This document shows positions 1-64,000 of a stretch of 64,000 bases of DNA, piece after piece (within the stretch, counting starts at the first letter, position 1; the number at the start of each line of letters is the position of its first letter). The notes under the pieces are model-generated. The model saw only the letters and a program-made list of their open reading frames with translations. It had not been told where the DNA came from and ran no database searches. The stretch lies in contig NZ_CP047898.1 in the NCBI RefSeq assembly GCF_009911795.1, positions 1 through 64,000 on the forward strand, in the 5' to 3' direction. Origin of the DNA: Pseudarthrobacter psychrotolerans (GTDB taxonomy: Bacteria > Actinomycetota > Actinomycetes > Actinomycetales > Micrococcaceae). Both the position numbers and the translations under genes were made by a program.

Positions 1-337
1 GGGCCGGCGTCACAAACTCGGCACCGAAGCCGTCTGATGTGCTGATCCGCACCAGCCCCGAGAGCCGCCCCGGTCATCGCTGATGAGACCGGACAGCGAG
101 CCCAGGGTTTCCTCGATGGCCTCGGCGGCGGCTACCGCCGAGGCCCCGAGCCCGGTCAGTTCCCAGCCGTGGGGCTGCGTTCCAGTGTCCGGCCGCCCAG
201 TTGTCTGTCCAGGGCGAGGATGCGGCGGGAAATGGTTGTGTGGTTGTGCCTAATGTCTCGGCGACGGCGTTGAACCGGCCAAGGCGGGCCACCGTCAGCA
301 AAATCAGCAGGTCGTCCGGGCTCGGCAGCCGTCTCAC
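1..337 (-). pseudogene. LysR-family transcriptional regulator, N-terminal part, frameshifted
   Basis: The minus strand opens with a GTG at 337 behind a GAGAAGG ribosome site and encodes a LysR-type helix-turn-helix: VRRLPSPDDLLILLTVARLG, then FNAVAETLGTT and, after a one-base shift near 240, TISRRILALDRQLGGRTLE. A second shift near 175-180, in a C run, is needed to read on into HGWELTGLGASAV. The gene leaves the window at base 1, so the effector-binding domain is not seen. It is divergent from mmsB, so it probably regulates the mmsBA genes; that is inference from LysR gene layout. Both shifts are single-base losses in homopolymers and may be sequencing errors. Confidence 0.8.
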
Positions 338-474
338 GTGCGATCCTTCTCTTGATGCATCAGTGCACATAGTGTCTGTACTTTTTCTCCTTGATTGCAC
401 TGTAGCAGGGTGTGATGGTGGACACAGAGCGCCCGGCCCATCGGCTCGGACACCAAGCAAAGGAGCTTGCAATC
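338..474. promoter_or_regulatory. Divergent LysR / mmsB intergenic region
   Basis: These 137 bases separate the divergent LysR gene and mmsB. They contain a perfect 10-bp palindrome TGATGCATCA at 353-362, close to the LysR start, and the mmsB ribosome site AAAGGAG at 459-465. A LysR-regulated divergent promoter is expected here, but which bases are bound is inference. Confidence 0.4.
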
Positions 475-1377
475 ATGGCAGTAATCGGTTGGATCGGTCT
501 GGGAAACATGGGTGGCTCCATGTCGGCAAACCTTGCAAAGAGCGGGCACGACGTCCGTGGCTTTGACCTCAATCCGGCTGCGGTGGCAGCCGCTGAAGCC
601 GGGGGAGTGAAGCCGGCCCAGAGCATAGCCGACGCCGTTAACGGTGCGGACGTCGTGTTCACCATGCTGCCCAAGGGCGAGCATGCCAAGGCCGTGTACC
701 TCGGCGGGGACGGAGTCCTCGCCCACGCTGACAGTCGCACCCTCCTGGTGGATTCCTCCACCATCGATGTCGCCGCCGCGCAGGAACTGCACGACGCCGC
801 AGCTGCCGCCGGCTTCCGCTTCGTGGACGCTCCCGTTTCCGGTGGCATGAGCGGCGCCCAAGCCGGAACTCTCACGTTTATGGTGGGCGGCGAAGAAGGC
901 GCGGTGGCCGACGCCACCGGCTACATCGGCCCGATGGCCTCCAATATCATTCCCACGGGTGCGGCCACCACCGGCCAGGCAGCCAAGATCTGCAACAACC
1001 TGATGTTGTTCATCAACCTGGCCGCCACGGCAGAAGGGGCCGTCCTGGCGGACCGGCTGGGCCTGGACAAGCAGGTTTTCTGGGACATCGCCTCGGTCTC
1101 CTCGGGCGACAGCTGGGCCCTGCGCACCTGGTATCCCGTTCCCGGGTTGTTTCCACTTCCGCTGCAGACAATGACTTCGCGCCCACCTTCACCACGGAGC
1201 TGGCCAACAAGGACATCGGCTTGGCCATCAGCGCCGCCGAGGACACCGGAACGCCGCTCGAAATCGGCAGGCACGTCCAGCAGTTGTTCCAGCGGCTCGT
1301 CGACGCCGGGCAGTCCGGCAAGGACTGCTCCATGATCATCAAACTCGCGGACGGGTCGCTGGACTCCACCGTTTAGT
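475..1377 (+). pseudogene. mmsB: 3-hydroxyisobutyrate dehydrogenase (frameshifted)
   Basis: Oxidises 3-hydroxyisobutyrate to methylmalonate semialdehyde with NAD in valine catabolism. The ATG at 475 follows AAAGGAG. The protein starts with the dinucleotide-binding motif WIGLGNMGGSMSANLA, then has the substrate motif DAPVSGGMSGAQAGTLTFMV and the catalytic-lysine region GQAAKICNNLMLF. The frame breaks near 1143, where CCCGGG appears to have lost a G. Read in the other frame it continues DNDFAPTFTTELANKDIGLA and ends DGSLDSTV at the TAG at 1375-1377, giving the usual family length of about 300 residues. The next gene, mmsA, follows by 66 bases and acts on its product, so the two form an operon. 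Confidence 0.88.
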
Positions 1378-1443
1378 CAGCCGGCACGCATCCGCCGGAC
1401 CTCGCCGAACTGCCCCAAGAACTGCCCCAGGAAAGAGATCACC

Positions 1444-2910
1444 ATGCAAACCATTCCGCACTTCATCAACGGGCCGCATCAGCGATGCTGAGCGCTTCGG
1501 TCCCGTCTTCCAACCCGGCAACGGGAGAGCAGGAAAACAGGTTGCCTTCGCCTCCGCCGCCCGGGTGGAGGAAGCCGTTGCCGGGCCAAGGCTGCGCTTC
1601 CCGGCTGCGGGCCACCAGCTTGGCCAAGCGCACCAACATTTTCTTCCGGGTGCGTGAGATCCTGATGCAGCGCAAACCCGAGCTAGCGGCCATTCTCACG
1701 AGCGAGCATGGCAAGGTACTCTCGACGCAGAGGGAGAGATCTCGCGCGGCCTGGAGAACATCGAATTCGCCACCGGCTGTCTCACATGCTCAAGGGTGAA
1801 CGGTCCGAGCAGGTCTCCAACGGCGTGGACGTGCACTCCGTCCGGCAGCCCGTCGGCGTGGTGGCGTGTATTACGCCCTTCAACTTTCCAGCGATGGTGC
1901 CGCTGTGGATGATCGGCAGCGCGCTCGCCTGCGGCAATACGGTGCTGCTCAAGCCCAGCGAAAAAGACCCATCGTCGGCTGTGTTCATCGCAGAGGTCTT
2001 CGCCGAAGCAGGGTTGCCGGCGGGCGTCCTGAACGTGGTCCATGGCGATAAGGAGGCGGTGGACGTCCTGCTGGAACATCCGGACGTCAAGGCTGTCAGC
2101 TTCGTCGGTTCAACGCCCATCGCGCAGTCCATCTACAAACGCGCCGCCGATAACGGCAGCGCGTCCAGCCCTCGGCGGAGCGAAGAACCACATGGTGGTC
2201 CTGCCCGACGCCGATTTGGACATGGCAGCCGATGCGGCGATTTCCGCGGCCTACGTTCGGCCGGTGAACGCTGCATGGCTGTAAGCGTGCTGGTGGCCGT
2301 GGGGAACATCGCCGATGACCTGGTTGCGGCAATCACCAGCCGGATGGCTACGCTCAAGATCGGCCCCGGCACCGACCCGTCCTCGCAGATGGGGCCGCTG
2401 ATCACGGCAGAACACCGCGACAGAGTTGCCTCCTACGTGGCCGGCGCCGAAAACGAAGGCGCCACCGTCGTCGTCGACGGACGCACCCTGGACTTTGATT
2501 CGAACGGCTTCTTCATCGGCGTCAGCCTCGTGGATCATGTCAAACCGGGCATGAAGGTCTACGACGACGAAATCTTCGGCCCGGTCCTGTCCGTGGTCCG
2601 GGTAGCCAGCTATAGCGACGCCGTACGGTTGGTCAATGAGAACGAGTTTGGCAATGGTGTGCCATCTTCACACGCGACGGCGGCGCCCGGCAATTCGAGT
2701 TCGACGTCGAGGCCGGGATGGTGGGTGTCAACGTGCCGATCCCGGTGCCGGTGGGACTTCTCCTTCGGCGGCTGGAAGAATTCCCTGTTCGGCGACACGC
2801 ACATGTACGGACCGGAAGCATCCGCTTCTACACGCGGGGCAAGGTGGTGAGACGCGCTGGCCCGATCCTGCCACGTCGTCATCGACCTCGGCTTCCCGCA
2901 GGTGGACTAG
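1444..2910 (+). pseudogene. mmsA: Methylmalonate-semialdehyde dehydrogenase, CoA-acylating (multiply frameshifted)
   Basis: An aldehyde dehydrogenase that turns methylmalonate semialdehyde into propionyl-CoA. Starts MQTIPHFINGRRISDAERF at the ATG at 1444 and ends GFPQVD at the TAG at 2908-2910. Pieces in three frames join into one full-length family member of about 490 residues: FNPATGEQE, WRATSLAKRTNIFFRVREIL, QPVGVVACITPFNFPAMVPL, SFVGSTPIAQSIY, the catalytic-cysteine motif GERCMA near 2270, EIFGPVLSVVR and the C-terminal SFGGWKNSLFGD. At least six single-base shifts are needed, for example near 1475, 1560, 1720, 2155, 2250, 2665 and 2760. So many, all at G/C runs, is more like poor base calling than decay. 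Confidence 0.85.
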
Positions 2911-2941
2911 GAAGTAGCTGGACGAGCCAACTGCCCGGAAG

Positions 2942-3450
2942 CTAGCCGTTCATGATGTCGGAGCGGCGCTTCATGTAGTCCTCCATGGCCAGCTCGCCGT
3001 TGCTGTACTGCTGGTCAAGTTCGGCCAGTTTCCGGGCACGGTATCCCTGCGGGCCCGACGGCGGCAGGGAATGGCGGGGCGGCAGGCTGCTGCGGTGCTT
3101 CCGCGCGCTGATCGGGCACCGGCTGACCATTGGCTTGCGGCTGGCCGTACGGCGGGAACTGCTGGTCTGCAGATGGAATCGGCTGCATGGGCGGCAACGG
3201 CTGGCTCGGCGGCAGAGGCTGTGGCTCATGACCTGGCGGAAGCCGCCACTCATGTAATCCTGCTGCGTGTAGCCGTCACGGGGCTGTTTGTTCTGCTGTC
3301 CGGGTACTGTTCGCTGCCGGGGAACTGCTCGGGGTAGCGTCCGGAAAAGCTCTGCTCCTGGTTCCGTTTGTTGACGGACTTCCGGTACATCCGCATCGCC
3401 ATCGGTATCACGAACGACAGAATGATGATCCAGAAAAACATGCTGTTCAC
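2942..3450 (-). pseudogene. Small membrane-anchored SHOCT-domain-like protein (frameshifted)
   Basis: The minus strand has a GTG at 3450 (ATG alternative at 3441) and encodes FFWIIILSFVIPMAMRMYRK, a single N-terminal membrane helix. A proline/glutamine-rich middle follows, then a C-terminal short helical hairpin ARKLAELDQQYSNGELAMED ending YMKRRSDIMNG. That ending resembles SHOCT domains, which occur at the C-end of short actinobacterial membrane proteins. The middle is split over two frames by one or two base losses near 3060 and 3245. It lies downstream of the winged-helix gene on the same strand. Function unknown. Confidence 0.6.
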
Positions 3451-3482
3451 GGTGTAGCGCCTCTCATATGTGTCCTTCCAGC

Positions 3483-4663
3483 TTAGCCCCGGAGCCCACA
3501 CGCGCGGCCGGATCCCAGGTAGGCCCCATACCGGTCCACGGCATCCTGCGCGGCGTCGTCCAGCGCCGGGCCCGCAGCAGCGAACAAGCGGATGTCCAGC
3601 TCACAGCGGCCGGCGGACATGTGTGCCGCCAAGAGCCGGCCATCCGCCCGTCCAGCAGCACCACATGCATGGGCGCCCCGGCAACCGGGAACGCCGGCGC
3701 GCTGCCACCCAGATAGTGCCGGGTGGCTGAATATCCATCACGTATTCGTCGTAGCACTGGATCAGGTCGAGCCGCGGTCCGGACGCCGGTCCGGCCCCGC
3801 CGCTGCCGTCCGCACCGGCGTCGAAATAATGCACGACGCCGTCAATCACCGAGGTTGCCAGGGTTTCGGGAGCTGCCGCCAGACACTGTTGGAGGCCGAG
3901 CCGGACGTCGGCCATGGTGAGCCCGGACCAATCGGCGCAGTCCTTGACCGTGGCCGGGCCGCGGCTGGTGAAGTAGCGCCGGACCAGCTCACTGAGGGCT
4001 TCGGCCCGGGTCGGCGGCAGTGCGGGGCCGGGAGGCACCCGCCGTCAAAGAGGGCGTAGGTGTGCTTCAGGGCACTGCCAGGACTGCGCACCGGCGACCC
4101 GCTGGCAGGATCCGCTGATCTCGGCGTGCATGATCACGTAGGCCAGCCCGAAGCCGGTGGCCGCGAACCCTTCGTCCCGAAGCCGCGCAGCCAGCTGTTC
4201 CCGGGTCAGGTGGTGCCCGCCCCGGACGGCTTCGGCCAGGACCTGCCGCTCCGGCCGCGGCGGCCGCATCAATCCCGGTCCGCCGGTACATGCCCGCGTT
4301 GCCCTGGTGAAGCCGCGGCGCGGACAAGGCCGTCAGCCAGCGAAGATCCGCCCGGTGCACAAAATGCCAGTGGGCCTCAGGATATGCGTGCGGAGGATGT
4401 GCCCGTCGGACACCGACTGCTCAACCTCCGTGGCTGTGGCCACCTCAGCAGCGGCAGCAACACGATGAGACGCCGCCCCGGAGGCAGCTCCGGAAAAGCC
4501 GGTCCGTTGCGCCAGGCTCCAGCGGGCGTAGGGGAACTCCTGGGCCTGGACAGCCAGCAGGTGCCGGACAGCGTCCTCGGCAGACGCCAAGCCGGCCGCG
4601 CAGTCGTTGGGCGTGAAGCCGCCGCCGCACCACCTCAGCCGGATTCATGGCCGCCTGCGTCAC
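3483..4663 (-). pseudogene. Winged-helix DNA-binding domain protein (HTH_42 / YcaQ-like), frameshifted
   Basis: Pieces over several minus-strand frames form one gene from the ATG at 4663 (MTQAAMNPAEVVRRRL) to the TAA at 3483-3485. Family signatures are HLLAVQAQEFPYARWSLAQR, RTHILRPT-HFVHRADLRW, APRLHQGNAGMYRRTG, a winged-helix repeat EALSELVRRYFTSRGPATV with DCADWSGL, and the C-terminal CYDEYVMD. These belong to the widespread winged-helix family PF06224, whose best-known members unhook DNA interstrand crosslinks; many others are unassigned. At least four single-base shifts interrupt it. It follows the GDSL hydrolase by 33 bases, suggesting co-transcription. Confidence 0.72.
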
Positions 4664-4696
4664 CGTGCGCCCGCGTCACGCCGCACCCGGCTGTCT

Positions 4697-5551
4697 CTAG
4701 CGCCGGGCGTCGGTGGTGCCCAGCGGACCTCGCCGGAACCCAACGGAACGCCGGGCCGAACACAGGTCCGGCGTCGGACGTTTTGCGGTGATTCCGTCGC
4801 CGGAAGAGCGGTGGCGCACCCGCCGCACCACCCACGGAACAAAGTACTCGGCGGGCCCACACCAGGTCTCGGAGCGGGCTGCGCGCCACGTGCGGGCGGG
4901 CAAAGGCTTGGCCGGAGCGGCTCGAGCGTGTGGTTCACGTTCAGCGATTCCAGCACCATGGCCGCGATGGTGTGGTGCCCCAGCGGCGAAAAATGCAGGC
5001 GGTCCTCGTCCCACATCTGCGGATCGTTCAGCTGCTTGAGCGACCACATGTCGGCGATGATGGCATCATGGCGGGCGGCCACGGTGCGCAGGTTCTCGTT
5101 GTAGATCGCCACCTTGCTCCGGACCGTCCCAGGACCGAGGAACCGGTATCCGGACCGTTGAACAGCACCACCGTGGCGCCGCCCATGGACAGGATCTGGA
5201 CCACAGAATCAAGTTTTCGGCGAGGGCGTCGGGTCTCCGCCGGGCCTGATGAGATCGTTGCCGCCGGCGGAGAGTGTTACCAGGTCCGGCTTCAGCGCCA
5301 GGCACGGAGCAAGCTGCTGGTCCACGATCTGCTGCAGGAGCCGGCCGCGGACGGCCAGGTTCGCGTAGGCGAAGTCCGACTGGCTCCGGCCCAGTTCCTC
5401 GGCCACCCGGTCCGCCCACCGCGGAAGCCGCCGGGGCTCGTTTGGTTCCGGGTCGCCGATGCCCTCCGTGAACGAATCTCCCATCGCTACATAACGGCTC
5501 CAGGGGTGAGCCGCCGTGGCCGTGGCGGACTCTGCATGGCTTTTGCGTCAT
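4697..5551 (-). pseudogene. SGNH/GDSL-family hydrolase (frameshifted)
   Basis: An esterase-like fold of about 280 residues. From the ATG at 5551 (behind AGGATAGGA) the frame soon shifts, then gives WSRYVAMGDSFTEGIGDPEP. This is block I of SGNH hydrolases with the nucleophile serine in GDSFTEG. Later come the block III motif SAGGNDL and the catalytic Asp/His block as DEDRLHFSPLGHHTIAAMVL. The C-end reads EYFVPWVVRRVRHRSSGDGI and stops at the TAG at 4697-4699. Shifts lie near 5535, 5215, 5150 and 4920. Its substrate cannot be told from sequence. All catalytic blocks remain visible, so the product was likely active before any base-calling errors. Confidence 0.8.
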
Positions 5552-5621
5552 TCACGTCCTATCCTGCCTCCTCCCTCACAAGCTACGCCACCGTAGGTAG
5601 TTACCCCGGGTAACTGTAAGA

Positions 5622-6266
5622 ATGGAAACCATGACTGACGCCCAAGTATTTCCCGCCCCTGTTGTTCTGTGTCCCGGCCGGACACCAGCGCGCCGGAAAG
5701 CCGCTGCTGGTGCTGCTGCACGGCTACGGCGCCAACGAGCAGGACCTCCTAGCCTTGCGGACATGCTTCCCGAAGATTTTGGTTGCCTCACTCCGGGCGC
5801 CCTGCCACGGGTCCCGGTTTTATGTGGTTCCCCCTGACGGCCTCCATCGAATACACGCTCGACGCCGTCAAGGCGGCAGCCGTCTATGTGGAGGACTGGA
5901 TCGACACCGTCAAAGCCGACCATCCGACGGTGACGCTGCTCGGCTTTTCCATGGGAATGGCCATGGCCACCACGCTGCTCCGGCAGCGCCCCGCTGACTA
6001 CGCCGCCGTCGTCGGCTTTCCGGCTTTGTGGTCAACGCGGACGGTGACCCAGCTTCAAGGATGGCGAACTGGACGGCACAGTGCCGCTCTTCTGGGCCGG
6101 GACCAGCAGACCCGTGATCACCGCCGACAAGATCGACTACACCATGGCTGGGTGCGTGGGCACGTCAAGCTCACCAAGGTGCTCTACACGGCATGTGGCA
6201 TGGCATCAACCAGCAGGAAATCGGCCACGTTCCGAGTTCCTTACGCACGAGGTGCTGTACAAGTAG
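5622..6266 (+). pseudogene. Alpha/beta hydrolase, phospholipase/carboxylesterase family (frameshifted)
   Basis: Starts at ATG 5622 or, more likely, 5631 (MTDAQVFPAPVVLC). The oxyanion motif LLVLLHGYGANEQDLLAL, the start of the lid ADMLPEDF, the nucleophile elbow VTLLGFSMGMAMATTLL and a C-terminal histidine region MWHGINQQEIGHVSEFL fit the small serine-esterase family PF02230. Fragments lie in all three frames, needing about six one-base corrections between 5650 and 6210. It ends LYK at the TAG at 6264-6266, directly before a strong hairpin. Substrate unknown. Confidence 0.78.
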
Positions 6267-6277
6267 AACGCACGACG

Positions 6278-6306
6278 GCGGCCGGCGGCACAGTGCCGCC
6301 GGCCGC
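6278..6306 (+). terminator. Strong hairpin after the esterase gene
   Basis: Two perfectly complementary 14-base arms, GCGGCCGGCGGCAC and GTGCCGCCGGCCGC, flank a single A, 11 bases after the esterase stop. The T tract after it is poor (TTACGCTGT), so it may terminate inefficiently or act in both directions. Confidence 0.6.
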
Positions 6307-6334
6307 TTACGCTGTCCTCGCCGCCCAGGCTTAG

Positions 6335-7966
6335 CTCGATCCACCGGTCGGGTTGAGGTTGTAGCGGCGGTTTAAACGGAGAATGCCTGTCGGATCGGGA
6401 AAATGGGGTTTGTCTAGAACTCCGTTTGGCCAATCCGAGAGGCATCTCGTAAGTGCAACTTTTCCATAGATCCACGCGCGTGTCAGCCGCGTTCGATGAT
6501 TCCAACCTCGTGTCGGCCGCAGGTCTGGTCCCGGCGATGGCGCTGGCGGTGAAAACCTGCCTTGGCGAACTCGCTATCAGTGGCTGACGCTGCCCGGATA
6601 CTTCGGCGCGAATGCGGGTTGAAGGTCACCGCGCTGGTCGCGGGCATGGTCGCTGGGCCGATTCCATCGATGACATGGCCTTGTTGCGTCACGGCGGATA
6701 AGAAACTTTTCGCCGTGCATATGCCCGTCGACTTTGGATCGTCCTGCGCTCGTTCACCTTCGGCCATGTCCGCCAGCTCGACGCCCTCGCCGCACGGTGG
6801 CTGGTGAACGTGGCCGCCGTGGCCCCGATCACCTCCGGTATCGATGATTACGCTCTGGTCGATATCGACGACACATCAAGGAAGTCCACGGCTACCGGAA
6901 ACAGGGTTCCGGCTACGGTTACTCCGGGGTCCGGGGATTGAACGCGCTGATCGGATCCTCTCGACCGCGACCGCGGCGCCGGTCATCATCGGCGCGAGGC
7001 TGCGCAAGGGAAGCTCCGGCTCCCCGCGCGGGCGGGAAGTTCATCGCTGACATCCTTGCCACCGTCAAACGGCTGCGCGGCAAGGATGCCACGGGCTGGT
7101 GCTGCTGCGTGCCGACAGTGCCTTCTACGGCCACCCGGTCGTCGCCGCTGCCCACCGCGCAGGCGCGAAAGTGTCCATTACCGCCCGGATGGACCCGGCC
7201 GTCAAACGCGCCATCGCCACCATCAACGAGCACGCCTGGACCACCATCGAGTACACCGACGCGGTCCGCGATGAAACCACCGGGGCCTGGATTTCCTCGG
7301 CGGAAGTCGCCGAAACCGCCTTCACCGCCTTCGTGGGCCGAAGAAAGCCGAACGCATCCACGGGCGCCTGTCGTGCGCGGATCCCGGAACTGAACGCCAA
7401 AGCAGGCGCAGGCAACAGACCCTGTTCGACACCCACCGCTTCCACGCCTTCTTCACCACCAGCGCCCTGGACACCGTCACCGCAGACAAAACCCACCGCC
7501 AGCACGCCATCATCGAGCAGATTAACGCGGACCTCAAAGACAGTGCCCTGGCGCACCTGCCCTCGGGAAAGTTCACCGCCAACGCAGCCTGGCTGGTCCT
7601 GGCGAGCATCGCATTCAACCTCTCGCGCGCCATCGGCACTCTTGCCGGCCCTGACCTGGGCAAAGCACGCAGCGGAACCATCCGCCGAAAACTCATCACC
7701 GTCCCCGCCAGGATCGCGACCTCGGCACGGAAAATCGTCCTGCACCTGCCCGCTCACTGGCCCTGGGAAACCAGCTGGTCACGCCTCTTCGAAGCGGCCT
7801 GCGGGCCACCACGTACTGCCACCATCTGACCACCCAGCCGATCCGGCGCAACCAGGACCACGGAACACCACCGGCAGCAAGGCCGGCAACCCCCTCATGC
7901 CCATCGACCAAACCGGACCAAGATCAGAACGACCCACCCAATCAAACCCCGACCGGTGGATCGAGG
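6335..7966 (+). mobile_element. IS1380-family insertion sequence with 5-bp target duplication
   Basis: The 1.63-kb element is bounded by inverted ends: CTCGATCCACCGGTCGGG at 6335-6352 on the left, and its complement at 7948-7966 on the right. CTTAG occurs directly outside both ends (6330-6334 and 7967-7971) and is the target duplication. The left end lacks one C relative to the right, in line with the base-loss pattern of this region. The insertion lies between genes, after the esterase hairpin, and broke no gene. Confidence 0.88.
6453..7829 (+). pseudogene. IS1380-family transposase (frameshifted)
   Basis: A DDE transposase starting at the GTG at 6453 (VQLFHRSTRVSAAFDD, typical for the family) and ending at the TGA at 7827-7829. 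Recognisable parts are LVSAAGLVPAMALAVKT, VRQLDALAARWLVNVAAVAP, DYALVDIDDTIKEVHGYRKQ, LLRADSAFYGHPVVAAAHRA and INADLKDSALAHLPSGKF. At least six single-base shifts split it over three frames, so as printed it cannot make an enzyme. Its intact ends and target duplication indicate recent arrival, which again points to sequence error. Confidence 0.85.
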
Positions 7967-7984
7967 CTTAGTCAGCCTGCTAAA

Positions 7985-8218
7985 TCAGGCCTCCGGGGCC
8001 ACGACCTTAACGGTCTGCGCGTTGACGTTGACCGTGTCGCCGTTGTGCAGCTGGCGTCCGCGGCGGTCCTCGATCGCGCCGTTGACCTTGACGAGGCCGT
8101 TTTTGATCAGCTCAGCGGCTTCTACGCCGTCCTCCACCAGGCTGGCGAGCTTCAGGAGCTGGCCAAGACGGATCATGCTGTCGCGGATGGGGATCTCTTG
8201 AATGTCCTGGTTGCTCAT
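7985..8218 (-). CDS. S4-domain RNA-binding protein
   Basis: An intact 77-residue protein that is almost entirely an S4 domain: IRLGQLLKLASLVEDGVEAA, then ELIKNGLVKVNGAIEDRRGR and a C-terminal VNVNAQTVKVVAPEA. S4 domains bind structured RNA; free-standing ones of this size (YbcJ/YaaA-like) associate with ribosomes or tRNA-like structures in other bacteria. It is divergent from the exporter gene starting at 8252, leaving only 33 bases between start codons, and its 3' end is just beyond the insertion sequence. Confidence 0.85.
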   Translation of the reverse strand: MSNQDIQEIPIRDSMIRLGQLLKLASLVEDGVEAAELIKNGLVKVNGAIEDRRGRQLHNGDTVNVNAQTVKVVAPEA

Positions 8219-8251
8219 ACAAGTAATAATGCCTGACGTAAGGTGAATCCA

Positions 8252-9278
8252 ATGACCCACACCCCCCGGCTGCCGCGGTTCGCGGGGCTCCCGCTGGCCG
8301 TCGGCGCGGGACTGGCCATTCCCGTCCAGGGCCGGATCAACGGCGCCCTCGGCGTCCGGCTCGACGACGGCATCGCCGCGGCCGTGGTGGGTTCAGTACC
8401 GGCCTGGTGGTGATGATCCTGATCTCCCTGATCCTGCCCAGCGGCCGCGCCGGTCTCGCCAGGATCCTGCCGGCGGTCCGGACCCGGGTCTTCCCGCCGT
8501 CGTACGTCCTGGCCGGCGGAATCGGTGCCCTCTTTGTCTTCTCGCAGTCCTTCACCGTGGGCATCCTGGCGTGGCCCTGTTTACCGTCGCCGCCGTGACC
8601 GGGCAGACCCTGAGCGGGCTGCTGGTGGACCGGCTGGGCATCGGACCAGCAGGAAAGAGGGCCGTGACTCCCATGCGGATCATCGGCTGCTTGCTGACGG
8701 TCGCCGCCGTCGCCTGGGCAGTTTCGCCGCGGCTGGCCGGCTCCCCGGGCTCCCCGGGCGCTCCTGCGGACGGAGGCGGCGGGCTGGAAACTTTGGTTCT
8801 TCCGTTGATCCTCCCTGTCCTGGCCGGGTTCCTGATGAGTTTCCAGCAGCCATGAACGGGACGGCGACGGTCCACTACGGTTCGCCCATCGCCGCCACGC
8901 TGGTGAACTTCGTGGCCGGCGCGGTGTTCCTGTGGATTGCCTTGGCCATCAAGGTGGCTGTTTTTGGGCCGGGCAATCCGCTGCCGGCCGAGTGGTGGTA
9001 CTACCTGGGCGGGCCCATGGGCTGCGTGTTCATCGGCCTGGGTGCGCTGCTGGTCCGCAGCCTGGGAGTCCTGGTGACCGGACTCGGCATGATCGCCGGA
9101 CAGCTCCTGGGCTCCCTGGGGCTGGACCTTCTGGTGCCGGCCCCGGGGAGCATCGTGGCCCCGGCCACCGTCCTGGGCACACTGCTGACGCTGGCCGCCA
9201 TCATCCTGGCCACCTTGCCGTGGCCGCGGGGCGTCTTTCGGAGGCAGGCAGTTTCCGGAGGCAGCGGCCGTAGGCTAG
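8252..9278 (+). pseudogene. YdcZ/DUF606-type DMT-family membrane transporter (frameshifted)
   Basis: From the ATG at 8252 the protein reads LPLAVGAGLAIPVQGRINGA, the signature of the DUF606 half of DMT exporters, followed by hydrophobic segments such as LVVMILISLIL. A second, homologous half begins LPVLAGFLMSFQQAMNGTAT and continues TLVNFVAGAVFLWIALAIKV. About 8-10 membrane helices result. Breaks occur near 8392, 8570 and 8850, and one near 9235 decides the stop, so the end at 9276-9278 is approximate. Substrate unknown. Confidence 0.72.
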
Positions 9279-9405
9279 GACACGCAGTTCTCTGCGTCTT
9301 GTTCCTTCGCCCGCCCCGCCCGCACCCAGCGGTGCTGCACCCAGGTGCAGCGGGGCCAGATACCCGCGGACCGCACCCAGCGCCCTGTAGAAATTGGAGT
9401 CCACC

Positions 9406-10789
9406 ATGGCAGCAAAATCCGTACTCGACCAGGTCATTTCCCTTTCCAAGCGAAGGGTTTTGTGTTCCAGGCCGGTGAAATCTACGGAGGCTCCCGTTCT
9501 GCCTGGGACTACGGACCCCTGGGTGCCGAGCTGAAGGAAAACATCAAGCGCCAGTGGTGGCAGTCCATGGTCCGCGGCCGCGAGGACGTGGTGGGCCTGG
9601 ATTCCTCGGTCATCCTGCCCCGCCAGGTATGGGAAGCTTCCGGCCACGTTGACGTCTTCTCGGACCCGCTCGTTGAATGCCTTTCCTGCCACAAGCGCTA
9701 CCGTGCGGACCACCTCGAGGAAGAGTACGAGGAAAAGAAGGGCCGCCCCGCCGAGAACGGCCTGAAGGACATTGCCTGCGTCAACTGCGGCACCCGCGGC
9801 GAATGGACCGAACCCCAGGAATTCTCCGGCCTGCTCAAGACCTTCCTCGGCCCGGTGGCCAGCGAGGAAGGCATGCACTACCTGCGCCCGGAAACGGCCC
9901 AGGGCATTTTGTGAACTTCAGCAACGTCCTCACCACGTCCCGCAAGAAGCCGCCGTTCGGCATCGGCCAGATCGGCAAGTCCTTCCGCAACGAGATCACA
10001 CCCGGCAACTTCATCTTCCGCACCCGTGAATTCGAGCAGATGGAAATGGAGTTCTTCGTTGAGCCCGGCACGGACGAAGAGTGGCACCAGTACTGGATGA
10101 AAGAGCGCATGTCCTGGTACACCGGCCTGGGCATCCGGGAAGAGAACCTGCGCTTCTTCGAACACCCGTTGGAAAAGCTGAGCCACTACTCCAAGGGCAC
10201 CACCGACATCGAATACCGTTTCGGCTTCCAGGGCTCGGAATGGGGGGAGCTCGAAGGCATCGCCAACCGCACGGACTTCGACCTCTCCACGCACTCCAAG
10301 GCTTCCGGCCAGGACCTGAGCTACTTCAACCAGGCCACCAACGAGCGCTACACCCCGTACGTGATCGAGCCGGCCGCGGGCCTGACCCGTTCCTTCATGG
10401 CGTTCCTGGTGGACGCGTACACCGAAGACGAGGCACCCAACGCCAAGGGCGGCGTCGATGTCCGTACCGTCCTCCGCCTTGACCCGCGCCTGGCTCCCGT
10501 CAAGGCCGCGGTGCTGCCGCTGAGCCGCAACGAGGACCTCTCGCCGAAGGCCAAGGACTTGGGCGCGCAGCTGCGCAAGAACTGGAACATCGACTTCGAC
10601 GACGCCGGCGCGATCGGCCGCCGCTACCGCCGCCAGGATGAGATCGGCACCCCGTTCTGCATCACCGTGGACTTCGACACCCTTGAGGACCAGGCCGTGA
10701 CCATCCGCGAACGCGACACCATGAGCCAGGAACGCGTCTCGCTGGACAAGGTGGAAGGCTACCTGGCCGCCCGCCTGATCGGCGCCTGA
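9406..10789 (+). pseudogene. glyS: Glycine--tRNA ligase (frameshifted twice, probably sequencing error)
   Basis: The dimeric, eukaryote-like class II glycyl-tRNA synthetase, normally the only such enzyme in these bacteria. The start is [19 protein letters not shown]. Motifs include [19 protein letters not shown], the zinc-like cysteines LSCHKRY and VNCGTRGEW, class II motif 2 [20 protein letters not shown] and motif 3-like [14 protein letters not shown], with the anticodon-binding domain from [14 protein letters not shown] on. The frame is lost near 9452 (AAGCGAAGGG, expected KRRGF) and near 9909 (GGCATTTTG, expected GIFVNFSN). Each fix is one added base, and between them the protein is perfectly conserved. 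A true double knock-out of this gene would be lethal. Length matches the family at about 461 residues. Confidence 0.92.
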
Positions 10790-10791
10790 GC

Positions 10792-11820
10792 ATGGCCATC
10801 GAATACCGCGAATGGCTTGAGGGCGATGACCTGACTCTGCTGGAAGTCTGGGGCGGCCCGGAGACCGAACAGGCCAGGCAGTTCCGCGGTGCCCTGGCCG
10901 TCTCCTCGGCCGGCACGGACGGCACGCCGTGGCGTCGCTGCATCGTGGCCGAGGACGTCATTGACGGCATCGGCATTCCGGTGGCGGCGGGCGTGGTCTA
11001 TGAAGCCTCGCTGCACCCGGAACGGCTGTGGACCTACCTCGAGGTGGCGCGCGATCACCGCCGCGCCGGCATCGGTGCCACGCTCCTGACCATGCTGCGC
11101 CGCGAAGCCGAGCAGGCGCCGTCGGGCGTTACCAGGCTGCGCGCGAAGGTGCAGCCGGGCACTGCCGGGGCCGCGTTCGTCGAGGCGTTCGGGCTCGCGC
11201 CCATCCAGCGTTCCCGGCTGGTGGTGGTGGAGCCGGGCGCCCTGAAGCTGCCCGTGTTCCCCGCGAAGAACGACGCCGGCGGGCTGGCCAACGACGAAAA
11301 CGCCGGTTCCGACGTTGTGATGGACCTCGCTACCGGTTCAGTCGAGCTGACCGACGTCGTCGGGCGGTACTACACGTCCATCCACGGCTGGGATTCGCCG
11401 GGCGTGCTGTCGGTGGGGCAGGTGCAGAAGCTGTTCCTGGATGATCTCAGCGGCGCCCACGGTGCGCTTGTGCTGCGCGCCGAGCCGGGATCAGCCTTTG
11501 GCGCCGGGGTTTCCCCCAGCAAGAAGGGCCGGATCCGCGCCTTTGCAGTCAGCTATGCGGAGGCGGCACAGGACCCGACGGCGGACGCATCGGCCCAGGG
11601 CGCGAAGGCCACGGATGTTTTTGTGGGCCACGAACCTGCGCTGGAAGCGGACGATGCCGCAGCCGCGGTCCGTGACCTGCTCTCGCTCCTGGCGTACCAG
11701 CACCCGGTCATGCTGGAACTGGACGATTCGATGGCAGCGCTGCGCGCCGCCGTCGAGCCCTTGCTGGAATCCGGCAAGGCGCGCCAGGCCGGCGCCGAAA
11801 CGCTGGTCGTCTCGGACTGA
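10792..11820 (+). CDS. GNAT-family N-acetyltransferase
   Basis: An intact 342-residue protein starting 2 bases after the glyS stop, so surely co-transcribed with it. The acetyl-CoA-binding segment of GNAT enzymes is seen at residues 82-100: LEVARDHRRAGIGATLLTML, with the Q/RxxGxG/A-type loop RRAGIG. A second, weaker half (from about residue 115) has the look of a degenerate GNAT repeat, FYVGHEP-like DVFVGHEPALEADD. The acceptor is unknown. Read-through coupling to glyS suggests a role linked to growth or translation, but that is only inference from position. Confidence 0.82.
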   Translation: MAIEYREWLEGDDLTLLEVWGGPETEQARQFRGALAVSSAGTDGTPWRRCIVAEDVIDGIGIPVAAGVVYEASLHPERLWTYLEVARDHRRAGIGATLLTMLRREAEQAPSGVTRLRAKVQPGTAGAAFVEAFGLAPIQRSRLVVVEPGALKLPVFPAKNDAGGLANDENAGSDVVMDLATGSVELTDVVGRYYTSIHGWDSPGVLSVGQVQKLFLDDLSGAHGALVLRAEPGSAFGAGVSPSKKGRIRAFAVSYAEAAQDPTADASAQGAKATDVFVGHEPALEADDAAAAVRDLLSLLAYQHPVMLELDDSMAALRAAVEPLLESGKARQAGAETLVVSD

Positions 11821-11833
11821 CCCGACCCCAGTT

Positions 11834-11860
11834 GGGGAGGTCACCTGCGTTTGGGCGGCC
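11834..11860 (+). repeat. 27-bp direct repeat, copy 1
   Basis: Matches 25 of 27 bases with a second copy at 13390-13416; the shared core is TCACCTGCGTTTGGG. The two copies flank the FAD-linked oxidoreductase gene on either side. Copy 1 lies in the non-coding gap after the acetyltransferase. Confidence 0.6.
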
Positions 11861-11994
11861 CCGTCCGGCAGCCATTGACGGCGCATACGCCAAGGAGTAG
11901 GCCTTACAAGGTAAGAGCCAGGCGAGCCAAGCCGGCTGGGGCTGAACACTGCTGTCCGTAACCGGTCTCGACGAGAGAATCGGCGGTAGAACAA

Positions 11995-13367
11995 ATGAAC
12001 GGAATCGCCCTCGATGGGCTGCGCGAACAGCTGCGAGGACAGCTTGTCACCCCGGAAGATCCGGACTATGACGACGCCCGGGCCGTCTTCAACGGGATGA
12101 TCGACAAACGCCCGGCCGGCATTGTCCGGGTTGCGCAAGTGGCCGACGTCATCGCAAGCGTCAATTTTGCCCGCGACAACTCCATGCCACTGGCCATCCG
12201 GGGCGGCGGGCACAGCGCGCCCGGCTTTGGCACCTGGGACGACGCCTTGGTGATCGACTTCGTCAACCGCACCGGCGTGCGGGTTGACCCTGACGCCCGG
12301 ACAGCCCGCGCGGAGGCCGGCGCCACGTGGGCCGACTTCAACCACGCCACGCACGCATTCGGGCTGGCCACCACCGGCGGCATCGTGGGTTCCACTGGTG
12401 TGGCCGGACTCACCTTGGGGGGCGGCATCGGCTACCTTGCCCGGAAGTATGGGCTCTCCTGCGACAACCTGGTCTCGGCCGACGTGGTCACGGCCGACGG
12501 CAAGTTCCTGACAGCTAGCAAGGACCGGAACGAAGACCTGTTTTGGGCCTTGCGGGAGGCGGCGGGAACTTCGGCGTGGTGACCTCGCTGGAATACAAGC
12601 TTCACCCAGTGGACATGGTCCATGTGGGCATCGTCATTTTCGGCGCCGAGCACACGGAAACGGTGGCGAGGTTTTACCGCGACTACATGGACTCTGCTCC
12701 GGAGGAATTCGGCGCCTTCCTCGGTTTCCACCAAGGTCCGCCGGTCCCGTTCCTGCCGGAAGAATGGCACGGCAAGCCCGTATGCGTAGTGGTGGGCATG
12801 TGGACAGGAGACATGGCTGAGGGGGCGTCACGGTGGCAGCCGTTCCTGGACATCGCGCCCGTAGCAGGATCGCTCGTCACCCCGATGCCGTATCCGGCCC
12901 TGAACGTGGCCTTCGATGGGCTTAATCCGAAAGGCTTGCAGGGCTATTGGAAGGCCAACTTCCTGCGGGAGCTCAACGATGGCGCCATCGGGGCGCACGC
13001 CGAGTTCGGCGCAACGGTCACCAGCGTCAACACTGCCGTGCACGTCTACCCGATTGACGGCGCCGTGGCCCGCGTAGGAGTGGCGGAGACTGCCTTCGCG
13101 AACCGTGGCATGAAGTACTCGCCCGTCATCGCCGCACAATGGATGGACCCGGCCGACAACGAAGCCAACATTGCCTGGGCCCGCGGCTATGCCGAGGCGC
13201 TCCGACCGTATTCGGCGGCCGGCGGCTACGTCAACTTCATGGATGCGGAGGACCAGGGCCGCGTGGCTGAGAACTACGGGACCAACTACGAGCGGCTGGT
13301 GGCAGTGAAGGGAAAATACGATCCGGGCAACTTGTTCCACGTCAACCAGAACATCAAGCCTGCCTGA
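11995..13367 (+). pseudogene. FAD-linked oxidoreductase of the BBE-like (PCMH) family, one frameshift
   Basis: A flavin-dependent oxidase of the berberine-bridge-enzyme type. N-terminal MNGIALDGLREQLRGQLVTP leads into the FAD-binding PCMH fold with LAIRGGGHSAPGFGTWDDAL (the histidine in GGGHS is a usual covalent flavin site), TGGIVGSTGVAGLTLGGGIG and DLFWALRGGGGNFGVVTSLE. The C-terminal BBE motif is YVNFMDAEDQGRVAENYG-NY and KYDPGNLFHVNQNIKP. One G is missing near 12557 (CGGGAGGC for CGGGGAGGC). Corrected length is about 458 residues, normal for the family. Such enzymes oxidise sugars, alkaloids or phenolics; the substrate is not evident here. Confidence 0.85.
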
Positions 13368-13380
13368 ATAAGAGGACGCC

Positions 13381-14195
13381 TCAACCCTGGGGGAGCTCAC
13401 CTGCGTTTGGGTGGCCAGGGATAAATCCGCTCGTCGCTTCGACATACTCCCGGTAGCCGGGTCGCCCGGACATTGCTTTTTCTGTCAGGGGCTTCCCGGT
13501 TTTCCCGGCCAGCGTCCACACCATCAGTGCAGGCGACAGGATGGTCAGGATGCCCGGCCAGGAGTCGGCGGCGATGAGGAACAGCCCCGTCCAGATGGCC
13601 GCATCGCCGAAATAGTTGGGATGCCGGGTGTACCGCCACAAACCGGTATCCAGGACCGTGCCGCGGCGGGACGGATCCTTTTTGAACCGGGCCAACTGCC
13701 AGTCGCCCATGGTCTCGAACACAAACCCAGTGACCCACAGCAGGATGCCGAGTATGGCCACCCATCCCACAGCGCCGGTGGCGAACATCCCCACCTGCAG
13801 CGTCAGGGACACAAAGAACATCACCACGCCCTGCGGCAGGTAGACGCGGCGGAGCGCATAGGTGTTCCTGGATCCGGGTGCGGGGTCCAGCAGGGCCTTG
13901 TAGCGAGGGTCTTCGTGCCGTCGCTCGCCCGCCAGCCAATATGGACCCCGAGCCGCAACCCCCACACGGCCGTCAGGAGAAGCAACAGTAACCGGCGGGT
14001 ATCATCGCCCAGCCCGGCTGACAGGAACCAGGACACCACGGCCACCGCGACGAAGCCGGGGCCCCACGCAACGTCCATCACCGAGTGCCGGCCCTGCCGG
14101 ACGGCCACAGCAAACGTCAGCGCCAGGACCGCCACGACAGCCAGAGCTGTCCAGGGCAGCGACGCCACGAACTCCGGCCAGGGAAACGGGCTCAC
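13381..14195 (-). pseudogene. DUF1295 / steroid 5-alpha-reductase-like membrane protein, one frameshift
   Basis: Starts at the GTG at 14195 (VSPFPWPEFVASLPWTALAV), whose GTGA overlaps the stop of the upstream hydrolase gene, so translation is coupled. Multiple membrane helices are visible, with family motifs VMDVAWGPGFVAVAVVSWFL, DPRYKALLDP and the C-terminal WRYTRHPNYFGDAAIWTGLF. The last is the cofactor-binding block shared by steroid 5-alpha-reductase-like and ICMT-like enzymes. One shift near 13935 joins HIGWRASDG to ERRHEDPRY. The family often occurs with cyclopropane or sterol-like lipid genes; the substrate is unknown. Confidence 0.8.
13390..13416 (+). repeat. 27-bp direct repeat, copy 2
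   Basis: Second copy of the repeat at 11834-11860, two mismatches. Here it lies within the 3' end of the DUF1295 gene, which it encodes as GHPNAGELP on the minus strand. Confidence 0.6.
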
Positions 14196-14932
14196 AGGGT
14201 CACCTCGGCGGAGGACCCGGGCAGCAACTCTGCCAGCGAGCGCGCGGCCGGGTGCGTGAGGCCGGTGCGCTCGGCGAAAGCCTTCATCACGAAACCCGTG
14301 GCCAACGCGTGCCAAAGCCGGCCGCGGCGGACCATAAAATGCCCGGCACCGCGCAGCGAAACATACTCCATGGACGCAGCCACACCGGTGGCACGGCGCG
14401 CAAACGTCAAGGACTGGGACGGGCTGGTCATATGGTCTCCAGTGCCGTGGGCAATCAGGACCTTGCGCCCGGTGAGCGGGCTGGCGGGAGTCTCAGGACT
14501 GAGCCACGGGGCGAGCGCCACCACGGCGTCCACCTGCGGATCGTCCGCGGCGCTCACAGCGGTGAGGCCGCCCATGGAGTGCCCCACCAGATACACGGGA
14601 ACTCCAGGGTGCTGCGCGCTGATTTGCTGAAGGGCCCAACGGGCATCCTGCAGCGCGGACCTGTCCGGCCCGTTCCAGCCACGCACGCTGTTCCGAAGGG
14701 ACCACACCGCCAGTCCGTGGTCTTTCCCGGCACGGTGCAGGTGGCGGGCGAACGTGACCATGCGCAGCGGGCTGAGGTGGCGGCCCTCCACGGGCTCATA
14801 GCTATATGCCTTGCCCCCGTGCAGGATCAGTGCCACGCCCCGGGTTTTTCCGGTGGCCGCCAGCACACTGAGTGCCGCCTCCCGCCTCGCTGCAGGCTCG
14901 TTGGTGTGGAATTCAGTCCTGCGGTCCGTCAC
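14192..14932 (-). CDS. Alpha/beta hydrolase
   Basis: Start chosen at the GTG at 14932 (VTDRRTEFHTNEPAARREAA), which sits 7 bases after GGGAGGGA; a longer open frame to 15091 would run into the divergent gene's promoter. Motifs are the oxyanion HGGKAYSYEP, the nucleophile elbow YLVGHSMGGLTAVSAADD, the acid region LIAHGTGDHMTSPSQSLTFA and the catalytic histidine in LRGAGHFMVRRGRLWHALAT. It overlaps the DUF1295 gene by 4 bases. About 246 residues; likely a cytoplasmic serine hydrolase or lysophospholipase-like enzyme. Confidence 0.83.
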   Translation of the reverse strand: MTDRRTEFHTNEPAARREAALSVLAATGKTRGVALILHGGKAYSYEPVEGRHLSPLRMVTFARHLHRAGKDHGLAVWSLRNSVRGWNGPDRSALQDARWALQQISAQHPGVPVYLVGHSMGGLTAVSAADDPQVDAVVALAPWLSPETPASPLTGRKVLIAHGTGDHMTSPSQSLTFARRATGVAASMEYVSLRGAGHFMVRRGRLWHALATGFVMKAFAERTGLTHPAARSLAELLPGSSAEVTL

Positions 14933-15012
14933 GCGTGGTCCCTCCCGGTTCCTGCCATTTACTAACCCTAAGGCGCCGGACGTAGAGTTCAAGGTATGAG
15001 GTTCAACTGCTG

Positions 15013-16487
15013 ATGGGCTCCGGTCACACACACGTTTCAACAGATCATTCGGAGCCGACGGCCCAGGCGATTGCTGCCCGTCGGAAGGCAAACCGCATCC
15101 TGGCTTCCGTTCTGGTGCCGCTGACGCTTCTGACCCTCGCGGGCATGGCCATGCTGTGGCCGTCCGGGTCCCAGGAGGGGATCTCCCTCGCCAGCCCTTA
15201 TTCGGCGGCGCCCGGCGTTACATTTGATACCGGCAAGATCCAAAGGGTCGTCGAAGAAAGCTGCATGCAGGGCTCCACGGCCGCAGGCCCGTCCTCAGAC
15301 GGCACCGGCCAGCCTGCCTCCGCCGGCTCTGAATGCATGTTCGCTTTTACCGAACCGGACCAGGGCGGCAGCCCCGTCAAAGTGGTGATCAACCCGGAGG
15401 TGGCACAATCCCACGGCGTGAAGCCGGGGACCAGATCAGGTACCTTAACCTTTCCAACGCCCCAGGCGCCGCGGCGTCGCAGGGATCTCCGGCCTACATC
15501 TTTGTTGACTTCGTCCGGACCCTACCCATCGTGATCCTGGCTCTCCTTTACGCCCTCGTGGTCATTGCGGTGGCGCGCTGGCGGGGACTCCGGGCACTCC
15601 TGGGGCTGGTGGGCGCGTACTTCGTCCTTGCCGGCTTTATGCTGCCCGGGCTGGTGGAGGGAAAACCTCCCCTGCTGCTGGCGCTCGTGGGGTCAACGGT
15701 GATCATGATCGGGGTCCTGTATTTTGCGCACGGCTTCTCCGCACGGACGTCCACGGCGCTGCTGGGCACCATGTTTGGCCTGGCCATCACGGCGCTGTTG
15801 GCGGCGTGGGCCACCGACGCCGCCAACCTGGCCGGCGTGGGCAGCCACGACGCCACCACCCTGATCAATACCTCGGCCAACATCTCCATTTCCGGGGTGA
15901 TCCTCTGCGGCCTGATCATCTCCGGGCTTGGTGTCCTGAACGACGTCACCATCACGCAGGCATCCGCCGTCTGGGAACTCTACGAGCTGGCCCCCGGCAC
16001 CAGCGCCCGCAAGCTCTTCACCTCCGCCATGCGGATCGGCCGGGACCACATCGCCTCCACGGTCTACACCATCGCGTTCGCCTACGCCGGCGCAGCGCTG
16101 CCCATCCTGATCATTGTGATGCTGTACAACCGGCCGCTGGGGGACACCCTGACCAGCGCCGAGCTTTCCGAGGAAGTCATCCGGACACTCGTCGGCTCCA
16201 TTGGCCTGGTCCTCGCCATCCCGGTGACCACCCTGATCGCGGTGCTGGTGGTCAAGGCAACCGGCGTCCGGACGGCGGGTCAGCCCGCCGTCGGCGTCCC
16301 GGACGACGACCGCCGCCCAAACGGCACCTCCGACGGCACCTCGGGCGCCACCTCCATTAGCGCGGACGACGTCGGCGATACCGGTGCGCTCGCAGCGGCC
16401 GCCTTCGAGCGGCGGTCGCGGCAGTCCACGGAAGATTCCGCCGGTCCTGCCACCACCCGGAGGGGGCGCCGGGCAGACCGCGCCTGA
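15013..16487 (+). pseudogene. YibE/F-family integral membrane protein, one frameshift
   Basis: The first part from the ATG at 15013 is MGSGHTHVSTDHSEPTAQ, one membrane helix ILASVLVPLTLLTLAGMAML and an exported domain with two cysteines. After a G is lost near 15428 (CCGGGGACC for CCGGGGGACC) the frame continues DQIRYLNLSN and then about seven membrane helices. These include the YibE/F core GVILCGLIISGLGVLNDVTI and FTSAMRIGRDHIASTVYTIA, and the end is hydrophilic. The family is a multi-pass putative transporter or permease of unknown substrate; lactococcal YibE/F affects acid and nisin tolerance. Divergent from the hydrolase at 14932. Confidence 0.83.
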
Positions 16488-16585
16488 ACGGCAACTGGCC
16501 GCCCGGCGCTGCCAGACAGTTCCAGCTTCCAGACTGTGCAAAGGGGCGTGGCCCGCCGATTTGCCCGCCTTTGCGACAATGGACA

Positions 16586-17763
16586 GGTGACTGTTACCGC
16601 AACGCCTCCCGCCCCAAGCTGGAACTCCCGCCCTGAAGCTGGGCCCCATCACGGTGGACACCCCCGTGATCCTGGCTCCGATGGCCGGCATCACCAACTC
16701 CGCCTTTCGTCGTTTGTGCCGTGAATACGGCGGCGGCCTGTACGTGGCGGAGATGGTCACCTCGCGCGCCCTTGTTGAACGCACCCCCGAATCGCTGCGC
16801 ATCATCTCGCACGACGACGACGAAAAAGTCCGCTCCGTCCAGCTGTACGGCGTGGACCCCGTTACGGTGGGCCAGGCAGTGCGCATGCTGGTCGAAGAGG
16901 ACCGCGCTGACCACATCGACCTGAACTTCGGCTGCCCCGTTCCCAAGGTGACCCGGCGCGGCGGCGGGTCCGCCCTGCCCTGGAAGACCGACCTCTTCAC
17001 CTCGATCGTCCGGACCGCGGTCAAGGAAGCGTCCAAGGGCAATGTCCCGCTGACCATCAAGATGCGCAAGGGCATCGACGATGACCACCTGACGTACCTC
17101 GACGCCGGCCGGATCGCCCGCGATGCCGGGGTGGCCGCCGTCGCGCTTCACGGCCGCACCGCGGCGCAGTTCTACTCCGGCCAGGCCGACTGGTCAGCAA
17201 TCGCCCGCCTGCGCGAAGCCCTGCCGGACATCCCTGTCCTGGGCAACGGCGACATCTGGTCCGCGGAGGATGCCGTCCGGATGGTCCGGGAAACCGGCGT
17301 GGACGGCGTGGTGGTGGGCCGCGGCTGCCAGGGACGTCCGTGGTTGTTCGGTGACCTGATGGCGGCCTTCGAGGGAAGCGACGTCCGCCACAAGCCGGAC
17401 CTGGGCAAGGTGGCCGAGAGCGTCTACCGGCACGCTGAGCTGATGGTGGAAACCTTCGGCGATGAGGGCAAGGCCCTGCGGGAGATCCGCAAGCACATGG
17501 CGTGGTATTTTAAGGGCTATGTGGTTGGCAGTGAACTGCGGACCAAACTGGCCATGGTGACCAGCCTGGAGGTGCTGCGCGACACGCTGGACCAGCTGGA
17601 CCTGGACTCGCCGTACCCCGGCGTTGACGCCGAGGGCCCGCGCGGCCGGGCAGGCTCGCCCAAGAGGCCGGCCCTGCCCAAGGACTGGCTGGAATCCCGT
17701 GCCCTGAACGCCGCGCAGTCCCAGGACATCTCCGCCGCGGAGCTGGATGTTTCCGGTGGCTGA
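16586..17763 (+). CDS. dusB: tRNA-dihydrouridine synthase (N-terminus frameshifted)
   Basis: Flavin enzyme that reduces uridines in the tRNA D-loop. Probable start is the GTG at 16586 (VTVTATPPAPS); two compensating base losses near 16617 and 16640 are needed to join it to LKLGPITVDTPVILAPMAGI. From the ATG at 16681 on, the frame is intact. Motifs: VILAPMAGITNSAFRRLCRE (FMN site), the catalytic cysteine block LNFGCPVPKVTRRGGGSAL, VKTRKG-like KMRKGIDDD, LHGRTAAQFYSG and GNGDIWS / GVVVGRGCQGRPW phosphate-binding loops. The 3' end overlaps the dgt start by 17 bases, so the two are co-translated. Confidence 0.9.
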
Positions 17764-19045
17764 GACGCGCACCACGGCACAGGCCCTGCCGGGCTACGAG
17801 GCCCATGATTCCGCCCGCTGGGTGGAGGAACCGCCAAAAAACAACTACCGCTCCGACTTTGAGCGGGACCGCGCTCGGGTGCTGCACTCTTCCGCCCTGC
17901 GCCGCCTCGGCGCGAAAACACAGGTAGTTGCCCCCGACACTGATGACTTCGTCCGCACCCGCCTGACCCACAGCCTGGAGGTTGCCCAGGTGGGCCGGGA
18001 ACTGGGCCGCGCCCTGGGCTGTGACCCGGATGTGGTGGACACCGCCTGCCTGAGCCATGACCTGGGGCACCCGCCGTTCGGACACAACGGCGAGTCCGCC
18101 CTGAACGAGATGGCACATGCTATCGGCGGCTTCGAAGGAAATGCCCAGACCCTCCGGCTCCTGACCCGGCTGGAGCCCAAGGTCCTGGCCACCGACGGGC
18201 GCCCGGCCGGGCTGAACCTCACAAGGGCAAGCCTGGACGCGGCGGCGAAATATCCTTGGTCCGCGCTGAACGCGCCGGTGGTCCACGGCCAGCGCACCAG
18301 CAAGTTCGGCGCCTACGAGGACGATCTGCCCATCTTCAACTGGATCAGGGAGGGTGCGCCGGAGCGCCGCCCGTGCCTGGAAGCCCAGGTCATGGACCTG
18401 GCCGACGACATTTCGTATTCCGTGCACGACGTCGAGGACGCGATCGTGGCCGGGCACTTCCAGCTGCGCTGGATGGACAACCCGGACCACCGGGCCCGTG
18501 TGGTGGGCTACGCCAAGCAGTGGTACCTCCCGCACAACGACCCCGCCGCGATCGACGCCGCCCTGGCACGGTTGGAAGCCACCGACGTCTGGGTCCGCGA
18601 AGCCGACGGCAGCCGCAAATCCATGGCCGCGCTGAAGAACATGACCAGCCAGCTCATCGGCCGGTTCTGCCAGAGCGCCCTGGAGACCACCCGCGCCGTC
18701 TACGGCCCTGAAAACCTCACCCGGTACAGCGCCGAGCTGATGGTCCCGGACGAGACGGTTATGGAGATCGCGGTGATGAAGGGCCTGGCCACCACGTTTG
18801 TGATGACCACCGAGCACCGCCAGCCCATCTACGAGCGCCAGCGCGAAGTGCTGCACGCGCTGGTCACCGCCGTGAACGCCACCGGGGACCGGCACCTGGA
18901 GCCGATGTTCGCGGCCGACTGGCGGGACGCGCCCGACGACGGCGCACGGCTCAGGGTGGTCATCGACCAGGTGGCGTCGCTGACAGACGGATCGGCGCTG
19001 GCAATGTACGAACGTCTCGTGGGGAGCCTGCCGTCGCTGTGGTGA
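17747..19045 (+). CDS. dgt: Deoxyguanosinetriphosphate triphosphohydrolase-like protein
   Basis: Hydrolyses dNTPs to deoxynucleosides and triphosphate, helping set dNTP pools. Intact, 432 residues. The N-terminal NYRSDFERDRARVLHSSALR is the usual dGTPase opening. The HD metal site is built from RTRLTHSLEVAQVGRELGR (His) and DTACLSHDLGHPPFGHNGE (His-Asp), with a later Asp in VMDLADDISYSVHDVEDAI. Start at ATG 17747 inside dusB is favoured over GTG 17756 because GCGGAGC lies just upstream. It stands before dnaG, separated by 52 bases, a layout usual in actinobacteria. Confidence 0.92.
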   Translation: MFPVAETRTTAQALPGYEAHDSARWVEEPPKNNYRSDFERDRARVLHSSALRRLGAKTQVVAPDTDDFVRTRLTHSLEVAQVGRELGRALGCDPDVVDTACLSHDLGHPPFGHNGESALNEMAHAIGGFEGNAQTLRLLTRLEPKVLATDGRPAGLNLTRASLDAAAKYPWSALNAPVVHGQRTSKFGAYEDDLPIFNWIREGAPERRPCLEAQVMDLADDISYSVHDVEDAIVAGHFQLRWMDNPDHRARVVGYAKQWYLPHNDPAAIDAALARLEATDVWVREADGSRKSMAALKNMTSQLIGRFCQSALETTRAVYGPENLTRYSAELMVPDETVMEIAVMKGLATTFVMTTEHRQPIYERQREVLHALVTAVNATGDRHLEPMFAADWRDAPDDGARLRVVIDQVASLTDGSALAMYERLVGSLPSLW

Positions 19046-19097
19046 CAGACGCCATAGGGCGGCCTTCACTGTCGTGCCCCGGGACTAGGATGGCTCT

Positions 19098-21044
19098 GTG
19101 GCTGGCCTGATCAAACGTGAAGACATAGACGAAGTACGCCAGCGCACGGACATCAAGGAAGTGGTGGACGGCTACGTCACGCTCAAGGGTGCCGGGCTGG
19201 GAACCTACAAGGGTCTGTGTCCCTTCCACGACGAGCGGTCGCCGTCGTTCACCGTGCGCCCCCAGGTGGGCCGGTACCACTGCTTCGGGTGCGGCGAAGA
19301 CGGGGACGTCATCGCCTTTGTGCAGAAACAGGACCACACCTCCTTCCACGAGGCAGTGGAAAAGCTGGCTGCGCGCATCGGGTACGAACTGCGCTACGAA
19401 GACGGCGGGACGGGCCCCAACCGGGAAGAAGTGGGCAAGCGCCAGCGCCTCCTGGATGCCCACAAAATCGCCGACGAGTTCTTCCGCGCCCAGTTGCTGA
19501 CGCCTGGCGCCGCCGAAGGCCGCAATTTCCTGTTCGGCCGCGGCTTTGACCGCGCCGCCTCGGAGCAGTTCGGCGTGGGCTACGCGCCGCAGGGCTGGGA
19601 CGCGCTGCTGAAGCACCTCCGCGGCCGTGGTTTCACCGACCAGGAGCTGAAGCTGACGGGGATGTTCTCCGAAGGCAACCGGGGCATCTATGACCGGTTC
19701 CGCGGCAGGCTCATCTGGCCCATCCGCGACATCGCCGGCGACACCATCGGCTTCGGCGCCCGCAGGCTGTATGAGGACGACCAAGGTCCCAAGTACCTCA
19801 ACACCCCCGAAACCACGCTCTACAAGAAGTCCCAGGTGCTTTACGGGATTGACCTCGCCAAGCGCAGTATCGCCAAAGACCGCCAGATTGTGGTGGTGGA
19901 GGGATACACGGACGTGATGGCCTGCCACCTGGCGGGAATCCCGACGGCGGTGGCCACCTGCGGCACGGCATTCGGCACCGAGCACATCAAGATCGCCCGC
20001 CGCCTGCTGTCCGACGACGGCACCGGGGGAGAGGTCATCTTCACCTTTGACGGTGACGCCGCCGGGCAGAAGGCCGCCCTGCGTGCGTTCGAGGAAGACC
20101 AGCGTTTTACCGCTCAGACCTACGTGGCGGTGGAGCCCACCGGCGCCGACCCCTGCGACCTGCGCCAAAGCAGGGGCGACGCCGCCGTGCGGGACCTGAT
20201 CGCCACCCGCCGGCCGCTGTTCGAGTTTGCCATCAAGGCCACCCTCAGGCGACACAACCTGGACACCGTGGAGGGCCGGGTGGCCGCATTGCGGGAATCG
20301 GCTCCGGTGGTGGCCCAGATCCGCGACGCAGCCATCAGGCCCGAGTATGCCCGGGAACTGGCCGGCTGGCTTGGCATCTCGGTTGAAGATGTCAGCCGGG
20401 CTGTTGGTGTCGCCATGAAGCGTGCCGCCGCGGGCGGGCCGGCTGCACCAGGGACGCCCTCAGGAGCCGGTACGGCGGCTCAGCTGGGGTACGCCCAGCC
20501 GGGGTCCGCGCAGGCGGGCGGACCCGGCGTGGCTGCCGGACCGACGTCGGGCGCTGTCCCTTCCTACCAGCGGCCCGACCCCCGCGACCCCGTGGCCTCC
20601 ATGGAACGGCAGGCACTGGAAGTGGCGTTGCAGGAGCCCGCACTCCTGGGCGGCGGCATCTGGGAGCGCTTCTCCGGGGCCCGGTTCATTACGCCCGCCT
20701 TCCTGGCCATACACGATGCGATGCGCGCCTCCGGCCCCGAGCTGATCGGCGACCCCGCACGCTGGGTGAGCCAGGTGATGGAGGAAGTCCCGGAACCCCT
20801 GCGGCCGTTGGTGTCCGAACTGTCCGTGGTGCCGCTGCCCGCGAGCACCGCCGAGGGAGTCCAGAAGTACGGCAAAGGCATTCTCACAGCGCTGTTTGAA
20901 CTCCAGATTACGCGCGTGAAGGCGGACAAGATGAGCCAGCTGCAGCGCCTCGACCCAGGCTCCGAGCGCGAACGGATCCAGCAGCTACAGCGGGAACTGA
21001 TGCTGCTCGAAATGGAACGCCGTGCCCTGCGCTCGGACGCCTGA
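19098..21044 (+). CDS. dnaG: DNA primase
   Basis: Synthesises RNA primers at the replication fork with DnaB helicase. Intact, 648 residues, GTG start. Domains in order: CHC2 zinc-binding (about residues 1-100) with CPFHDERSPSF and YHCFGCGEDGDVIAFVQK; the catalytic N-domain with GRLIWPIRDIAGDTIGFGAR and LNTPETTLYKKSQVLYG; TOPRIM with the metal-binding VVVEGYTDVMACHLAGI and FTFDGDAAGQKAALRAF; and, after a glycine/alanine/proline-rich linker (residues about 450-500), a C-terminal helicase-binding-type helical domain ending MLLEMERRALRSDA. Confidence 0.95.
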   Translation: MAGLIKREDIDEVRQRTDIKEVVDGYVTLKGAGLGTYKGLCPFHDERSPSFTVRPQVGRYHCFGCGEDGDVIAFVQKQDHTSFHEAVEKLAARIGYELRYEDGGTGPNREEVGKRQRLLDAHKIADEFFRAQLLTPGAAEGRNFLFGRGFDRAASEQFGVGYAPQGWDALLKHLRGRGFTDQELKLTGMFSEGNRGIYDRFRGRLIWPIRDIAGDTIGFGARRLYEDDQGPKYLNTPETTLYKKSQVLYGIDLAKRSIAKDRQIVVVEGYTDVMACHLAGIPTAVATCGTAFGTEHIKIARRLLSDDGTGGEVIFTFDGDAAGQKAALRAFEEDQRFTAQTYVAVEPTGADPCDLRQSRGDAAVRDLIATRRPLFEFAIKATLRRHNLDTVEGRVAALRESAPVVAQIRDAAIRPEYARELAGWLGISVEDVSRAVGVAMKRAAAGGPAAPGTPSGAGTAAQLGYAQPGSAQAGGPGVAAGPTSGAVPSYQRPDPRDPVASMERQALEVALQEPALLGGGIWERFSGARFITPAFLAIHDAMRASGPELIGDPARWVSQVMEEVPEPLRPLVSELSVVPLPASTAEGVQKYGKGILTALFELQITRVKADKMSQLQRLDPGSERERIQQLQRELMLLEMERRALRSDA

Positions 21045-21110
21045 ACCATGCCGTTTTCACTCCGATTTCGTTTCCCCGCAGGGTGTTTGCTAGGCTGGTA
21101 CCCGCTTCAT

Positions 21111-21183
21111 TCCTCCTTAGCTCAATTGGCAGAGCATTCGACTGTTAATCGAAGGGTTGCTGGTTCAAGTCCAGCAGGAGGAG
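21111..21183 (+). tRNA. tRNA-Asn (anticodon GTT)
   Basis: A full 73-nt cloverleaf: acceptor arms TCCTCCT (21111-21117) and AGGAGGA (21176-21182) pair perfectly and G at 21183 is the discriminator. The D-arm is GCTCAATTGGCAGAGC, the anticodon loop reads CTGTTAA with anticodon GTT, and the T-arm is GCTGGTTCAAGTCCAGC. CCA is not encoded. The mobile element that begins just downstream suggests that its 3' end served as the integration site. Confidence 0.95.
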
Positions 21184-21480
21184 CTCAGCACCGGAATCCC
21201 CGCCCTCCACGTGAGGGCGGGGATTTTTCGCATTCAGGACACCGGAACCGAGCAAATCCCCGAGTGTAATGCCAAACCACGTTGAGATTATTTGCAGTTC
21301 ATCGATGCCGAACGTGACCTTGCCGTTCAACCGCTGGGAGATGGCAGTCTGACTGACATCCAACACCTCGGCCAGGTGCTTCTGACGGAAACCGAGACGC
21401 CCCATCCACGCGCGGACTTCAGCACCGACCTCGTTGTTGACCGCGGCGGTCGATCGTGCTGTATGTGGAGTCGTTGTCAT
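21145..21480 (-). CDS. XRE-family transcriptional regulator whose 3' end runs into tRNA-Asn
   Basis: From the ATG at 21480 (MTTTPHTARSTAAVNNEV) it encodes 111 residues with a clear Cro/C1 helix-turn-helix: LGFRQKHLAEVLDVSQTAIS, QRLNGKVTFGIDELQIIS and FGITLGDLL. After that, about 33 residues (NPRPHVEGGDSGAELLLLDL and on) are translated from the complement of the tRNA terminator and tRNA-Asn itself; the stop TAA is formed by the anticodon loop at 21145-21147. This tail is probably created by integration into the tRNA rather than evolved. Likely role: repressor of the divergent gene at 21590. Confidence 0.78.
   Translation of the reverse strand: MTTTPHTARSTAAVNNEVGAEVRAWMGRLGFRQKHLAEVLDVSQTAISQRLNGKVTFGIDELQIISTWFGITLGDLLGSGVLNAKNPRPHVEGGDSGAELLLLDLNQQPFD
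21195..21228 (+). terminator. Intrinsic terminator after tRNA-Asn
   Basis: A perfect 13-bp stem, AATCCCCGCCCTC and GAGGGCGGGGATT, with loop CACGT and a run of T at 21224-21228. It terminates the tRNA transcript. On the opposite strand the same bases are read as codons of the XRE gene that runs towards the tRNA. Confidence 0.85.
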
Positions 21481-21522
21481 GCCTCTAATGTATGCGCCCG
21501 GAGCCAGTAAATCCAGCAACAC

Positions 21523-21579
21523 GCGAAAAATATTCGACACACGAAAGAACCCTGTTGCAAATTATTCGCTGCGCGAATA
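21523..21579. promoter_or_regulatory. Operator candidates between divergent XRE genes
   Basis: A perfect inverted repeat TATTCGC-TGC-GCGAATA lies at 21563-21579, only 10 bases before the ATG at 21590. Related half-sites GCGAA (21523-21527), TATTCG (21531-21536) and CGAA (21542-21545) lie nearer the leftward gene. The arrangement resembles a C1/Cro switch with one strong and one weaker operator. Binding by either XRE protein is inference. Confidence 0.55.
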
Positions 21580-21589
21580 GATTTCACGT

Positions 21590-21832
21590 ATGGACTCTAG
21601 AAAAGTGTTGAGATCAAACATTGCGGCAGAGCTTGGCCGACATGATGTGACGCAGTCACGGGCCGCTAATGCCATCGGGCTCTCTCAGACGGCCTTTTCT
21701 TCGCGGATGAGTGGAAGGGCTGAATTCAAGGTTTCGGAGCTGGTTCGTCTAGGCGCCTACCTAAGAGTCCCGGTTGCAATTCTCCTCGCTGGACTCGACG
21801 AAGATCCTGGCTCGAGGGTGGAATCAGCGTGA
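21590..21832 (+). CDS. Small XRE-family (Cro-like) DNA-binding protein
   Basis: An 80-residue helix-turn-helix protein: AAELGRHDVTQSRAANAIGL, SQTAFSSRMSGRAEFKVSEL, RLGAYLRVPVAILLAGLDE. It is divergent from the XRE gene at 21480 and overlaps the next gene by 4 bases (GTGA), so it heads the element's main operon. No ribosome site is visible, and the operator palindrome sits where it would be expected, so the mRNA may be nearly leaderless. Likely the Cro-like partner of the switch. Confidence 0.78.
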   Translation: MDSRKVLRSNIAAELGRHDVTQSRAANAIGLSQTAFSSRMSGRAEFKVSELVRLGAYLRVPVAILLAGLDEDPGSRVESA

Positions 21833-22716
21833 GTGCGTCTGTTGAGATTGTCGAGGACACCGAGGAAGATGTTCTGGAAGCGTCTGATGCGCGGGAGCTG
21901 ACCCGGCAGATCAGGGTTGCTCTTGAGCATTCGTACACATTGATCATTGCGGCATACCGCGGGAGAGCGTGGTCGCCGATGGGCTATAGCTCCTGGGATG
22001 CGTACTGCCAAGGTGAGTTCGGAAATCTGGCACTCCAACCTCCTCGCGAAGAGCGTCAGAACGTGATCATGTCCATGCGTGAGGCGGGGATGAGCATTCG
22101 TGCGATCAGCTCGGGGACCGGGATCGGACGCGGGACGGTCGAACGCGAACTAAGCGAGGCGGCGCCAACATTTTCAGGTGTCTCAAATGGGACACCTGAA
22201 AATGAAAGCGAGTTGCCACGAGTGATCGGTACTGACGGAAAAACCTATCGCCAAACTGCACCTCCGCGTCCTCAACGCCCTGCGCAGACGTTGTTTGAGG
22301 ATGTTCCGTTGAGTGATGCGTTGTTGAATATGTCGCCGTCGGAGATGGGGATCGCGGCTTTGTCTCCGTCCGCGTTTACGTCGCGGCCGGCGCGGGAGCG
22401 GAAGGCTGTTGCACGGCGGTTGACAGGGTCGCTGGATTCGCCGTTGCCGCTGGTAATTCGCCTGGCCGGGGAGATCACATTGGATCCCACCACGCTGACG
22501 GTTGATGAGGCTTTAGATGCCGAGACGTTGACGGAGCTGGCTGCTGATGCTTCCCGCGGAGTCCTGGCTTTGTCCCATGTGCTGACAGCGATTGATGTGA
22601 AAGTCCTGTCGGGTGACATTGATGATTCGCGTGCGTTGACGGCCGTTGTCACGGACGCGGTGGATGAGTTGGGGAGGTTCCTGGATGCGCTGCACTCACG
22701 GAAGCGCCGGCCCTAA
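21829..22716 (+). CDS. Element-encoded HTH protein, ParB/KorB-like features
   Basis: A 295-residue protein with a GTG start overlapping the previous stop. Residues 20-70 carry LTRQIRVALEHSYTLIIAAY and WSPMGYSSWDAYCQGEFG. A helix-turn-helix follows at REAGMSIRAISSGTGIGRGT with VERELSE. Then the phrase VIGTDGKTY, which is common in actinobacterial plasmid and phage HTH proteins, precedes a variable middle and a helical C-end. The sequence suggests a DNA-binding protein for partition or replication control; no enzymatic motif is seen. Function not assigned. Confidence 0.62.
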   Translation: MSASVEIVEDTEEDVLEASDARELTRQIRVALEHSYTLIIAAYRGRAWSPMGYSSWDAYCQGEFGNLALQPPREERQNVIMSMREAGMSIRAISSGTGIGRGTVERELSEAAPTFSGVSNGTPENESELPRVIGTDGKTYRQTAPPRPQRPAQTLFEDVPLSDALLNMSPSEMGIAALSPSAFTSRPARERKAVARRLTGSLDSPLPLVIRLAGEITLDPTTLTVDEALDAETLTELAADASRGVLALSHVLTAIDVKVLSGDIDDSRALTAVVTDAVDELGRFLDALHSRKRRP

Positions 22717-22721
22717 ATGGA

Positions 22722-22753
22722 AACAGCCCCGGATTTCGAGCCTCGGGGCTGTT
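22722..22753 (+). terminator. Stem-loop after the HTH gene
   Basis: Arms AACAGCCCCG and CGGGGCTGTT pair perfectly around a 12-base loop, 6 bases after the gene's stop. No T tract follows, so it may attenuate, protect the 3' end, or act as a protein site rather than a simple terminator. Confidence 0.55.
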
Positions 22754-22871
22754 CACCAATCACTTAGAAAACAGTTGATTTTCACCAACGAGACCACTGT
22801 ACATGCGGTTGAGCCAGCAAGCAGGTTCCCGGCACTGTCCACTGCTAAATCTTTAGAGGGGGTGCGTCCTT

Positions 22872-23846
22872 GTGCGCACGACCGATCGTAAGGCTGACCG
22901 GATCAACCCGGATTCCATGGCTACGTTGTGGCTGACAGTGGGCCTTGTCGGGTTCCTGGCGGTGGCCTCGTTCATGGTCTCGTTCACGGGCCTGCACGAA
23001 GTGGCCGCGTGGGCCGGATTGCCAATTTGGCTCCGTTGGGCAGTGCCGGTGTTCATCGACGTTGCAATCCTTGCCTACACGCTGGCTGTGCTGATTCACA
23101 GACACCGCGGGGAGCGGACATGGGCGTCATGGATTTCATTGGGCGGCTTCACTGTGTTTTCCATGGTGGCCAATGCTGCCCATGCTCTGTCGATCCCGCA
23201 CCCAGACCAAGGCCAGCAGATCATTGGCGCGGCGATTGCTTCGTTGGCTCCGGTGGCCGTATTCGCGGCGACGGAGCAACTGGGCCGTTTGGTGATCGGC
23301 AGGCCGGACGCAGGGGAGTCAGGCGCCGCACTGCCCGCAGCCTCTATCGGCACTGTTCCGGACGACCCTGGAAGCGGTGGTGAGCCACTGCCTGGGCCTG
23401 AGCACTCCGCTGTGCCGGATGCATGGCTTGTCACCGAAGCCGCGGCTGGTCACGCAGCACCGGACTCCCTGCCGGTTACGCGGGAACAGCCTGCCGTGCC
23501 TGTGCCGGTTGGTGCCGCCGCTTTCCCGTCCACGGAATCAGTTCGCGCAGAACCGGCTGAAACCTCCAGCGATGAGCTGAAGCCCCAAGTCATTGTTACC
23601 CCTGTTCCTGCCCCTGCTGTATCGGCTCGTCCTTCGCTGAGTGTTGTCGGGCGCCAGCCGAAGACTCTGGACCTGGAGGAATGGGTGGGCGTCCAGCTGA
23701 GCGCCGGCACCCAGCCGACGGGCAAGGGTGCCTCAGAGTTCCTTGGGGTGTCCGAGCGGACCGGGCGGACCCGCCTGAAGGATCTGAAAGCCAACAAGCC
23801 GGGCCTGTTCGCCAGTGAAGTGTTGAAGGACGGTACCAACCCGTGA
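22872..23846 (+). CDS. DUF2637-family membrane protein with C-terminal DNA-binding-like domain
   Basis: A 324-residue protein starting at GTG 22872. The N-terminal third has about four membrane helices: TLWLTVGLVGFLAVASFMVS, LRWAVPVFIDVAILAYTLAV, SWISLGGFTVFSMVANAAHA and IIGAAIASLAPVAVFAATEQ, the DUF2637 pattern found in Streptomyces plasmid spread genes. A long Ala/Pro/Val-rich linker leads to a C-terminal helical block with KGASEFLGVSERTGRTRLKD, a helix-turn-helix-like segment. Related proteins are tied to plasmid transfer or spread. It overlaps the next start by 4 bases (GTGA). Confidence 0.72.
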   Translation: MRTTDRKADRINPDSMATLWLTVGLVGFLAVASFMVSFTGLHEVAAWAGLPIWLRWAVPVFIDVAILAYTLAVLIHRHRGERTWASWISLGGFTVFSMVANAAHALSIPHPDQGQQIIGAAIASLAPVAVFAATEQLGRLVIGRPDAGESGAALPAASIGTVPDDPGSGGEPLPGPEHSAVPDAWLVTEAAAGHAAPDSLPVTREQPAVPVPVGAAAFPSTESVRAEPAETSSDELKPQVIVTPVPAPAVSARPSLSVVGRQPKTLDLEEWVGVQLSAGTQPTGKGASEFLGVSERTGRTRLKDLKANKPGLFASEVLKDGTNP

Positions 23847-24210
23847 GCACCAAAGCTATGGCATGGGCGTTTGAGAAGGAGGTCTCCGCGGAGGTTTGGG
23901 TCATTTTCCTGACACTTGCGCACGAGGCAGACGATACCGGTCTTGTCGTCTTCAGTCGCGAGTACCTCTCGCACCTGACCGACGAGCCCCCGGGCGGGTC
24001 GAGGCCGCTCTGACAGAGCTGAGAGGGAAGGGGTTGGCGACAAGCACATCCGTGCCGGACAACGCTGCCGGGGAGGACGCCCGTTTCGACCAGGCGTTAC
24101 GTCTGCAGCTCGGCAGTTCCGCCCATGAAAAGGCCGTCCCCCCGGAATTTCTTGATGAGATCAACGCAGACCGAGCCCGCCGACGAGCACAGATCGGAGG
24201 CATCCAGTGA
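23843..24210 (+). pseudogene. Winged-helix initiator-like protein, short paralogue (one frameshift)
   Basis: From the GTG at 23843: VSTKAMAWAFEKEVSAEVWV, then IFLTLAHEADDTGLVVFSRE. It resembles the start of the next gene (SSKALTWAFSKELRHGAKYV) and is a shortened paralogue. The frame is lost at about 23991-23997, where GGGCGGG seems to have lost a C from GGGCCGGG, and then continues RVEAALTELRGKGLATSTSV to the TGA at 24208-24210. Corrected length is about 122 residues. It may modulate the larger paralogue, but this is only inference. Confidence 0.6.
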
Positions 24211-25421
24211 GTTCGAAAGCCCTCACATGGGCATTCAGTAAGGAGCTGCGACACGGAGCAAAGTACGTGTTGGTGACAATGGCTGATGCGGCCGACGACG
24301 ACGGCTATCTCTTCCCCTCGTACGAGTATCTGGCCCACAAGACGTGCTTGTCTCAACGCTCCCTGGTGGCCGCTATCAAGGAACTGGTCGAGCTGGGGTT
24401 GGTGGTGTGCGAGCGGAACCACCACCAGGACGGCTCGCGGGCGGCGAACCTGTTCTTCCTGCTTCTGGAGAACAGGAAGCATGCGTCGCCGGTGTGGCGG
24501 GGTGCGGTGTCCACAAAGGAACGCAAGGCTCAAGCCGAGCGATTCCGCAAGGAAGCGTTAGCGAACCTGACCGAGCAAGTTCCGCAAGAAGCCAGTAGTG
24601 CAGGATCTGCACTTAGGCCCGATGAGGGGCCTGCAGGTGAGCCTTCCTTGGAGGAAACCAGTGGGCAAGTTCCGCAAGAAACCAGTAGTGCAGAATCTGC
24701 ACTTAGGCCCACGGGGCAGGGCAAAAACTCCGGAAAACCAGTAGTGCAGAATCTGCACTTAGGCTCCACCAAAGTGCAAAATACGTCGGACCTAAGTGCA
24801 AATTGTGTAAACGCCTCCTTTAAGGAACCTCATGATGACTTAAGTCATCATCATCAGTCCGGGCGCGAAACGGCACCTGCCGCTGAGGTCGTTCCGGTGA
24901 CGGTGATTGATGATGAGCCTGCGAAGCATCGGGGAGTGGACTTGGCCGGGCTCAAGCACCGGCTGGAGCCGGTCCTTGGCCCGTGCCGGTCCGAGAAGCT
25001 GGTCTGGGTCATCGATGAGGCGCTGTCCAGGGCGACGGCGAAGGTTTCAAATCCGTCGGCGTTCATCGTCAAGTGCGTTCTCAACGACCCGGACCGGTTC
25101 GCACCAGCACCGGCCGGTTCCGGACCAGCGGCGCCCGCTGCCGGCGGCGCAACGGCTGCTGCCGGGTTTGCCGTGGTGACGCGGTCCAGGGCCTTGCTGG
25201 GACCGGGCGATACCCCGTGTACGAAACCGGATCATGGCCAGTACGCGGCGGATCACTGCCCGGCGTGCCGGACGGAAAACCTTGTCGCCGAAACGGCTTT
25301 GGAGCCGGCACCGATGAGCGGGGATGAGCTGGCGGCGTGGCGGGCCGAGAGGGCCGCGAAGCGCAGCGGGCCGCGGGTTCTTGAGCGTCCACGCACGGTC
25401 TCCGGCGGTGTTCAGGTCTGA
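24207..25421 (+). CDS. Replication-initiator-like winged-helix protein with internal iteron array
   Basis: A 404-residue protein with GTG start overlapping the previous stop. Residues 1-90 form a HTH_36-type winged helix: SKALTWAFSKELRHGAKYVL, DDGYLFPSYEYLAHKTCLSQ, RSLVAAIKELVELGLVVCER. This is typical of phage and plasmid replication proteins. Residues 125-225 are a low-complexity linker whose DNA holds repeats (see separate entry). Residues 230-290 (LAGLKHRLEPVLGPCRSEKL, ATAKVSNPSAFIVKCVLNDP) look like a primosome/helicase-loading domain, followed by a possible zinc site TPCTKPDHGQYAADHCPACR. The layout recalls lambda O, whose gene contains the origin. Confidence 0.72.
   Translation: MSSKALTWAFSKELRHGAKYVLVTMADAADDDGYLFPSYEYLAHKTCLSQRSLVAAIKELVELGLVVCERNHHQDGSRAANLFFLLLENRKHASPVWRGAVSTKERKAQAERFRKEALANLTEQVPQEASSAGSALRPDEGPAGEPSLEETSGQVPQETSSAESALRPTGQGKNSGKPVVQNLHLGSTKVQNTSDLSANCVNASFKEPHDDLSHHHQSGRETAPAAEVVPVTVIDDEPAKHRGVDLAGLKHRLEPVLGPCRSEKLVWVIDEALSRATAKVSNPSAFIVKCVLNDPDRFAPAPAGSGPAAPAAGGATAAAGFAVVTRSRALLGPGDTPCTKPDHGQYAADHCPACRTENLVAETALEPAPMSGDELAAWRAERAAKRSGPRVLERPRTVSGGVQV
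24592..24800 (+). repeat. Iteron-like palindromic repeats inside the initiator-like gene (candidate origin)
   Basis: Three copies of CCAGTAGTGCAG-A/G-ATCTGCACTTAGG start at 24592, 24682 and 24738. Each has the palindrome GTGCAG-N3-CTGCAC (24598-24612, 24688-24702, 24744-24758). Reverse half-sites AAGTGCA at 24772-24778 and CCTAAGTGCA at 24791-24800 follow. The first two copies also share GCAAGTTCCGCAAGAA just upstream. Copies 1 and 2 are in the same reading frame, but copy 3 is 56 bases on and in another frame, so it is the DNA, not the peptide, that is conserved. Confidence 0.75.
24832..24851. repeat. 20-bp perfect palindrome beside the iteron array
   Basis: ATGATGACTTAAGTCATCAT equals its own reverse complement. 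It is AT-rich in an otherwise GC-rich gene and lies 32 bases after the last iteron half-site, as an unwinding or regulatory site of an origin might. Confidence 0.65.
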
Positions 25422-26251
25422 TGTCGGCAGGTCAGGGCAGGGGGATCACTGGCATGGAGACGCGAATCGCGGAGGCTGTCATGCATCCGAAGACGCGGGG
25501 CGCTGTGTGGAACATTCTGGCCGGTTTCGGGCTGGGGCAGGATGTGGACGACGTCGTGGCGGACACGGCGGAGTCGGCGTTGAAGGCCTCTGGTTCGTTT
25601 GATCCGGAGCTGGGGCATGTGCAGGGCTGGGTGCTGACGATCGCCAAGCGCCGGGCCTATGACCACGCGAAACGGGCCGGGGCCAAAGGCCGGCTGCAGG
25701 GCCGGCTGGAGGGTGAATCCGACGGGCCTGACCCGGCGTTGAATCTCGTGGAGGATGACTTCGCCCAAGAGGTTGTCGAGCGGTTGGCGGCCAGTGCGGA
25801 GTCCCGGCAGATCCTGGCTTTGACGGAGAAGCTGGTGGCTAATCCGGATTCGTTCCGCCGGGTCGCGGCGTTGTGGATGGTCTACCAGGGCAGCGTGCCG
25901 AAAGCCTCTGCGGCGCTGGGCATCTCGCAGGAGGCGCTGCGGGATTCCCGCCGGGAAGTCGTCCGGTGCGCCCACGTCGTCCGCAAGGCTGTGGCAGCCC
26001 GGTCCGCCGGGGACCCCGTGACCGTCGGGACGCTGCTGGGGTGTCTGCCGGTGGAGGGCAACGAGGACGGTTCGTGGGCGCGTGCGTTGTCCGTCGCGGT
26101 GGTCCGTGCCGGCGGGTTCGGGAAGGTCACTGCCGCATCGATGGCGGAGGTGACCGGGTACTCGCTGAACACCTGCCGGCAGTACGTGGTCGAGGCGCAC
26201 TGGCTCCTGCAGGTCGCCCGGACCGTCCTGGAAGGTGTTGAGACAGCTTGA
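25421..26251 (+). CDS. Sigma-70-family-like protein encoded on the element
   Basis: A 276-residue protein; its ATG overlaps the previous stop (TGATG). Residues 30-90 match sigma region 2: NILAGFGLGQDVDDVVADTA, ESALKASGSFDPELGHVQGW and VLTIAKRRAYDHAKRAGAKG. A helix-turn-helix at about 155-180 (MVYQGSVPKASAALGISQEA) is in the region 4 position. There is a further C-terminal helical section with SMAEVTGYSLNTCRQYVVEA, a second HTH-like stretch not usual for short ECF factors. It lies between replication-like and transfer genes and could direct RNA polymerase to transfer promoters. Confidence 0.68.
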   Translation: MSAGQGRGITGMETRIAEAVMHPKTRGAVWNILAGFGLGQDVDDVVADTAESALKASGSFDPELGHVQGWVLTIAKRRAYDHAKRAGAKGRLQGRLEGESDGPDPALNLVEDDFAQEVVERLAASAESRQILALTEKLVANPDSFRRVAALWMVYQGSVPKASAALGISQEALRDSRREVVRCAHVVRKAVAARSAGDPVTVGTLLGCLPVEGNEDGSWARALSVAVVRAGGFGKVTAASMAEVTGYSLNTCRQYVVEAHWLLQVARTVLEGVETA

Positions 26252-26307
26252 GCGGGTCCGGAAGCGAACCACCAGTGACAACACCGGCAACAGGCAACGG
26301 GGAGAGC

Positions 26308-26679
26308 ATGACTCTCAACATGGACGGCACCGGACGGCAGGAGGACGGATTCAGTCCCGGGCAGCGTGCGCAGCTGGAGGAGATGATGTCCGCCAAGCGT
26401 GCGCAGCTGGAGGAGATGATGTCCGCCAAGCAGCCGGGCAAGCGTGAACAGAAGCGTCTGGCCCGGCGTGCGGCGCGTCAGAGGATCCTCGGGGCCATAC
26501 AGGACACGGTGGACGCCGCGGCGCCGCAGGATGGTGCCACGGGCTTTGACCGGACAACGGGCAGGGGCAGAGCGGCGGCGTGGTTTTCACGCAGTGCCCT
26601 GACACGGGCCGTGCTGGGTATCGCCGTGATCGCCGTCATTTTGACGTGGTGCGTTGTGGTGTTGGGCGGCAACCGATGA
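26308..26679 (+). CDS. Small membrane protein with tandem repeat
   Basis: Start ATG 26308 is preceded by GGGGAG; an in-frame TTG at 26248 overlapping the prior stop is an alternative. The 123 residues hold a directly repeated AQLEEMMSAKR unit (helical, charged), a basic stretch KREQKRLARRAARQRI, and one C-terminal membrane helix AVLGIAVIAVILTWCVVVLG. Its ATGA overlap with the cell-wall hydrolase gene suggests it belongs to the transfer machinery. Family unknown. Confidence 0.6.
   Translation: MTLNMDGTGRQEDGFSPGQRAQLEEMMSAKRAQLEEMMSAKQPGKREQKRLARRAARQRILGAIQDTVDAAAPQDGATGFDRTTGRGRAAAWFSRSALTRAVLGIAVIAVILTWCVVVLGGNR
26365..26430 (+). repeat. Two perfect tandem 33-bp units
   Basis: Two identical 33-base units (26365-26397 and 26398-26430) begin CGTGCGCAGCTGGAGG and encode RAQLEEMMSAK twice in frame. 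Perfect identity suggests a recent duplication or slippage event. Confidence 0.8.
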
Positions 26680-27827
26680 AGATGCTTAGCCGGGCCGGGG
26701 GCGCGTTCTTCATCACGATCCTGTTCGCGGCGTCGCTGCTGGTCGCTGTCGTCCTCGGCGCGGTGTCCGGCGCCAGGGCTGGCGCCTCGACGGACCCGTC
26801 CTCGTGCGTGGCACCTCTGCCCGGGGCCGGCCTGGCCGCCGGTAAGGTCCCAGCGGAGTACGTCGAGGCGATCAGGGAAGCCGCGAAGGCCTCGGGTATC
26901 CCGGCGCCGATCCTTGCCGGGCAGCTGCGGCAGGAAAGCAACTTCAACCCCAAGGCCGTCTCCCATGCCGGGGCCCGCGGCATCGCCCAGTTCATGCCGG
27001 GCACATGGGCGAGCTACGGGCAGGGAAAAGACCCGTCCGACCCGCAGGCCGGTATCAGCGCCCAGGGGAAGTTCATGGGGGAGCTGCTGCAGCAGGCGAA
27101 GGCCTCGGGGTTCGCCGGGGACCCGGTGGATCTTGCCCTGGCCGGCTACAACGCGGGCTGGGGCGGGGTGACCGCTGTCGGCGGGATCCCGGACAACGGT
27201 GAAACCGCCCAGTATGTGACGCGGATCAGGCAGTTCGCGAACGAGTTCGCGGCCAAGGACGGCACGGACGCTGTCACCGCCGGCGACGATAAGGGTTCGG
27301 GGGACTGTGATCTTGCGACCGGCACGTCCAGCGGGAATGATGATTACCCCTTCAAGGACCTGCCGCACTGCGTCCTGAACGCCAATGGCGGCTACGCGGG
27401 CTGCCCGGCGGGGTCCCAATCGGAGTTCAACGCCTTCCACGGTGAGTGTGTGGACTTTGTGATGTGGCGGCTGAACCAGCAGTTCGGTGTGACGAAAGCA
27501 CCGTGGAAGATCATGAACGGCAACTTCCGTCCGGACGGCGGCGTCCTGGGTGATGCGCGGGATTACAGGGCAGCGTGGGAGAACAAGGGCTGGCCGGTGG
27601 ATAAGACACCCACCGTCGGGGCCGTGGTCTGGTACGGGCCCTCGAACGCGAATGCCTCCTCGGCAGGCTACGGGCACGTTGCCATTGTGAAGGAAGTCCT
27701 CAAGGACGGTTCCTTCATCGAGGAAGGCTATAACTTCGGGTTCCCGCCGGACGATCACAAGTACTACACGACGAAGCGGGCCAACAGTGCACCCGATAAT
27801 TTCCTGCACCTGCCCAAAGCCGGCTGA
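26676..27827 (+). CDS. Conjugation-associated cell-wall hydrolase: SLT lytic transglycosylase plus CHAP
   Basis: A 383-residue exported enzyme. N-terminal helix FFITILFAASLLVAVVLGAV acts as signal or anchor. Residues about 58-180 are a lytic transglycosylase: AAKASGIPAPILAGQLRQES (catalytic Glu), FNPKAVSHAGARGIAQFMPG and VDLALAGYNAGWGGVTAVGG. Residues about 255-370 are a CHAP amidase with the catalytic cysteine FHGECVDFVMWRLNQQFGV and histidine YGHVAIVKEVLKDGSFIEEG. It would open peptidoglycan locally for the transfer channel, like VirB1/TraG-type hydrolases of Gram-positive conjugation systems. Confidence 0.88.
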   Translation: MKMLSRAGGAFFITILFAASLLVAVVLGAVSGARAGASTDPSSCVAPLPGAGLAAGKVPAEYVEAIREAAKASGIPAPILAGQLRQESNFNPKAVSHAGARGIAQFMPGTWASYGQGKDPSDPQAGISAQGKFMGELLQQAKASGFAGDPVDLALAGYNAGWGGVTAVGGIPDNGETAQYVTRIRQFANEFAAKDGTDAVTAGDDKGSGDCDLATGTSSGNDDYPFKDLPHCVLNANGGYAGCPAGSQSEFNAFHGECVDFVMWRLNQQFGVTKAPWKIMNGNFRPDGGVLGDARDYRAAWENKGWPVDKTPTVGAVVWYGPSNANASSAGYGHVAIVKEVLKDGSFIEEGYNFGFPPDDHKYYTTKRANSAPDNFLHLPKAG

Positions 27828-27855
27828 ACCCAAGCCGGATGAACACGGAACGGAC

Positions 27856-28492
27856 ATGACCATGATGACGAACGAAACCACAGCCGCCCGGAAGCCCGAC
27901 CGTTGGGCAATGCCAGCTGCCGTGCTCGGCGCAGCCCTTGCGCTGGTGTTCCTGACCGGCTGCGGGGGCGGGGGCGGGCCGGTCGTGGACGTCACCTCAC
28001 CTCCGGAAACTGCCGCGCAGCCCACCGGAACGGTAACGGGGACCACTGGGGAACCGGCGCCGGGCAACGGGGCGGCGTCTGCGTCTGTATCGCCGCCGTT
28101 TACCGGCAATCCGGCCCGCCGATGCAGGGGCAGGGTGTCGAGACGGCCCAGCCGGCATGGAACGCTGATGCCGAACGTGCCGCGCTGGTCGCGGCCGATG
28201 ATGTGATGCGTGCGTTCACCGCCACCACCCTGACCTCATCCCAGTGGCAGGCACGGATCAAACCGTTGCTGACCCCCGGGCGCAGCAGGCATGGTCCCGC
28301 GCTGACCTCAAGTACTTCACGGCCACCTCGGTTACCGGCCAGCCGCGGCTGGATGAGGACCGGTCCAACCCGTACTTCGTATGGGCGAGCGTCCCGACGA
28401 ACGACGGCGACTACCGGGTACACCTGAACCGCCTCGAACCGGGCGCACCGTGGCTGGGAGACATGATCAGGCCGCTGCAGCTCAAACGCTGA
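27856..28492 (+). pseudogene. Lipoprotein of the transfer operon (two frameshifts)
   Basis: From the ATG at 27856 (after GGAACGGAC) it has the lipoprotein signal WAMPAAVLGAALALVFLTGC with lipobox LTGC, then a Gly/Thr/Pro-rich linker. After a base loss near 28115 it goes on GPPMQGQGVETAQPAWNADA and ADDVMRAFTATTLTSSQWQ; after another near 28278 it reads AQQAWSRADLKYFTATSVTG to PLQLKR and the TGA at 28490-28492. The corrected protein of about 212 residues has the shape of conjugal-transfer lipoproteins with a small NTF2-like exported domain. Specific partner unknown. Confidence 0.65.
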
Positions 28493-28519
28493 GACCCGCT
28501 TCACGCCCCATCCTCCACG

Positions 28520-28566
28520 GACGGTCTCTGCACCTGGCGCATTTAGCCGCCGGTGCAGGGGCCGTC
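28520..28566 (+). terminator. Hairpin between lipoprotein and membrane-protein genes
   Basis: Arms GACGGTCTCTGCACC (28520-28534) and GGTGCAGGGGCCGTC (28552-28566) pair over 15 bases with two G-T wobbles, and TTCTCTTGT follows. It probably terminates or attenuates the upstream part of the transfer operon. Confidence 0.55.
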
Positions 28567-28661
28567 TTCTCTTGTGCTTTGACACACGGCTGCGGGACAG
28601 GGCAATGAACCTTCCATAGACATGCCGGCAGCACAACAGTTTGCCGGCGGAAGGGAAACCA

Positions 28662-29282
28662 ATGTTTGAAGGCATCGCCACCGGGTTCAGCCAGCTTCCG
28701 CTGGCACCGGAACCGGTGAACCCCGACCAGTCACCGGATTATCTGGCGGGGCTCCGGGATTTCGCGGGACAGTTCCTGACCGGCTGTATCGTGCTGGTCG
28801 TCATCTCCGCGATCGTGTCAGTGACCTTGTTCGTGATCGGCAAGATGACGGCTCTTTCCAACGCCCAGGCCAAGTCATTGATGTGGTCCGGCCGTGTCTT
28901 CCTCGGTGCCGCGATCATCGGATCCGTCGGCGGCCTGATCTTCTGGGGCTCCGGTCTCGGGAAGTTCAACCTCATGCCCGCCGGGGCACAGCAGCCAACC
29001 GTCGAGATCACCAAAAAGCCGGCCAAATCGACGTGCGCAAGCAGGGTTGAACTAGGGGCGGGCCTGTTCAACCAAGATGACATTGCCGGAGCGGTGAAGT
29101 CGTTGCTCTCCGATGAAGACAGCGAAAAGTACAAGAACACGGGCAGCGTCATCTGGCTGCCAAAGGGACCCCAGTGCACCTCTGAGAACCATGTAGCCGA
29201 TCCGTGTTCGAAGGTTGAGGTCTATGCCGGGGGATCGCAAATCGAGGTAGCTCCCCGCAACACATCCGAGTGCAAGAACTGA
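28662..29282 (+). CDS. Small two-helix membrane protein, TrbC/VirB2-like position, with exported tail
   Basis: A 206-residue protein (ATG 28662 after AAGGGAAACC). Two membrane helices, FAGQFLTGCIVLVVISAIVS and LGAAIIGSVGGLIFWGSGLG, flank a short loop in the style of VirB2/TrbC pilins. It then carries an extra C-terminal domain of about 110 residues with four cysteines (STCASR, GPQCTSEN, ADPCSKVE, TSECKN), probably disulphide-bonded outside the cell. The next gene is a shorter paralogue lacking this domain. Likely a transfer-channel subunit. Confidence 0.66.
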   Translation: MFEGIATGFSQLPLAPEPVNPDQSPDYLAGLRDFAGQFLTGCIVLVVISAIVSVTLFVIGKMTALSNAQAKSLMWSGRVFLGAAIIGSVGGLIFWGSGLGKFNLMPAGAQQPTVEITKKPAKSTCASRVELGAGLFNQDDIAGAVKSLLSDEDSEKYKNTGSVIWLPKGPQCTSENHVADPCSKVEVYAGGSQIEVAPRNTSECKN

Positions 29283-29300
29283 TTGAAGGGTATGTATCTG

Positions 29301-29657
29301 ATGAGTGTTTTGACTGAGTTGTTGGTCTCCGTTCCGGCGGAGGGGATTGATCCGAAGGTCACTGCCAATAACACGGCTCCGTGGTTGCCGGTGCTGCGTG
29401 ATATTGCCGGTGGTGTGATGGTGACGTGCATCGTTTTGCTGGTGATCGTGCTGATTATCGGTGTTGTTCTGCTAGTGGCCGGGAAGCTGGGTTCGATGTC
29501 CGGGGCGCAGTCCACGGGCTTCATGATCCTGGTCTGGGGTTTACTGGGCGCCGCGGTGATCGGCTCCGTCAGCGGGCTGGTGTTCTGGGCTACAACGAAT
29601 TCCCTGGCGCCGGCACCGGTCGCCGCGGCCGCCGGTGCTTTGCTGGGGTTGGGCTGA
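29301..29657 (+). CDS. Small two-helix membrane protein, paralogue of the preceding gene
   Basis: A protein of 118 residues. The ATG at 29301 (MSVLTELLVSVPAEGIDP) suits the GAAGGG at 29284-29289; ATG 29292 is an alternative. DIAGGVMVTCIVLLVIVLII and GLLGAAVIGSVSGLVFWATT align with both helices of the previous gene (GCIVLVVISAIVS, GAAIIGSVGGLIFW). It looks like a pilin-type subunit without the cysteine-rich tail, so the pair may be a major and a modified subunit of the channel. Confidence 0.68.
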   Translation: MSVLTELLVSVPAEGIDPKVTANNTAPWLPVLRDIAGGVMVTCIVLLVIVLIIGVVLLVAGKLGSMSGAQSTGFMILVWGLLGAAVIGSVSGLVFWATTNSLAPAPVAAAAGALLGLG

Positions 29658-29661
29658 TTCG

Positions 29662-30729
29662 GTGAGGTTCGCGGCGCTGGCACCGATGGGGCCGGCAGAG
29701 GATATCCAGAAGTTTTTCGACGGCGGGATCCAGGGGTTCGCGGCGAGCGTTTTCGATGTGATCAAGAGCGCTTTCAGTTCGACGGACATGAACTCGAATT
29801 GGTGGGTCTCTGTGATCGGCGGGACGGTCAACACCCATGTCGGTGGCCAGGTCACCACGGTGGTGTATCCCGGCATGTTGACGCTTTTGGTGCAGGTCAT
29901 GGCCCCGGTGATGGTCATTCTTGTTGCCGCGCAGGTTGTTGTCAGTCTCTTCCGCTCTTCCACTGTCGGCCTGATCCGGGCCGGCGCCACAGCGGTGTTC
30001 GCGATCCCGGCGACCTACATTCTGGCCGGGATCATGTTCACCCTGATCCAGGTGATGGACAACATCTCCGTGTACATCCTGGCTGCCGGGAACAACGACG
30101 GCGAGGACGCGGTCACCACCACGGTGCTGGCGTTGTTCGGCCTCTCCTGGGATCCGGCCGCAAAGTCCGTGGTGCTGGATGAGAACTACCAGCAGTGGGC
30201 TCTGGCGAAAGACCAGAACAACCCGGGAGCGATTCTCGTCCCGGTGATCCTGATCTTCGTGATCTGGATCATTGCGCTTTTGCTGGCGGCGTTCATGGTC
30301 TTCCGGATGTTGGGTTTGATCGTGCTGGCCTCGTTGCTGCCGATTGCGGCGATGAGTCAGCCGCTGGAAGCAGCGAAGGGCATTTTCAAGGGCTTCGGCA
30401 CGACGGCTCTGGCGTTGCTGATAGCCAAACCATTGTCTGCACTGGTGCTGAAGATGGGGTTCGTGATCTCGGCGACGTCGAACACGACGTTCCAGTTTCT
30501 GGCCGGGATCCTGTGCCTGCTCATGGCCGCTGTCATGCCGGTGCTGACGATGAAGTTCATGGCGTTCCTGACCGGCGGGGCAGGGGACGGGATCATCGGT
30601 GGCGGCGCCGGGATCGGGTCCGAAGCCGGGCGCCGCTTCGAGCGTCACGGCGGGAGTGCGTTGCGCAGCACGCGGCAAATGGGTTCCAGGATCGCGCGGA
30701 TGCCGGCCCGGATCGGGCGAGGCAGGTAA
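29662..30729 (+). CDS. VirB6/TrbL-like polytopic membrane protein
   Basis: A 355-residue protein (GTG 29662) with about seven membrane helices, for example MLTLLVQVMAPVMVILVAAQ, VPVILIFVIWIIALLLAAFM, MLGLIVLASLLPIAAMSQPL and FLAGILCLLMAAVMPVLTMK. An amphipathic N-terminal part IQKFFDGGIQGFAASVFDVI precedes them, and a basic C-terminal tail follows. Position between pilin-like genes and SCO6880/VirB4 genes and its shape fit the VirB6/TrbL channel component of type IV secretion; sequence identity to the family cannot be proved by eye. Confidence 0.7.
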   Translation: MRFAALAPMGPAEDIQKFFDGGIQGFAASVFDVIKSAFSSTDMNSNWWVSVIGGTVNTHVGGQVTTVVYPGMLTLLVQVMAPVMVILVAAQVVVSLFRSSTVGLIRAGATAVFAIPATYILAGIMFTLIQVMDNISVYILAAGNNDGEDAVTTTVLALFGLSWDPAAKSVVLDENYQQWALAKDQNNPGAILVPVILIFVIWIIALLLAAFMVFRMLGLIVLASLLPIAAMSQPLEAAKGIFKGFGTTALALLIAKPLSALVLKMGFVISATSNTTFQFLAGILCLLMAAVMPVLTMKFMAFLTGGAGDGIIGGGAGIGSEAGRRFERHGGSALRSTRQMGSRIARMPARIGRGR

Positions 30730-30769
30730 TGAATACAACTAACGATTTTCGGGGAGAGGTGCTTCGCTG

Positions 30770-32419
30770 ATGAGCGCAGGCGTAGTAATGGAAGAAGAGC
30801 TCGGCTGGCATGACGTCAGGTTCGGGCGCGAAACCAAACGCGGTGTGGTGTTGGGGCTGGAAATGCACCAGCTCATCACCTTCGGTATCGCGATGGTGGC
30901 CATCGTGGTCACGGTCCTGGTGTTTGGCTTCCCGCTCGGCTGGCTGATCGGCGGGACCATGCTGCTGATCACCGGGCCGGTGTGCTGCACGAGGTTCCAC
31001 GGGACCTCCACGCTGCAATGGGGGCTCCGGTGGGTCGGCGGACGGTGGAGCAAGGGCACGGGCCAGGGGAAGTACCTGCGGGCGACCCGGACCGAAACCC
31101 CGCTGGATCTTGCCCCCGCGCCGGTACACACCCACGGTGCACTCCATGCAGCCCCGGACCCGGACGGGGAGCCTCCGGCCTACCGGTCAACGATCGGCAA
31201 GAAGGGCCAGATCGTGCCGGGAACACCGGAACGGTTCATGTTGCCGGGGGAGTTGAACGAGCTGCTCTGCTATGAGCTGCCCGGCGGGGAAGCGTTCGTC
31301 TATGACCCGGTGAACAAGTACGGCATCATCGCCGCGCAGGTCGAATCCATGAACGCTTTCGCGCTGGAGTCTGAAGACGAGCAGATCAACCGTACCGAGG
31401 CTTTCTCGTCCGTTTTGACCGCGCTCTCCACCCAGGAAGGCGTCGAGTACCTGCAGCTGACTGATCAGACGTCGGTGGTGTCCGGGGCGAAGATCCGGGA
31501 CTACTACAAAACCAAGGGCGCGCAGGCTCCCCGGGTGGTCCGGGACGGGGAACTGGTGCCGCTCGCGGGCGCGAACATCAACTCGTTCGCGTCCCACGCC
31601 TATGAGGATCTGGTGTCCAACGGGCGCGGCATCATGCACCACGAAGGCTGGGTTGTGGTCGTGTTGAGCCGGAAGAAGCTGGAGAAGTCGATCACGGCCC
31701 ACGGCGGTGGGCTCGCCGGATTCATGAGCCTCGCGGCGGGCACGATTTCCTCGGTGACGGAGTCGCTGACGCCGACAGGGACGGTGGTGCGGTTCTGGAT
31801 GAACGCACGGGAACTCTCAGCCTGCATCCGACGCGCAACCGACCCTGCCTCTGCGGTGGAGATCTCGGAGCGGACCGGAGCGTTTGCCGGTGTCGCACCG
31901 GCCTCTGCCGGGCCGATGGTTATGCTGCCGGAGTGGTCCACGCTCCAGACGGACACGGGCATTCACCGCACCTGGTGGGTTTCGGAGTGGCCACGGAAGA
32001 AGGCCAGCCTCGGGTTCATGTCCAAACTGGTGTTCGCCGGTGACTTCCGGCATTCCGTGACGCTCATCGCCAAGCCTTACCCGGTCAGTAAGGCCATGAA
32101 GGACATCACCACCTCCCTCGCCGATCACGATTCCGGGCTCGATATTCAGCACCGGCTGGGCCGGCCGATTTCCCGGGCGCAACGGCTGGAAGGAACTGAC
32201 CTTGAGTTCAGGGAAATGCAGCTCACCGACGGGTTCGGGGCCTTGAAGATCGGCGGCTACGTCACGCTCTCGGCATCGGACGCGACGGAACTGGAAGTGA
32301 ACAACACCAAACTGCGGAACGCTGCCGCATCGGCCCAGGTGGAGCTCCGGTGCCTATACGGGCAACAGGCCGAAGGCTTCGTCGCCTCGGCCATGCCGCT
32401 GGGCAGGGGACTGCTGTGA
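30770..32419 (+). CDS. SCO6880-family conjugation protein
   Basis: A 549-residue protein. The N-terminal LGWHDVRFGRETKRGVVLGL and two adjacent helices MHQLITFGIAMVAIVVTVLV / GFPLGWLIGGTMLLITGPVC are PrgI-like. A large cytoplasmic part follows (LPGELNELLCYELPGGEAFV, AFSSVLTALSTQEGVEYLQL, HRTWWVSEWPRKKASLGFMS, LGRPISRAQRLEGTDLEFRE). This is the SCO6880 family in actinobacterial transfer operons, which stands directly before the VirB4-like ATPase and is like the N-terminal half of VirB4-type proteins. GTGA overlap with the next gene supports a joint complex. Confidence 0.82.
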   Translation: MSAGVVMEEELGWHDVRFGRETKRGVVLGLEMHQLITFGIAMVAIVVTVLVFGFPLGWLIGGTMLLITGPVCCTRFHGTSTLQWGLRWVGGRWSKGTGQGKYLRATRTETPLDLAPAPVHTHGALHAAPDPDGEPPAYRSTIGKKGQIVPGTPERFMLPGELNELLCYELPGGEAFVYDPVNKYGIIAAQVESMNAFALESEDEQINRTEAFSSVLTALSTQEGVEYLQLTDQTSVVSGAKIRDYYKTKGAQAPRVVRDGELVPLAGANINSFASHAYEDLVSNGRGIMHHEGWVVVVLSRKKLEKSITAHGGGLAGFMSLAAGTISSVTESLTPTGTVVRFWMNARELSACIRRATDPASAVEISERTGAFAGVAPASAGPMVMLPEWSTLQTDTGIHRTWWVSEWPRKKASLGFMSKLVFAGDFRHSVTLIAKPYPVSKAMKDITTSLADHDSGLDIQHRLGRPISRAQRLEGTDLEFREMQLTDGFGALKIGGYVTLSASDATELEVNNTKLRNAAASAQVELRCLYGQQAEGFVASAMPLGRGLL

Positions 32420-33939
32420 AGCACATCGGAGGAAAATCGAACCGGCTGTCCGGGCTGGTCCCGGTCATGCTGGATATCTCCAACGGTTCCCGTCAGGCAC
32501 GGGCGCAGCAACGCCTGACCAGGGCCCGTGCCGTCGCGGCTGCGTCGGTTGAGACGGCTGGCGGGGATGACGGCTTTCCGCAGCAGGCATTCCCTACCGG
32601 CGGGAAGCAGCGCATCAACAATCTTCGCGGCGGTTTCCGGCTCCGCCAGCGCCCGTTCAGCGAGACGGCGTTTTCCTTTGCGACGGCGTACCCGTTCCTG
32701 GCCGGCGCGAACCTGGGACACAAGGGCGCCTACATCGGCGAGGACGTTTACGGCGGCGGGGCGTTCGTGTTTGACCCGTGGGAGCTGTACGAGGCGAAGG
32801 TCATCACCGGCATGTCGATGATCCTGATGGGCGCTGTGGGTTCCGGAAAGTCCACGTGCGCGAAGTCCGTGGTCTGCCGCCTGGTGATGCTGGGACGCAA
32901 GGCGTTGATCCTCGCGGACCGTAAGGGCGAATGGGATGTTGTCGCGCAGTTCCTGGGCGGTCACACCATCAAGGTCGGCCCGGGCCAGCCGGACCGGGTC
33001 AACCCGCTGGATGAGGGCATCCGGCCCTCGGTGACGCCGGACGGGGAACCGATGACGGATCTGCGCTGGGCGGCGATGGTGCGCGCCAAGCGATTGAATC
33101 TGCTCCAGACCATCGGTGAAATCCTGCTGGACCGTGCCGTGCAGGGCGCCGAACACACAGCCCTGTCGATGGCACTGGATCTGACGGTGGAGTCGGCTGC
33201 GCCGGGTGTGCCGACGTTGCCGGGCTTCATCGAGCACCTGCGGCAGATGAGCGTTTCCACCGATGGTTCACGCTCCGTTGCCGAAGCCGCCGAAAGGCTT
33301 CTGCACGCCTTTTCCCGCTGCACCCAGGGGGACCTGAAAGGCATGTTCGACGGCGAAACCACAGCGAACTTCGACCCCGAACTGCCGATCATCACGGTCA
33401 ACACCAAGGCACTCGTCGGCGCCTCGAAAGAAGCACGGAAAATCGCCTACGCCTGCACCGGGTCATGGGCTGAATCGATGGTCACCAACTCCGACTCCGG
33501 ACAAAGGCTCTGCGTCTACGAGGAGGGCTGGGACTCGGTCAGCGACGAAGCGTCCCTGACCCGGATGATGGAGGCGTGGAAACTCGCCCGCGACTACGGC
33601 ATCTTCAACGTCCTGATCATTCACAAACTCGGGGATCTGGACATTGCCGGGGACGCCGGATCGAAAATGGCCGCGATGGCACGCTCGCTGCTGGGCGATA
33701 CCACGGTGAAGGTCATCTACCGGCAGGAAACAGCCAACCTTGCCGTGACCGAGCGGGAGCTGGGCCTGACCCGGGCCGAGCGGGAGGACGTGAACCGTTC
33801 CGCCCAGGGAACCGGGCTCTGGAAGGTCGGCCCCTACCGGACGGTGAGCGTGAAAAACCAGCGCACCACCGCCGAAGTGCCGGTCTTCGATACCGATAAC
33901 AAAATGCGCTCCAACAGGGGCGGGGAGGTTGCGGCATGA
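32416..33939 (+). CDS. VirB4-like conjugation ATPase
   Basis: A 507-residue protein starting at GTG 32416. The Walker A loop is ILMGAVGSGKSTCAKSVVCR at about residues 136-155, followed by KALILADRKGEWDVVAQFLG. A Walker-B-like segment RLCVYEEGWDSVSDEASL uses Glu-Glu where DE is usual in VirB4. Late motifs are DYGIFNVLIIHKLGDLDIAG and MARSLLGDTTVKVIYRQET. It corresponds to the ATPase half of VirB4, its N-domain being supplied by the SCO6880 protein upstream. It powers assembly or transfer at the membrane. Confidence 0.85.
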   Translation: MKHIGGKSNRLSGLVPVMLDISNGSRQARAQQRLTRARAVAAASVETAGGDDGFPQQAFPTGGKQRINNLRGGFRLRQRPFSETAFSFATAYPFLAGANLGHKGAYIGEDVYGGGAFVFDPWELYEAKVITGMSMILMGAVGSGKSTCAKSVVCRLVMLGRKALILADRKGEWDVVAQFLGGHTIKVGPGQPDRVNPLDEGIRPSVTPDGEPMTDLRWAAMVRAKRLNLLQTIGEILLDRAVQGAEHTALSMALDLTVESAAPGVPTLPGFIEHLRQMSVSTDGSRSVAEAAERLLHAFSRCTQGDLKGMFDGETTANFDPELPIITVNTKALVGASKEARKIAYACTGSWAESMVTNSDSGQRLCVYEEGWDSVSDEASLTRMMEAWKLARDYGIFNVLIIHKLGDLDIAGDAGSKMAAMARSLLGDTTVKVIYRQETANLAVTERELGLTRAEREDVNRSAQGTGLWKVGPYRTVSVKNQRTTAEVPVFDTDNKMRSNRGGEVAA

Positions 33940-35762
33940 AAGCGATGGATAAAGGGACCCAGATGGCGGTCCTTGCCCTTGGCCTGATCGCACTGGTGCT
34001 CTATGCGCTGTACCTGCCGGGGCAGATCGCCGCTTCCTTCCGCTGCGGATCCTTCACCACCCTGCCCTCGATCCTCCAGCCGCTCGGATTCCTGAACCCG
34101 TCCAGCCCCGCCGACGCCTCCGTCTACGGGACCACGGCAGCCGGCTGCGGACCGGAGAGCGGGGCAGTCATCGTATGGATGGTCCTGCTCGTCGTCCTGG
34201 CCGTCGGCGCCGGCGTGACCGTATGGAAGCTGGTGCACGACTGGAAACTCTCGGACGAGTACTTCGTCAAGGACGTCATGGGCCGTGACGGGCTGGCCAA
34301 GATCAAGGAAATTAAGAACACGGTCGGGGAGAAGAAAATCCTCGAACGCGCCAAAAGCATCCGCCCCACCCTGGGCCGGCCGTCAGTGGAGGACGCATCC
34401 ATCCGCATCGGGCACGTCCTCTCCCAAGCAGTCCTGGTCTCCTGTGAGGAATCAATCGTCCTAGTCGGCCCACCCCGGTCAGGTAAGGGCTTCCACCTGC
34501 TGATCTCGGCAATCCTGGACGCCCCGGGATCCTGCATCACCACCTCGACCAGGGCGGACAACTACGCGGCCACCCACGAGCTGCGCTCAAACGGCGGGCC
34601 CTGCACGTTGTTTGACCCGCAGGGACTGACCGGGGCGAAGTCCTCGCTGAAGTGGTCACCGATCACCGGGTGCGAGCGGCCCGAGGTCGCAGCCCGCCGG
34701 GCCTCCTCGCTGATCGGCTCCTCCGGGCTGGGGAAGTCCGGGTCCAACCAGGAATGGGCCGGCGCAGCGATCTCCATCCTCCAGTCACTCCTGCACGCCG
34801 CAGCCCTCGGCGGGCACAGCGTTGACGAGCTGTACCTGTGGGGGACCGCTCCGACGACCGCGCGGACCGCGCAGAAGATCCTGCTCGAACACCCGGACGC
34901 CGCATTCGGCTGGGGCCAGTCGCTCAAGTCCATCCTTGACGGGGACCCGAAGATGCTCGGCAGCCGCTGGTTCGGCGTCGAAGGGGCATTGGCCGGCCTT
35001 GCCGTGCCGCTCGTGCGTGAAACCCTGAAACCGGCCGGCCCGGCGGAGGAACTGGTTCCGGCGAAATTCATCAGGGACCGCGGGACGCTGTACCTGATCG
35101 GGACGAAGTCCGGCGGCGGGGCCATGGCGCCGTTCCTGATTGCGATGATGGACGAAATCACCGAAACCGCCCGTGAAATGGCCATCCGGCTGCCGGGAAA
35201 CCGGCTCGATCCGCCGCTGTCGCTGGTGCTGGACGAGATCGCGAACATGTCCAGCTCCTGGCCAGGGCTCGTGACGCTGATGTCGGACGGCGGCGGTTTG
35301 GGGATCAGCCCGCTGGTGGTCCTGCAGTCCCTCGCGCAGGCCCGCGGCGGCTGGGGAGCGGAAGAAGCGCAGGCCGTGTTCGACTCGGCGACGGTGAAAA
35401 TACAACTCGGCGGTTCGGGCAACGAAAAAGACCTCGAATCGTTCGTCAAGCTCCTCGGCACCAGGGCTGTGGAGGAAGGCTCTGTCACGCACACCTCCGA
35501 CGGGTATTCCTCCAGCACCTCCAAGCGGGAGAAGGACGTCATGACCGTCTCGGAGCTGCGCCGGCTGCCGTTCGGCTATGGCCTGTTCGTCGGGCGCAAC
35601 GGCAGGCCTTTCCTGCTGAAAATGACGCGCTGGGTCGACCGGCCCGACGCCCCGCAGATCAAGGCCGGCATCAGGAAGTTCAGCAGCTCACTGCTGGTTG
35701 AACTGACCGACTCCACGGCCGCAGGAACGCAAGAGCGCATCAGCGAAGAAGTCCCTGGATAA
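33936..35762 (+). CDS. VirD4/TraD-type coupling protein (TraM-recognition domain)
   Basis: A 608-residue ATPase; the ATG overlaps the previous stop (ATGA). Two N-terminal membrane helices (MAVLALGLIALVLYALYLPG and VIVWMVLLVVLAVGAGVTVW) anchor it. Walker A is IVLVGPPRSGKGFHLLISAI at about residue 172-191 and Walker B LSLVLDEIANMSSSWPGLVT. LMSDGGGLGISPLVVLQSLA and SATVKIQLGGSGNEKDLESF are coupling-protein (TraD/TraG) signatures, and the TraM-recognition domain lies around this C-terminal half. It would bring relaxosome DNA to the channel; no relaxase gene is visible here. Confidence 0.88.
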   Translation: MKAMDKGTQMAVLALGLIALVLYALYLPGQIAASFRCGSFTTLPSILQPLGFLNPSSPADASVYGTTAAGCGPESGAVIVWMVLLVVLAVGAGVTVWKLVHDWKLSDEYFVKDVMGRDGLAKIKEIKNTVGEKKILERAKSIRPTLGRPSVEDASIRIGHVLSQAVLVSCEESIVLVGPPRSGKGFHLLISAILDAPGSCITTSTRADNYAATHELRSNGGPCTLFDPQGLTGAKSSLKWSPITGCERPEVAARRASSLIGSSGLGKSGSNQEWAGAAISILQSLLHAAALGGHSVDELYLWGTAPTTARTAQKILLEHPDAAFGWGQSLKSILDGDPKMLGSRWFGVEGALAGLAVPLVRETLKPAGPAEELVPAKFIRDRGTLYLIGTKSGGGAMAPFLIAMMDEITETAREMAIRLPGNRLDPPLSLVLDEIANMSSSWPGLVTLMSDGGGLGISPLVVLQSLAQARGGWGAEEAQAVFDSATVKIQLGGSGNEKDLESFVKLLGTRAVEEGSVTHTSDGYSSSTSKREKDVMTVSELRRLPFGYGLFVGRNGRPFLLKMTRWVDRPDAPQIKAGIRKFSSSLLVELTDSTAAGTQERISEEVPG

Positions 35763-35765
35763 GCC

Positions 35766-36164
35766 ATGGGTTTCTCTCTGGCCCGGAAGTCCGGGGCCCG
35801 GCGCCGCGTCTACACCGGATACCTGCGTTCCGGTGCGTGGGCGTGGCGCCGCACGCGCTGGTTCAGGGACTGCCGCGCCGCCGGGGCCGAACCGGCCTGC
35901 CAGGTCTGCGGCACAACCCTGGCCGTGGCGGGGACGCTGGATCTGCACCACACCAGCTATGACGGCGTCTACATCAACGACGACGGCAGCTACCGGGCCG
36001 AAGAGCCGGACACCGATCTGCTGCCGTATTGCAGGGAACACCACCAAGAACTACACAGGATCCTTGATGAACGACGAGGCGATTACTGGGGCTGGAACCG
36101 CCGGCGCGCGACCGCCGTCGTCACCCGGATCCTGACCCGTAAACATCACCAAAGGACACCATGA
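35766..36164 (+). CDS. HNH-endonuclease-like zinc protein
   Basis: A 132-residue protein rich in Arg. It has CQVCGTTLAVAGTLDLHHTS and LLPYCREHHQELHRILDERR: CxxC, LHH and CxxHH make a HNH-type (beta-beta-alpha-metal) site. Starts 3 bases after the VirD4-like stop. Such genes are common in phages and integrative elements, acting as nicking or packaging nucleases, but its role here is unknown. Confidence 0.68.
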   Translation: MGFSLARKSGARRRVYTGYLRSGAWAWRRTRWFRDCRAAGAEPACQVCGTTLAVAGTLDLHHTSYDGVYINDDGSYRAEEPDTDLLPYCREHHQELHRILDERRGDYWGWNRRRATAVVTRILTRKHHQRTP

Positions 36165-36451
36165 CCGATCCTCGCACCACCACCGGCACCCTGGGGACCT
36201 GCTGGCTCTGTGCACAACAAAGCAACCGTATCGAAAGCCACGTCGTTGACCATGACCACTACGAACTCGCCGCCTGCAACGGCTCCGTTGGCGTCAGTGT
36301 CGACCTCTGCCCGATGTGCCACGTCGCCGTGCACAAATGGATGCGCTCCAACGGCAGGCCCTGCACGCACGCGGCCGCCGACGCCCTCGACGCGATCTTC
36401 TACCGATTCACCAACGCACTGCTGCCCGAACCGCGGAAAGAGGAGCCATGA
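36161..36451 (+). CDS. Small HNH-like zinc protein
   Basis: A 96-residue protein overlapping its neighbours at both ends by 4 bases. TCWLCAQQSNRIESHVVDHD and VDLCPMCHVAVHKWMRSNGR give CxxC, DHDH and CxxCH, a metal site like the recombination endonuclease VII / HNH group. It repeats the theme of the previous gene with different sequence, so the two may work as a pair. Function unproven. Confidence 0.6.
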   Translation: MTDPRTTTGTLGTCWLCAQQSNRIESHVVDHDHYELAACNGSVGVSVDLCPMCHVAVHKWMRSNGRPCTHAAADALDAIFYRFTNALLPEPRKEEP

Positions 36452-37316
36452 GCACGAGCACCGAACCGTCAGCAACCGACTGGACCGTCGAGCCGTTCAA
36501 CGCCGACGAAGACGCCCCGGACACCTGGGCGCAAGACGCCGGCACTCCAGCGGGGGCGGGGGAGGCGGGCTGCCCGCATTTCTGGACCCGGATATTGAAG
36601 CGGAACTCGGCGCGGGCCCGCCGGAATGGATGGGGATCCGCTGGCGCGAGATCAGTGCCGAACACAAACCCGCTGCGTGGACTGCCCTGCGCCAATGGGT
36701 GGACTGGTTCGTCCGCGAGTACCAGCTGAACACGTCCCAGATCACCGAGTGCTGGTTTGAACATTCCGACATCGTCGCGGAGCTCTACGCCGGGATGTGC
36801 GCCGAATACAAGTTCTGGGAAGAAGGGACGCCGGGCCTTGGCGCGATGACAACGTGGCACCCGCACGTCCAGGCGATGACGGCCCGGCTCGCCGCCATGG
36901 TCGATAAAAGGCAATGCCACATCACCGGACACCAGGACGATCCAGCTGACCTGGCTTTCACCTACAACCAGGACCGGTGGGCGCGGATCCGCGACGGTCT
37001 GACCGCAACAGTGGAAGTACCGCGCGAAGGGATCAACCGGCGCTGGCGGCCCATCGCCGTTGCCGGTGGCGGGGAAGTCATCGCTGGACGGGAAATCCTC
37101 GTCGGCCCTGCCGCCGCTGTGGAGGCTGACCAGATCACCGGGACAACGCTCCTCTCCGGGGCCGCAGCGGAGAGCGTGCAGCTACGACACACCACCATGG
37201 GTGCTGCCGCTGAATCGTATTGGGAACACACCACCGGACCCGGCAGGCAAGACGGCTGGACCCGCCACACGGACCCAGAAGCAGAGACCGGACCGGACAC
37301 CACAGAACAGGACTAA
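36448..37316 (+). pseudogene. DUF4913-family protein (one frameshift)
   Basis: From ATG 36448: MSTSTEPSATDWTVEPFNAD. A G is lost near 36555 (GGGGGCGGGGGAGG region); then the frame reads GGGGLPAFLDPDIEAELG, MGIRWREISAEHKPAAWTAL, WVDWFVREYQLNTSQITECW and VAELYAGMCAEYKFWEEGTP. This WxxL/WVDWF/CWYxH-type pattern is the DUF4913 family of actinobacterial integrative elements. The C-terminal third is specific and ends DTTEQD. Corrected length is about 290 residues. Role unknown; it stands after transfer genes. Confidence 0.75.
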
Positions 37317-37320
37317 GAAC

Positions 37321-37460
37321 ATGGGACTGCCATTGTTGGCAGCCTCAAAGGCGCGGCAGGGAAGACATCGGGCCGCGTCTACAGGGAGTTGTTCGCCGGG
37401 CTGGACGGTCTCGGCCCATCAACAATGGAACAGGATCCGGCGCTAACTGAAAACTTTTGA
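37321..37460 (+). pseudogene. Small element gene, about 46 residues (frameshifted)
   Basis: Following the DUF4913 stop by 4 bases, ATG 37321 reads MGL and, with one added base near 37332, IVGSLKGAAGKTSGRVYREL then FAGLDGLGPSTMEQDPALTE and NF before the TGA at 37458-37460. The codon use in this frame is typical of the region and the peptide has no stop, while the printed frame gives an unlikely sequence. Short hypothetical protein; I do not know the family. Confidence 0.45.
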
Positions 37461-37521
37461 CACGCCGCCAAGTAACGATAAGGAAACTGTCATGAATAGC
37501 AGCACCGTTGAAGGAGCATCA

Positions 37522-37956
37522 ATGTCTGCCCGTGTGAATGTAGCTATATCGAGCGATTACGTTGCCGTTCTCGCAGAGGGCGCTATCGCCGTCCAGGCCA
37601 TGGATGTCTCTCCCGTTTCAAAGGCCGTGATCGAACACGTCACCGCCAACTTTTCCGCAGCAGTAGGTGTTACACCGCTGAAGGAAGAGGAGGCCTACGC
37701 TTTCCCGTACGGACGCAAGCTGTTCACGGGGATGGAATCGACGGTGGAGTGGTGGAATGCGCCGCTCTACACCGACGAAGCTGCGAGCAAAGACCTTTGG
37801 GCGGCGGCCGCGGATCTGGTAGCAGCGAATGGGGGCGGCAGCGACCTTTCCGATGCGTTGCGGGCAATGGCCTTGGCCTTCACGGCAGAGCCCGTGAAAG
37901 TGGTCCTTACCGTCGAATATGAGACGCCTCGCCCTTTACGGAAGCCAGCCGTTTAA
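37522..37956 (+). CDS. Hypothetical protein
   Basis: ATG 37522 has GAAGGAG seven bases upstream; ATG 37492 with AAGGAAAC is an alternative adding ten residues. The 144-residue product (MSARVNVAISSDYVAVLAEG) is acidic and soluble, with ATEYAFPYGRKLFTG-like AYAFPYGRKLFTGMESTVEW in the middle and a helical Ala-rich C-end. No family recognised. GC content is lower than in the transfer operon. Confidence 0.6.
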   Translation: MSARVNVAISSDYVAVLAEGAIAVQAMDVSPVSKAVIEHVTANFSAAVGVTPLKEEEAYAFPYGRKLFTGMESTVEWWNAPLYTDEAASKDLWAAAADLVAANGGGSDLSDALRAMALAFTAEPVKVVLTVEYETPRPLRKPAV

Positions 37957-37972
37957 CGACCGATTGATTGCA

Positions 37973-37997
37973 GGGACCAGGCACAATGCTTGGTCCC
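37973..37997 (+). terminator. Terminator-like hairpin closing the element's last gene
   Basis: GGGACCA (37973-37979) and TGGTCCC (37991-37997) pair perfectly around an 11-base loop; TGCTTTGT follows. It lies 16 bases past the hypothetical gene. Confidence 0.55.
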
Positions 37998-38461
37998 TGC
38001 TTTGTGCGGTGACGTTGACCCGGCCAGAGACCAGCATGAGAATGGCAACCCAAGTTGGGCCCACTTTGGGGTGAAATCGCAGCTTGATCGGGGCCCCACC
38101 ATTAATGAGGTCGACGGGGTGTTGGCAGCTTGATGTGGGGTACTCACGGAGTCTTTATCGGCTCAGTCAGCGCAGCCCTCTTGGTCTTTTCTTGACGGTC
38201 TCAAAGACCCCATGGCTCGAAAGGGCAAGGATGAAGAACAAGAGCGTGGTGCTGGATAGGGGTCGAGGACCATCTCGCGGAAAAGTAGCGCTAAGCATCA
38301 AAATGACCAAGTTGGAGCGGCTTTCCCTTACCGCGATGGGAAGTTCACCTTGTTCAGCATGAGCGGTCACCCAAATGTCCGTAGGCGTTGCATTGGCCCG
38401 GACACGGCATATTTTACAGCTCTGACCTGCGGAGACGTTTCAAGTGCGGAAGTGTATGGCG
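37998..38461. other. Gap without a convincing gene, left flank of the transposon
   Basis: Open frames here are short, lack ribosome sites and have uneven codon use. The stretch CCACTTTGGGGTGAAATCGC at about 38060-38080 has the look of an insertion-sequence end, but I could not pair it with a second end. I see nothing else to call. Confidence 0.4.
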
Positions 38462-38483
38462 AACGACCGATATCTTTAGTCCT
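38462..38483. repeat. Left inverted end of the Tn554-type element
   Basis: Reads CGACCGATATCTTTAGTCCT at 38464-38483; inverted partner at 42345-42364 with one mismatch in 20. Confidence 0.75.
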
Positions 38484-38705
38484 GCTCGGTCACAGCCGTG
38501 AAGGCGGGGTGTGGACGTTCTGGACAGTGTCCAGGAGGTAACTCCGAGCGCCCCGCGTCCCCGAGGATCAGGCCGAGAATCGTGATGCACTCGAGATGCT
38601 TCCGATGACGCTCCTCTCGCTGCCACGCTCGTCTGAAGGCCTTGGCCGCTATCGAGCACCTCGTAGTCCGGGCCTTGGGCTAAGGCGAACTGATACTCTT
38701 CGGCA

Positions 38706-39188
38706 ATGGGCCTCCTTATCGATTATTTTGTGGCAGATTCCGACACTGATGCGGCCAAGACAATTGATTGGCCGGGCGGCCCTGGAGAAGGCAGCGGCCG
38801 CTGGCAGGATAGACTTCTCGGCCGCCGCGGCGGCTATTCGGTCATTTCCGAAAAGCTGATTGAGCCTGTAGTCGTTCTCGGAAGTTTGGAGGAACTTTTG
38901 ACCGGTCGCGCGTTCGAGGCACAACTTGCCGATCCGGAGTCGAGGCCTGTCATCGCACTGCGCAACGAAGGGGAGCGCCTCGTTTTCCGAATCGGAGAAT
39001 TCCTAGTGACGGCACTACGCGGAGCGGCGGAGCGGGACGTTTTGGGTTTGGCTGACGATTGGTCCGAGATCGAAGAGTTTTCGAATAGGTATCCTGCGGA
39101 GGACCTGAAGCTCTTCCTCCGTGATTTCAAGGTCATGTGCGATGGCGTTGAGCCCCATCAGGCGGTCTACTGCTGGGTGTCCGTGTAG
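38706..39188 (+). CDS. Hypothetical passenger protein of the transposon
   Basis: A 160-residue protein, MGLLIDYFVADSDTDAAKTI, with RFEAQ-like GRAFEAQLADPESRPVIALR, VFRIGEFLVTALRGAAERDV and LKLFLRDFKVMCDGVEPHQA. It runs toward tnpC, with the ends 38 bases apart. Similar sized proteins with this opening occur as hypothetical proteins in actinobacteria, but I cannot name a family or function. It is the only passenger gene in the element. The Gly-rich segment WPGGPGEGSGRWQDRLLGRR may contain a base error. Confidence 0.6.
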   Translation: MGLLIDYFVADSDTDAAKTIDWPGGPGEGSGRWQDRLLGRRGGYSVISEKLIEPVVVLGSLEELLTGRAFEAQLADPESRPVIALRNEGERLVFRIGEFLVTALRGAAERDVLGLADDWSEIEEFSNRYPAEDLKLFLRDFKVMCDGVEPHQAVYCWVSV

Positions 39189-39226
39189 ATCATCAAAGGA
39201 CGGGAACTGAGGATCGTTTGCGCTGG

Positions 39227-39640
39227 CTACTGCGAAGTGTCCCGGTTAGCGTTCCCGGTGGAGCTGTTGGTGTTCCGTCGCCGCGCGTGTCCCAGGGCGA
39301 GAGCCAGCTGGTGTCTGAGGTGCTCGATTTCTGCGGACAGCTCGCGGTTCCGTTCCAGAGACGCGTTGAGGCGGGCGCGGAGGGACTCCGTGCTGGCGCT
39401 GCTTCGGCTTGCTCTGGGTTGTTGTGGGCGGTCGTCGCGCAGTCCGATGATGTCCGCGCGCAGGTCGGCCTGTGTGTAGAGCCATGACCTCGATACTCCG
39501 GCGGTAGCAGCCACCGCATCGAAGGTGACGGCACCTCCCTGGTTCTGCAGTTCACGCAGTGCGGCCACGGCTTTGGAACGGGTGAGCTCATGTCGGCGCT
39601 CCGCGGCCTGCCGGATGTGGCGGCTGTTATCTGCCCGCAC
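39227..39640 (-). CDS. tnpC: DUF6262-family protein, TnpC-like
   Basis: From the GTG at 39640 (VRADNSRHIRQAAERRHELT), 137 residues, overlapping the tnpB end by 14 bases. A TetR-like helix-turn-helix AVTFDAVAATAGVSRSWLYT is followed by a coiled-coil ESLRARLNASLERNRELSAE, IEHLRHQLALALGHARR. This is the pattern of DUF6262 / Tn554 TnpC, an accessory factor that sets the orientation and efficiency of transposition. Confidence 0.83.
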   Translation of the reverse strand: MRADNSRHIRQAAERRHELTRSKAVAALRELQNQGGAVTFDAVAATAGVSRSWLYTQADLRADIIGLRDDRPQQPRASRSSASTESLRARLNASLERNRELSAEIEHLRHQLALALGHARRRNTNSSTGNANRDTSQ

Positions 39641-41138
39641 GGTTGTCCTCTTCCTCGATGTGGTTTGGGGCTGCATGCGTTTCGTCTTCGAGCGAGTCGA
39701 TGATGCGGTCCAGGTTGCCGAGCACTCGGGTGTTCATTTCGGCCAGCCGCTGTTGCCCGCGGGCTTCGGCGGCGGAGATGATCTGCACGACCTGGATCCG
39801 GTGTTCGCGGTGTTGCGGGAGGAAGTCGGCTGTGGTGATGAACATGGGACAGGTCAGGCAGGCGTTGGCGTGCGGGCAGGTCTTCTGGACCGGGAGGCCG
39901 CAGTAGCCGTTGGGCAGGGCCTGGGTGGCCCGGCCGAGGCGCTGTTTGGACCAGGCAGCCTCGGCGAGCGGGCCGTCGGGATCGAGTTCGACGACGCTGC
40001 CGGATGCGTTGACTTTCCGGGCGGCTTCCCAGTGCCGCCGGATGGTCGTATCGCTGAGTCTGGCGTAGTGCGCGGTCATCTGATGTGAGTCGTGGTCCAG
40101 GATCCGGCGTACGACCTCCTGCGGGACGTCGAGGTTGATCAGCCTCGTTCCCAGCGTGTGACGGAAACGGTGCGGGCTGACAACGGCAGGATTGCCGTTT
40201 TCGTCGGTGACAACGCAGTGTTTGACCCATCGTCGAAGGGCGGTGCTGTATGAGCCTGCGCTGATGTGTCCCGCGCCGTAAACGTCCGCCCGGTCATGGG
40301 CGAAAAGAAGATGTGTCCCGGAATTGCCCGTGCCGTTGACATAGCTGATCTGCTCCGCGATGGCCCGTTCAAGCTCCTCATCGATGGGAACGAGCGCCTC
40401 GCGTTTCATCTTGTGGTTCAGATACCGCAGGTACGGGGCGCCGTCCTTGTCCCGGGTGATGCAGTCCTGCCTCAGGGCCACTGTGTCGCTGATCCGCAGC
40501 CCGCACCGGATCAGAATCAAGGTGATCAGCCGGTGATGCGGGCTGGCCATTTTGGCGAGATTTCCGGGGTTTTCCAGCTGGGCCATGACGTGTTCGCTCA
40601 GTGCCCGGGGTTGCCGGACTGTCTCTTTGGGGTAGTCCTCGGTGTAGATCTGGGCCGTACTAGGCAGATCTGTGACCCACCCGTGACGGCGCATGGTGAG
40701 CAGGAAGGTGTTGAACTGGCCGATCCGGATCCGGTGCGAAACCACTCCCGCGCTGTTGGCGTGCAGGTATGCCAGAAACCCTTCGATCACCTCCCGGTTA
40801 ATGTCGGCGGTGCCGTTGACCGGAATCCTTGTTGAATTCAGAAAGGCATTGAAGCTCTCCACGGCCTTGGTTCCCAGCACGGCGGATTCAACCGTCAATC
40901 CGGTCGTCAGCCGCCAGCGGGCCCATCGTTTGGCGAGCTTCTTCAACCAGGGCCGGGTGATGTTTTCGAAGTGGACCGTGACCTGGCTGCGCGCGGCGAT
41001 ACCGAGGGCCCTGGCATGCCAGACATCCTTGGGGAACTCGTTCTCCCACGGGGCGGCGTCCGGGCCGGCCTTCCCCATGGGCCCCGTCCGGATCGGCGGC
41101 GGGTCGTTTCGTGAGGGCACCGGATGCAGGGTGGTCAT
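39627..41138 (-). CDS. tnpB: Tyrosine recombinase, TnpB-like
   Basis: A 503-residue phage-integrase-family protein. The catalytic Arg I is in LILIRCGLRISDTVALRQD, the HxxR pair in SPHRFRHTLGTRLINLDVPQ and the Tyr in LDHDSHQMTAHYARLSDTTI. A cysteine cluster GYCGLPVQKTCPHANACLTC near the C-end is typical of TnpB of Tn554-like elements. The ATG at 41138 overlaps the tnpA stop by 4 bases. It acts with TnpA to cut and rejoin transposon ends. Confidence 0.88.
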   Translation of the reverse strand: MTTLHPVPSRNDPPPIRTGPMGKAGPDAAPWENEFPKDVWHARALGIAARSQVTVHFENITRPWLKKLAKRWARWRLTTGLTVESAVLGTKAVESFNAFLNSTRIPVNGTADINREVIEGFLAYLHANSAGVVSHRIRIGQFNTFLLTMRRHGWVTDLPSTAQIYTEDYPKETVRQPRALSEHVMAQLENPGNLAKMASPHHRLITLILIRCGLRISDTVALRQDCITRDKDGAPYLRYLNHKMKREALVPIDEELERAIAEQISYVNGTGNSGTHLLFAHDRADVYGAGHISAGSYSTALRRWVKHCVVTDENGNPAVVSPHRFRHTLGTRLINLDVPQEVVRRILDHDSHQMTAHYARLSDTTIRRHWEAARKVNASGSVVELDPDGPLAEAAWSKQRLGRATQALPNGYCGLPVQKTCPHANACLTCPMFITTADFLPQHREHRIQVVQIISAAEARGQQRLAEMNTRVLGNLDRIIDSLEDETHAAPNHIEEEDNRAGR

Positions 41139-42289
41139 ATCGTCACCGTCCTGGAGGCGAACCAGCCCGCATCAGCCAGCGCGCGGCGGGCATCATCGCT
41201 GGAGATATGGGCATAGGTCTTGACCGTCGTTGTCAGGCTCGCATGGCCCAACAGTTTGGATACCACTTCGACGGGGACTTTCTCCCGCAGCAGTCGGGTG
41301 GCATACGTATGCCTGAACCAGTGTGGCTCGAACCCGATGCCCGTCTGGTGCCGGAGCCGCCGCACGAGATCGTGCACGGCGGCGTAAGTCATTGCCCGCC
41401 CGTAGGGCCGGCCCCACAGGTTGACGAAGACATAGTCGCAATCCAGGTCACCGTACTCAGCATCAAGATAGTCGGCATACAAACGGATCAGTTCCGCGGT
41501 GACCGGGACCGTGCGCGAATGGGGCGATTTCGCCCGTGCACCGTTGATGTTGTCCCGCCGGCATATGGTGATTTCCCGTTCCGCCACGGCGATGTCCTCA
41601 TGGCGGAGCCCCAAGGCTTCGCCGATCCGGATACCTGCGTCATGGAGCAGTGCGAAGAGCAGCCGGTCCCGCAGGTGCCCACACGAATCCAGAATGCGTT
41701 GGACCTCATTCGGGGCCAGCAGGCGGGGAATCCTGGCAGTGGTCGGAAGCTTCACCGCCCGCCGCTGTTTCGCCGCTCCCTTGCTGATGTGATGCAGGAA
41801 GGGTTTCCACCCTCCCTGGCGGGCGGAGGGGTCCCAGCAGGTGATCAGTTCGCCCAGGTCCAGGCCGTGGCGGGCGGCATGCTGATAGAAGATCGACACG
41901 GTGGAAAGCTTGCGGTTCACCGTTGCCTCGCCGCAATGGTGCCCAATGGCCGGAAGAACAGAAAAGACCTGGCCACGCATGTCCGGTGGACGCCGCAGCC
42001 ATCGGATGAACGCTCCGACGTCTTCGAGCTTCACGGACTGCCAGTCGTTTCCGTATTCGTCCAGGAAAACGAACCAGTCCTTCAAATCGTGGGCATGGGC
42101 CTTGATCGTGTTCGGTGACCTCTCGGTATCGGCCAGGTACCGCAAATACCGCTCCGCCGGTTCCACCACGCCGGTCACGCCGATCAGCGTGAAAGACACC
42201 GCATCGCTTGCCGGATCCAATACCTTCGTTACCCGCATCGCCGCTCCCGTCACCTGCCTCATGGACGGAAAAGACGCTAACCCATCCAC
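41135..42289 (-). CDS. tnpA: Tyrosine recombinase, TnpA-like
   Basis: Up to 384 residues; in-frame ATGs at 42268, 42262 and 42238 are alternative starts. N-terminal SAM-like DNA-binding domain (YLRYLADTERSPNTIKAHAH, DLKDWFVFLDEYGNDWQSVK). Catalytic residues: Arg in LLHDAGIRIGEALGLRHEDI, His/Arg in PHWFRHTYATRLLREKVPVE, His and Tyr in LLGHASLTTTVKTYAHISSD. All are present, so the enzyme is probably active. Its 5' end lies 77 bases from the transposon's right end, as in Tn554. Confidence 0.88.
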   Translation of the reverse strand: MDGLASFPSMRQVTGAAMRVTKVLDPASDAVSFTLIGVTGVVEPAERYLRYLADTERSPNTIKAHAHDLKDWFVFLDEYGNDWQSVKLEDVGAFIRWLRRPPDMRGQVFSVLPAIGHHCGEATVNRKLSTVSIFYQHAARHGLDLGELITCWDPSARQGGWKPFLHHISKGAAKQRRAVKLPTTARIPRLLAPNEVQRILDSCGHLRDRLLFALLHDAGIRIGEALGLRHEDIAVAEREITICRRDNINGARAKSPHSRTVPVTAELIRLYADYLDAEYGDLDCDYVFVNLWGRPYGRAMTYAAVHDLVRRLRHQTGIGFEPHWFRHTYATRLLREKVPVEVVSKLLGHASLTTTVKTYAHISSDDARRALADAGWFASRTVTI

Positions 42290-42344
42290 AACGAAGCAAC
42301 CAGATCCCCAAACTCTCGTGGGCTACATGACGGACGGGCGCAGG

Positions 42345-42366
42345 AGGACTAAAGATATCGATCGTT
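42345..42366. repeat. Right inverted end of the Tn554-type element
   Basis: Reads AGGACTAAAGATATCGATCG at 42345-42364; inverted partner of 38464-38483 with one mismatch. Confidence 0.75.
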
Positions 42367-42416
42367 TCTGCGACCCCACCTAGAACGGCAAGACCCTGCC
42401 CGCATAAACTCTCTAA

Positions 42417-43055
42417 ATGATCACCGCAACCCAAACCATCGGCCTAGCGCTGGCCTCCATAGTCCTGATCGCCGTTCCCGGTCCGAGCGTCATGTTCGTG
42501 GTCGGCAGGGCATTTAGCCACGGACGCACGAACGCGCTGGCGAGTGTTCTAGGTAATGCCATCGGATGCTTCTCCGTCGGAGTGGCCATCGCTTTTGGAC
42601 TCGGCCCCCTGCTTGAACGCTCGGAAGTGATCTTCCAGATCATCAAATGGGCCGGAATCCTGTACCTGATTTATCTGGGCATCCACGCCATCCGGCACGC
42701 GGCACCCTCCCACGAAGTGAATTCCAAGGAACTGAACAACACTTCCGTTTGGGCAGCGATACGCACCGGGACCATCGTTGGACTCACCAACCCGAAGAGC
42801 TTCATCCTCTTTACCGCGGTTGTGCCGCAGTTCATTGACACAACGAGCGGAAACACGCCCCTGCAAATCGTTGTGCTCGGCCTGATCCCCATGCTCATTG
42901 GCCTCATCACCGATTCGACCTGGGCGCTATCAGCTGGACAAGCTCGCACCTGGCTCGCTAAATCACCGCAACGCATGACCACCATCGGACGTATCGGTGG
43001 TGCATCGATTATCGGTGTAGGTGTTTCAGTCGCGCTATCAGATAATCATCGATAG
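42417..43055 (+). CDS. LysE/RhtB-family amino-acid exporter
   Basis: An intact 212-residue membrane protein with about six helices. Family motif SIVLIAVPGPSVMFVVGRAF at residues 14-33 (PGP), then ALASVLGNAIGCFSVGVAIA, IIKWAGILYLIYLGIHAIRH (YLIYLG motif) and GLTNPKSFILFTAVVPQFID (NPK motif). It exports an amino acid or related metabolite. It starts 51 bases beyond the transposon's right end with no evident ribosome site. Confidence 0.88.
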   Translation: MITATQTIGLALASIVLIAVPGPSVMFVVGRAFSHGRTNALASVLGNAIGCFSVGVAIAFGLGPLLERSEVIFQIIKWAGILYLIYLGIHAIRHAAPSHEVNSKELNNTSVWAAIRTGTIVGLTNPKSFILFTAVVPQFIDTTSGNTPLQIVVLGLIPMLIGLITDSTWALSAGQARTWLAKSPQRMTTIGRIGGASIIGVGVSVALSDNHR

Positions 43056-43179
43056 CGAGCTGTCAACGAGTGAAACGCCCCTGGCCTATCCCGAGATCAC
43101 GTTGTCTGTAGTGACCCGACTTATACGCTTCGTCTCTTAGCGGGGACTATCTCATTAACGGTGTATCCGGCATTTTCAT

Positions 43180-43943
43180 TTAGTAGTTTTCAGCTGCCGG
43201 GAATCGGTCGCTGAAAGTGATGGCGAAGGCGTTCAAAGCTGGCTTCCAACGCACGGCCCATCGGGTCTTGCCGGCACCGGTCGGATCGCGGGACCGGGTG
43301 ACCAGATACAGGCACTTTAGCGCAGCCTGCTCGGTCGGGAAATGACCCCGTGCCTTGACGGCGCGCCGATACCTCGCGTTCAAGGATTCGATGGCGTTCG
43401 TGGAGCAGATGACCCGCCGGATTTCCACGTCATAGTCCAGGAAGGGGATGAACTCCTCCCATGCATTCTCCCAGAGCCGCACGATCGCCCCGTATTTCTT
43501 GCCCCAGCGCTCCCTGAGTTCCTCGAACGCTGCCCTGGCCGCGGCGGCGTTCGGGGCGGTGTAAATGGGCTTCACGTCCCCGTTGAGGGCGTCCCAGTCC
43601 TTCTTCGAGGCCAGCCGGAAGGTGTTCCGGATCAAGTGGATAATGCACGTCTGCACGGTCGTCAGAGGCCACACGTTCGCCACGACCTCGGGAAGGCCCT
43701 TGAGCCCGTCGCAGACCATGAAGAAGCTGTCCTTCACGCCGCGGTTCTTGATGTCGGTGAGCACGCTCATCCAGAACTTCGCGCCTTCACCGCCGGTGCC
43801 GGCCCAGAGCCCGAGGATATCTTTCTCCCCGTCCAAGGTGACGCCGATGGGCCGGTTGGCGACTTGCCCGTCCCGGATCTTGACCACGATGGCGTCGATG
43901 AAGATCGCGGCGTAGACCTGGCGGTTTCCAGTCATCGTCGCGA
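43180..43943 (-). pseudogene. IS256-family transposase, C-terminal two-thirds only
   Basis: Reads VYAAIFIDAIVVKIRDGQVA (first catalytic Asp), DILGLWAGTGGEGAKFWMSV, VCDGLKGLPEVVANVWPLTT (second Asp), WEEFIPFLDYDVEIRRVICS, TNAIESLNARYRRAVKARGH (Glu) and SDRFPAAENY. All DDE residues remain but the N-terminal DNA-binding part is missing: homology stops at about 43,937 where an IS30 3' end begins. The segment ANRPIGVTLDGEKD also lacks about three residues compared with the usual RPIYVAIGVT, an internal 9-base loss. It is inactive. Confidence 0.85.
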
Positions 43944-43944
43944 A

Positions 43945-44394
43945 TTAAGTGGTTTGGAGCTGGTGTTTCCATCGTGCCATGAGTTGATACGGGGTGCGGT
44001 CATTTAGGCATTCCCTCGGCCGGTCGTTGAGTTCGATGCTGACTTCCCGTAGTCGTTCATCGGTGATCAGGCCCAGATCGGTGCCCTTGGGAAAGTACTG
44101 GCGTAGCAGACCGTTTGTGTTCTCGTTTGTTCCTCGCTGCCACGGGGAATGCGGATCGGCGAAGTAGATGCGCAGCCCCGTTTCCCGCTCTATCCGTTCG
44201 TGGTGGAACATCTCGTTGCCTTGGTCCCAGGTCAGCGTGCCCCGAAGAGCTTTGGGAAGGATTATGAACGCCTGGATGATGGCATCACCGACGATTTGGG
44301 CTGTCCGGCCTCCCCGGATCGGGACGAGGATTGTTAGCCTGGACTTGCGTTCGACGAGCGTGGCAATGGCTGAGCGCTGACCGGTGCCTATGAT
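43945..44394 (-). pseudogene. IS30-family transposase, 3' exon
   Basis: Reads IIGTGQRSAIATLVERKSRL from 44394, then TAQIVGDAIIQAFIILPKAL, RGTLTWDQGNEMFHHERIER (second catalytic Asp) and HSPWQRGTNENTNGLLRQYF (Glu), ending QLQTT at 43945. It is open and in frame throughout. It joins in phase 0 to the 5' exon ending GHWEGDL at 46557 once the intron between is removed. Confidence 0.88.
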
Positions 44395-46556
44395 GTAGGG
44401 TCGGGCCGGAGCGCGATACCGGGATTACTCCCGGCTCGTTTCTCCGACCCGCCCTCCGCACCGGACGTGCGACTCTCATCGCATCCGGCGCTCCACGGAT
44501 AGCCACTTACCCAATACTGGCAGCCCACGGCGTAGGGATATTGTGTGCCCGCCACCGATACCTCGTTACTGCTATTGAGGCGGTGTCGAACATCGTGGTC
44601 CCCTCGGCCTGTGGCTGGTTTCCGGGCCTTCCTGTCAGGAAGCGCCGATAGAGTTCCCGCCACGTAATGCATGGGTGTCGCTTGCGGATCCATTGGGTCA
44701 CCCGGTGCCAAACAAAAGCATCGAGATACCCGAAGGTCGCCTTGGAAACCCCGTGACGGAAATAGTTGCACCAGCCACGCACCACCGGATTGAGCTGGCG
44801 GAGCAAGACTTCAAGCGAGGGGTGCTCCGCTCGACGTGTCAGTGCCCGCACCTTCCCGAGAATCGTCAACAAAGACTTCTTCGACGGGTAGGTGTAGACA
44901 CTCATCTTCTGTGTTCCTTTCTTGCGTCGCCGCTGGATGTGAAAACCAAGAAAGTCGAAGCCCTCATCAATATGGCAAACCCGGGACTTGGCCACGGAGA
45001 CCTTCAACCCCAACGGGGCAATCACCTCCGCAACCTCGTCCCAGAGCGCCTCCGCATGGGACTTGTCACCTGCCACCATGATCACGAAATCATCCGCATA
45101 GCGGACGATACGATAGGTCGCCCCGCCGCGTTTCCGGTGGGCTTCCCTGCGGTACGGGGTGCCGTGGGCATCCCATTTATCGCAGAAATGCTTATCCAAG
45201 ACCGTCAAGGCGATATTGGCCAGAAGCGGCGAAATGATTCCTCCCTGCGGTGTCCCGGTGCCAGAAGCCCGGAGCTTCCCCTCGGCAGACATGATGCCCG
45301 CCTTCAGGAACCTGCCGATCAGGGTCAGCACGCGCTTGTCAGTGACTCGCCTGCGCACTTCGGCAATGACTGCCGAGTGCTTCAGCTCGTCAAAACATGC
45401 CTGAATATCGGCCTCGAACACCCAGTGATACCTGCGGGTGCCCAATGCATGTATCTCGGCAATCGCATCCTGAGCCCGACGATTCGGGCGGAAACCGTAA
45501 CTCACCGGTTTGAAATCCGCCTCGAAAATCGGTTCCAGCACCAAGGCCAGGGACGCCTGCACCACCCGGTCCCTCGCGGTGGGAATGCCGAGCCGTCGAA
45601 GTTTGCTGCTGCCCGGTTTGGGGATCAAACGTTCCCTCACCGGCAACGGGACAAACGTCCGGGACCTAACCAGCTCCCTGACTTCGTCCAAAAACTCCTC
45701 GGTTTCGGCACCGCCACCGATCAGGGCCGGAATGCGCCGGTCAACCCCGGCCGTTCGGGCGCCCTTATTACTTTTGACCCGTCCCCACGCAACGGTGAGG
45801 AAATCCCGGTCATAGACGAGGTTGAACACATCGTCGAAAAGACGGTCAGGATCACTGACCGCCCAGTGGTGCAGTTTCGTCTGCATCGCACGTACCCGCA
45901 CGGTTGCCTCATCGAGGTCAGCCCATCGCGGTTCACCGGTATTCACCAATGCCTCCGTTCCTTGCAGTAGCTACTGCGTCGTATCCGCTGGGGCCCTTCG
46001 CCATGTACGGGGCTTTCCCCCGCTCGGACTACTACGGCCCCTCCGCCCCGTCATGCCGCGATCAGCGGACAACACGCTCACCCGCGCCGGTTTCCCTGGA
46101 TGGGGAACAAGGGCGGGGACAGCACGACGGTTCCCACGTTCACTGCTTACCGATTGGCAGGCTAGGTGCCCAGCTATGCCCCTGCGATATCGCCACGGGC
46201 TACGCCGCAGGCTTTCACCGTGGCCTCGAATGCCAACGACCTTAACCGACATCCAAGTTCCCACCCCGTAATGAGGAGGTGGTACGCATCGCAGGCCAGC
46301 CCATATCCACCGAATTTGAGCTGGCGGGAGACTTGAGGAGCGTTTAGCACTGGTTCCTCTCGTACACCTTCCTGCCTTGCTTGCCGGACCCGACCCATTC
46401 GGTAGTGCTGGTCCGTCCCGGCGTTGTCGGGGCTGCTTGCCACCCTTCCCGGTGTTTCCTCAGGTCAGGCTGCCCCCAGCTTCCTCATGCTGCTGCGACA
46501 GCACAAAGGCGAAGGTCTTCCACCTCCGCTCGGTAAAACAGCGCCTCGTGGCGCAC
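44395..46556 (-). mobile_element. Group II intron inside the IS30 transposase gene
   Basis: The 5' end is GTGCG at 46556-46552, matching the GUGYG consensus, and the 3' end is ...CCCTAC at 44395, matching -AY. A domain V hairpin lies at 44458-44493 (minus strand GAGCGCCGGATGCGATGAGA then GTCGCACGTCCGGTGC), followed by a domain VI-like hairpin. The reverse transcriptase is in the middle. Removing these 2,162 bases fuses GGGGATCTC to ATCATAGGC and yields the conserved transposase motif EGDLIIGTG. The intron is on the transposase's coding strand, so splicing can restore the message. Confidence 0.9.
44507..45946 (-). CDS. ltrA: Group II intron-encoded reverse transcriptase/maturase
   Basis: About 479 residues; GTG 45946 follows GGAGGC. 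Reverse transcriptase blocks: RLIPKPGSSKLRRLGIPTAR, VSYGFRPNRRAQDAIAEIHA, WVFEADIQACFDELKHSAV, ASGTGTPQGGIISPLLANIA and the catalytic YADD in YRIVRYADDFVIMVAGDKSH. The maturase X/GIIM domain is WHRVTQWIRKRHPCITWREL. No C-terminal H-N-H endonuclease is seen, as in several bacterial classes that insert with the help of replication forks. All blocks are intact. It helps splicing and reverse-splicing of its own intron. Confidence 0.92.
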   Translation of the reverse strand: MNTGEPRWADLDEATVRVRAMQTKLHHWAVSDPDRLFDDVFNLVYDRDFLTVAWGRVKSNKGARTAGVDRRIPALIGGGAETEEFLDEVRELVRSRTFVPLPVRERLIPKPGSSKLRRLGIPTARDRVVQASLALVLEPIFEADFKPVSYGFRPNRRAQDAIAEIHALGTRRYHWVFEADIQACFDELKHSAVIAEVRRRVTDKRVLTLIGRFLKAGIMSAEGKLRASGTGTPQGGIISPLLANIALTVLDKHFCDKWDAHGTPYRREAHRKRGGATYRIVRYADDFVIMVAGDKSHAEALWDEVAEVIAPLGLKVSVAKSRVCHIDEGFDFLGFHIQRRRKKGTQKMSVYTYPSKKSLLTILGKVRALTRRAEHPSLEVLLRQLNPVVRGWCNYFRHGVSKATFGYLDAFVWHRVTQWIRKRHPCITWRELYRRFLTGRPGNQPQAEGTTMFDTASIAVTRYRWRAHNIPTPWAASIG

Positions 46557-46981
46557 GAGATCCCCTTCCCAGTGCCCGATGCGGGTGCGAGTCTCGACGA
46601 CCGTGGGGCGTTGGCTAATCGGCTTCATGTTGGTGGACTGTTTCAGTGCCCCCTCACGGTTCCTGCCGCGCCCACGCTTATGGCGGTATGTCCGGCCAGT
46701 GCGGAGCGTGAGGCTGTCCTGCGCAGCGATCAGGCCGCGGTAAACGGCCTCGTAGATGGTCTCGGCGCAGACATGCCAAGAGCTGCGTTTGGGCCAGCGG
46801 CGCCTGAGCCAGCGGCTGATCTGGGCGGGTGACCAATGCTTATCAAGCTTCCCGGCAACGACGTCCCGGAGCGCCTTGTCGAAGGCGAAGCGGCGTTCTC
46901 TGGTCCTGAGCCGACGTTGATGGGCCTGGCCATGCGCGAACCAAGGCTGGTACCGGCCGTCGGGTTTACGGTTGCGCGAGA
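46557..46981 (-). pseudogene. IS30-family transposase, 5' exon, N-terminally truncated
   Basis: Begins abruptly in SRNRKPDGRYQPWFAHGQAH, followed by FAFDKALRDVVAGKLDKHWS, PAQISRWLRRRWPKRSSWHV, CAETIYEAVYRGLIAAQDSL and RIGHWEGDL (first catalytic Asp) at the intron border. The usual N-terminal helix-turn-helix part is absent: upstream of about 46981 the sequence is MFS-transporter code instead. So even after intron splicing the transposase lacks its start and cannot be made normally. Confidence 0.85.
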
Positions 46982-47407
46982 GCGCTTCTTCGGGGCCGAG
47001 TACTCGATGGTCAGTGCAGCCGCCACCGGGATGACACCGCCCATGCCCAGGCCGCCGATCAACCGGAAGAGTCCGAACATTTCGGGAGTCGTGGCCAGGG
47101 CCGCTCCAGCCTGGGTGAGCGTGAAAATCACCATCGATGCCAGGAGCATCTTCTTGCGGCCCACGATGTCGCTGAGCGTGCCGATGAACAGGGCTCCGAT
47201 CAGCATGCCCACCAAGGCATAGGCACCGAGCCCGCCGAGCTGCAGCGGGGTCAGGTCCCATGCCTTGTATTCGGCCAACGCCGGGAGCACCGCTCCGAGG
47301 ACGCCGACGTCGTAGCCTTCGGCGAGAATCGCCAGCCAACAACAGAACAGGACAATTCCTGTGGTCCGTTTCGGCACATTCCAATCATTTACAGGTGCGT
47401 TAGCCAT
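46982..47407 (-). pseudogene. MFS transporter (aromatic-acid type), N-terminal third only
   Basis: Starts MANAPVNDWNVPKRTTGIVL at the ATG at 47407. Helices FCCWLAILAEGYDVGVLGAV and LGAYALVGMLIGALFIGTLS carry the DG(Y)D-type first-helix motif and the signature GTLSDIVGRKKML of the aromatic acid:H+ symporter family. VIPVAAALTIEYSAPKKR is the last native stretch before an IS30 fragment replaces the rest at about 46981. About 142 of some 450 residues remain. It follows the monooxygenase/reductase gene and was likely its substrate uptake partner. Confidence 0.82.
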
Positions 47408-47468
47408 ATTGCCCTCAGTTCACTTTGGAGGTACGAGAGATGATGCGGATGGTGCGGATGGTGCTGTG

Positions 47469-49862
47469 CTACTGGGCCAGGACCGCTTCGGCCGCAGCCT
47501 GGGCGGGTGTCCAGCGCAGGTGGGCGTTCAGTGCGCCGGACTCGGGTTCCTTCAGAAGGGAAAGCCGCGGGCGGACCGCATCGGTGCGGGCACTCGGCGG
47601 CCTGCGCCGGCCGGCCCGGAACTGCGGAATCCACTGGGCGCCGGGGCCCTGGTATTCCTGCTCTGCGGCGGCGTGCAGGGTCCATTGGGGGTCGTACAGG
47701 TGCGTACGGCCCAGTGCCACGAGGTCCGCGCGTCCTGCCAAGAGGATCGAATTGACGTCGTCGTAGCTGGAGATGGCACCGACGGCGATCACGGCGACCC
47801 CTGCCGGGGACGCGACTTCCTGGCGGATGCGGTCGGCAAAGGGTGTCTGGTAGCTGCGGCCGTAGGCCGGCTTCTCTTCCTTACCCACCTGGCCCGTGGA
47901 GACGTCGATGCCGGCGGCGCCGTGCGCGACGAATGCCCGGGCAATCTCGACCGAGTCGTCGGAATCGTTGCCGCCCTCGATCCAGTCGGTGGCGGAGATA
48001 CGGACGGTGAGCGGCTTGGCTGCAGGCCAGGCGGCACGGACGGCGTCGAAGATTTCCAGGGGGAAGCGCAGCCGGTTCTCCAGGCTGCCTCCGTATTCGT
48101 CCGTGCGGCGGTTGGCGACCGGAGAGAGGAAGGACGAGAGCAGGTAGCCATGGGCGGCGTGGACCTCGAGGAGGTCGAAGCCGGCGTGCTCCGCGCGGCG
48201 GACGGCGTCGACGAACTCGGCCTTGATCGCGTCCATGCCGCTGTGGTCGAGTTCACGCGGAGTCTGGCTGCCTGGGCCATAGGCCAGGGCGGAAGGACCG
48301 ACAGCTTCCCAGTTCCCGGACTCCAGCGGCTCGTCGATGCCCTCCCACATCAGCCGGGTGGAGGCCTTGCGGCCGGCATGGCCGATCTGTGCGCCGATCT
48401 TCGCGGTCGAGCTGCCGTGGACGAAGCCCACGATCTCCTTCCAGCTGTCGCGCTGGCCGTCCGTGTACAGGCCGGTGCAGCCCGGGGTGATGCGCCCTTC
48501 GGCGGACACACAGACCATCTCGGTCATGACCAGCCCGGCACCGCCGAGTGCCTTGGAGCCGAGGTGGACCTTGTGGAAGTCGCCCGGAACGCCGTCGACC
48601 GCGGAGTACATGTCCATGGGGGAGACCACGATCCGGTTCTTCAGTTCCAGCCCGCCGATGCGGTACGGCTGGAACATCGCAGGAGCCGTCTCGGTGAGAC
48701 CCTGGGACTTGGCGAAATTCCGGTCCACGGCCTCGGCGAATTCCGGATCGCGCAGGCGCAGATTTTCCTGCGTGATGCGCCGTGACCGGGTGAGCAGGTT
48801 GAACGCGAACTGCGTCGGATTCTGGTCCTTGTACTGGCCGATCCGCTCGAACCATTCCAGCGAAGCCTGGGCGGCGCGCTGTGTGGATTCGACGACGGGG
48901 CGCCGCTCTGCCTCGTAGGCGGCCAGCGCCGCTTCCACGTCCGCGTGCTCGTGCAGGCAGGCGGCCAGCGCCAGCGAGTCCTCCATGGCCAGCTTGGTGC
49001 CGGAGCCGATGGAGAAGTGGGCGGTGTGGGCGGCGTCGCCGAGCAGCACGATGTTCCCGTGCCGCCAGCTGCGGTTGCGCACCGTGGTGAAGTTCAGCCA
49101 CTTGGAGTTGTTGGCCAGCACCTCATGGCCGTCGAGCTCCTCGGCGAAGATTGACCGGATCTTGTCGATTGCCAGCTGGTCCGAAACGCCCGGGGCGAAG
49201 ATGGTATCGGCAGTTTCGCTGAAGCCTGCGGCCTCCCAGACATCGGGGGACATCTCAACGATGAACGTGGAGCCCTCGTCGGAGTACGGATAGCCGTGGA
49301 TCTGTATCACGCCCCACTCGGTTTCCTTGACGAAGAACTTGAACGCCTCGAACACCTGGTCGGTGCCCAGCCACATGAACTTGTTGGGCCGCGGATCCAG
49401 GTCCGGGCCGAAGGAGTCCGCATACGTTGCGCGGATCTGGGAGTTCACGCCGTCGGAGGCGAGGACCAGGTCGTAGCCGGCCTCAAGTTCGGCGATCGGC
49501 GGGGCCATGGTGCTGAACCGCACGTCGACGCCGAGTTCGGCGCAGCGGCGCTGGAGCAGCTCCAGCAGCTCCTTGCGGCTCATCGCCGCGAACCCCTGGC
49601 CGCCGACCGTTACCGTCTCGCCGCCGAAGTGCACGTCGATGTCCGACCAGCGGGCGAAGCGCCGGCTCATGTACTCGGCCACAACGGCGTCGGCGTTTCC
49701 GATGCCACCGAGCGTCTCATCGGAGAACACGACGCCGAAACCGAAGGTGTCGCTGGCGGCGTTGCGTTCCCACAGGGTGATGTTGTGGGACGGGTCCAGC
49801 TGCTTCATCAGTGCTGCGAAGTACAGGCCTCCGGGGCCGCCTCCGACGATTGCGATTTTCAT
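47469..49862 (-). CDS. Flavin monooxygenase / old-yellow-enzyme fusion (2-aminobenzoyl-CoA monooxygenase/reductase or salicylyl-CoA 5-hydroxylase type)
   Basis: A 797-residue two-domain enzyme; ATG 49862 has AGAAGGAG upstream. N-domain (1-about 390) is a class A flavoprotein monooxygenase: MKIAIVGGGPGGLYFAALMK (FAD), DLVLASDGVNSQIRATYADS and NIVLLGDAAHTAHFSIGSGT. C-domain (from 400) is old-yellow-enzyme-like: MFQPYRIGGLELKNRIVVSP, KIGAQIGHAGRKAS, AEHAGFDLLEVHAAHGYLLS and SPVANRRTDEYGGSLENRLR. This fusion is known from Azoarcus 2-aminobenzoyl-CoA monooxygenase/reductase, which oxidises and partly reduces the ring; databases also label it salicylyl-CoA 5-hydroxylase. A nearby kynureninase fragment favours the anthranilate version. 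Confidence 0.87.
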   Translation of the reverse strand: MKIAIVGGGPGGLYFAALMKQLDPSHNITLWERNAASDTFGFGVVFSDETLGGIGNADAVVAEYMSRRFARWSDIDVHFGGETVTVGGQGFAAMSRKELLELLQRRCAELGVDVRFSTMAPPIAELEAGYDLVLASDGVNSQIRATYADSFGPDLDPRPNKFMWLGTDQVFEAFKFFVKETEWGVIQIHGYPYSDEGSTFIVEMSPDVWEAAGFSETADTIFAPGVSDQLAIDKIRSIFAEELDGHEVLANNSKWLNFTTVRNRSWRHGNIVLLGDAAHTAHFSIGSGTKLAMEDSLALAACLHEHADVEAALAAYEAERRPVVESTQRAAQASLEWFERIGQYKDQNPTQFAFNLLTRSRRITQENLRLRDPEFAEAVDRNFAKSQGLTETAPAMFQPYRIGGLELKNRIVVSPMDMYSAVDGVPGDFHKVHLGSKALGGAGLVMTEMVCVSAEGRITPGCTGLYTDGQRDSWKEIVGFVHGSSTAKIGAQIGHAGRKASTRLMWEGIDEPLESGNWEAVGPSALAYGPGSQTPRELDHSGMDAIKAEFVDAVRRAEHAGFDLLEVHAAHGYLLSSFLSPVANRRTDEYGGSLENRLRFPLEIFDAVRAAWPAAKPLTVRISATDWIEGGNDSDDSVEIARAFVAHGAAGIDVSTGQVGKEEKPAYGRSYQTPFADRIRQEVASPAGVAVIAVGAISSYDDVNSILLAGRADLVALGRTHLYDPQWTLHAAAEQEYQGPGAQWIPQFRAGRRRPPSARTDAVRPRLSLLKEPESGALNAHLRWTPAQAAAEAVLAQ

Positions 49863-49876
49863 GGTGGTGCTCCTTC

Positions 49877-51532
49877 TCAGGCCTGGCACAGGCCTGCGGT
49901 CGCAAGCTGGTCTGGTTCGTTGTCGAGACGGTCACGCAGCTTGAAATGCTGCAGCTTGCCGCTGGGGTTGCGGGGCAGTTCGTCGACGAACCGGATGTCC
50001 CGCGGATACTTGTAGGGGGCGATCGTCTGTTTGACGAAGTCCTGGATGTCCTTGCGCTTGGCGGCGTCGCCTTCGACGCCGTCGCGCAGGACGATGAACG
50101 CGCAGACAACGCTGCCGCGTTCTGCGTCCGGGCGGCCGATGACGGCGTTTTCCACAACGTCCGGGTGCTGGTCGATGGCCGCTTCCACCTCGGGAGCGCC
50201 GATGTTGTAGCCGGAGGACACGATCATGTTGTCCGAGCGGGCTTCATAGGTGAAGTACCCGTCCTCATCCTTCGTGAACGTATCCCCGGTGACGTTCCAG
50301 CCGTTGCAGACGTAGTTCGACTGCCGCTCATCGTCGAGGTAACGGCACCCGGTGGGGCCGATCACGGCCAGCCGGCCGATCTGGTTGGGCCCGAGCTCCT
50401 CACCCTCCTCGTCGAGGATGGCTGCCCGGTACCCTGGCACGGCGAGGCCCGTGGTTCCGGGCCGGATGTCGTCGCCCGCAGCGGAGATGAACACGTGCAG
50501 CAGCTCTGTGGCGCCGATGCCGTTGACCAGGCGGACTCCGGTGGCGTTGTGGACGGCCTCCCACGTTTCCTTGGGCAGGTGTTCGCCCGCAGAGACGGCG
50601 ATGCGAAGACGGCTGAGCAGCTCGCCGCGTCCTGCCTTCAGGATGGCGCGGTAGGCGGTCGGCGCGGTCAAGAGGATGGTTGCCCCGGCGGCAGCGGCAT
50701 TCTCGGCCAGTTCCACGGGCGAGGCCCGCTCGGTCAGCAGCGATGAGGCCCCGAACCGTAGCGGGAAGACCACCAGTCCGCCGAGGCCGAAGGTGAACGC
50801 GAGCGGCGGGGAACCCGCGAAGACATCATCCGCCGTGGGGCGAAGGATGTAGCGGGCGAAGGTGTCGGCGTTGGCCAGGATGTCCCGGTGGAAGTGCATG
50901 GTCACCTTCGGCACACCGGTGGTGCCCGACGTCGGACCGAGCAACGCGACGTCGTCCGCGGCGGTCTGCACGGTGGCGAACTCGCCGCTCTTGGCGGCAC
51001 AGCGGGCGATGAGGTCGGCGCCGTCGTCGGACCCGTAGGAGAGGACCGCGACTTCGTCGCCTGCCGCCACTGTCAGCTCGTCCATAAAGCGGTGGTCGGA
51101 GAGCGCGACCGTCGGCCGGGTGAGCCCGATCAGCGTAGCGACCTCGCTGGAGCGAAGCATCGGCATCGTAGTGACGACGACGGCGCCGGCCTTGAGCACG
51201 CCGAGCCAGGCCGCGACGATCCACGGGTTGTTGGGCCCGCGCAGCATCACCCGGTTGCCCGGGACCACGCCGTAGTCCTCGGTGAGCACCTGGGCCACCT
51301 GGTTGGACCGGAGCAGCAGCTCCCCGTAGGTCCACGTGGTGCCGTCAGGCGTGTGCAGCGCGGGGCGGTCGGCGCCGTGCTTGGCGACGGCGTCGTCGAT
51401 GAGAACGGCCGCCGCGTTGAGCTGCTCGGGGTACTGGAGCTCCGGGAGGGTGAACTCGAGCGCCGGCCAGGTCTCGGCCGGCGGCAGATGGTCGCGGGTA
51501 AATGTGTCCACGTGGGCCGATGTCATTGTCAT
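49877..51532 (-). CDS. Aryl-CoA ligase (2-aminobenzoate/benzoate-CoA ligase type)
   Basis: An acyl-adenylate-forming enzyme of 551 residues. ATG 51532 is 6 bases after AAAGGA. Motifs: the AMP-binding P-loop-like LLGPTSGTTGVPKVTMHFHR, aryl-ligase LAFTFGLGGLVVFPLRFGAS, VNGIGATELLHVFISAAGDD, GWNVTGDTFTKDEDGYFTYE and the C-terminal lysine block LPRNPSGKLQHFKLRDRLDN. The HFHRDI and GATELLHVFIS signatures match the benzoate-CoA ligase group that includes 2-aminobenzoate-CoA ligase. It supplies the CoA thioester for the flavoprotein 14 bases downstream. Confidence 0.88.
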   Translation of the reverse strand: MTMTSAHVDTFTRDHLPPAETWPALEFTLPELQYPEQLNAAAVLIDDAVAKHGADRPALHTPDGTTWTYGELLLRSNQVAQVLTEDYGVVPGNRVMLRGPNNPWIVAAWLGVLKAGAVVVTTMPMLRSSEVATLIGLTRPTVALSDHRFMDELTVAAGDEVAVLSYGSDDGADLIARCAAKSGEFATVQTAADDVALLGPTSGTTGVPKVTMHFHRDILANADTFARYILRPTADDVFAGSPPLAFTFGLGGLVVFPLRFGASSLLTERASPVELAENAAAAGATILLTAPTAYRAILKAGRGELLSRLRIAVSAGEHLPKETWEAVHNATGVRLVNGIGATELLHVFISAAGDDIRPGTTGLAVPGYRAAILDEEGEELGPNQIGRLAVIGPTGCRYLDDERQSNYVCNGWNVTGDTFTKDEDGYFTYEARSDNMIVSSGYNIGAPEVEAAIDQHPDVVENAVIGRPDAERGSVVCAFIVLRDGVEGDAAKRKDIQDFVKQTIAPYKYPRDIRFVDELPRNPSGKLQHFKLRDRLDNEPDQLATAGLCQA

Positions 51533-51585
51533 GGCCATTCCTTTCAGTGGTGCGGCGGGTGGTTGGTGGTGTTTCGGGTGGGATG

Positions 51586-52476
51586 TCAGGATCCGGCGCG
51601 GATCATGCCCTCTTGGGCGGCGGTGGCCAGCAGGCGTCCGTTCCGGTCGAAGAAGCGGCCCAGGGCCAGTCCTCTGTTGTTTTGCCCGGACACGGCCTCC
51701 TGGGCGTAGAGCACCCAGCCGTCGGCGCGGCCATCCCGATGGAACCACATCGAGTGGTCCAGGCTGGCAGTCGACAGCCCGGGGGAGGACCAGTGCAGCC
51801 CGTTGACCCGGAGCAACGGCTCAAGGATGGTGTAGTCGCAGACGTACGCCAGGGCGGCGCGGTGCAGATTGGCGGTGGCACGTTCGTCGGCGGCGTCGGG
51901 CAACCGGTCGAATGCCTTGACCCAGACGGCCTGCTGCGGCGAAGCCTCGCCCTCCACCTCGACGTACACCGGTCCGGGAATGTGGCGCATATCGAAGCTG
52001 CGCCCGGAAGCCCAGTATTCGGCGGCCGGACCATCGATGCCTTCCAGCACCTCGGCGGCGCTGCGCAGGGATTCCGGCTCGACGGCGGCGGGCGCATTCG
52101 GCTGGAAGTCCGGCCCTTGTTCGGGCACGTGGAAGGATCCCATCGCGGCGAAGACGGTCTTGCCGTTCTGGTGGCCGCGGACGCTGCGGGTGGAGTAGCC
52201 GCGTCCGTCGCGCAGGCGTTCAACCTCGTAGCGCACGGTGGCACCGATGTCCACGGGGCGCATGAAGTAGCTGTGCATGGAGTGCAGCGACCGGTCGGCG
52301 TCGACCGAGCGCATCATGGCGGCCGCCGATTGGGCCACCATGTCGCCGCCGTAGGACTTGGGCCACGGGACGTACTGGGTGGTTGCCTCGTAGGCTTCGT
52401 CGTGAACCTGCGCCTGGACGGCCGTCAGCCCGATGGCCTTGAGGAAGGTCTCCGACGTCACTGTTCCGGTGTTCAT
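51586..52476 (-). CDS. Acyl-CoA thioesterase II (TesB-like)
   Basis: A 296-residue double-hotdog thioesterase: YEATTQYVPWPKSYGGDMVA, LHSMHSYFMRPVDIGATVRY, YEVERLRDGRGYSTRSVRGH and, in the second half, LSTASLDHSMWFHRDGRADG with WVLYAQEAVSGQNNRGLALG. Asp in the LDHSMWFH block and Gln/Thr partners make the TesB active site. It lies 5 bases after the cupin gene and 53 before the ligase in the same operon, so it may release CoA from a ring-modified intermediate or spare CoA. Confidence 0.85.
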   Translation of the reverse strand: MNTGTVTSETFLKAIGLTAVQAQVHDEAYEATTQYVPWPKSYGGDMVAQSAAAMMRSVDADRSLHSMHSYFMRPVDIGATVRYEVERLRDGRGYSTRSVRGHQNGKTVFAAMGSFHVPEQGPDFQPNAPAAVEPESLRSAAEVLEGIDGPAAEYWASGRSFDMRHIPGPVYVEVEGEASPQQAVWVKAFDRLPDAADERATANLHRAALAYVCDYTILEPLLRVNGLHWSSPGLSTASLDHSMWFHRDGRADGWVLYAQEAVSGQNNRGLALGRFFDRNGRLLATAAQEGMIRAGS

Positions 52477-52481
52477 ATCCG

Positions 52482-52964
52482 CTACGCCCTGCGGAAGTCG
52501 GCGAGGGTGTGGTCGGCAACGTCCTCGAGGTTCACCACGATGTTTTCCGGCGTGCGGGCGGTCAGCCAGACCAGTTCCTCGGTGACGGACATGTTGGCCT
52601 CGACATGCGGCATGAACGGCGGGACGAACACCCAGTCGCCGGTCTTCATATCCAGGAAATCCTGGTAGTTCTCGCCGTAGTAGATGCGCCCGTGACCGCG
52701 GAGAACGTAGCCGCCGGTTTCTGCCTCGCCGTGGTGGTGGGGCAGGGAGCGGTAGCCGGGGACGTTTGAAACCTGGCCGAACCAGATCTTGGTGGCCGGG
52801 GTGTGCTGGATGGAGACGCCGGAAACACGGATGGCGTCGCCTGACTGTGCTGTGTTGGTGTCCTCCTCGCCGGCTCGGGTCACAACGGGCACAACCTTGC
52901 CGTCGGCTCCGGCGTAGATGGAATTGTCGCCCTCGGCGAGGTATTCGGTGCTGGTGTTAGTCAT
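52482..52964 (-). CDS. Small cupin-domain protein, possible ring-cleaving dioxygenase
   Basis: A 160-residue single cupin. Start ATG 52964 (MTNTSTEYLAEGDNSIYAGA) has AAGGAG 8 bases before; a GTG at 52973 is less likely. Metal-binding motif 1 is YRSLPHHHGEAETGGYVLRG (two His, Glu) and motif 2 DWVFVPPFMPHVEANMSVTE (His). Cupins with this 3-His/Glu set bind Fe(II) or Mn(II) and include gentisate and 3-hydroxyanthranilate dioxygenases as well as non-enzymes. Its place between a hydrolase of ring-cleavage products and a thioesterase makes a dioxygenase plausible; not proved. Confidence 0.72.
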   Translation of the reverse strand: MTNTSTEYLAEGDNSIYAGADGKVVPVVTRAGEEDTNTAQSGDAIRVSGVSIQHTPATKIWFGQVSNVPGYRSLPHHHGEAETGGYVLRGHGRIYYGENYQDFLDMKTGDWVFVPPFMPHVEANMSVTEELVWLTARTPENIVVNLEDVADHTLADFRRA

Positions 52965-52969
52965 GGTTT

Positions 52970-53863
52970 TCACTCCTTGGTGCTGGTTGCGGTGACCGGC
53001 GTGCGGACAGCCGCGCCGGCGTCATTCTGGTGGATCCGGACGCTGTTCTCCAGGCGTCCGATGCCGTCGATCTCGGTGGTGAGGACATCGCCGTCGTTCA
53101 GGAAGCGCGGGGGCTTCATCCCCATGCCCACTCCGCCGGGGGTGCCGGTGAGGACCAGGTCCCCAGGGCGCAGCACAGTGAACTGGGAGATATAGGAGAG
53201 GAGCCGCGCGGGGCTGAACACCAGAGTGCTGGTGTTCCCCGACTGCACCAGCTCGCCGTTGACGTAACCGCGGACGTCGAAATCGCCGTCGGCGTCGTCT
53301 GTGGTCACCATGACCGGTCCCACGGGGGTGGTGGCGTCGAACGCCTTGCCCTGGAACCACTGCAGGGTGCGGTTCTGCCAGTCGCGCATGGAGACGTCGT
53401 TGGCGACGGTGTAGCCGGCAATGGCGTGCCGTGCCTGGTCCTCGTCAGCACGAAACAGCGGCAATCCGACGACCACGGCCAGCTCGGCCTCCCAATCAAC
53501 CTTCGAGCTGCCATGTACTTCGATCGCGTCGGCTGCGCCGGTCAGGGTATCCGCATACTTCGCGAAGAGCGTGGGGAACTCGGGCAGCTCCCGGCCCATC
53601 TCCCGGATGTGATCGCTGTAGTTCAGCCCGCAGCAGATTACCTTCCCTGCCTGAGGCAGCAGCGGGGCCAACTCGGCGGCTGAGGCATGGACCACATCGG
53701 CGTCCGACGCCGCGGCAGCAATTGCTTCAACGGCATTCCGCCATTCCGGGTCAGACAGCAGAGCGCCGACGTCCGGGGCCGGCAGAGGCAGGTACGCGTC
53801 GGCACCCATGGCGAGGGCCGCCGTCGTACTGTTACCGCCGGTCCGCAAAGTGGCCAGTTTCAT
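52970..53863 (-). CDS. Fumarylacetoacetate-hydrolase-family protein
   Basis: About 297 residues; the ATG at 53863 is 9 bases after AAGGGA, better than the one at 53872. Motifs: GKVICCGLNYSDHIREMG, FPTLFAKYADTLTGAADAIE, SSKVDWEAELAVVVGLPLFR (metal Glu), YTVANDVSMRDWQNRTLQWF, QGKAFDATTPVGPVMVT and LRPGDLVLTGTPGGVGMGMK. The family cleaves C-C bonds in 2-oxo or diketo acids such as fumarylpyruvate and hydrates oxo-dienoates. Here it would act on the ring-opening product. First gene of the catabolic operon; divergent from RidA. Confidence 0.87.
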   Translation of the reverse strand: MKLATLRTGGNSTTAALAMGADAYLPLPAPDVGALLSDPEWRNAVEAIAAAASDADVVHASAAELAPLLPQAGKVICCGLNYSDHIREMGRELPEFPTLFAKYADTLTGAADAIEVHGSSKVDWEAELAVVVGLPLFRADEDQARHAIAGYTVANDVSMRDWQNRTLQWFQGKAFDATTPVGPVMVTTDDADGDFDVRGYVNGELVQSGNTSTLVFSPARLLSYISQFTVLRPGDLVLTGTPGGVGMGMKPPRFLNDGDVLTTEIDGIGRLENSVRIHQNDAGAAVRTPVTATSTKE

Positions 53864-53998
53864 CCGTTTCATTCCCTTCGAATCGATATGTCGACTTTTT
53901 TACGATCGTCACATATGCTCAACGTAGCACGGCGGAAGGGATCTGCACAGGTCTTTTTTCGAAGTTTTCGAAGTGGGCCATTTACGAGGAGGAACAGC
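53864..53998. promoter_or_regulatory. Divergent promoter region, FAH gene / ridA
   Basis: A 135-bp AT-richer gap between two divergent catabolic starts. It holds the repeat TTTTCGAAG twice (about 53956-53974), an AT-rich TCGACTTTTTTACGATCGTC stretch, and the RidA ribosome site GAGGAGGAAC. The controller is likely the PaaX protein encoded 0.6 kb away, but no site can be assigned. Confidence 0.4.
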
Positions 53999-54397
53999 AT
54001 GAGCAACAAGACCATCAATCCCGAGTCGCTGCCCAAGCCTTCCGGCTATGCACACGGCATGCTTGCCGGGAATACCGTGTATCTGGGCGGGCAGACGGCG
54101 CTGGACAAGGAAATGAAGATCGTCCCGGGCGGCATCGTTGAACAGTTCAAGCAGGCATTTTCCAATGTCCTGACAACGCTTAAGGAGGCCGGGGGGCAGC
54201 CGGAGGACCTCGTCAGCGTGACCATCTACCTCACGGACGTGGATGACTACATGGCAAACGGACGCGAGATCGGGAAGCACTGGCGCGAAATGGCGGGGTC
54301 GGAGTACCCGGCCATGGCAGGAATCGGCGTCACCCGGCTGTGGCAGAAAGAGGCCCTGATCGAGATCCAGGGCGTCGCGGTGATCCAGGGCCGATAG
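53999..54397 (+). CDS. RidA-family deaminase-like protein
   Basis: A 132-residue RidA/YjgF-type protein with ATG 53999 after GAGGAGGAAC. Motifs: YAHGMLAGNTVYLGGQTALD, FKQAFSNVLTTLKEAGGQPE, DLVSVTIYLTDVDDYMANGR and the ending GVTRLWQKEALIEIQGVAVI. RidA proteins hydrolyse enamines and imines; close relatives are 2-aminomuconate deaminases of aminobenzoate breakdown. The usual Arg before the final Glu is replaced in LWQKEALIEI, so its exact activity is uncertain. In this cluster it may deaminate an amino ring-cleavage product. Confidence 0.85.
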   Translation: MSNKTINPESLPKPSGYAHGMLAGNTVYLGGQTALDKEMKIVPGGIVEQFKQAFSNVLTTLKEAGGQPEDLVSVTIYLTDVDDYMANGREIGKHWREMAGSEYPAMAGIGVTRLWQKEALIEIQGVAVIQGR

Positions 54398-54419
54398 GCG
54401 TCCGAAGTTTTGGCGAAGG

Positions 54420-54454
54420 GCCGGCCGGGAGAGAATCCCGGCCGGCTCTTTCTT
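54420..54454 (+). terminator. Intrinsic terminator after ridA
   Basis: GCCGGCCGGGA (54420-54430) and TCCCGGCCGGC (54436-54446) form an 11-bp stem with loop GAGAA, followed by TCTTTCTT. It also faces the 3' end of the paaX gene on the other strand. Confidence 0.85.
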
Positions 54455-54475
54455 GTTGGGGAGAGTCTGATGGGG

Positions 54476-55359
54476 CTACGGCGCAGCCAATCTGGCGCCG
54501 CTGTGGATCAGTTCATGCGCATGGGCTGCGGCCAGCGGGGCGATGAGCCGGTGTGTGGAAAGGAACGCGTTCCTCGCGGCCGGGCCCTTCCAGCCTTCCG
54601 GCAGGTACTCGAGGGGCAGGCTGGGATCGCGATAGGGGAAGCGGCGCCACAGGGTCAACATGGGGATGTAGTACCTGAAGGCTTCCCGCCGCAGCTCCGG
54701 GGTCGATGCCGCGAGGGCGTCGCCAGGATTCTCACCGACCAGCGCGGACCACTGTTGGACGGCGCCGCCGTAGAGTGAGAGAAAGTCCCCGAATTGCTCG
54801 TCGAGCGCCGTGAGGTCCCACCACTGAGCAACTTTAGGCCGCATGGGGCCGTCCAAAAGGTAATCCCCCGGAAGAAATCCACGAACTGGCTGAAGCCCCG
54901 CGTTTCAAGCCGTTTCCTGGCCTGGTCCAGAACTGTGGCAGGGGCGATCCACACGCCCGATGCCACGGATCCGAACCCGAGGCCGGAAAGCTCGGTCCGC
55001 AGCTGGTGCCGGCGGTTCCGCAAGGACTCGGGCACCGAGAAGATCGCCAGCACCCAGCCACTCTCGGGATTGGATGCCTCGGGAGCGAAGATTCTCTGGT
55101 CGCCTTCATGGAAGACATCCATGACCTGCTCTGAGAGTTCGTATTTGGCGACGTTGTTGGCGCGGACGCTTTGGAGGACTCCCTTTGCCTTCAGCCTCGA
55201 GACGGAAGAGCGCACGCCCGGCGCATCGTAACCAAGGTCTCCGAGCATCTCTATCAGTACGGAGACCGGCAGTGCGTCACCCAGGTTGCGGCTGTAGAGG
55301 CCGTAGATCGTGACGATGAGTTGCTGGTGACGCACCTGCGGGGCGGGAATGGTCATCAT
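54476..55359 (-). pseudogene. PaaX-family transcriptional repressor (one frameshift)
   Basis: Starts MMTIPAPQVRHQQLIVTIYG at 55359, overlapping the upstream thioesterase stop. The winged helix is ALPVSVLIEMLGDLGYDAPG with VRSSVSRLKAKGVLQSVRAN, and the PaaX middle domain contains GWVLAIFSVPESLRNRRHQL and LSGLGFGSVASGVWIAP. Near 54865 one G is missing (TTCCGGGGGATT); in the other frame the protein goes on DYLLDGPMRPKVAQWWDLTA and ends GARLAAP. Corrected length is about 295 residues, normal for PaaX. These repressors sense aryl-CoA thioesters, fitting a ligase-based pathway. Confidence 0.85.
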
Positions 55360-55844
55360 GGTAGCGAGCTCACCATTCCGCTGCTCTCCAGTCCGCCGCT
55401 CTCCAGTCCGCCGTTGTCGAGCCGGTGCGGGCTGACTGCTTCACGGATGTTCGCGGGCCAGGGTTGGGCAGCCGCAGAACCGGAGGGTACGTGTGCAACG
55501 GTCACGGTTCCAAAGGCGGCGATTCCGGCCTCGGATCCGGCGTGGGCGTGGCCGTGGACCTCGAAACCATATGTAATTGAGGTGCGGCCAAGCCGCTGGA
55601 TCCCCACAGTCGCGGTGACGCGTTGGCCGAACCACAGTTTGGACTTGAAGTTAACGACCTGCTGGACGCGGGGGGCGCTCGGGAAGTATTCCGGCAGATC
55701 GAGGCTGCGGAAGAGCTCCGCTTCGGCGGATTCGACCCATCGCATGATGGCGGAGTTGTGCTGGTGGCCGGAAGCGTCGGTATCCACCCATTCGACGGTG
55801 CGTTCGATGCTTGCATGCCGGTTTGGTGTGGCTTCGTCGTTCAT
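55356..55844 (-). CDS. Hotdog-fold acyl-CoA thioesterase (4-hydroxybenzoyl-CoA thioesterase-like)
   Basis: A 162-residue single-hotdog protein; ATG 55844 follows AAAGGGG. VEWVDTDASGHQHNSAIMRW has the catalytic Asp and the DTDxxGHxxN pattern of YbgC/4HBT thioesterases, followed by VVNFKSKLWFGQRVTATVGI. The C-end has a short repeated GGLES stretch (two 15-bp units at about 55384-55413). It is transcribed with paaX by a 4-base overlap. It may hydrolyse an aryl-CoA ester, perhaps to limit inducer. Confidence 0.82.
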   Translation of the reverse strand: MNDEATPNRHASIERTVEWVDTDASGHQHNSAIMRWVESAEAELFRSLDLPEYFPSAPRVQQVVNFKSKLWFGQRVTATVGIQRLGRTSITYGFEVHGHAHAGSEAGIAAFGTVTVAHVPSGSAAAQPWPANIREAVSPHRLDNGGLESGGLESSGMVSSLP

Positions 55845-56185
55845 GGCGCCCCTTTCAATGGCATGGCGTGGACCCCATGCCGCCATTTCAGTATATATCT
55901 GAAAGGCGACGACCGTCTAAAATATGCCACAACACGGGCAGTCATCACTGCAGCGAGCCGTGAGTCGGAGTCAGATGGTCGAACCCCAGATTTGTCCGGG
56001 TGCTGGCCAGTACATTGTTGGGAATACGTGAATTCAGTATGAGCTCGTGGAGGATGAAGCGGTCCGATTCGTCAAGCCGAATTGGATTCGACTGAAGCGG
56101 GCAAGGTTCACGTGGTTCTGAATCGGACACGGTCCTTTCTCAAATTTTCACCCTATGGAACGAATCTCCGAGAGGACCACAAACC
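55845..56185. promoter_or_regulatory. Divergent region thioesterase-paaX / kynU with palindrome
   Basis: This 341-bp gap has no gene. A perfect inverted repeat TTTCAG-TATATAT-CTGAAA lies at 55886-55904, 42 bases before the thioesterase start, and may be the PaaX operator. The GAGAGGACC before ATG 56186 is the kynU ribosome site. Confidence 0.5.
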
Positions 56186-56545
56186 ATGGCTGCACCCTTT
56201 CCTACGAGCCGGATCGAATGCCTCGAAGCAGATGAAAACGACCAGCTGGCTATCTACCGCAACGAGTTTGATGTGCCCGGCGGCGCTATCTACCTGGACG
56301 GCAATTCTCTGGGCGCCGGCCTCACTCCGCCCTTGAATTGGCGAACACCATCGTTGACCCGGGAGTGGGGACTGATCCGGAGCTGAAATACGGCCGGCTG
56401 GTTTGATCTCCCCGAAAGGCTGGTGACAAACTGGCTGGACTGATCGGCGCTGGCCAGAGCGAAGTGGTTACGACCGACACCACATCCCTGAACCCCTTTA
56501 AGTCGCTGACGGCCGCAAGATCGCGTCCGGGGAACTTGCGCCAGG
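56186..56545 (+). pseudogene. kynU: Kynureninase, N-terminal quarter, frameshifted and truncated
   Basis: Reads MAAPFPTSRIECLEADENDQ, FDVPGGAIYLDGNSLGAG and, over frameshifts at about 56323, 56355, 56372 and 56430, LELANTIV, REWGTDLIRSWNTAGWFDLP, ERLGDKLAGLIGAGQSEVVT and TDTTSLNLFKSLTAA. YLDGNSLG, LIRSWNTAGW and DSTSxNLFK are hallmarks of kynureninase, the PLP enzyme that splits kynurenine to anthranilate and alanine. After about residue 115 (base about 56545) similarity ends, so the PLP-lysine part is absent. Its place before the anthranilate-type cluster explains the pathway's entry. Confidence 0.82.
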
Positions 56546-57031
56546 ACAGAAATGCCCGCCCGAAGGAGCGCTATCTCAACGGATTGGTGTGAGGGAGGCC
56601 GTGCGGGCAATGTCGGCCTTGGAGTGATGGAGTCCAGGCACGGCTCGGGAACTTGCGTTGTCCCTTGAACCGGCGGTGATACTTCAGGGTTTTGCCCTGT
56701 TGGTCGAATCTCTTCCGTTCCCGCGGCCGCCACTTCAACGTCATGGCCAGCGATGAAGGCCAGGACGTAAGAGCCACCAGCAACGGGACATCGTGCGATC
56801 AGCGACGCGATAGCCCATCGTGACCCTTCGTCGGCCGCGTCGGCCGCGACCGCCGTGCGGCAGCACACGTGGCCCGGGCAGTGTTTTGGCTGAAGAAACT
56901 AAGGCCCGGGCCCCGGTTGGATCTGTGAGCGTAGCTGGCTTGCCCCGGTGGAGTCCCATGGGCAAGGCGATGCCCCGGCTGCGACTGACCGCACCCGGGG
57001 CACCTTCGGCCCTAGTCTTTGAGTGACGCTA
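56546..57031. other. Unassigned stretch after the truncated kynureninase
   Basis: About 480 bases in which I find no gene. A minus-strand frame at about 56600-56840 (AAADEGSRWAIASLIARCPV-like) and another ending MTLKWRPRERKRFDQQ are open but short and without start signals. It could be a decayed insertion or deletion junction. Confidence 0.4.
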
Positions 57032-58318
57032 CTACGCGACGGCCCTGATCGGTTTGATGGCGATGCCGGCGAGGATAACGGCGATGATGGCGAACACATA
57101 CAGGGCGGGGTACCCGAAGAGCGAGATGACCAGCGCCGCGATTCCGGGGCTCAGGGCCTGCGGGATATTGGTGGCAATATTCAGGATTCCGAGGTCTTTG
57201 CCGGCGTCCTGACCGCCGTTCGGAAGGACAAGGGTCATCAGGGCAGTGTCGGCCGACATGTAGATGCCAAAGCCCAGGCCGTTGATGACGGACATGATGA
57301 TCATTCCGGAGACGGTCGGAGAAATCAGGGGCATGGACAGGCCGATGGCCAGGCAAACCGAAGAGATGTAGATGAAGATCTTGCGGCGGCCCAGTTTGTC
57401 GGAAAGCCAGCCGGTCACGGCGATACCCACGATGGTCGGCACCAGGCCGGCCATGCTCAGCAGGGCAACCGTCGCGGTGGCCTCCTCCGGGGCGAGCTTG
57501 ATGAAGTCGGTGAGGGCATAGAGCATGTACGTGAAGGCGGTGAAGTAGCCCAGGATGAACAGGAACCGTGCCGCGAAAGCCCAGCCGAAGTCAGGATATT
57601 TGCGCGGATTGATCCAGAAGGACTTCAGGAACGCGATGGGGTTGAAATCGGATCTCTTCATGTCGAGGCTCGGCAGGTCTGCGTTGAACAGGACGAAGCC
57701 CAGCGTCGCGACAATCACCAGGATGCCGAAGATGGCGTATCCCAGGCCAAGGTTCGCAGCCAGGCTTCCCGCCATCACAACGCCCAATACGCTGCCAACC
57801 ATCAGGCCAAGGCCTGCGATCGAGGATGCAACGCCGCGTCGGGCCTCTGTGAAGCGGTCAGGGGTGATGGCAGTCATCGGATTCTGAAGGACATTCAGAG
57901 CTACCTGGATGATGACCCAGCAGATGGTGATCCACAGGATGGAACCGGCGGTGGGGAGGATGAAAAGGAACATCGCGCCCACTCCGGCGCCCAGGACCAT
58001 CCACGGCGTCCGGCGTCCCCAGCGGCTGCGGGTGCGGTCCGAGATCGCGCCGATCAGCGGCTGGGCGACGATGGTAAAGACCAGCGAAATGGTTGATACA
58101 AGGCCAAAATTGACCACTTTGTTCGCCGCATCGATGTTGGCGATCTGAGTGGGGAGCAGTATGGACAACAGTCCGGAGTACGTGGCAAATAAAACGAATC
58201 CAAGGATGGCCAGCGACGGCAGCAGCCTCTTGGTTTCCGGTGCCGCCTGGGGCTTCCCGGAATCGGGACTCTGAACGTCGGCTTCGAATGCTTCGGCCGG
58301 CTGCAGTGGTATAGACAT
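57032..58318 (-). CDS. MFS transporter
   Basis: A 428-residue membrane protein with 12 helices. ATG 58318 has GGATGGAG upstream. Helix 1 LAILGFVLFATYSGLLSILL; loop 2-3 motif IGAISDRTRSRWGRRTPWMV is the MFS motif A form of the GPH/sugar-like group; repeated in the second half as TGWLSDKLGRRKIFIYISSV. Helices such as LFILGYFTAFTYMLYALTDF follow. Substrate unknown. It is divergent from the esterase at 58449, which hints that it imports an ester or a sugar-like compound hydrolysed by that enzyme. Confidence 0.86.
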   Translation of the reverse strand: MSIPLQPAEAFEADVQSPDSGKPQAAPETKRLLPSLAILGFVLFATYSGLLSILLPTQIANIDAANKVVNFGLVSTISLVFTIVAQPLIGAISDRTRSRWGRRTPWMVLGAGVGAMFLFILPTAGSILWITICWVIIQVALNVLQNPMTAITPDRFTEARRGVASSIAGLGLMVGSVLGVVMAGSLAANLGLGYAIFGILVIVATLGFVLFNADLPSLDMKRSDFNPIAFLKSFWINPRKYPDFGWAFAARFLFILGYFTAFTYMLYALTDFIKLAPEEATATVALLSMAGLVPTIVGIAVTGWLSDKLGRRKIFIYISSVCLAIGLSMPLISPTVSGMIIMSVINGLGFGIYMSADTALMTLVLPNGGQDAGKDLGILNIATNIPQALSPGIAALVISLFGYPALYVFAIIAVILAGIAIKPIRAVA

Positions 58319-58448
58319 GACGCGAACTCCATCCTGATGCGAACACCTCCGTTGGCGTCCGACTTGGCTATACCCAACTATGGGGCCGCGTATGAAATAC
58401 TTCAAGGGTCTAACTATATCTACTTTGCTTTTAGTAATGGAGGTCAGT

Positions 58449-60053
58449 ATGGAATCGATCGTTTCGACAGCAGCGGGTCAGGTTCGCGGCTTGGATGTAG
58501 GACCGGCGGTGGCGTACTTGGGAATTCCCTACGGCGCCCCCACCTCCGGCGACAACCGGTTCCGGGCGCCGCAGCCTGTCACGCCATGGGCCGGCGTCCG
58601 GGACGCCACGGTATTTGGCCCCGCTGCCCCCCAACAGACGCCCCATGCCGCGTCCAGGGCAATGATGCTGGAGCATGGGGTCCCCGAGGTAGTGCAAGGT
58701 TTCTCGAGCCTGCTGTACCCGCACTCCGGCAGCCCGGTGCAGGGGACCTTCATTGACGAGGATTGCCTCATGCTCAATGTGTGGGCGCCGGCCGGCAAGG
58801 CCTCCGGGGCGTTGCCGGTTATGGTTTGGTTGCACGGCGGAGCATTTGTACATGGCGCCGGGTCCGAACCCGCCTTCAATGGTGACCGTCTCGCCGATCA
58901 GGGCGACGTAGTTGTTGTGACGGTCAACCATCGTCTGGGTGTCTTGGGCTTCCTGCCCTATTCGGGCCCTGATTTCCCCGACGCCGGCCAGGCCGGAATG
59001 CTGGATATCGTCGCGGCCCTGAAATGGGTCAAGCTCAACATCGGGCAATTCGGTGGAGATCCGGCCAATGTTACGGTCTTCGGCCAATCCGGCGGAGGCA
59101 TGAAGATTTCAGCGCTGATGGCCATGCCGCAAGCGGATGGGTTATTCCACAAGGCCATCATTCAGAGCGGCGCGGGCCTCCAGCTGCTGGAGCAGGACTC
59201 GGCGGAGCTGTTGTTTGCTGCCTTACTTACGGAACTGAAGGTGGAAACTGAGGGGAGCGCCGTCGTCGGCGGCTCAATTGAAAAACTGAAGCAAGTCCCT
59301 GTGGAGGCTTTGCTGGCTGCTCAGGCCGTTGCAATGGCCCGGACCCCCGAAGTTGGTTTTGGGTTTGCCCCCGTCATCGACGGCACCACGATCGTGGGGC
59401 ACCCGCTGCAGGGTGTGGGCAGCAGTGCGTCCGAGGTGCCGCTGCTGATCGGTTGCACCAGCGAGGAGTTCGGACTCTTCTTGGCCATGGACCCGGGATA
59501 CGTGTCGGTGGATGAGGCTTCGCTCGCCGCGCGGCTTGAACAAGGCTATGGGGACTTGGCCGAAGAGCTGCTGGTGAGCTACATGGCAGCATTCCCTGAC
59601 GCTGATGCGAAGGAAATTTTGCGCCGGATGGAGACGGACCGCCATATCCGCGTCAGTAACCGGCAGTTTGTTGAACTGAAGCATCAAAACTCAACCGCGC
59701 CGGTCTATGGCTACCTCTTCGACTATCCGACCGGTGTTCTCCATGGGCAGTTGGGCGCCGCCCACAGCGTTGACCTCGCGTTTGTTTTCGGGAACCAGGA
59801 CCGCATTCCGCTGTCGGGAGTACTGGAGGGCCGCGATGAGATTGCTCATCAGATGGTTTCAGCCTGGACATCATTCGCGCACAGCGGAATGCCCTCATCA
59901 GAGGCGCTGCCCGTCTGGCCGGAGCACAACCCGGCAACCGTGGACACGATGGTGTTCGGCTGGCCGGAGTCCGTTGTTGTCCAGGATCCGGATGGAGATC
60001 GCCTGAAAGTCATGGAGAAATTGGCTTCCGGCCTTTTTCCCCGTAAGCCCTGA
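58449..60053 (+). CDS. Type-B carboxylesterase/lipase family protein
   Basis: A 534-residue serine esterase; ATG 58449 follows GGAGGT. Motifs: VAYLGIPYGAPTSGDNRFRA, EDCLMLNVWAPAG (EDCLxLN), the oxyanion MVWLHGGAFVHGAGSEPAFN, nucleophile VTVFGQSGGGMKISALMAMP (Ser in GQSGG), Glu region GCTSEEFGLFLA and the His in GVLHGQLGAAHSVDLAFVF. It resembles p-nitrobenzyl esterase and carbamate hydrolases. No signal peptide, so likely cytoplasmic. Divergent from the MFS gene with which it shares a 130-bp promoter region. Confidence 0.9.
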   Translation: MESIVSTAAGQVRGLDVGPAVAYLGIPYGAPTSGDNRFRAPQPVTPWAGVRDATVFGPAAPQQTPHAASRAMMLEHGVPEVVQGFSSLLYPHSGSPVQGTFIDEDCLMLNVWAPAGKASGALPVMVWLHGGAFVHGAGSEPAFNGDRLADQGDVVVVTVNHRLGVLGFLPYSGPDFPDAGQAGMLDIVAALKWVKLNIGQFGGDPANVTVFGQSGGGMKISALMAMPQADGLFHKAIIQSGAGLQLLEQDSAELLFAALLTELKVETEGSAVVGGSIEKLKQVPVEALLAAQAVAMARTPEVGFGFAPVIDGTTIVGHPLQGVGSSASEVPLLIGCTSEEFGLFLAMDPGYVSVDEASLAARLEQGYGDLAEELLVSYMAAFPDADAKEILRRMETDRHIRVSNRQFVELKHQNSTAPVYGYLFDYPTGVLHGQLGAAHSVDLAFVFGNQDRIPLSGVLEGRDEIAHQMVSAWTSFAHSGMPSSEALPVWPEHNPATVDTMVFGWPESVVVQDPDGDRLKVMEKLASGLFPRKP

Positions 60054-60073
60054 CCTGAATAGAACCACATAAA

Positions 60074-60091
60074 ACCGACTACGCAGTCGGT
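60074..60091. promoter_or_regulatory. TetR-type operator candidate
   Basis: ACCGACTACGCAGTCGGT: two 7-base arms around ACGC, upstream of the phosphatase gene. Its symmetry and length suit the TetR regulator encoded at 60996-61655. Confidence 0.55.
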
Positions 60092-60150
60092 AAATCAGCT
60101 ACAGTGTTTTCCGGCCCCCGGGCGGGGGCATCAGAGAGAGATGGCGGGCT

Positions 60151-60957
60151 ATGTCTTCAACGATTTTTACCGAACCGGGCAATTTCCGTGACCTGGGCGG
60201 GATTCCTGTCACCGGGGGAGAGGTGCGGTCTTCGCGTGTTTTCCGCAGTGATGACCTCAGTACGGCAACTGACGAGTTTCTCGACTCGCTGCTGGCGGAT
60301 CACGGCATCACGGAAGTGGTGGACCTTCGAGCCGCGGAGGAAACCGCCAAGGTGAATCTTGGACGGTTGGGCTCCCGCGGGATCGATTACCACAACGTGG
60401 CGCTCGGCGGCCAGGTTATGGACGGCTATGCTATGCCAGCCAACGACGACGACATGGCCGAGTTCTATGTCCGTCTCGTCGAGCAGCATTCACGGCAGAT
60501 GGTGAGCATTTTCAGCCTCATTGCCTGGAGCACAGGAGGCCTGGTTTTCCACTGCGCTGCCGGCAAGGACCGAACCGGGATCCTGGCTGCATTGCTGTTG
60601 AGGATACTTGGTGCCGAGGACGAAGAAATCATCAAAGACTACGGAGTCACCGCAGGCAATGTGCGCACAATGGTTGCGCGATGGCTGGCCGCCACTCCGG
60701 CGGCATCGTCGATGGCCAGTGACAGCGTTGCCGGTGAGGCTGCGGATGCTGATTCACCCCGGGTGCCACCCCGGGAGTTCCTCGAATCACTGGACATGGA
60801 TAACTTGCCGCCGCTGATGGACGCCAGGCCCACGGTCCTTCGTCTGGCGTTAGTAAAGCTCGATGCGAAGTACGGCGATGCATTGGAGCCGTTGCGGGCC
60901 GCAGGCCTGGACGAAAATCTGGTATCCCGTCTGCGCAGCCAGCTGGTGGTGGGCTGA
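60151..60957 (+). CDS. Tyrosine-protein-phosphatase family protein
   Basis: A 268-residue protein of the bacterial Y_phosphatase3 family. N-terminal FTEPGNFRDLGGIPVTGGEV and SRVFRSDDLSTATDEFLDSL are its hallmark, VVDLRAAEETAKV carries the general-acid region, and the P-loop is VFHCAAGKDRTGILAALLLR (Cys and Arg of HCxxGxxRT, here HCAAGKDRTG). It removes phosphate from proteins or phosphoinositide-like compounds, but members in catabolic clusters are of unknown role. It is preceded by a TetR-like palindrome and followed by tetR. Confidence 0.9.
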   Translation: MSSTIFTEPGNFRDLGGIPVTGGEVRSSRVFRSDDLSTATDEFLDSLLADHGITEVVDLRAAEETAKVNLGRLGSRGIDYHNVALGGQVMDGYAMPANDDDMAEFYVRLVEQHSRQMVSIFSLIAWSTGGLVFHCAAGKDRTGILAALLLRILGAEDEEIIKDYGVTAGNVRTMVARWLAATPAASSMASDSVAGEAADADSPRVPPREFLESLDMDNLPPLMDARPTVLRLALVKLDAKYGDALEPLRAAGLDENLVSRLRSQLVVG

Positions 60958-60995
60958 GTAGACTGATGCTGGACTAGAGGTGGGTAGTCGCAAAG

Positions 60996-61655
60996 TTGCT
61001 GCTGAATGGCATTTGCGGCACAAAGGAAGTGGCGGCATTGGGTGCAGCGGCAGGCGTCAGAAACGCCAAAGGTGAAAAGCGTCGCGCCGAAATTCTCGCC
61101 GAAGCTGAGCGTGTTTTTGCCGAGCTCGGCTACCGGGGTGCCGCCCTTCAGACAATTGCAGACCGGGCTGGGGTTACGCAGTCCGGTCTGCTGCATCACT
61201 TCCCTACAAAAAAGAAGTTACTCTTCGCTCTACTTGAGGAACACTTCAACCAGGACGAAGCCCGATTCCAGGACCAGAAGCGTGCCGACAAAGCCATCTG
61301 GAAGAAACTGAATGCGGTGGTCTCCCACAACGCGAGACACAAGATCTGGACCCGGTTTTTTGCCATCATGACGGCGGAGACTCTGACCAAGGACCACCCT
61401 GCCAGCGATTATATGAAGAACCGCTACGAGCTCGTCAGGTACAGCATGACGGTGGCCTTGAAGCAGGACATGGCGAGAGGTGCCATCCGCGGCGACGCCG
61501 ACATCGATGCCCTGGCTTCTTTGCTGATCGCTGTGACGGACGGCCTCCAGTTGCAGTATTTGCACAATAAAAAGATCGATATGAAGCCCAGCTTTGCCAT
61601 TCTGCAAGAGGCGCTGGATCTGTGGCTTGCGCCGGGGCCGACCCGCCAGAGCTAG
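60996..61655 (+). CDS. TetR-family transcriptional regulator
   Basis: Helix-turn-helix: GEKRRAEILAEAERVFAELG, YRGAALQTIADRAGVTQSGL, LHHFPTKKKLLFALLEEHFN. The C-terminal ligand domain of about 150 residues contains KIWTRFFAIMTAETLTKDHP. The start is unclear: TTG 60996, GTG 61029 and TTG 61038 are all in frame, the last being 10 bases after AAAGGA, so the first 10-15 residues are uncertain. Likely controls the phosphatase gene through the palindrome at 60074 and maybe the transporter downstream. Confidence 0.85.
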   Translation: MLLNGICGTKEVAALGAAAGVRNAKGEKRRAEILAEAERVFAELGYRGAALQTIADRAGVTQSGLLHHFPTKKKLLFALLEEHFNQDEARFQDQKRADKAIWKKLNAVVSHNARHKIWTRFFAIMTAETLTKDHPASDYMKNRYELVRYSMTVALKQDMARGAIRGDADIDALASLLIAVTDGLQLQYLHNKKIDMKPSFAILQEALDLWLAPGPTRQS

Positions 61656-61974
61656 GACCGCGTTATCACGTACGTCGAACTGGCTGAACTTCCATGAGGA
61701 AATAGCTGAGTCCGGCGACCCTTCCAGCGCTTCCAGGTTGAGCTGCCCGGTCCGGCATGCTGAGAGTGCGACCAAAACCGAGCATTAAAAGGTTTTCCTT
61801 GATTTACCGACCGAGCACACGGTATGTTTTGACAGTTGGTGAGCCGGGCCACATAACGGCGGGGAGCGAGTCCTTCGGATTCGCATTCAGCATGGCCAGA
61901 GCCGGGCAGCAAAAATGCCTGAGGCCGATAACCCACTGTTCTTCAATGTTCTTCTATGGACGAGGAGGTCCACT
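61656..61974. other. Gap before the ABC transporter operon
   Basis: No gene of its own is evident. It probably holds the transporter promoter; AGGAGGTCC at about 61963-61970 is the ribosome site for the TTG start at 61975. Confidence 0.45.
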
Positions 61975-63501
61975 TTGCGATCTACAGTTAGAGTCTGGAT
62001 GGCCGGGGTAGCCATGGCCACAGTTGCAGCACTTTCATTGACAGGGTGCGGCGCAACAGGAAATGAACCCGCGGGCCCCAAGACCGGTGGCACACTGACC
62101 ATCGGTGCCCGCCAGGACCTGGCGTCATTTGACCCCGGGGCATTCGATACCGGCGCACAGGTGCAGTACTGGCAGCCGGTTTACGACACCCTGCTGAACT
62201 ACACACCGGAGGGAAAGGTTGAACCGAACCTTGCCACGGAGTTCAAGTACAACGAAACCAATACGGTACTCACGCTCAAGCTGCGCGAGGGCGTCAAGTT
62301 CTCCGATGGCACACCGTTCAACGCCGATGCGGTCAAGGCGAACATCGAGCACTTGAAAAAGGCCACCGGCGTCAGCGTCTACATGGTGGGCAAAGTCAAG
62401 GTAGTCACCGTAGTGGATCCCACCACTGTTCAAATCGAACTGAGCGCACCTGATCCCGCCTTCACTTACTACCTTTGCTTGGTTGCCGGCGCCATGGGTT
62501 CGCCGGCGGCACTGGAGACCGAAGGTATCAAGACTGTTCCGGTGGGCAGTGGCCCCTACACCCTGGACACCGCGGCTACCATCCGCGGCAGCCAGTACAC
62601 CTACGTTCGGAACCCGGACTACTGGAACGCTACGGCCTTCCCTTACGACTCCGTGGTCGTCAAGCCGATGGAGGACCTGACCGCCCGTCTCAACGCCATC
62701 AAATCCGGTCAGGTTAATTCCGCCGAGGTGGACTCCACGGTGCTTTCAGAAGCGAGGGCGAGCAACGTCAAGGTCAATGAGCACATGATCGGCTGGCAGG
62801 GAATCATGTTGTTTGACCGCGAAGGAACGACAGTTCCCGCGTTGAAGGACAAGCGCGTCCGTCAGGCCTTGAACTATGCGATTGACGGCGAGTCAATCAA
62901 CAAAAACATCTACGGCGGTGAAGGAAAGGCCACACAGCAGATTTTCAACCCCGCGAGCCCTGCCTTCGACGAAAAGCTCAATGCCGCGTACCCGTACGAT
63001 CTGAAAAAGGCCAAGTCCCTGATGGCCGACGCCGGCTATGCCGGCGGTTTCGAGCTGACCATGCCTACAGTTCCCGGTGATCTCACGGGCCCGTACATCA
63101 CCCAACAGCTGGCTGAAATCGGTGTGAAGGTTACATGGGAAAAGGTGCCCAACGAGGCCCTCGTGCCCGATGTTCTCAAGGGAAAGTTTGCCGCTGCATC
63201 CTTTGGTTCCAGTTCCGGTCACCCGTGGCGTGATATCTCCAAGATGATCTCCGGGACCGCTGCATGGAACCCGTTCAAGACCAAGACCGCTGAACTTGAC
63301 GGGCTGTTGGCCAAAGTCCAGAGCAGTACCGGCGATGAACAGATTGCCGCCTACAAGGCGGTGAATAACTACATCACCGACAACGCCTGGTTCTGTGCGT
63401 GGGCCTACACGAAGAGCATCCAGCTCACCGACCATGGCACGCAGGTTGCCATGCAGGCCGGCAGCGGGGTTCCCTACCTTAGAAACTACTCCCGAGCCTA
63501 G
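61975..63501 (+). CDS. ABC transporter substrate-binding lipoprotein (oligopeptide/SBP_bac_5 family)
   Basis: A 508-residue solute-binding protein. TTG 61975 is set by GAGGAGGT 5-6 bases before; the lipoprotein signal VWMAGVAMATVAALSLTGCG has lipobox LTGC. Family motifs: GGTLTIGARQDLASFDPGAF, VYDTLLNYTPEGKVEPNLA, LKLREGVKFSDGTPFNADAV, VGSGPYTLD and VRQALNYAIDGESINKNIYG. Ligands of this family are peptides, nickel, opines or sugars. It is bound to the outer face of the membrane and works with the permease 79 bases downstream. Confidence 0.93.
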   Translation: MRSTVRVWMAGVAMATVAALSLTGCGATGNEPAGPKTGGTLTIGARQDLASFDPGAFDTGAQVQYWQPVYDTLLNYTPEGKVEPNLATEFKYNETNTVLTLKLREGVKFSDGTPFNADAVKANIEHLKKATGVSVYMVGKVKVVTVVDPTTVQIELSAPDPAFTYYLCLVAGAMGSPAALETEGIKTVPVGSGPYTLDTAATIRGSQYTYVRNPDYWNATAFPYDSVVVKPMEDLTARLNAIKSGQVNSAEVDSTVLSEARASNVKVNEHMIGWQGIMLFDREGTTVPALKDKRVRQALNYAIDGESINKNIYGGEGKATQQIFNPASPAFDEKLNAAYPYDLKKAKSLMADAGYAGGFELTMPTVPGDLTGPYITQQLAEIGVKVTWEKVPNEALVPDVLKGKFAAASFGSSSGHPWRDISKMISGTAAWNPFKTKTAELDGLLAKVQSSTGDEQIAAYKAVNNYITDNAWFCAWAYTKSIQLTDHGTQVAMQAGSGVPYLRNYSRA

Positions 63502-63580
63502 ACGCTGATGCCTGAGCGGTGCGGGGGGATGGTTCCCTCGCGCCGCACGGGCACCGTTACTGCTGGCTCCTGAGAGGACC

Positions 63581-64000
63581 ATGGTGCTTACTTTTCTTTT
63601 TCGGCGCGCAGTCACTGGCGTGATTCTCATTGTTGCGATTTCAATCGTTACCTTCGTCCTGATCTACGCCAGCGGCGGTGATATAGCTCGTCACATTCTG
63701 GGCGGCGATGCTGATCAGGCGCAGGTCGATGCCAAAGCTAGGGAACTCGGGCTGGACCAGCCCATCATGAATCAGTACTTCGCCTGGTTCGGGAAGATGG
63801 CTAGCGGAGATTTTGGACGCTCCTGGTTCACATCAGAGTCCGTAACCGCAGCGGTTAGTTCCCGGCTGTCCGTGACGCTTTCGATAGTTGTGGTGGCCCT
63901 GATCGTGGTGGCGATCATGAGTGTGATTCTGGGTGTAACGGCCGCCGTCCGCCGTGGCTGGGTCGATAGAGTCGTCCAGATCGTTTCAGTTCTTGGTGTC
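63581..64000 (+). CDS. ABC transporter permease, DppB/OppB-like (cut by window end)
   Basis: From ATG 63581 (after GAGAGGACC): MVLTFLFRRAVTGVILIVAI, then SIVTFVLIYASGGDIARHIL, ARELGLDQPIMNQYFAWFGK, MASGDFGRSWFTSESVTAAV and helices SIVVVALIVVAIMSVILGVT. The LGLDxPxxxQY and GDFGxS signatures are those of the first membrane subunit of peptide/nickel importers. The gene runs off the window after about 140 residues. Confidence 0.9.
   Translation, partial: MVLTFLFRRAVTGVILIVAISIVTFVLIYASGGDIARHILGGDADQAQVDAKARELGLDQPIMNQYFAWFGKMASGDFGRSWFTSESVTAAVSSRLSVTLSIVVVALIVVAIMSVILGVTAAVRRGWVDRVVQIVSVLGV

Follow-up and report, generated by a model that had tools for sequence, protein, structure and literature searches.

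A winged-helix initiator-like gene of Pseudarthrobacter psychrotolerans with a candidate iteron origin in its linker-coding part

In Pseudarthrobacter psychrotolerans, sequence comparisons and structure prediction point to a gene that very probably specifies the initiator of plasmid replication and contains, in the part coding for the linker, an origin of its own. Phage lambda is the classical case of an initiator gene that includes the origin. The gene occupies 24207..25421 on the plus strand of the window (the whole stretch of 64,000 nucleotides analysed here) and encodes 404 residues comprising a winged helix, a long iteron-bearing linker, a helical C-terminal domain and a Cys/His motif.

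Domains of the protein and repeats in the linker

The N-terminus of the product matches the HTH_36 family (PF13730) with E 4.6e-14 (52.4 bits, cut-off 25). The protein also matches PHROG replication initiation families, the best with E 5.9e-18 and the O-like ones (phrog_1032 and phrog_391) with 2.7e-17, and at the profile level it is a member of the HTH_36 "replication initiation O-like" group. In the AlphaFold model, whose mean pLDDT over the whole protein is only 59, residues 1–85 (24207..24461, plus strand) form a block with pLDDT 73–93 and a winged-helix layout (helices 3–11, 16–28, 39–46 and 50–62; strands 66–69 and 82–85). The recognition helix SQRSLVAAI (positions a1–a9, residues 49–57, encoded by 24351..24377) carries Arg51 at a3, Val54 at a6 and Ala55 at a7, and Arg51 is invariant across 18 aligned proteins. 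Residues 123–235 (24573..24911) form a linker that is predicted to be disordered (pLDDT below 50). It is followed by a helical C-terminal domain, residues 240–298 (24924..25100; pLDDT 83–92 for residues 241–300), with a putative role in replisome recruitment, and by the motif C338-x4-H343-x7-C351-x2-C354 (25218..25268), which looks zinc-ribbon-like by eye; in the 18 aligned proteins C351 and C354 are invariant and H343 is nearly so. A profile search of solved structures with the protein gave a best match of only E 0.12.

The linker-coding part contains three 46-nt repeats that begin at 24575, 24665 and 24721 (spacings 90 and 56); compared with copy 1, identity is 96% for copy 2 and 76% for copy 3. 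The earlier note, made by inspection of this DNA, had described a repeat unit of 26–28 bp; the repeats are real, but their symmetry spans 15 bp and has arms of 5 bp (GTGCA-N5-TGCAC), and copies 1 and 2 are conserved beyond 26–28 bp. The three iterons are GTGCA-GGATC-TGCAC at 24598..24612 and GTGCA-GAATC-TGCAC at 24688..24702 and again at 24744..24758. Iterons 1 and 2 share a reading frame; since the spacing of 56 is not divisible by three, iteron 3 lies in another one. The 64 kb contain no GTGCA-N5-TGCAC other than these three (24598, 24688 and 24744), and all five plus-strand GTGCA sequences in 24001–25600 fall within 24598–24796. With up to three mismatches allowed, GTGCAGNATCTGCACTTAGG has 3 matches against 0.02 expected, a number reached in none of 100 shuffles.

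The iterons are followed by two inverted half-sites on the minus strand, AAGTGCAAA at 24772..24780 and TAAGTGCAAA at 24793..24802, where AAGTGCAAA at 24794 lies inside TAAGTGCA at 24793. A candidate unwinding element is an AT-rich tract at 24764..24858 with a GC content of 0.42 versus 0.62 for the gene; only 0.03% of the 95-bp windows in 22293–37276 are as low or lower. Within the tract lies the perfect 20-bp palindrome ATGATGACTTAAGTCATCAT (24832..24851), the sole perfect even palindrome of at least 14 bp in the initiator gene. The earlier description of three GTGCAG-N3-CTGCAC repeats, two inverted half-sites and a 20-bp perfect palindrome, all in the linker, is thus confirmed. No exact DnaA box in any of three forms was found in 23801–25500.

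Synonymous-codon shuffling was used to separate repetition of the DNA from that of the peptide. The initiator gene has 40 out-of-frame repeat windows, whereas 60 synonymous-codon shuffles gave a mean of 0.1 and a maximum of 3. Thus, the repetition resides at the DNA level and peptide repetition is insufficient to account for it, in line with the proposal, drawn from the frame of the third copy, that selection seems to act on the DNA. A weaker and narrower test, which counts the largest set of 5-5-5 palindromes with the same arms, gave three for this gene, a borderline result (p 0.050, null maximum 4 in 200 shuffles).

Directly upstream, a small gene (23843..24210, plus strand) encodes a second, shorter winged-helix-like N-terminus, 44–46% identical to the start of the initiator. 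Its frame breaks after 56 codons in the window and is open for 122 codons in the plasmid pU41 (see below), and by eye its helix has no Arg at a3. The product is a possible regulator of the initiator.

Plasmid copies and Micrococcaceae relatives

The same genome has a second, 99% identical initiator copy on contig C2 (95,352 bp), and a 97% identical protein is encoded by pU41, the circular plasmid unnamed3 of Arthrobacter sp. U41. C2 is colinear with pU41 across its own ends and is therefore probably a circular plasmid. The window and C2 have in common, at 95.9%, a segment of about 15 kb (22293..37276, plus strand) with the initiator and conjugation genes, including those for a TraG/TraD-type coupling protein and a CHAP/SLT protein; nearly the same segment is shared with pU41 at 93–96%, extending to 37375 with a gap at 29037–29252. 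The MobF relaxase of pU41, the sole relaxase tried, has no tblastn match in the window, nor was the ParA-like protein of pU41 found there, and both are encoded on C2. Given these absences, the window copy looks like a 15-kb plasmid segment residing in the chromosome. The initial assignment of the gene to a conjugative element is therefore right as to the type IV secretion genes, but here it concerns a chromosomal segment in which the pU41 MobF and ParA-like proteins were not found.

Several features were recorded around the segment. A tRNA-Asn gene (21111–21184) lies just upstream, and no second copy of its region, as expected of an att-like duplication, was found in the stretches searched. 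Two adjacent tyrosine recombinase genes (39627–42289, minus strand) stand outside the shared segment, and a Mutator-type transposase gene (43180–43935) is located just past it. The chromosome contig, C1, ends with what looks like a third copy of the initiator gene. This copy was rejected as false: the final 20 kb of the contig match the window from 6424 to 26429 at 99.6% with indels and are an error-rich, untrimmed assembly overlap with the contig's own start, in which the gene is broken.

The gene is 97–99% conserved on pU41 and C2. The iteron arms are identical in the window, C2 and pU41, the only differing iteron base being 24604 in the spacer of iteron 1, and ATGATGACTTAAGTCATCAT is unchanged. 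There are 23 variable sites among the three copies; four of them (24591, 24604, 24636 and 24708) lie in or border 24592–24858, and none of the four is synonymous. An argument from conserved synonymous sites was dropped as too weak, other long stretches being equally unchanged.

Two further homologues, P0002 and P0003, are 44–46% identical to the window protein. Their DNA was sought in plasmids, in genome and viral contigs and in Micrococcaceae genomes drawn twice, and was not found, so their iterons are deduced from the peptides. The full GTGCA-N5-TGCAC is encodable at four places in the linker of P0002 and three in that of P0003, against means of 0.23 and 0.18 for shuffled linkers, and none of 500 shuffles attained the observed numbers. 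Both proteins also keep the peptide HDDLSHH, which is encoded by ATGATGACTTAAGTCATCAT in the window.

More distant relatives were represented by 22 Micrococcaceae genes (L036, L040, L045, L046, L049 and L051 were left out, L040 being the gene of L048 and L051 that of L043), whose products are 21–26% identical to the window protein in the 14 that were aligned. Fourteen of the 22 surpass all of their 60 shuffles for out-of-frame repeats, and 15 have at least two same-arm 5-5-5 palindromes in the linker with one mismatch allowed; a synonymous-shuffle test for such palindromes is passed by 8 of the 22 (p ≤ 0.05), and several relatives have tandem peptide repeats. The arms are CGGCA, CGGAA, CCGCC, CCGAC, GCGAC, ACGCA, CGGTC or GTGTC, and GTGCA in L041. 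No linker 5-5-5 cluster was found in the remaining seven (L027, L028, L030, L037, L042, L044 and L048). The expectation that homologues keep the repeats thus holds for the DNA of C2 and pU41 and for the compatible peptides of P0002 and P0003; in the distant relatives it holds for the presence of palindromes in 15 of 22, 14 of them with other arms, and fails in seven.

The GTGCA array is found in 3 of 395 Micrococcaceae genomes, namely that of the window, G497 and G414. The G497 array belongs to the gene L041 and lies within a winged-helix ORF. The two G414 arrays (L462 and L465; C1:1001408–1001463 and 1170384–1170439) are both outside winged-helix ORFs and represent repeated elements. Five gammaproteobacterial matches have no GTGCA iteron. 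The initiator gene of a Pasteurella plasmid (L182) has tandem 21-bp repeats at 2715–2816 with five semi-palindromes in one frame, which is another internal iteron type.

In-gene palindromes of phages and the recognition helix

A scan of 2.9 million viral contigs with GTGCAGNATCTGCACNTAGG gave three loci, all of them in the middle of winged-helix-like genes (L053 assigned by phmmer with E 2.6e-9, L052 and L054 by alignment with L053). A broader scan for arrays of two GTGCA-N5-TGCAC palindromes 15–45 bp apart gave at least 120 loci in viral contigs, as did scans for GTGTC and CGGCA, two arms chosen from the Micrococcaceae relatives; the samples are in scan order. Among the matches listed, the arrays lie inside a winged-helix initiator ORF in 84 of 120 cases for GTGCA (9.5 expected from ORF coverage), 90 of 120 for GTGTC (11.8 expected) and 80 of 120 for CGGCA (12.2 expected). 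ORFs of this kind were called solely with a domain HMM made for this analysis from 24 N-termini; L052–L054 among these had come via the iteron pattern, and the window protein, L041, L031, L033, L034 and L038 carry iterons of classes scanned later. Control palindromes of the same composition were located in a winged-helix ORF at 0 of 34 loci (0/5 and 0/29). The control arrays TGAGC-N5-GCTCA (L191–L219) are commoner (29) than the GACTG arrays (5) and may be operators of another regulator. For 36 of the 120 listed GTGCA arrays no surrounding winged-helix ORF was detected; by eye, some of these are in initiator-like genes, while others are in collagen-like repeat proteins or seem intergenic.

As in the window gene, the palindromes of the phage genes often occupy more than one frame: among the matches listed, this is the case for 41 of 84 GTGCA, 69 of 90 GTGTC and 53 of 80 CGGCA genes. 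In the 78 non-redundant GTGCA genes (the 84 listed phage genes minus six redundant ones), GC content dips below the gene mean at 0–20 bp after the last iteron in 85% and at 20–40 bp in 92%; the upstream dip is smaller, seen in 71% for the 20 bp preceding the first iteron.

The identity of the arms varies with that of the recognition helix. With gapped helices left out, and among the matches listed, Arg at a7 is present in 54 of 54 distinct helices of the GTGTC class and in none of 127 others (0/69 GTGCA, 0/58 CGGCA). Arg at a6 is characteristic of the CGGCA class (48/58) and rare elsewhere (4/123; 1/69 GTGCA, 3/54 GTGTC). Arg at a3 is found in 69 of 69 GTGCA helices, 13 of 54 GTGTC helices and 51 of 58 CGGCA helices among the same matches, and the idea of a3 = Arg alone as a code was dropped because so many CGGCA helices also have it. 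After greedy removal of redundancy at 50% identity or more outside the helix, with two CGGCA rows left out, Arg at a7 stands at 0/43, 36/36 and 0/31, and Arg at a6 at 1/43, 3/36 and 27/31, for GTGCA, GTGTC and CGGCA, respectively. Exceptions for a6 are L025 and L029, which have CGGAA arms with Ser and Gln at this position, and the 10 of 58 CGGCA helices that do not have a6 = Arg.

Kinship among the domains was considered as well. Even domains that share as much as 72% of their residues outside the helix can have different helices and different arms (ARRTVADCL with GTGCA versus SRSTVIRSL with GTGTC). A quick tree of the domains, made with the helix columns left out, requires no fewer than 51 changes of arm class among its 136 rows. 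Few of its branches are supported; the independent pairs on these agree with a7 in five of five cases and number only two for a6, neither being significant alone. A prediction set beforehand, that genes with CGGTC arms should have Arg at a6 as well as at a7, held in 10 of 13 winged-helix genes; this combination occurs in 0/69 GTGCA, 3/54 GTGTC and 0/58 CGGCA helices. The 13 genes come from 59 CGGTC array loci (L467–L525), the other 46 lying outside winged-helix ORFs.

The Micrococcaceae genes led to a rewording of the a7 rule. In its first form, a7 = Arg with inner TC, it is contradicted by L026 (CCGCC), L035 (GCGAC) and L043 (CCGAC), which combine a7 = Arg with an innermost C and no TC, and the rule was therefore restated in terms of the innermost C. 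The set examined comprises the window gene plus the 15 relatives that have a linker cluster, the choice having been made on protein similarity, independently of the arm. In this set a7 = Arg goes with innermost C (5 genes) and another residue with A (11 genes), which makes 16 of 16 (Fisher p 0.0002, a value that ignores kinship; the wording is post hoc, as these genes were already known when the rule was changed).

It is likely that the initiators are self-labelled DNA-binding proteins, each gene bearing its own target, with a modular code that would be readable from sequence alone and spans phages and Arthrobacter plasmids: Arg or another residue at a7 corresponds to an innermost C or A, and Arg at a6, less strictly, to outer CGG as opposed to GTG. 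The window helix has Arg at a3 but at neither a6 nor a7, as expected for GTGCA arms, which are those of its own iteron. The co-variation of helix and arms in phage and Micrococcaceae genes, together with this fit, supports self-recognition and a lambda-ori-like origin; it also lends weight to the early suggestion that the repeats are bound by the very protein whose gene they lie in. A search of open-licence papers found none on this helix-to-site code or on the GTGCA iteron.

Alternative readings, mechanism and known systems

The protein might bind these sites in order to regulate its own gene or to control copy number (operator, handcuffing or incompatibility sites), with the origin elsewhere on the plasmid. 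This is an unlikely alternative, although evidence of binding does not equal replication, a shorter winged-helix paralogue sits just upstream, and pU41 encodes a 317-residue protein with a weak, below-cut-off HTH_38 match as well as ParA-like ATPases. It sits badly with the AT-rich tract that adjoins the iterons on their 3′ side, an arrangement shared by the phage relatives and lambda, with the PHROG labels, which are those of replication initiators, and with the 20 scanned pU41 proteins, among which no other known Rep family was found in Pfam. The ParA-like ATPases could also be taken to suggest that the repeats serve in partition, as a centromere-like site (parS) placed in the gene by chance, and iterons can act as centromeres in some plasmids. 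We regard this as very improbable, since the arms track the helix of the protein encoded around them, the phage relatives have the same layout, and the ParA-like genes are located elsewhere on the plasmids.

The least credible reading is that the repeats merely reflect a duplicated low-complexity peptide linker, with selection, if any, acting on the protein. Copies 1 and 2 are indeed in frame and encode nearly identical peptides, and the tandem peptide repeats of several relatives point the same way. Against this stand the other frame of the third copy, the excess of out-of-frame repeats in the window gene (40 against at most 3) and in 14 of 22 relatives that also beat 60 shuffles, and the multi-frame palindromes of the listed phage genes.

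An initiator with its origin in the linker-coding part thus remains the preferred reading, and it suggests the following scheme. A dimer of the N-terminal winged helix would bind each 5-5-5 palindrome; the arm centres are 10 bp apart, i.e., one helical turn, which suits two helices on one face of the DNA. The assembled iterons, helped by the half-sites, may then open the AT-rich tract 24764–24858, and the C-terminal domain may bring in the replication machinery of the host. Divergence of the linker peptide would be tolerated, so that the linker can host DNA sites. The chromosomal copy, with arms identical to those of a plasmid bearing the same sites, could titrate the initiator; this is a lead, and ectopic origins of lambda have been the subject of a study (PMC4488673).

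The similarity to lambda, already pointed out in the earlier note, extends to iterons in the middle of the gene and in several frames, to 5-5-5 palindromes and to an AT-rich tract just 3′ of them. The lambda O gene has four iterons in several frames, the first being CCCTC-AAAAC-GAGGG and the others imperfect, and the GC content of the 40 bp following the last one is 0.225. The differences lie in the arms, in the actinobacterial plasmid host and in the gene neighbourhood: no gene for a P-like helicase loader adjoins the window initiator, and the next gene downstream is sigma-70-like. No sequence relation between the window protein and lambda O was detectable (BLASTP E 19; domain HMM E 0.06). 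The phage HTH_36 O-like proteins (phrog_1032, phrog_391) belong to the same domain family by profile, whereas the window gene resides on conjugative plasmids and a chromosome and encodes a C-terminal domain of its own and the Cys/His motif.

An origin inside the rep gene is known for RepA_N plasmid initiators. Fold matches of the N-terminal domain include 5kbj, 4pql and 4pt7 among the top ones, all weak (E 0.004–0.008, none at 0.001), and no RepA_N Pfam domain was matched in the window protein at E up to 1; any kinship with the RepA_N group would at most be one of structure. In published accounts, the lambda origin is placed within the O gene (PMC7466680), RepA_N initiators (pSK41, pTZ2162) bind semi-palindromic iterons through an N-terminal winged helix (PMC7145576, PMC8263062), and in PLE satellites the RepA_N domain and the origin co-vary (PMC8263062). 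The winged-helix N-terminal domain, the semi-palindromic iterons and the domain–origin co-variation of RepA_N and PLE RepA have their counterpart here. A further comparison is with the RepA proteins of mycobacteriophage prophages (Miko, Rachaly, Jeeves), actinobacterial initiators for which the authors suggest an origin beside or within repA; in contrast to the window gene, those authors report no repeated motifs for the region they inspected (PMC7157519).

The analysis adds a lambda-like arrangement that is present both on actinobacterial conjugative plasmids and, within one genome, in the chromosome as well, and evidence that in-gene 5-5-5 palindromes are common in a large initiator family and come with a readable helix-to-site code. 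Origin prediction, phage–plasmid incompatibility and the evolution of initiator specificity thereby become testable. If the code is true, origins would be predictable for many unannotated phages and plasmids.
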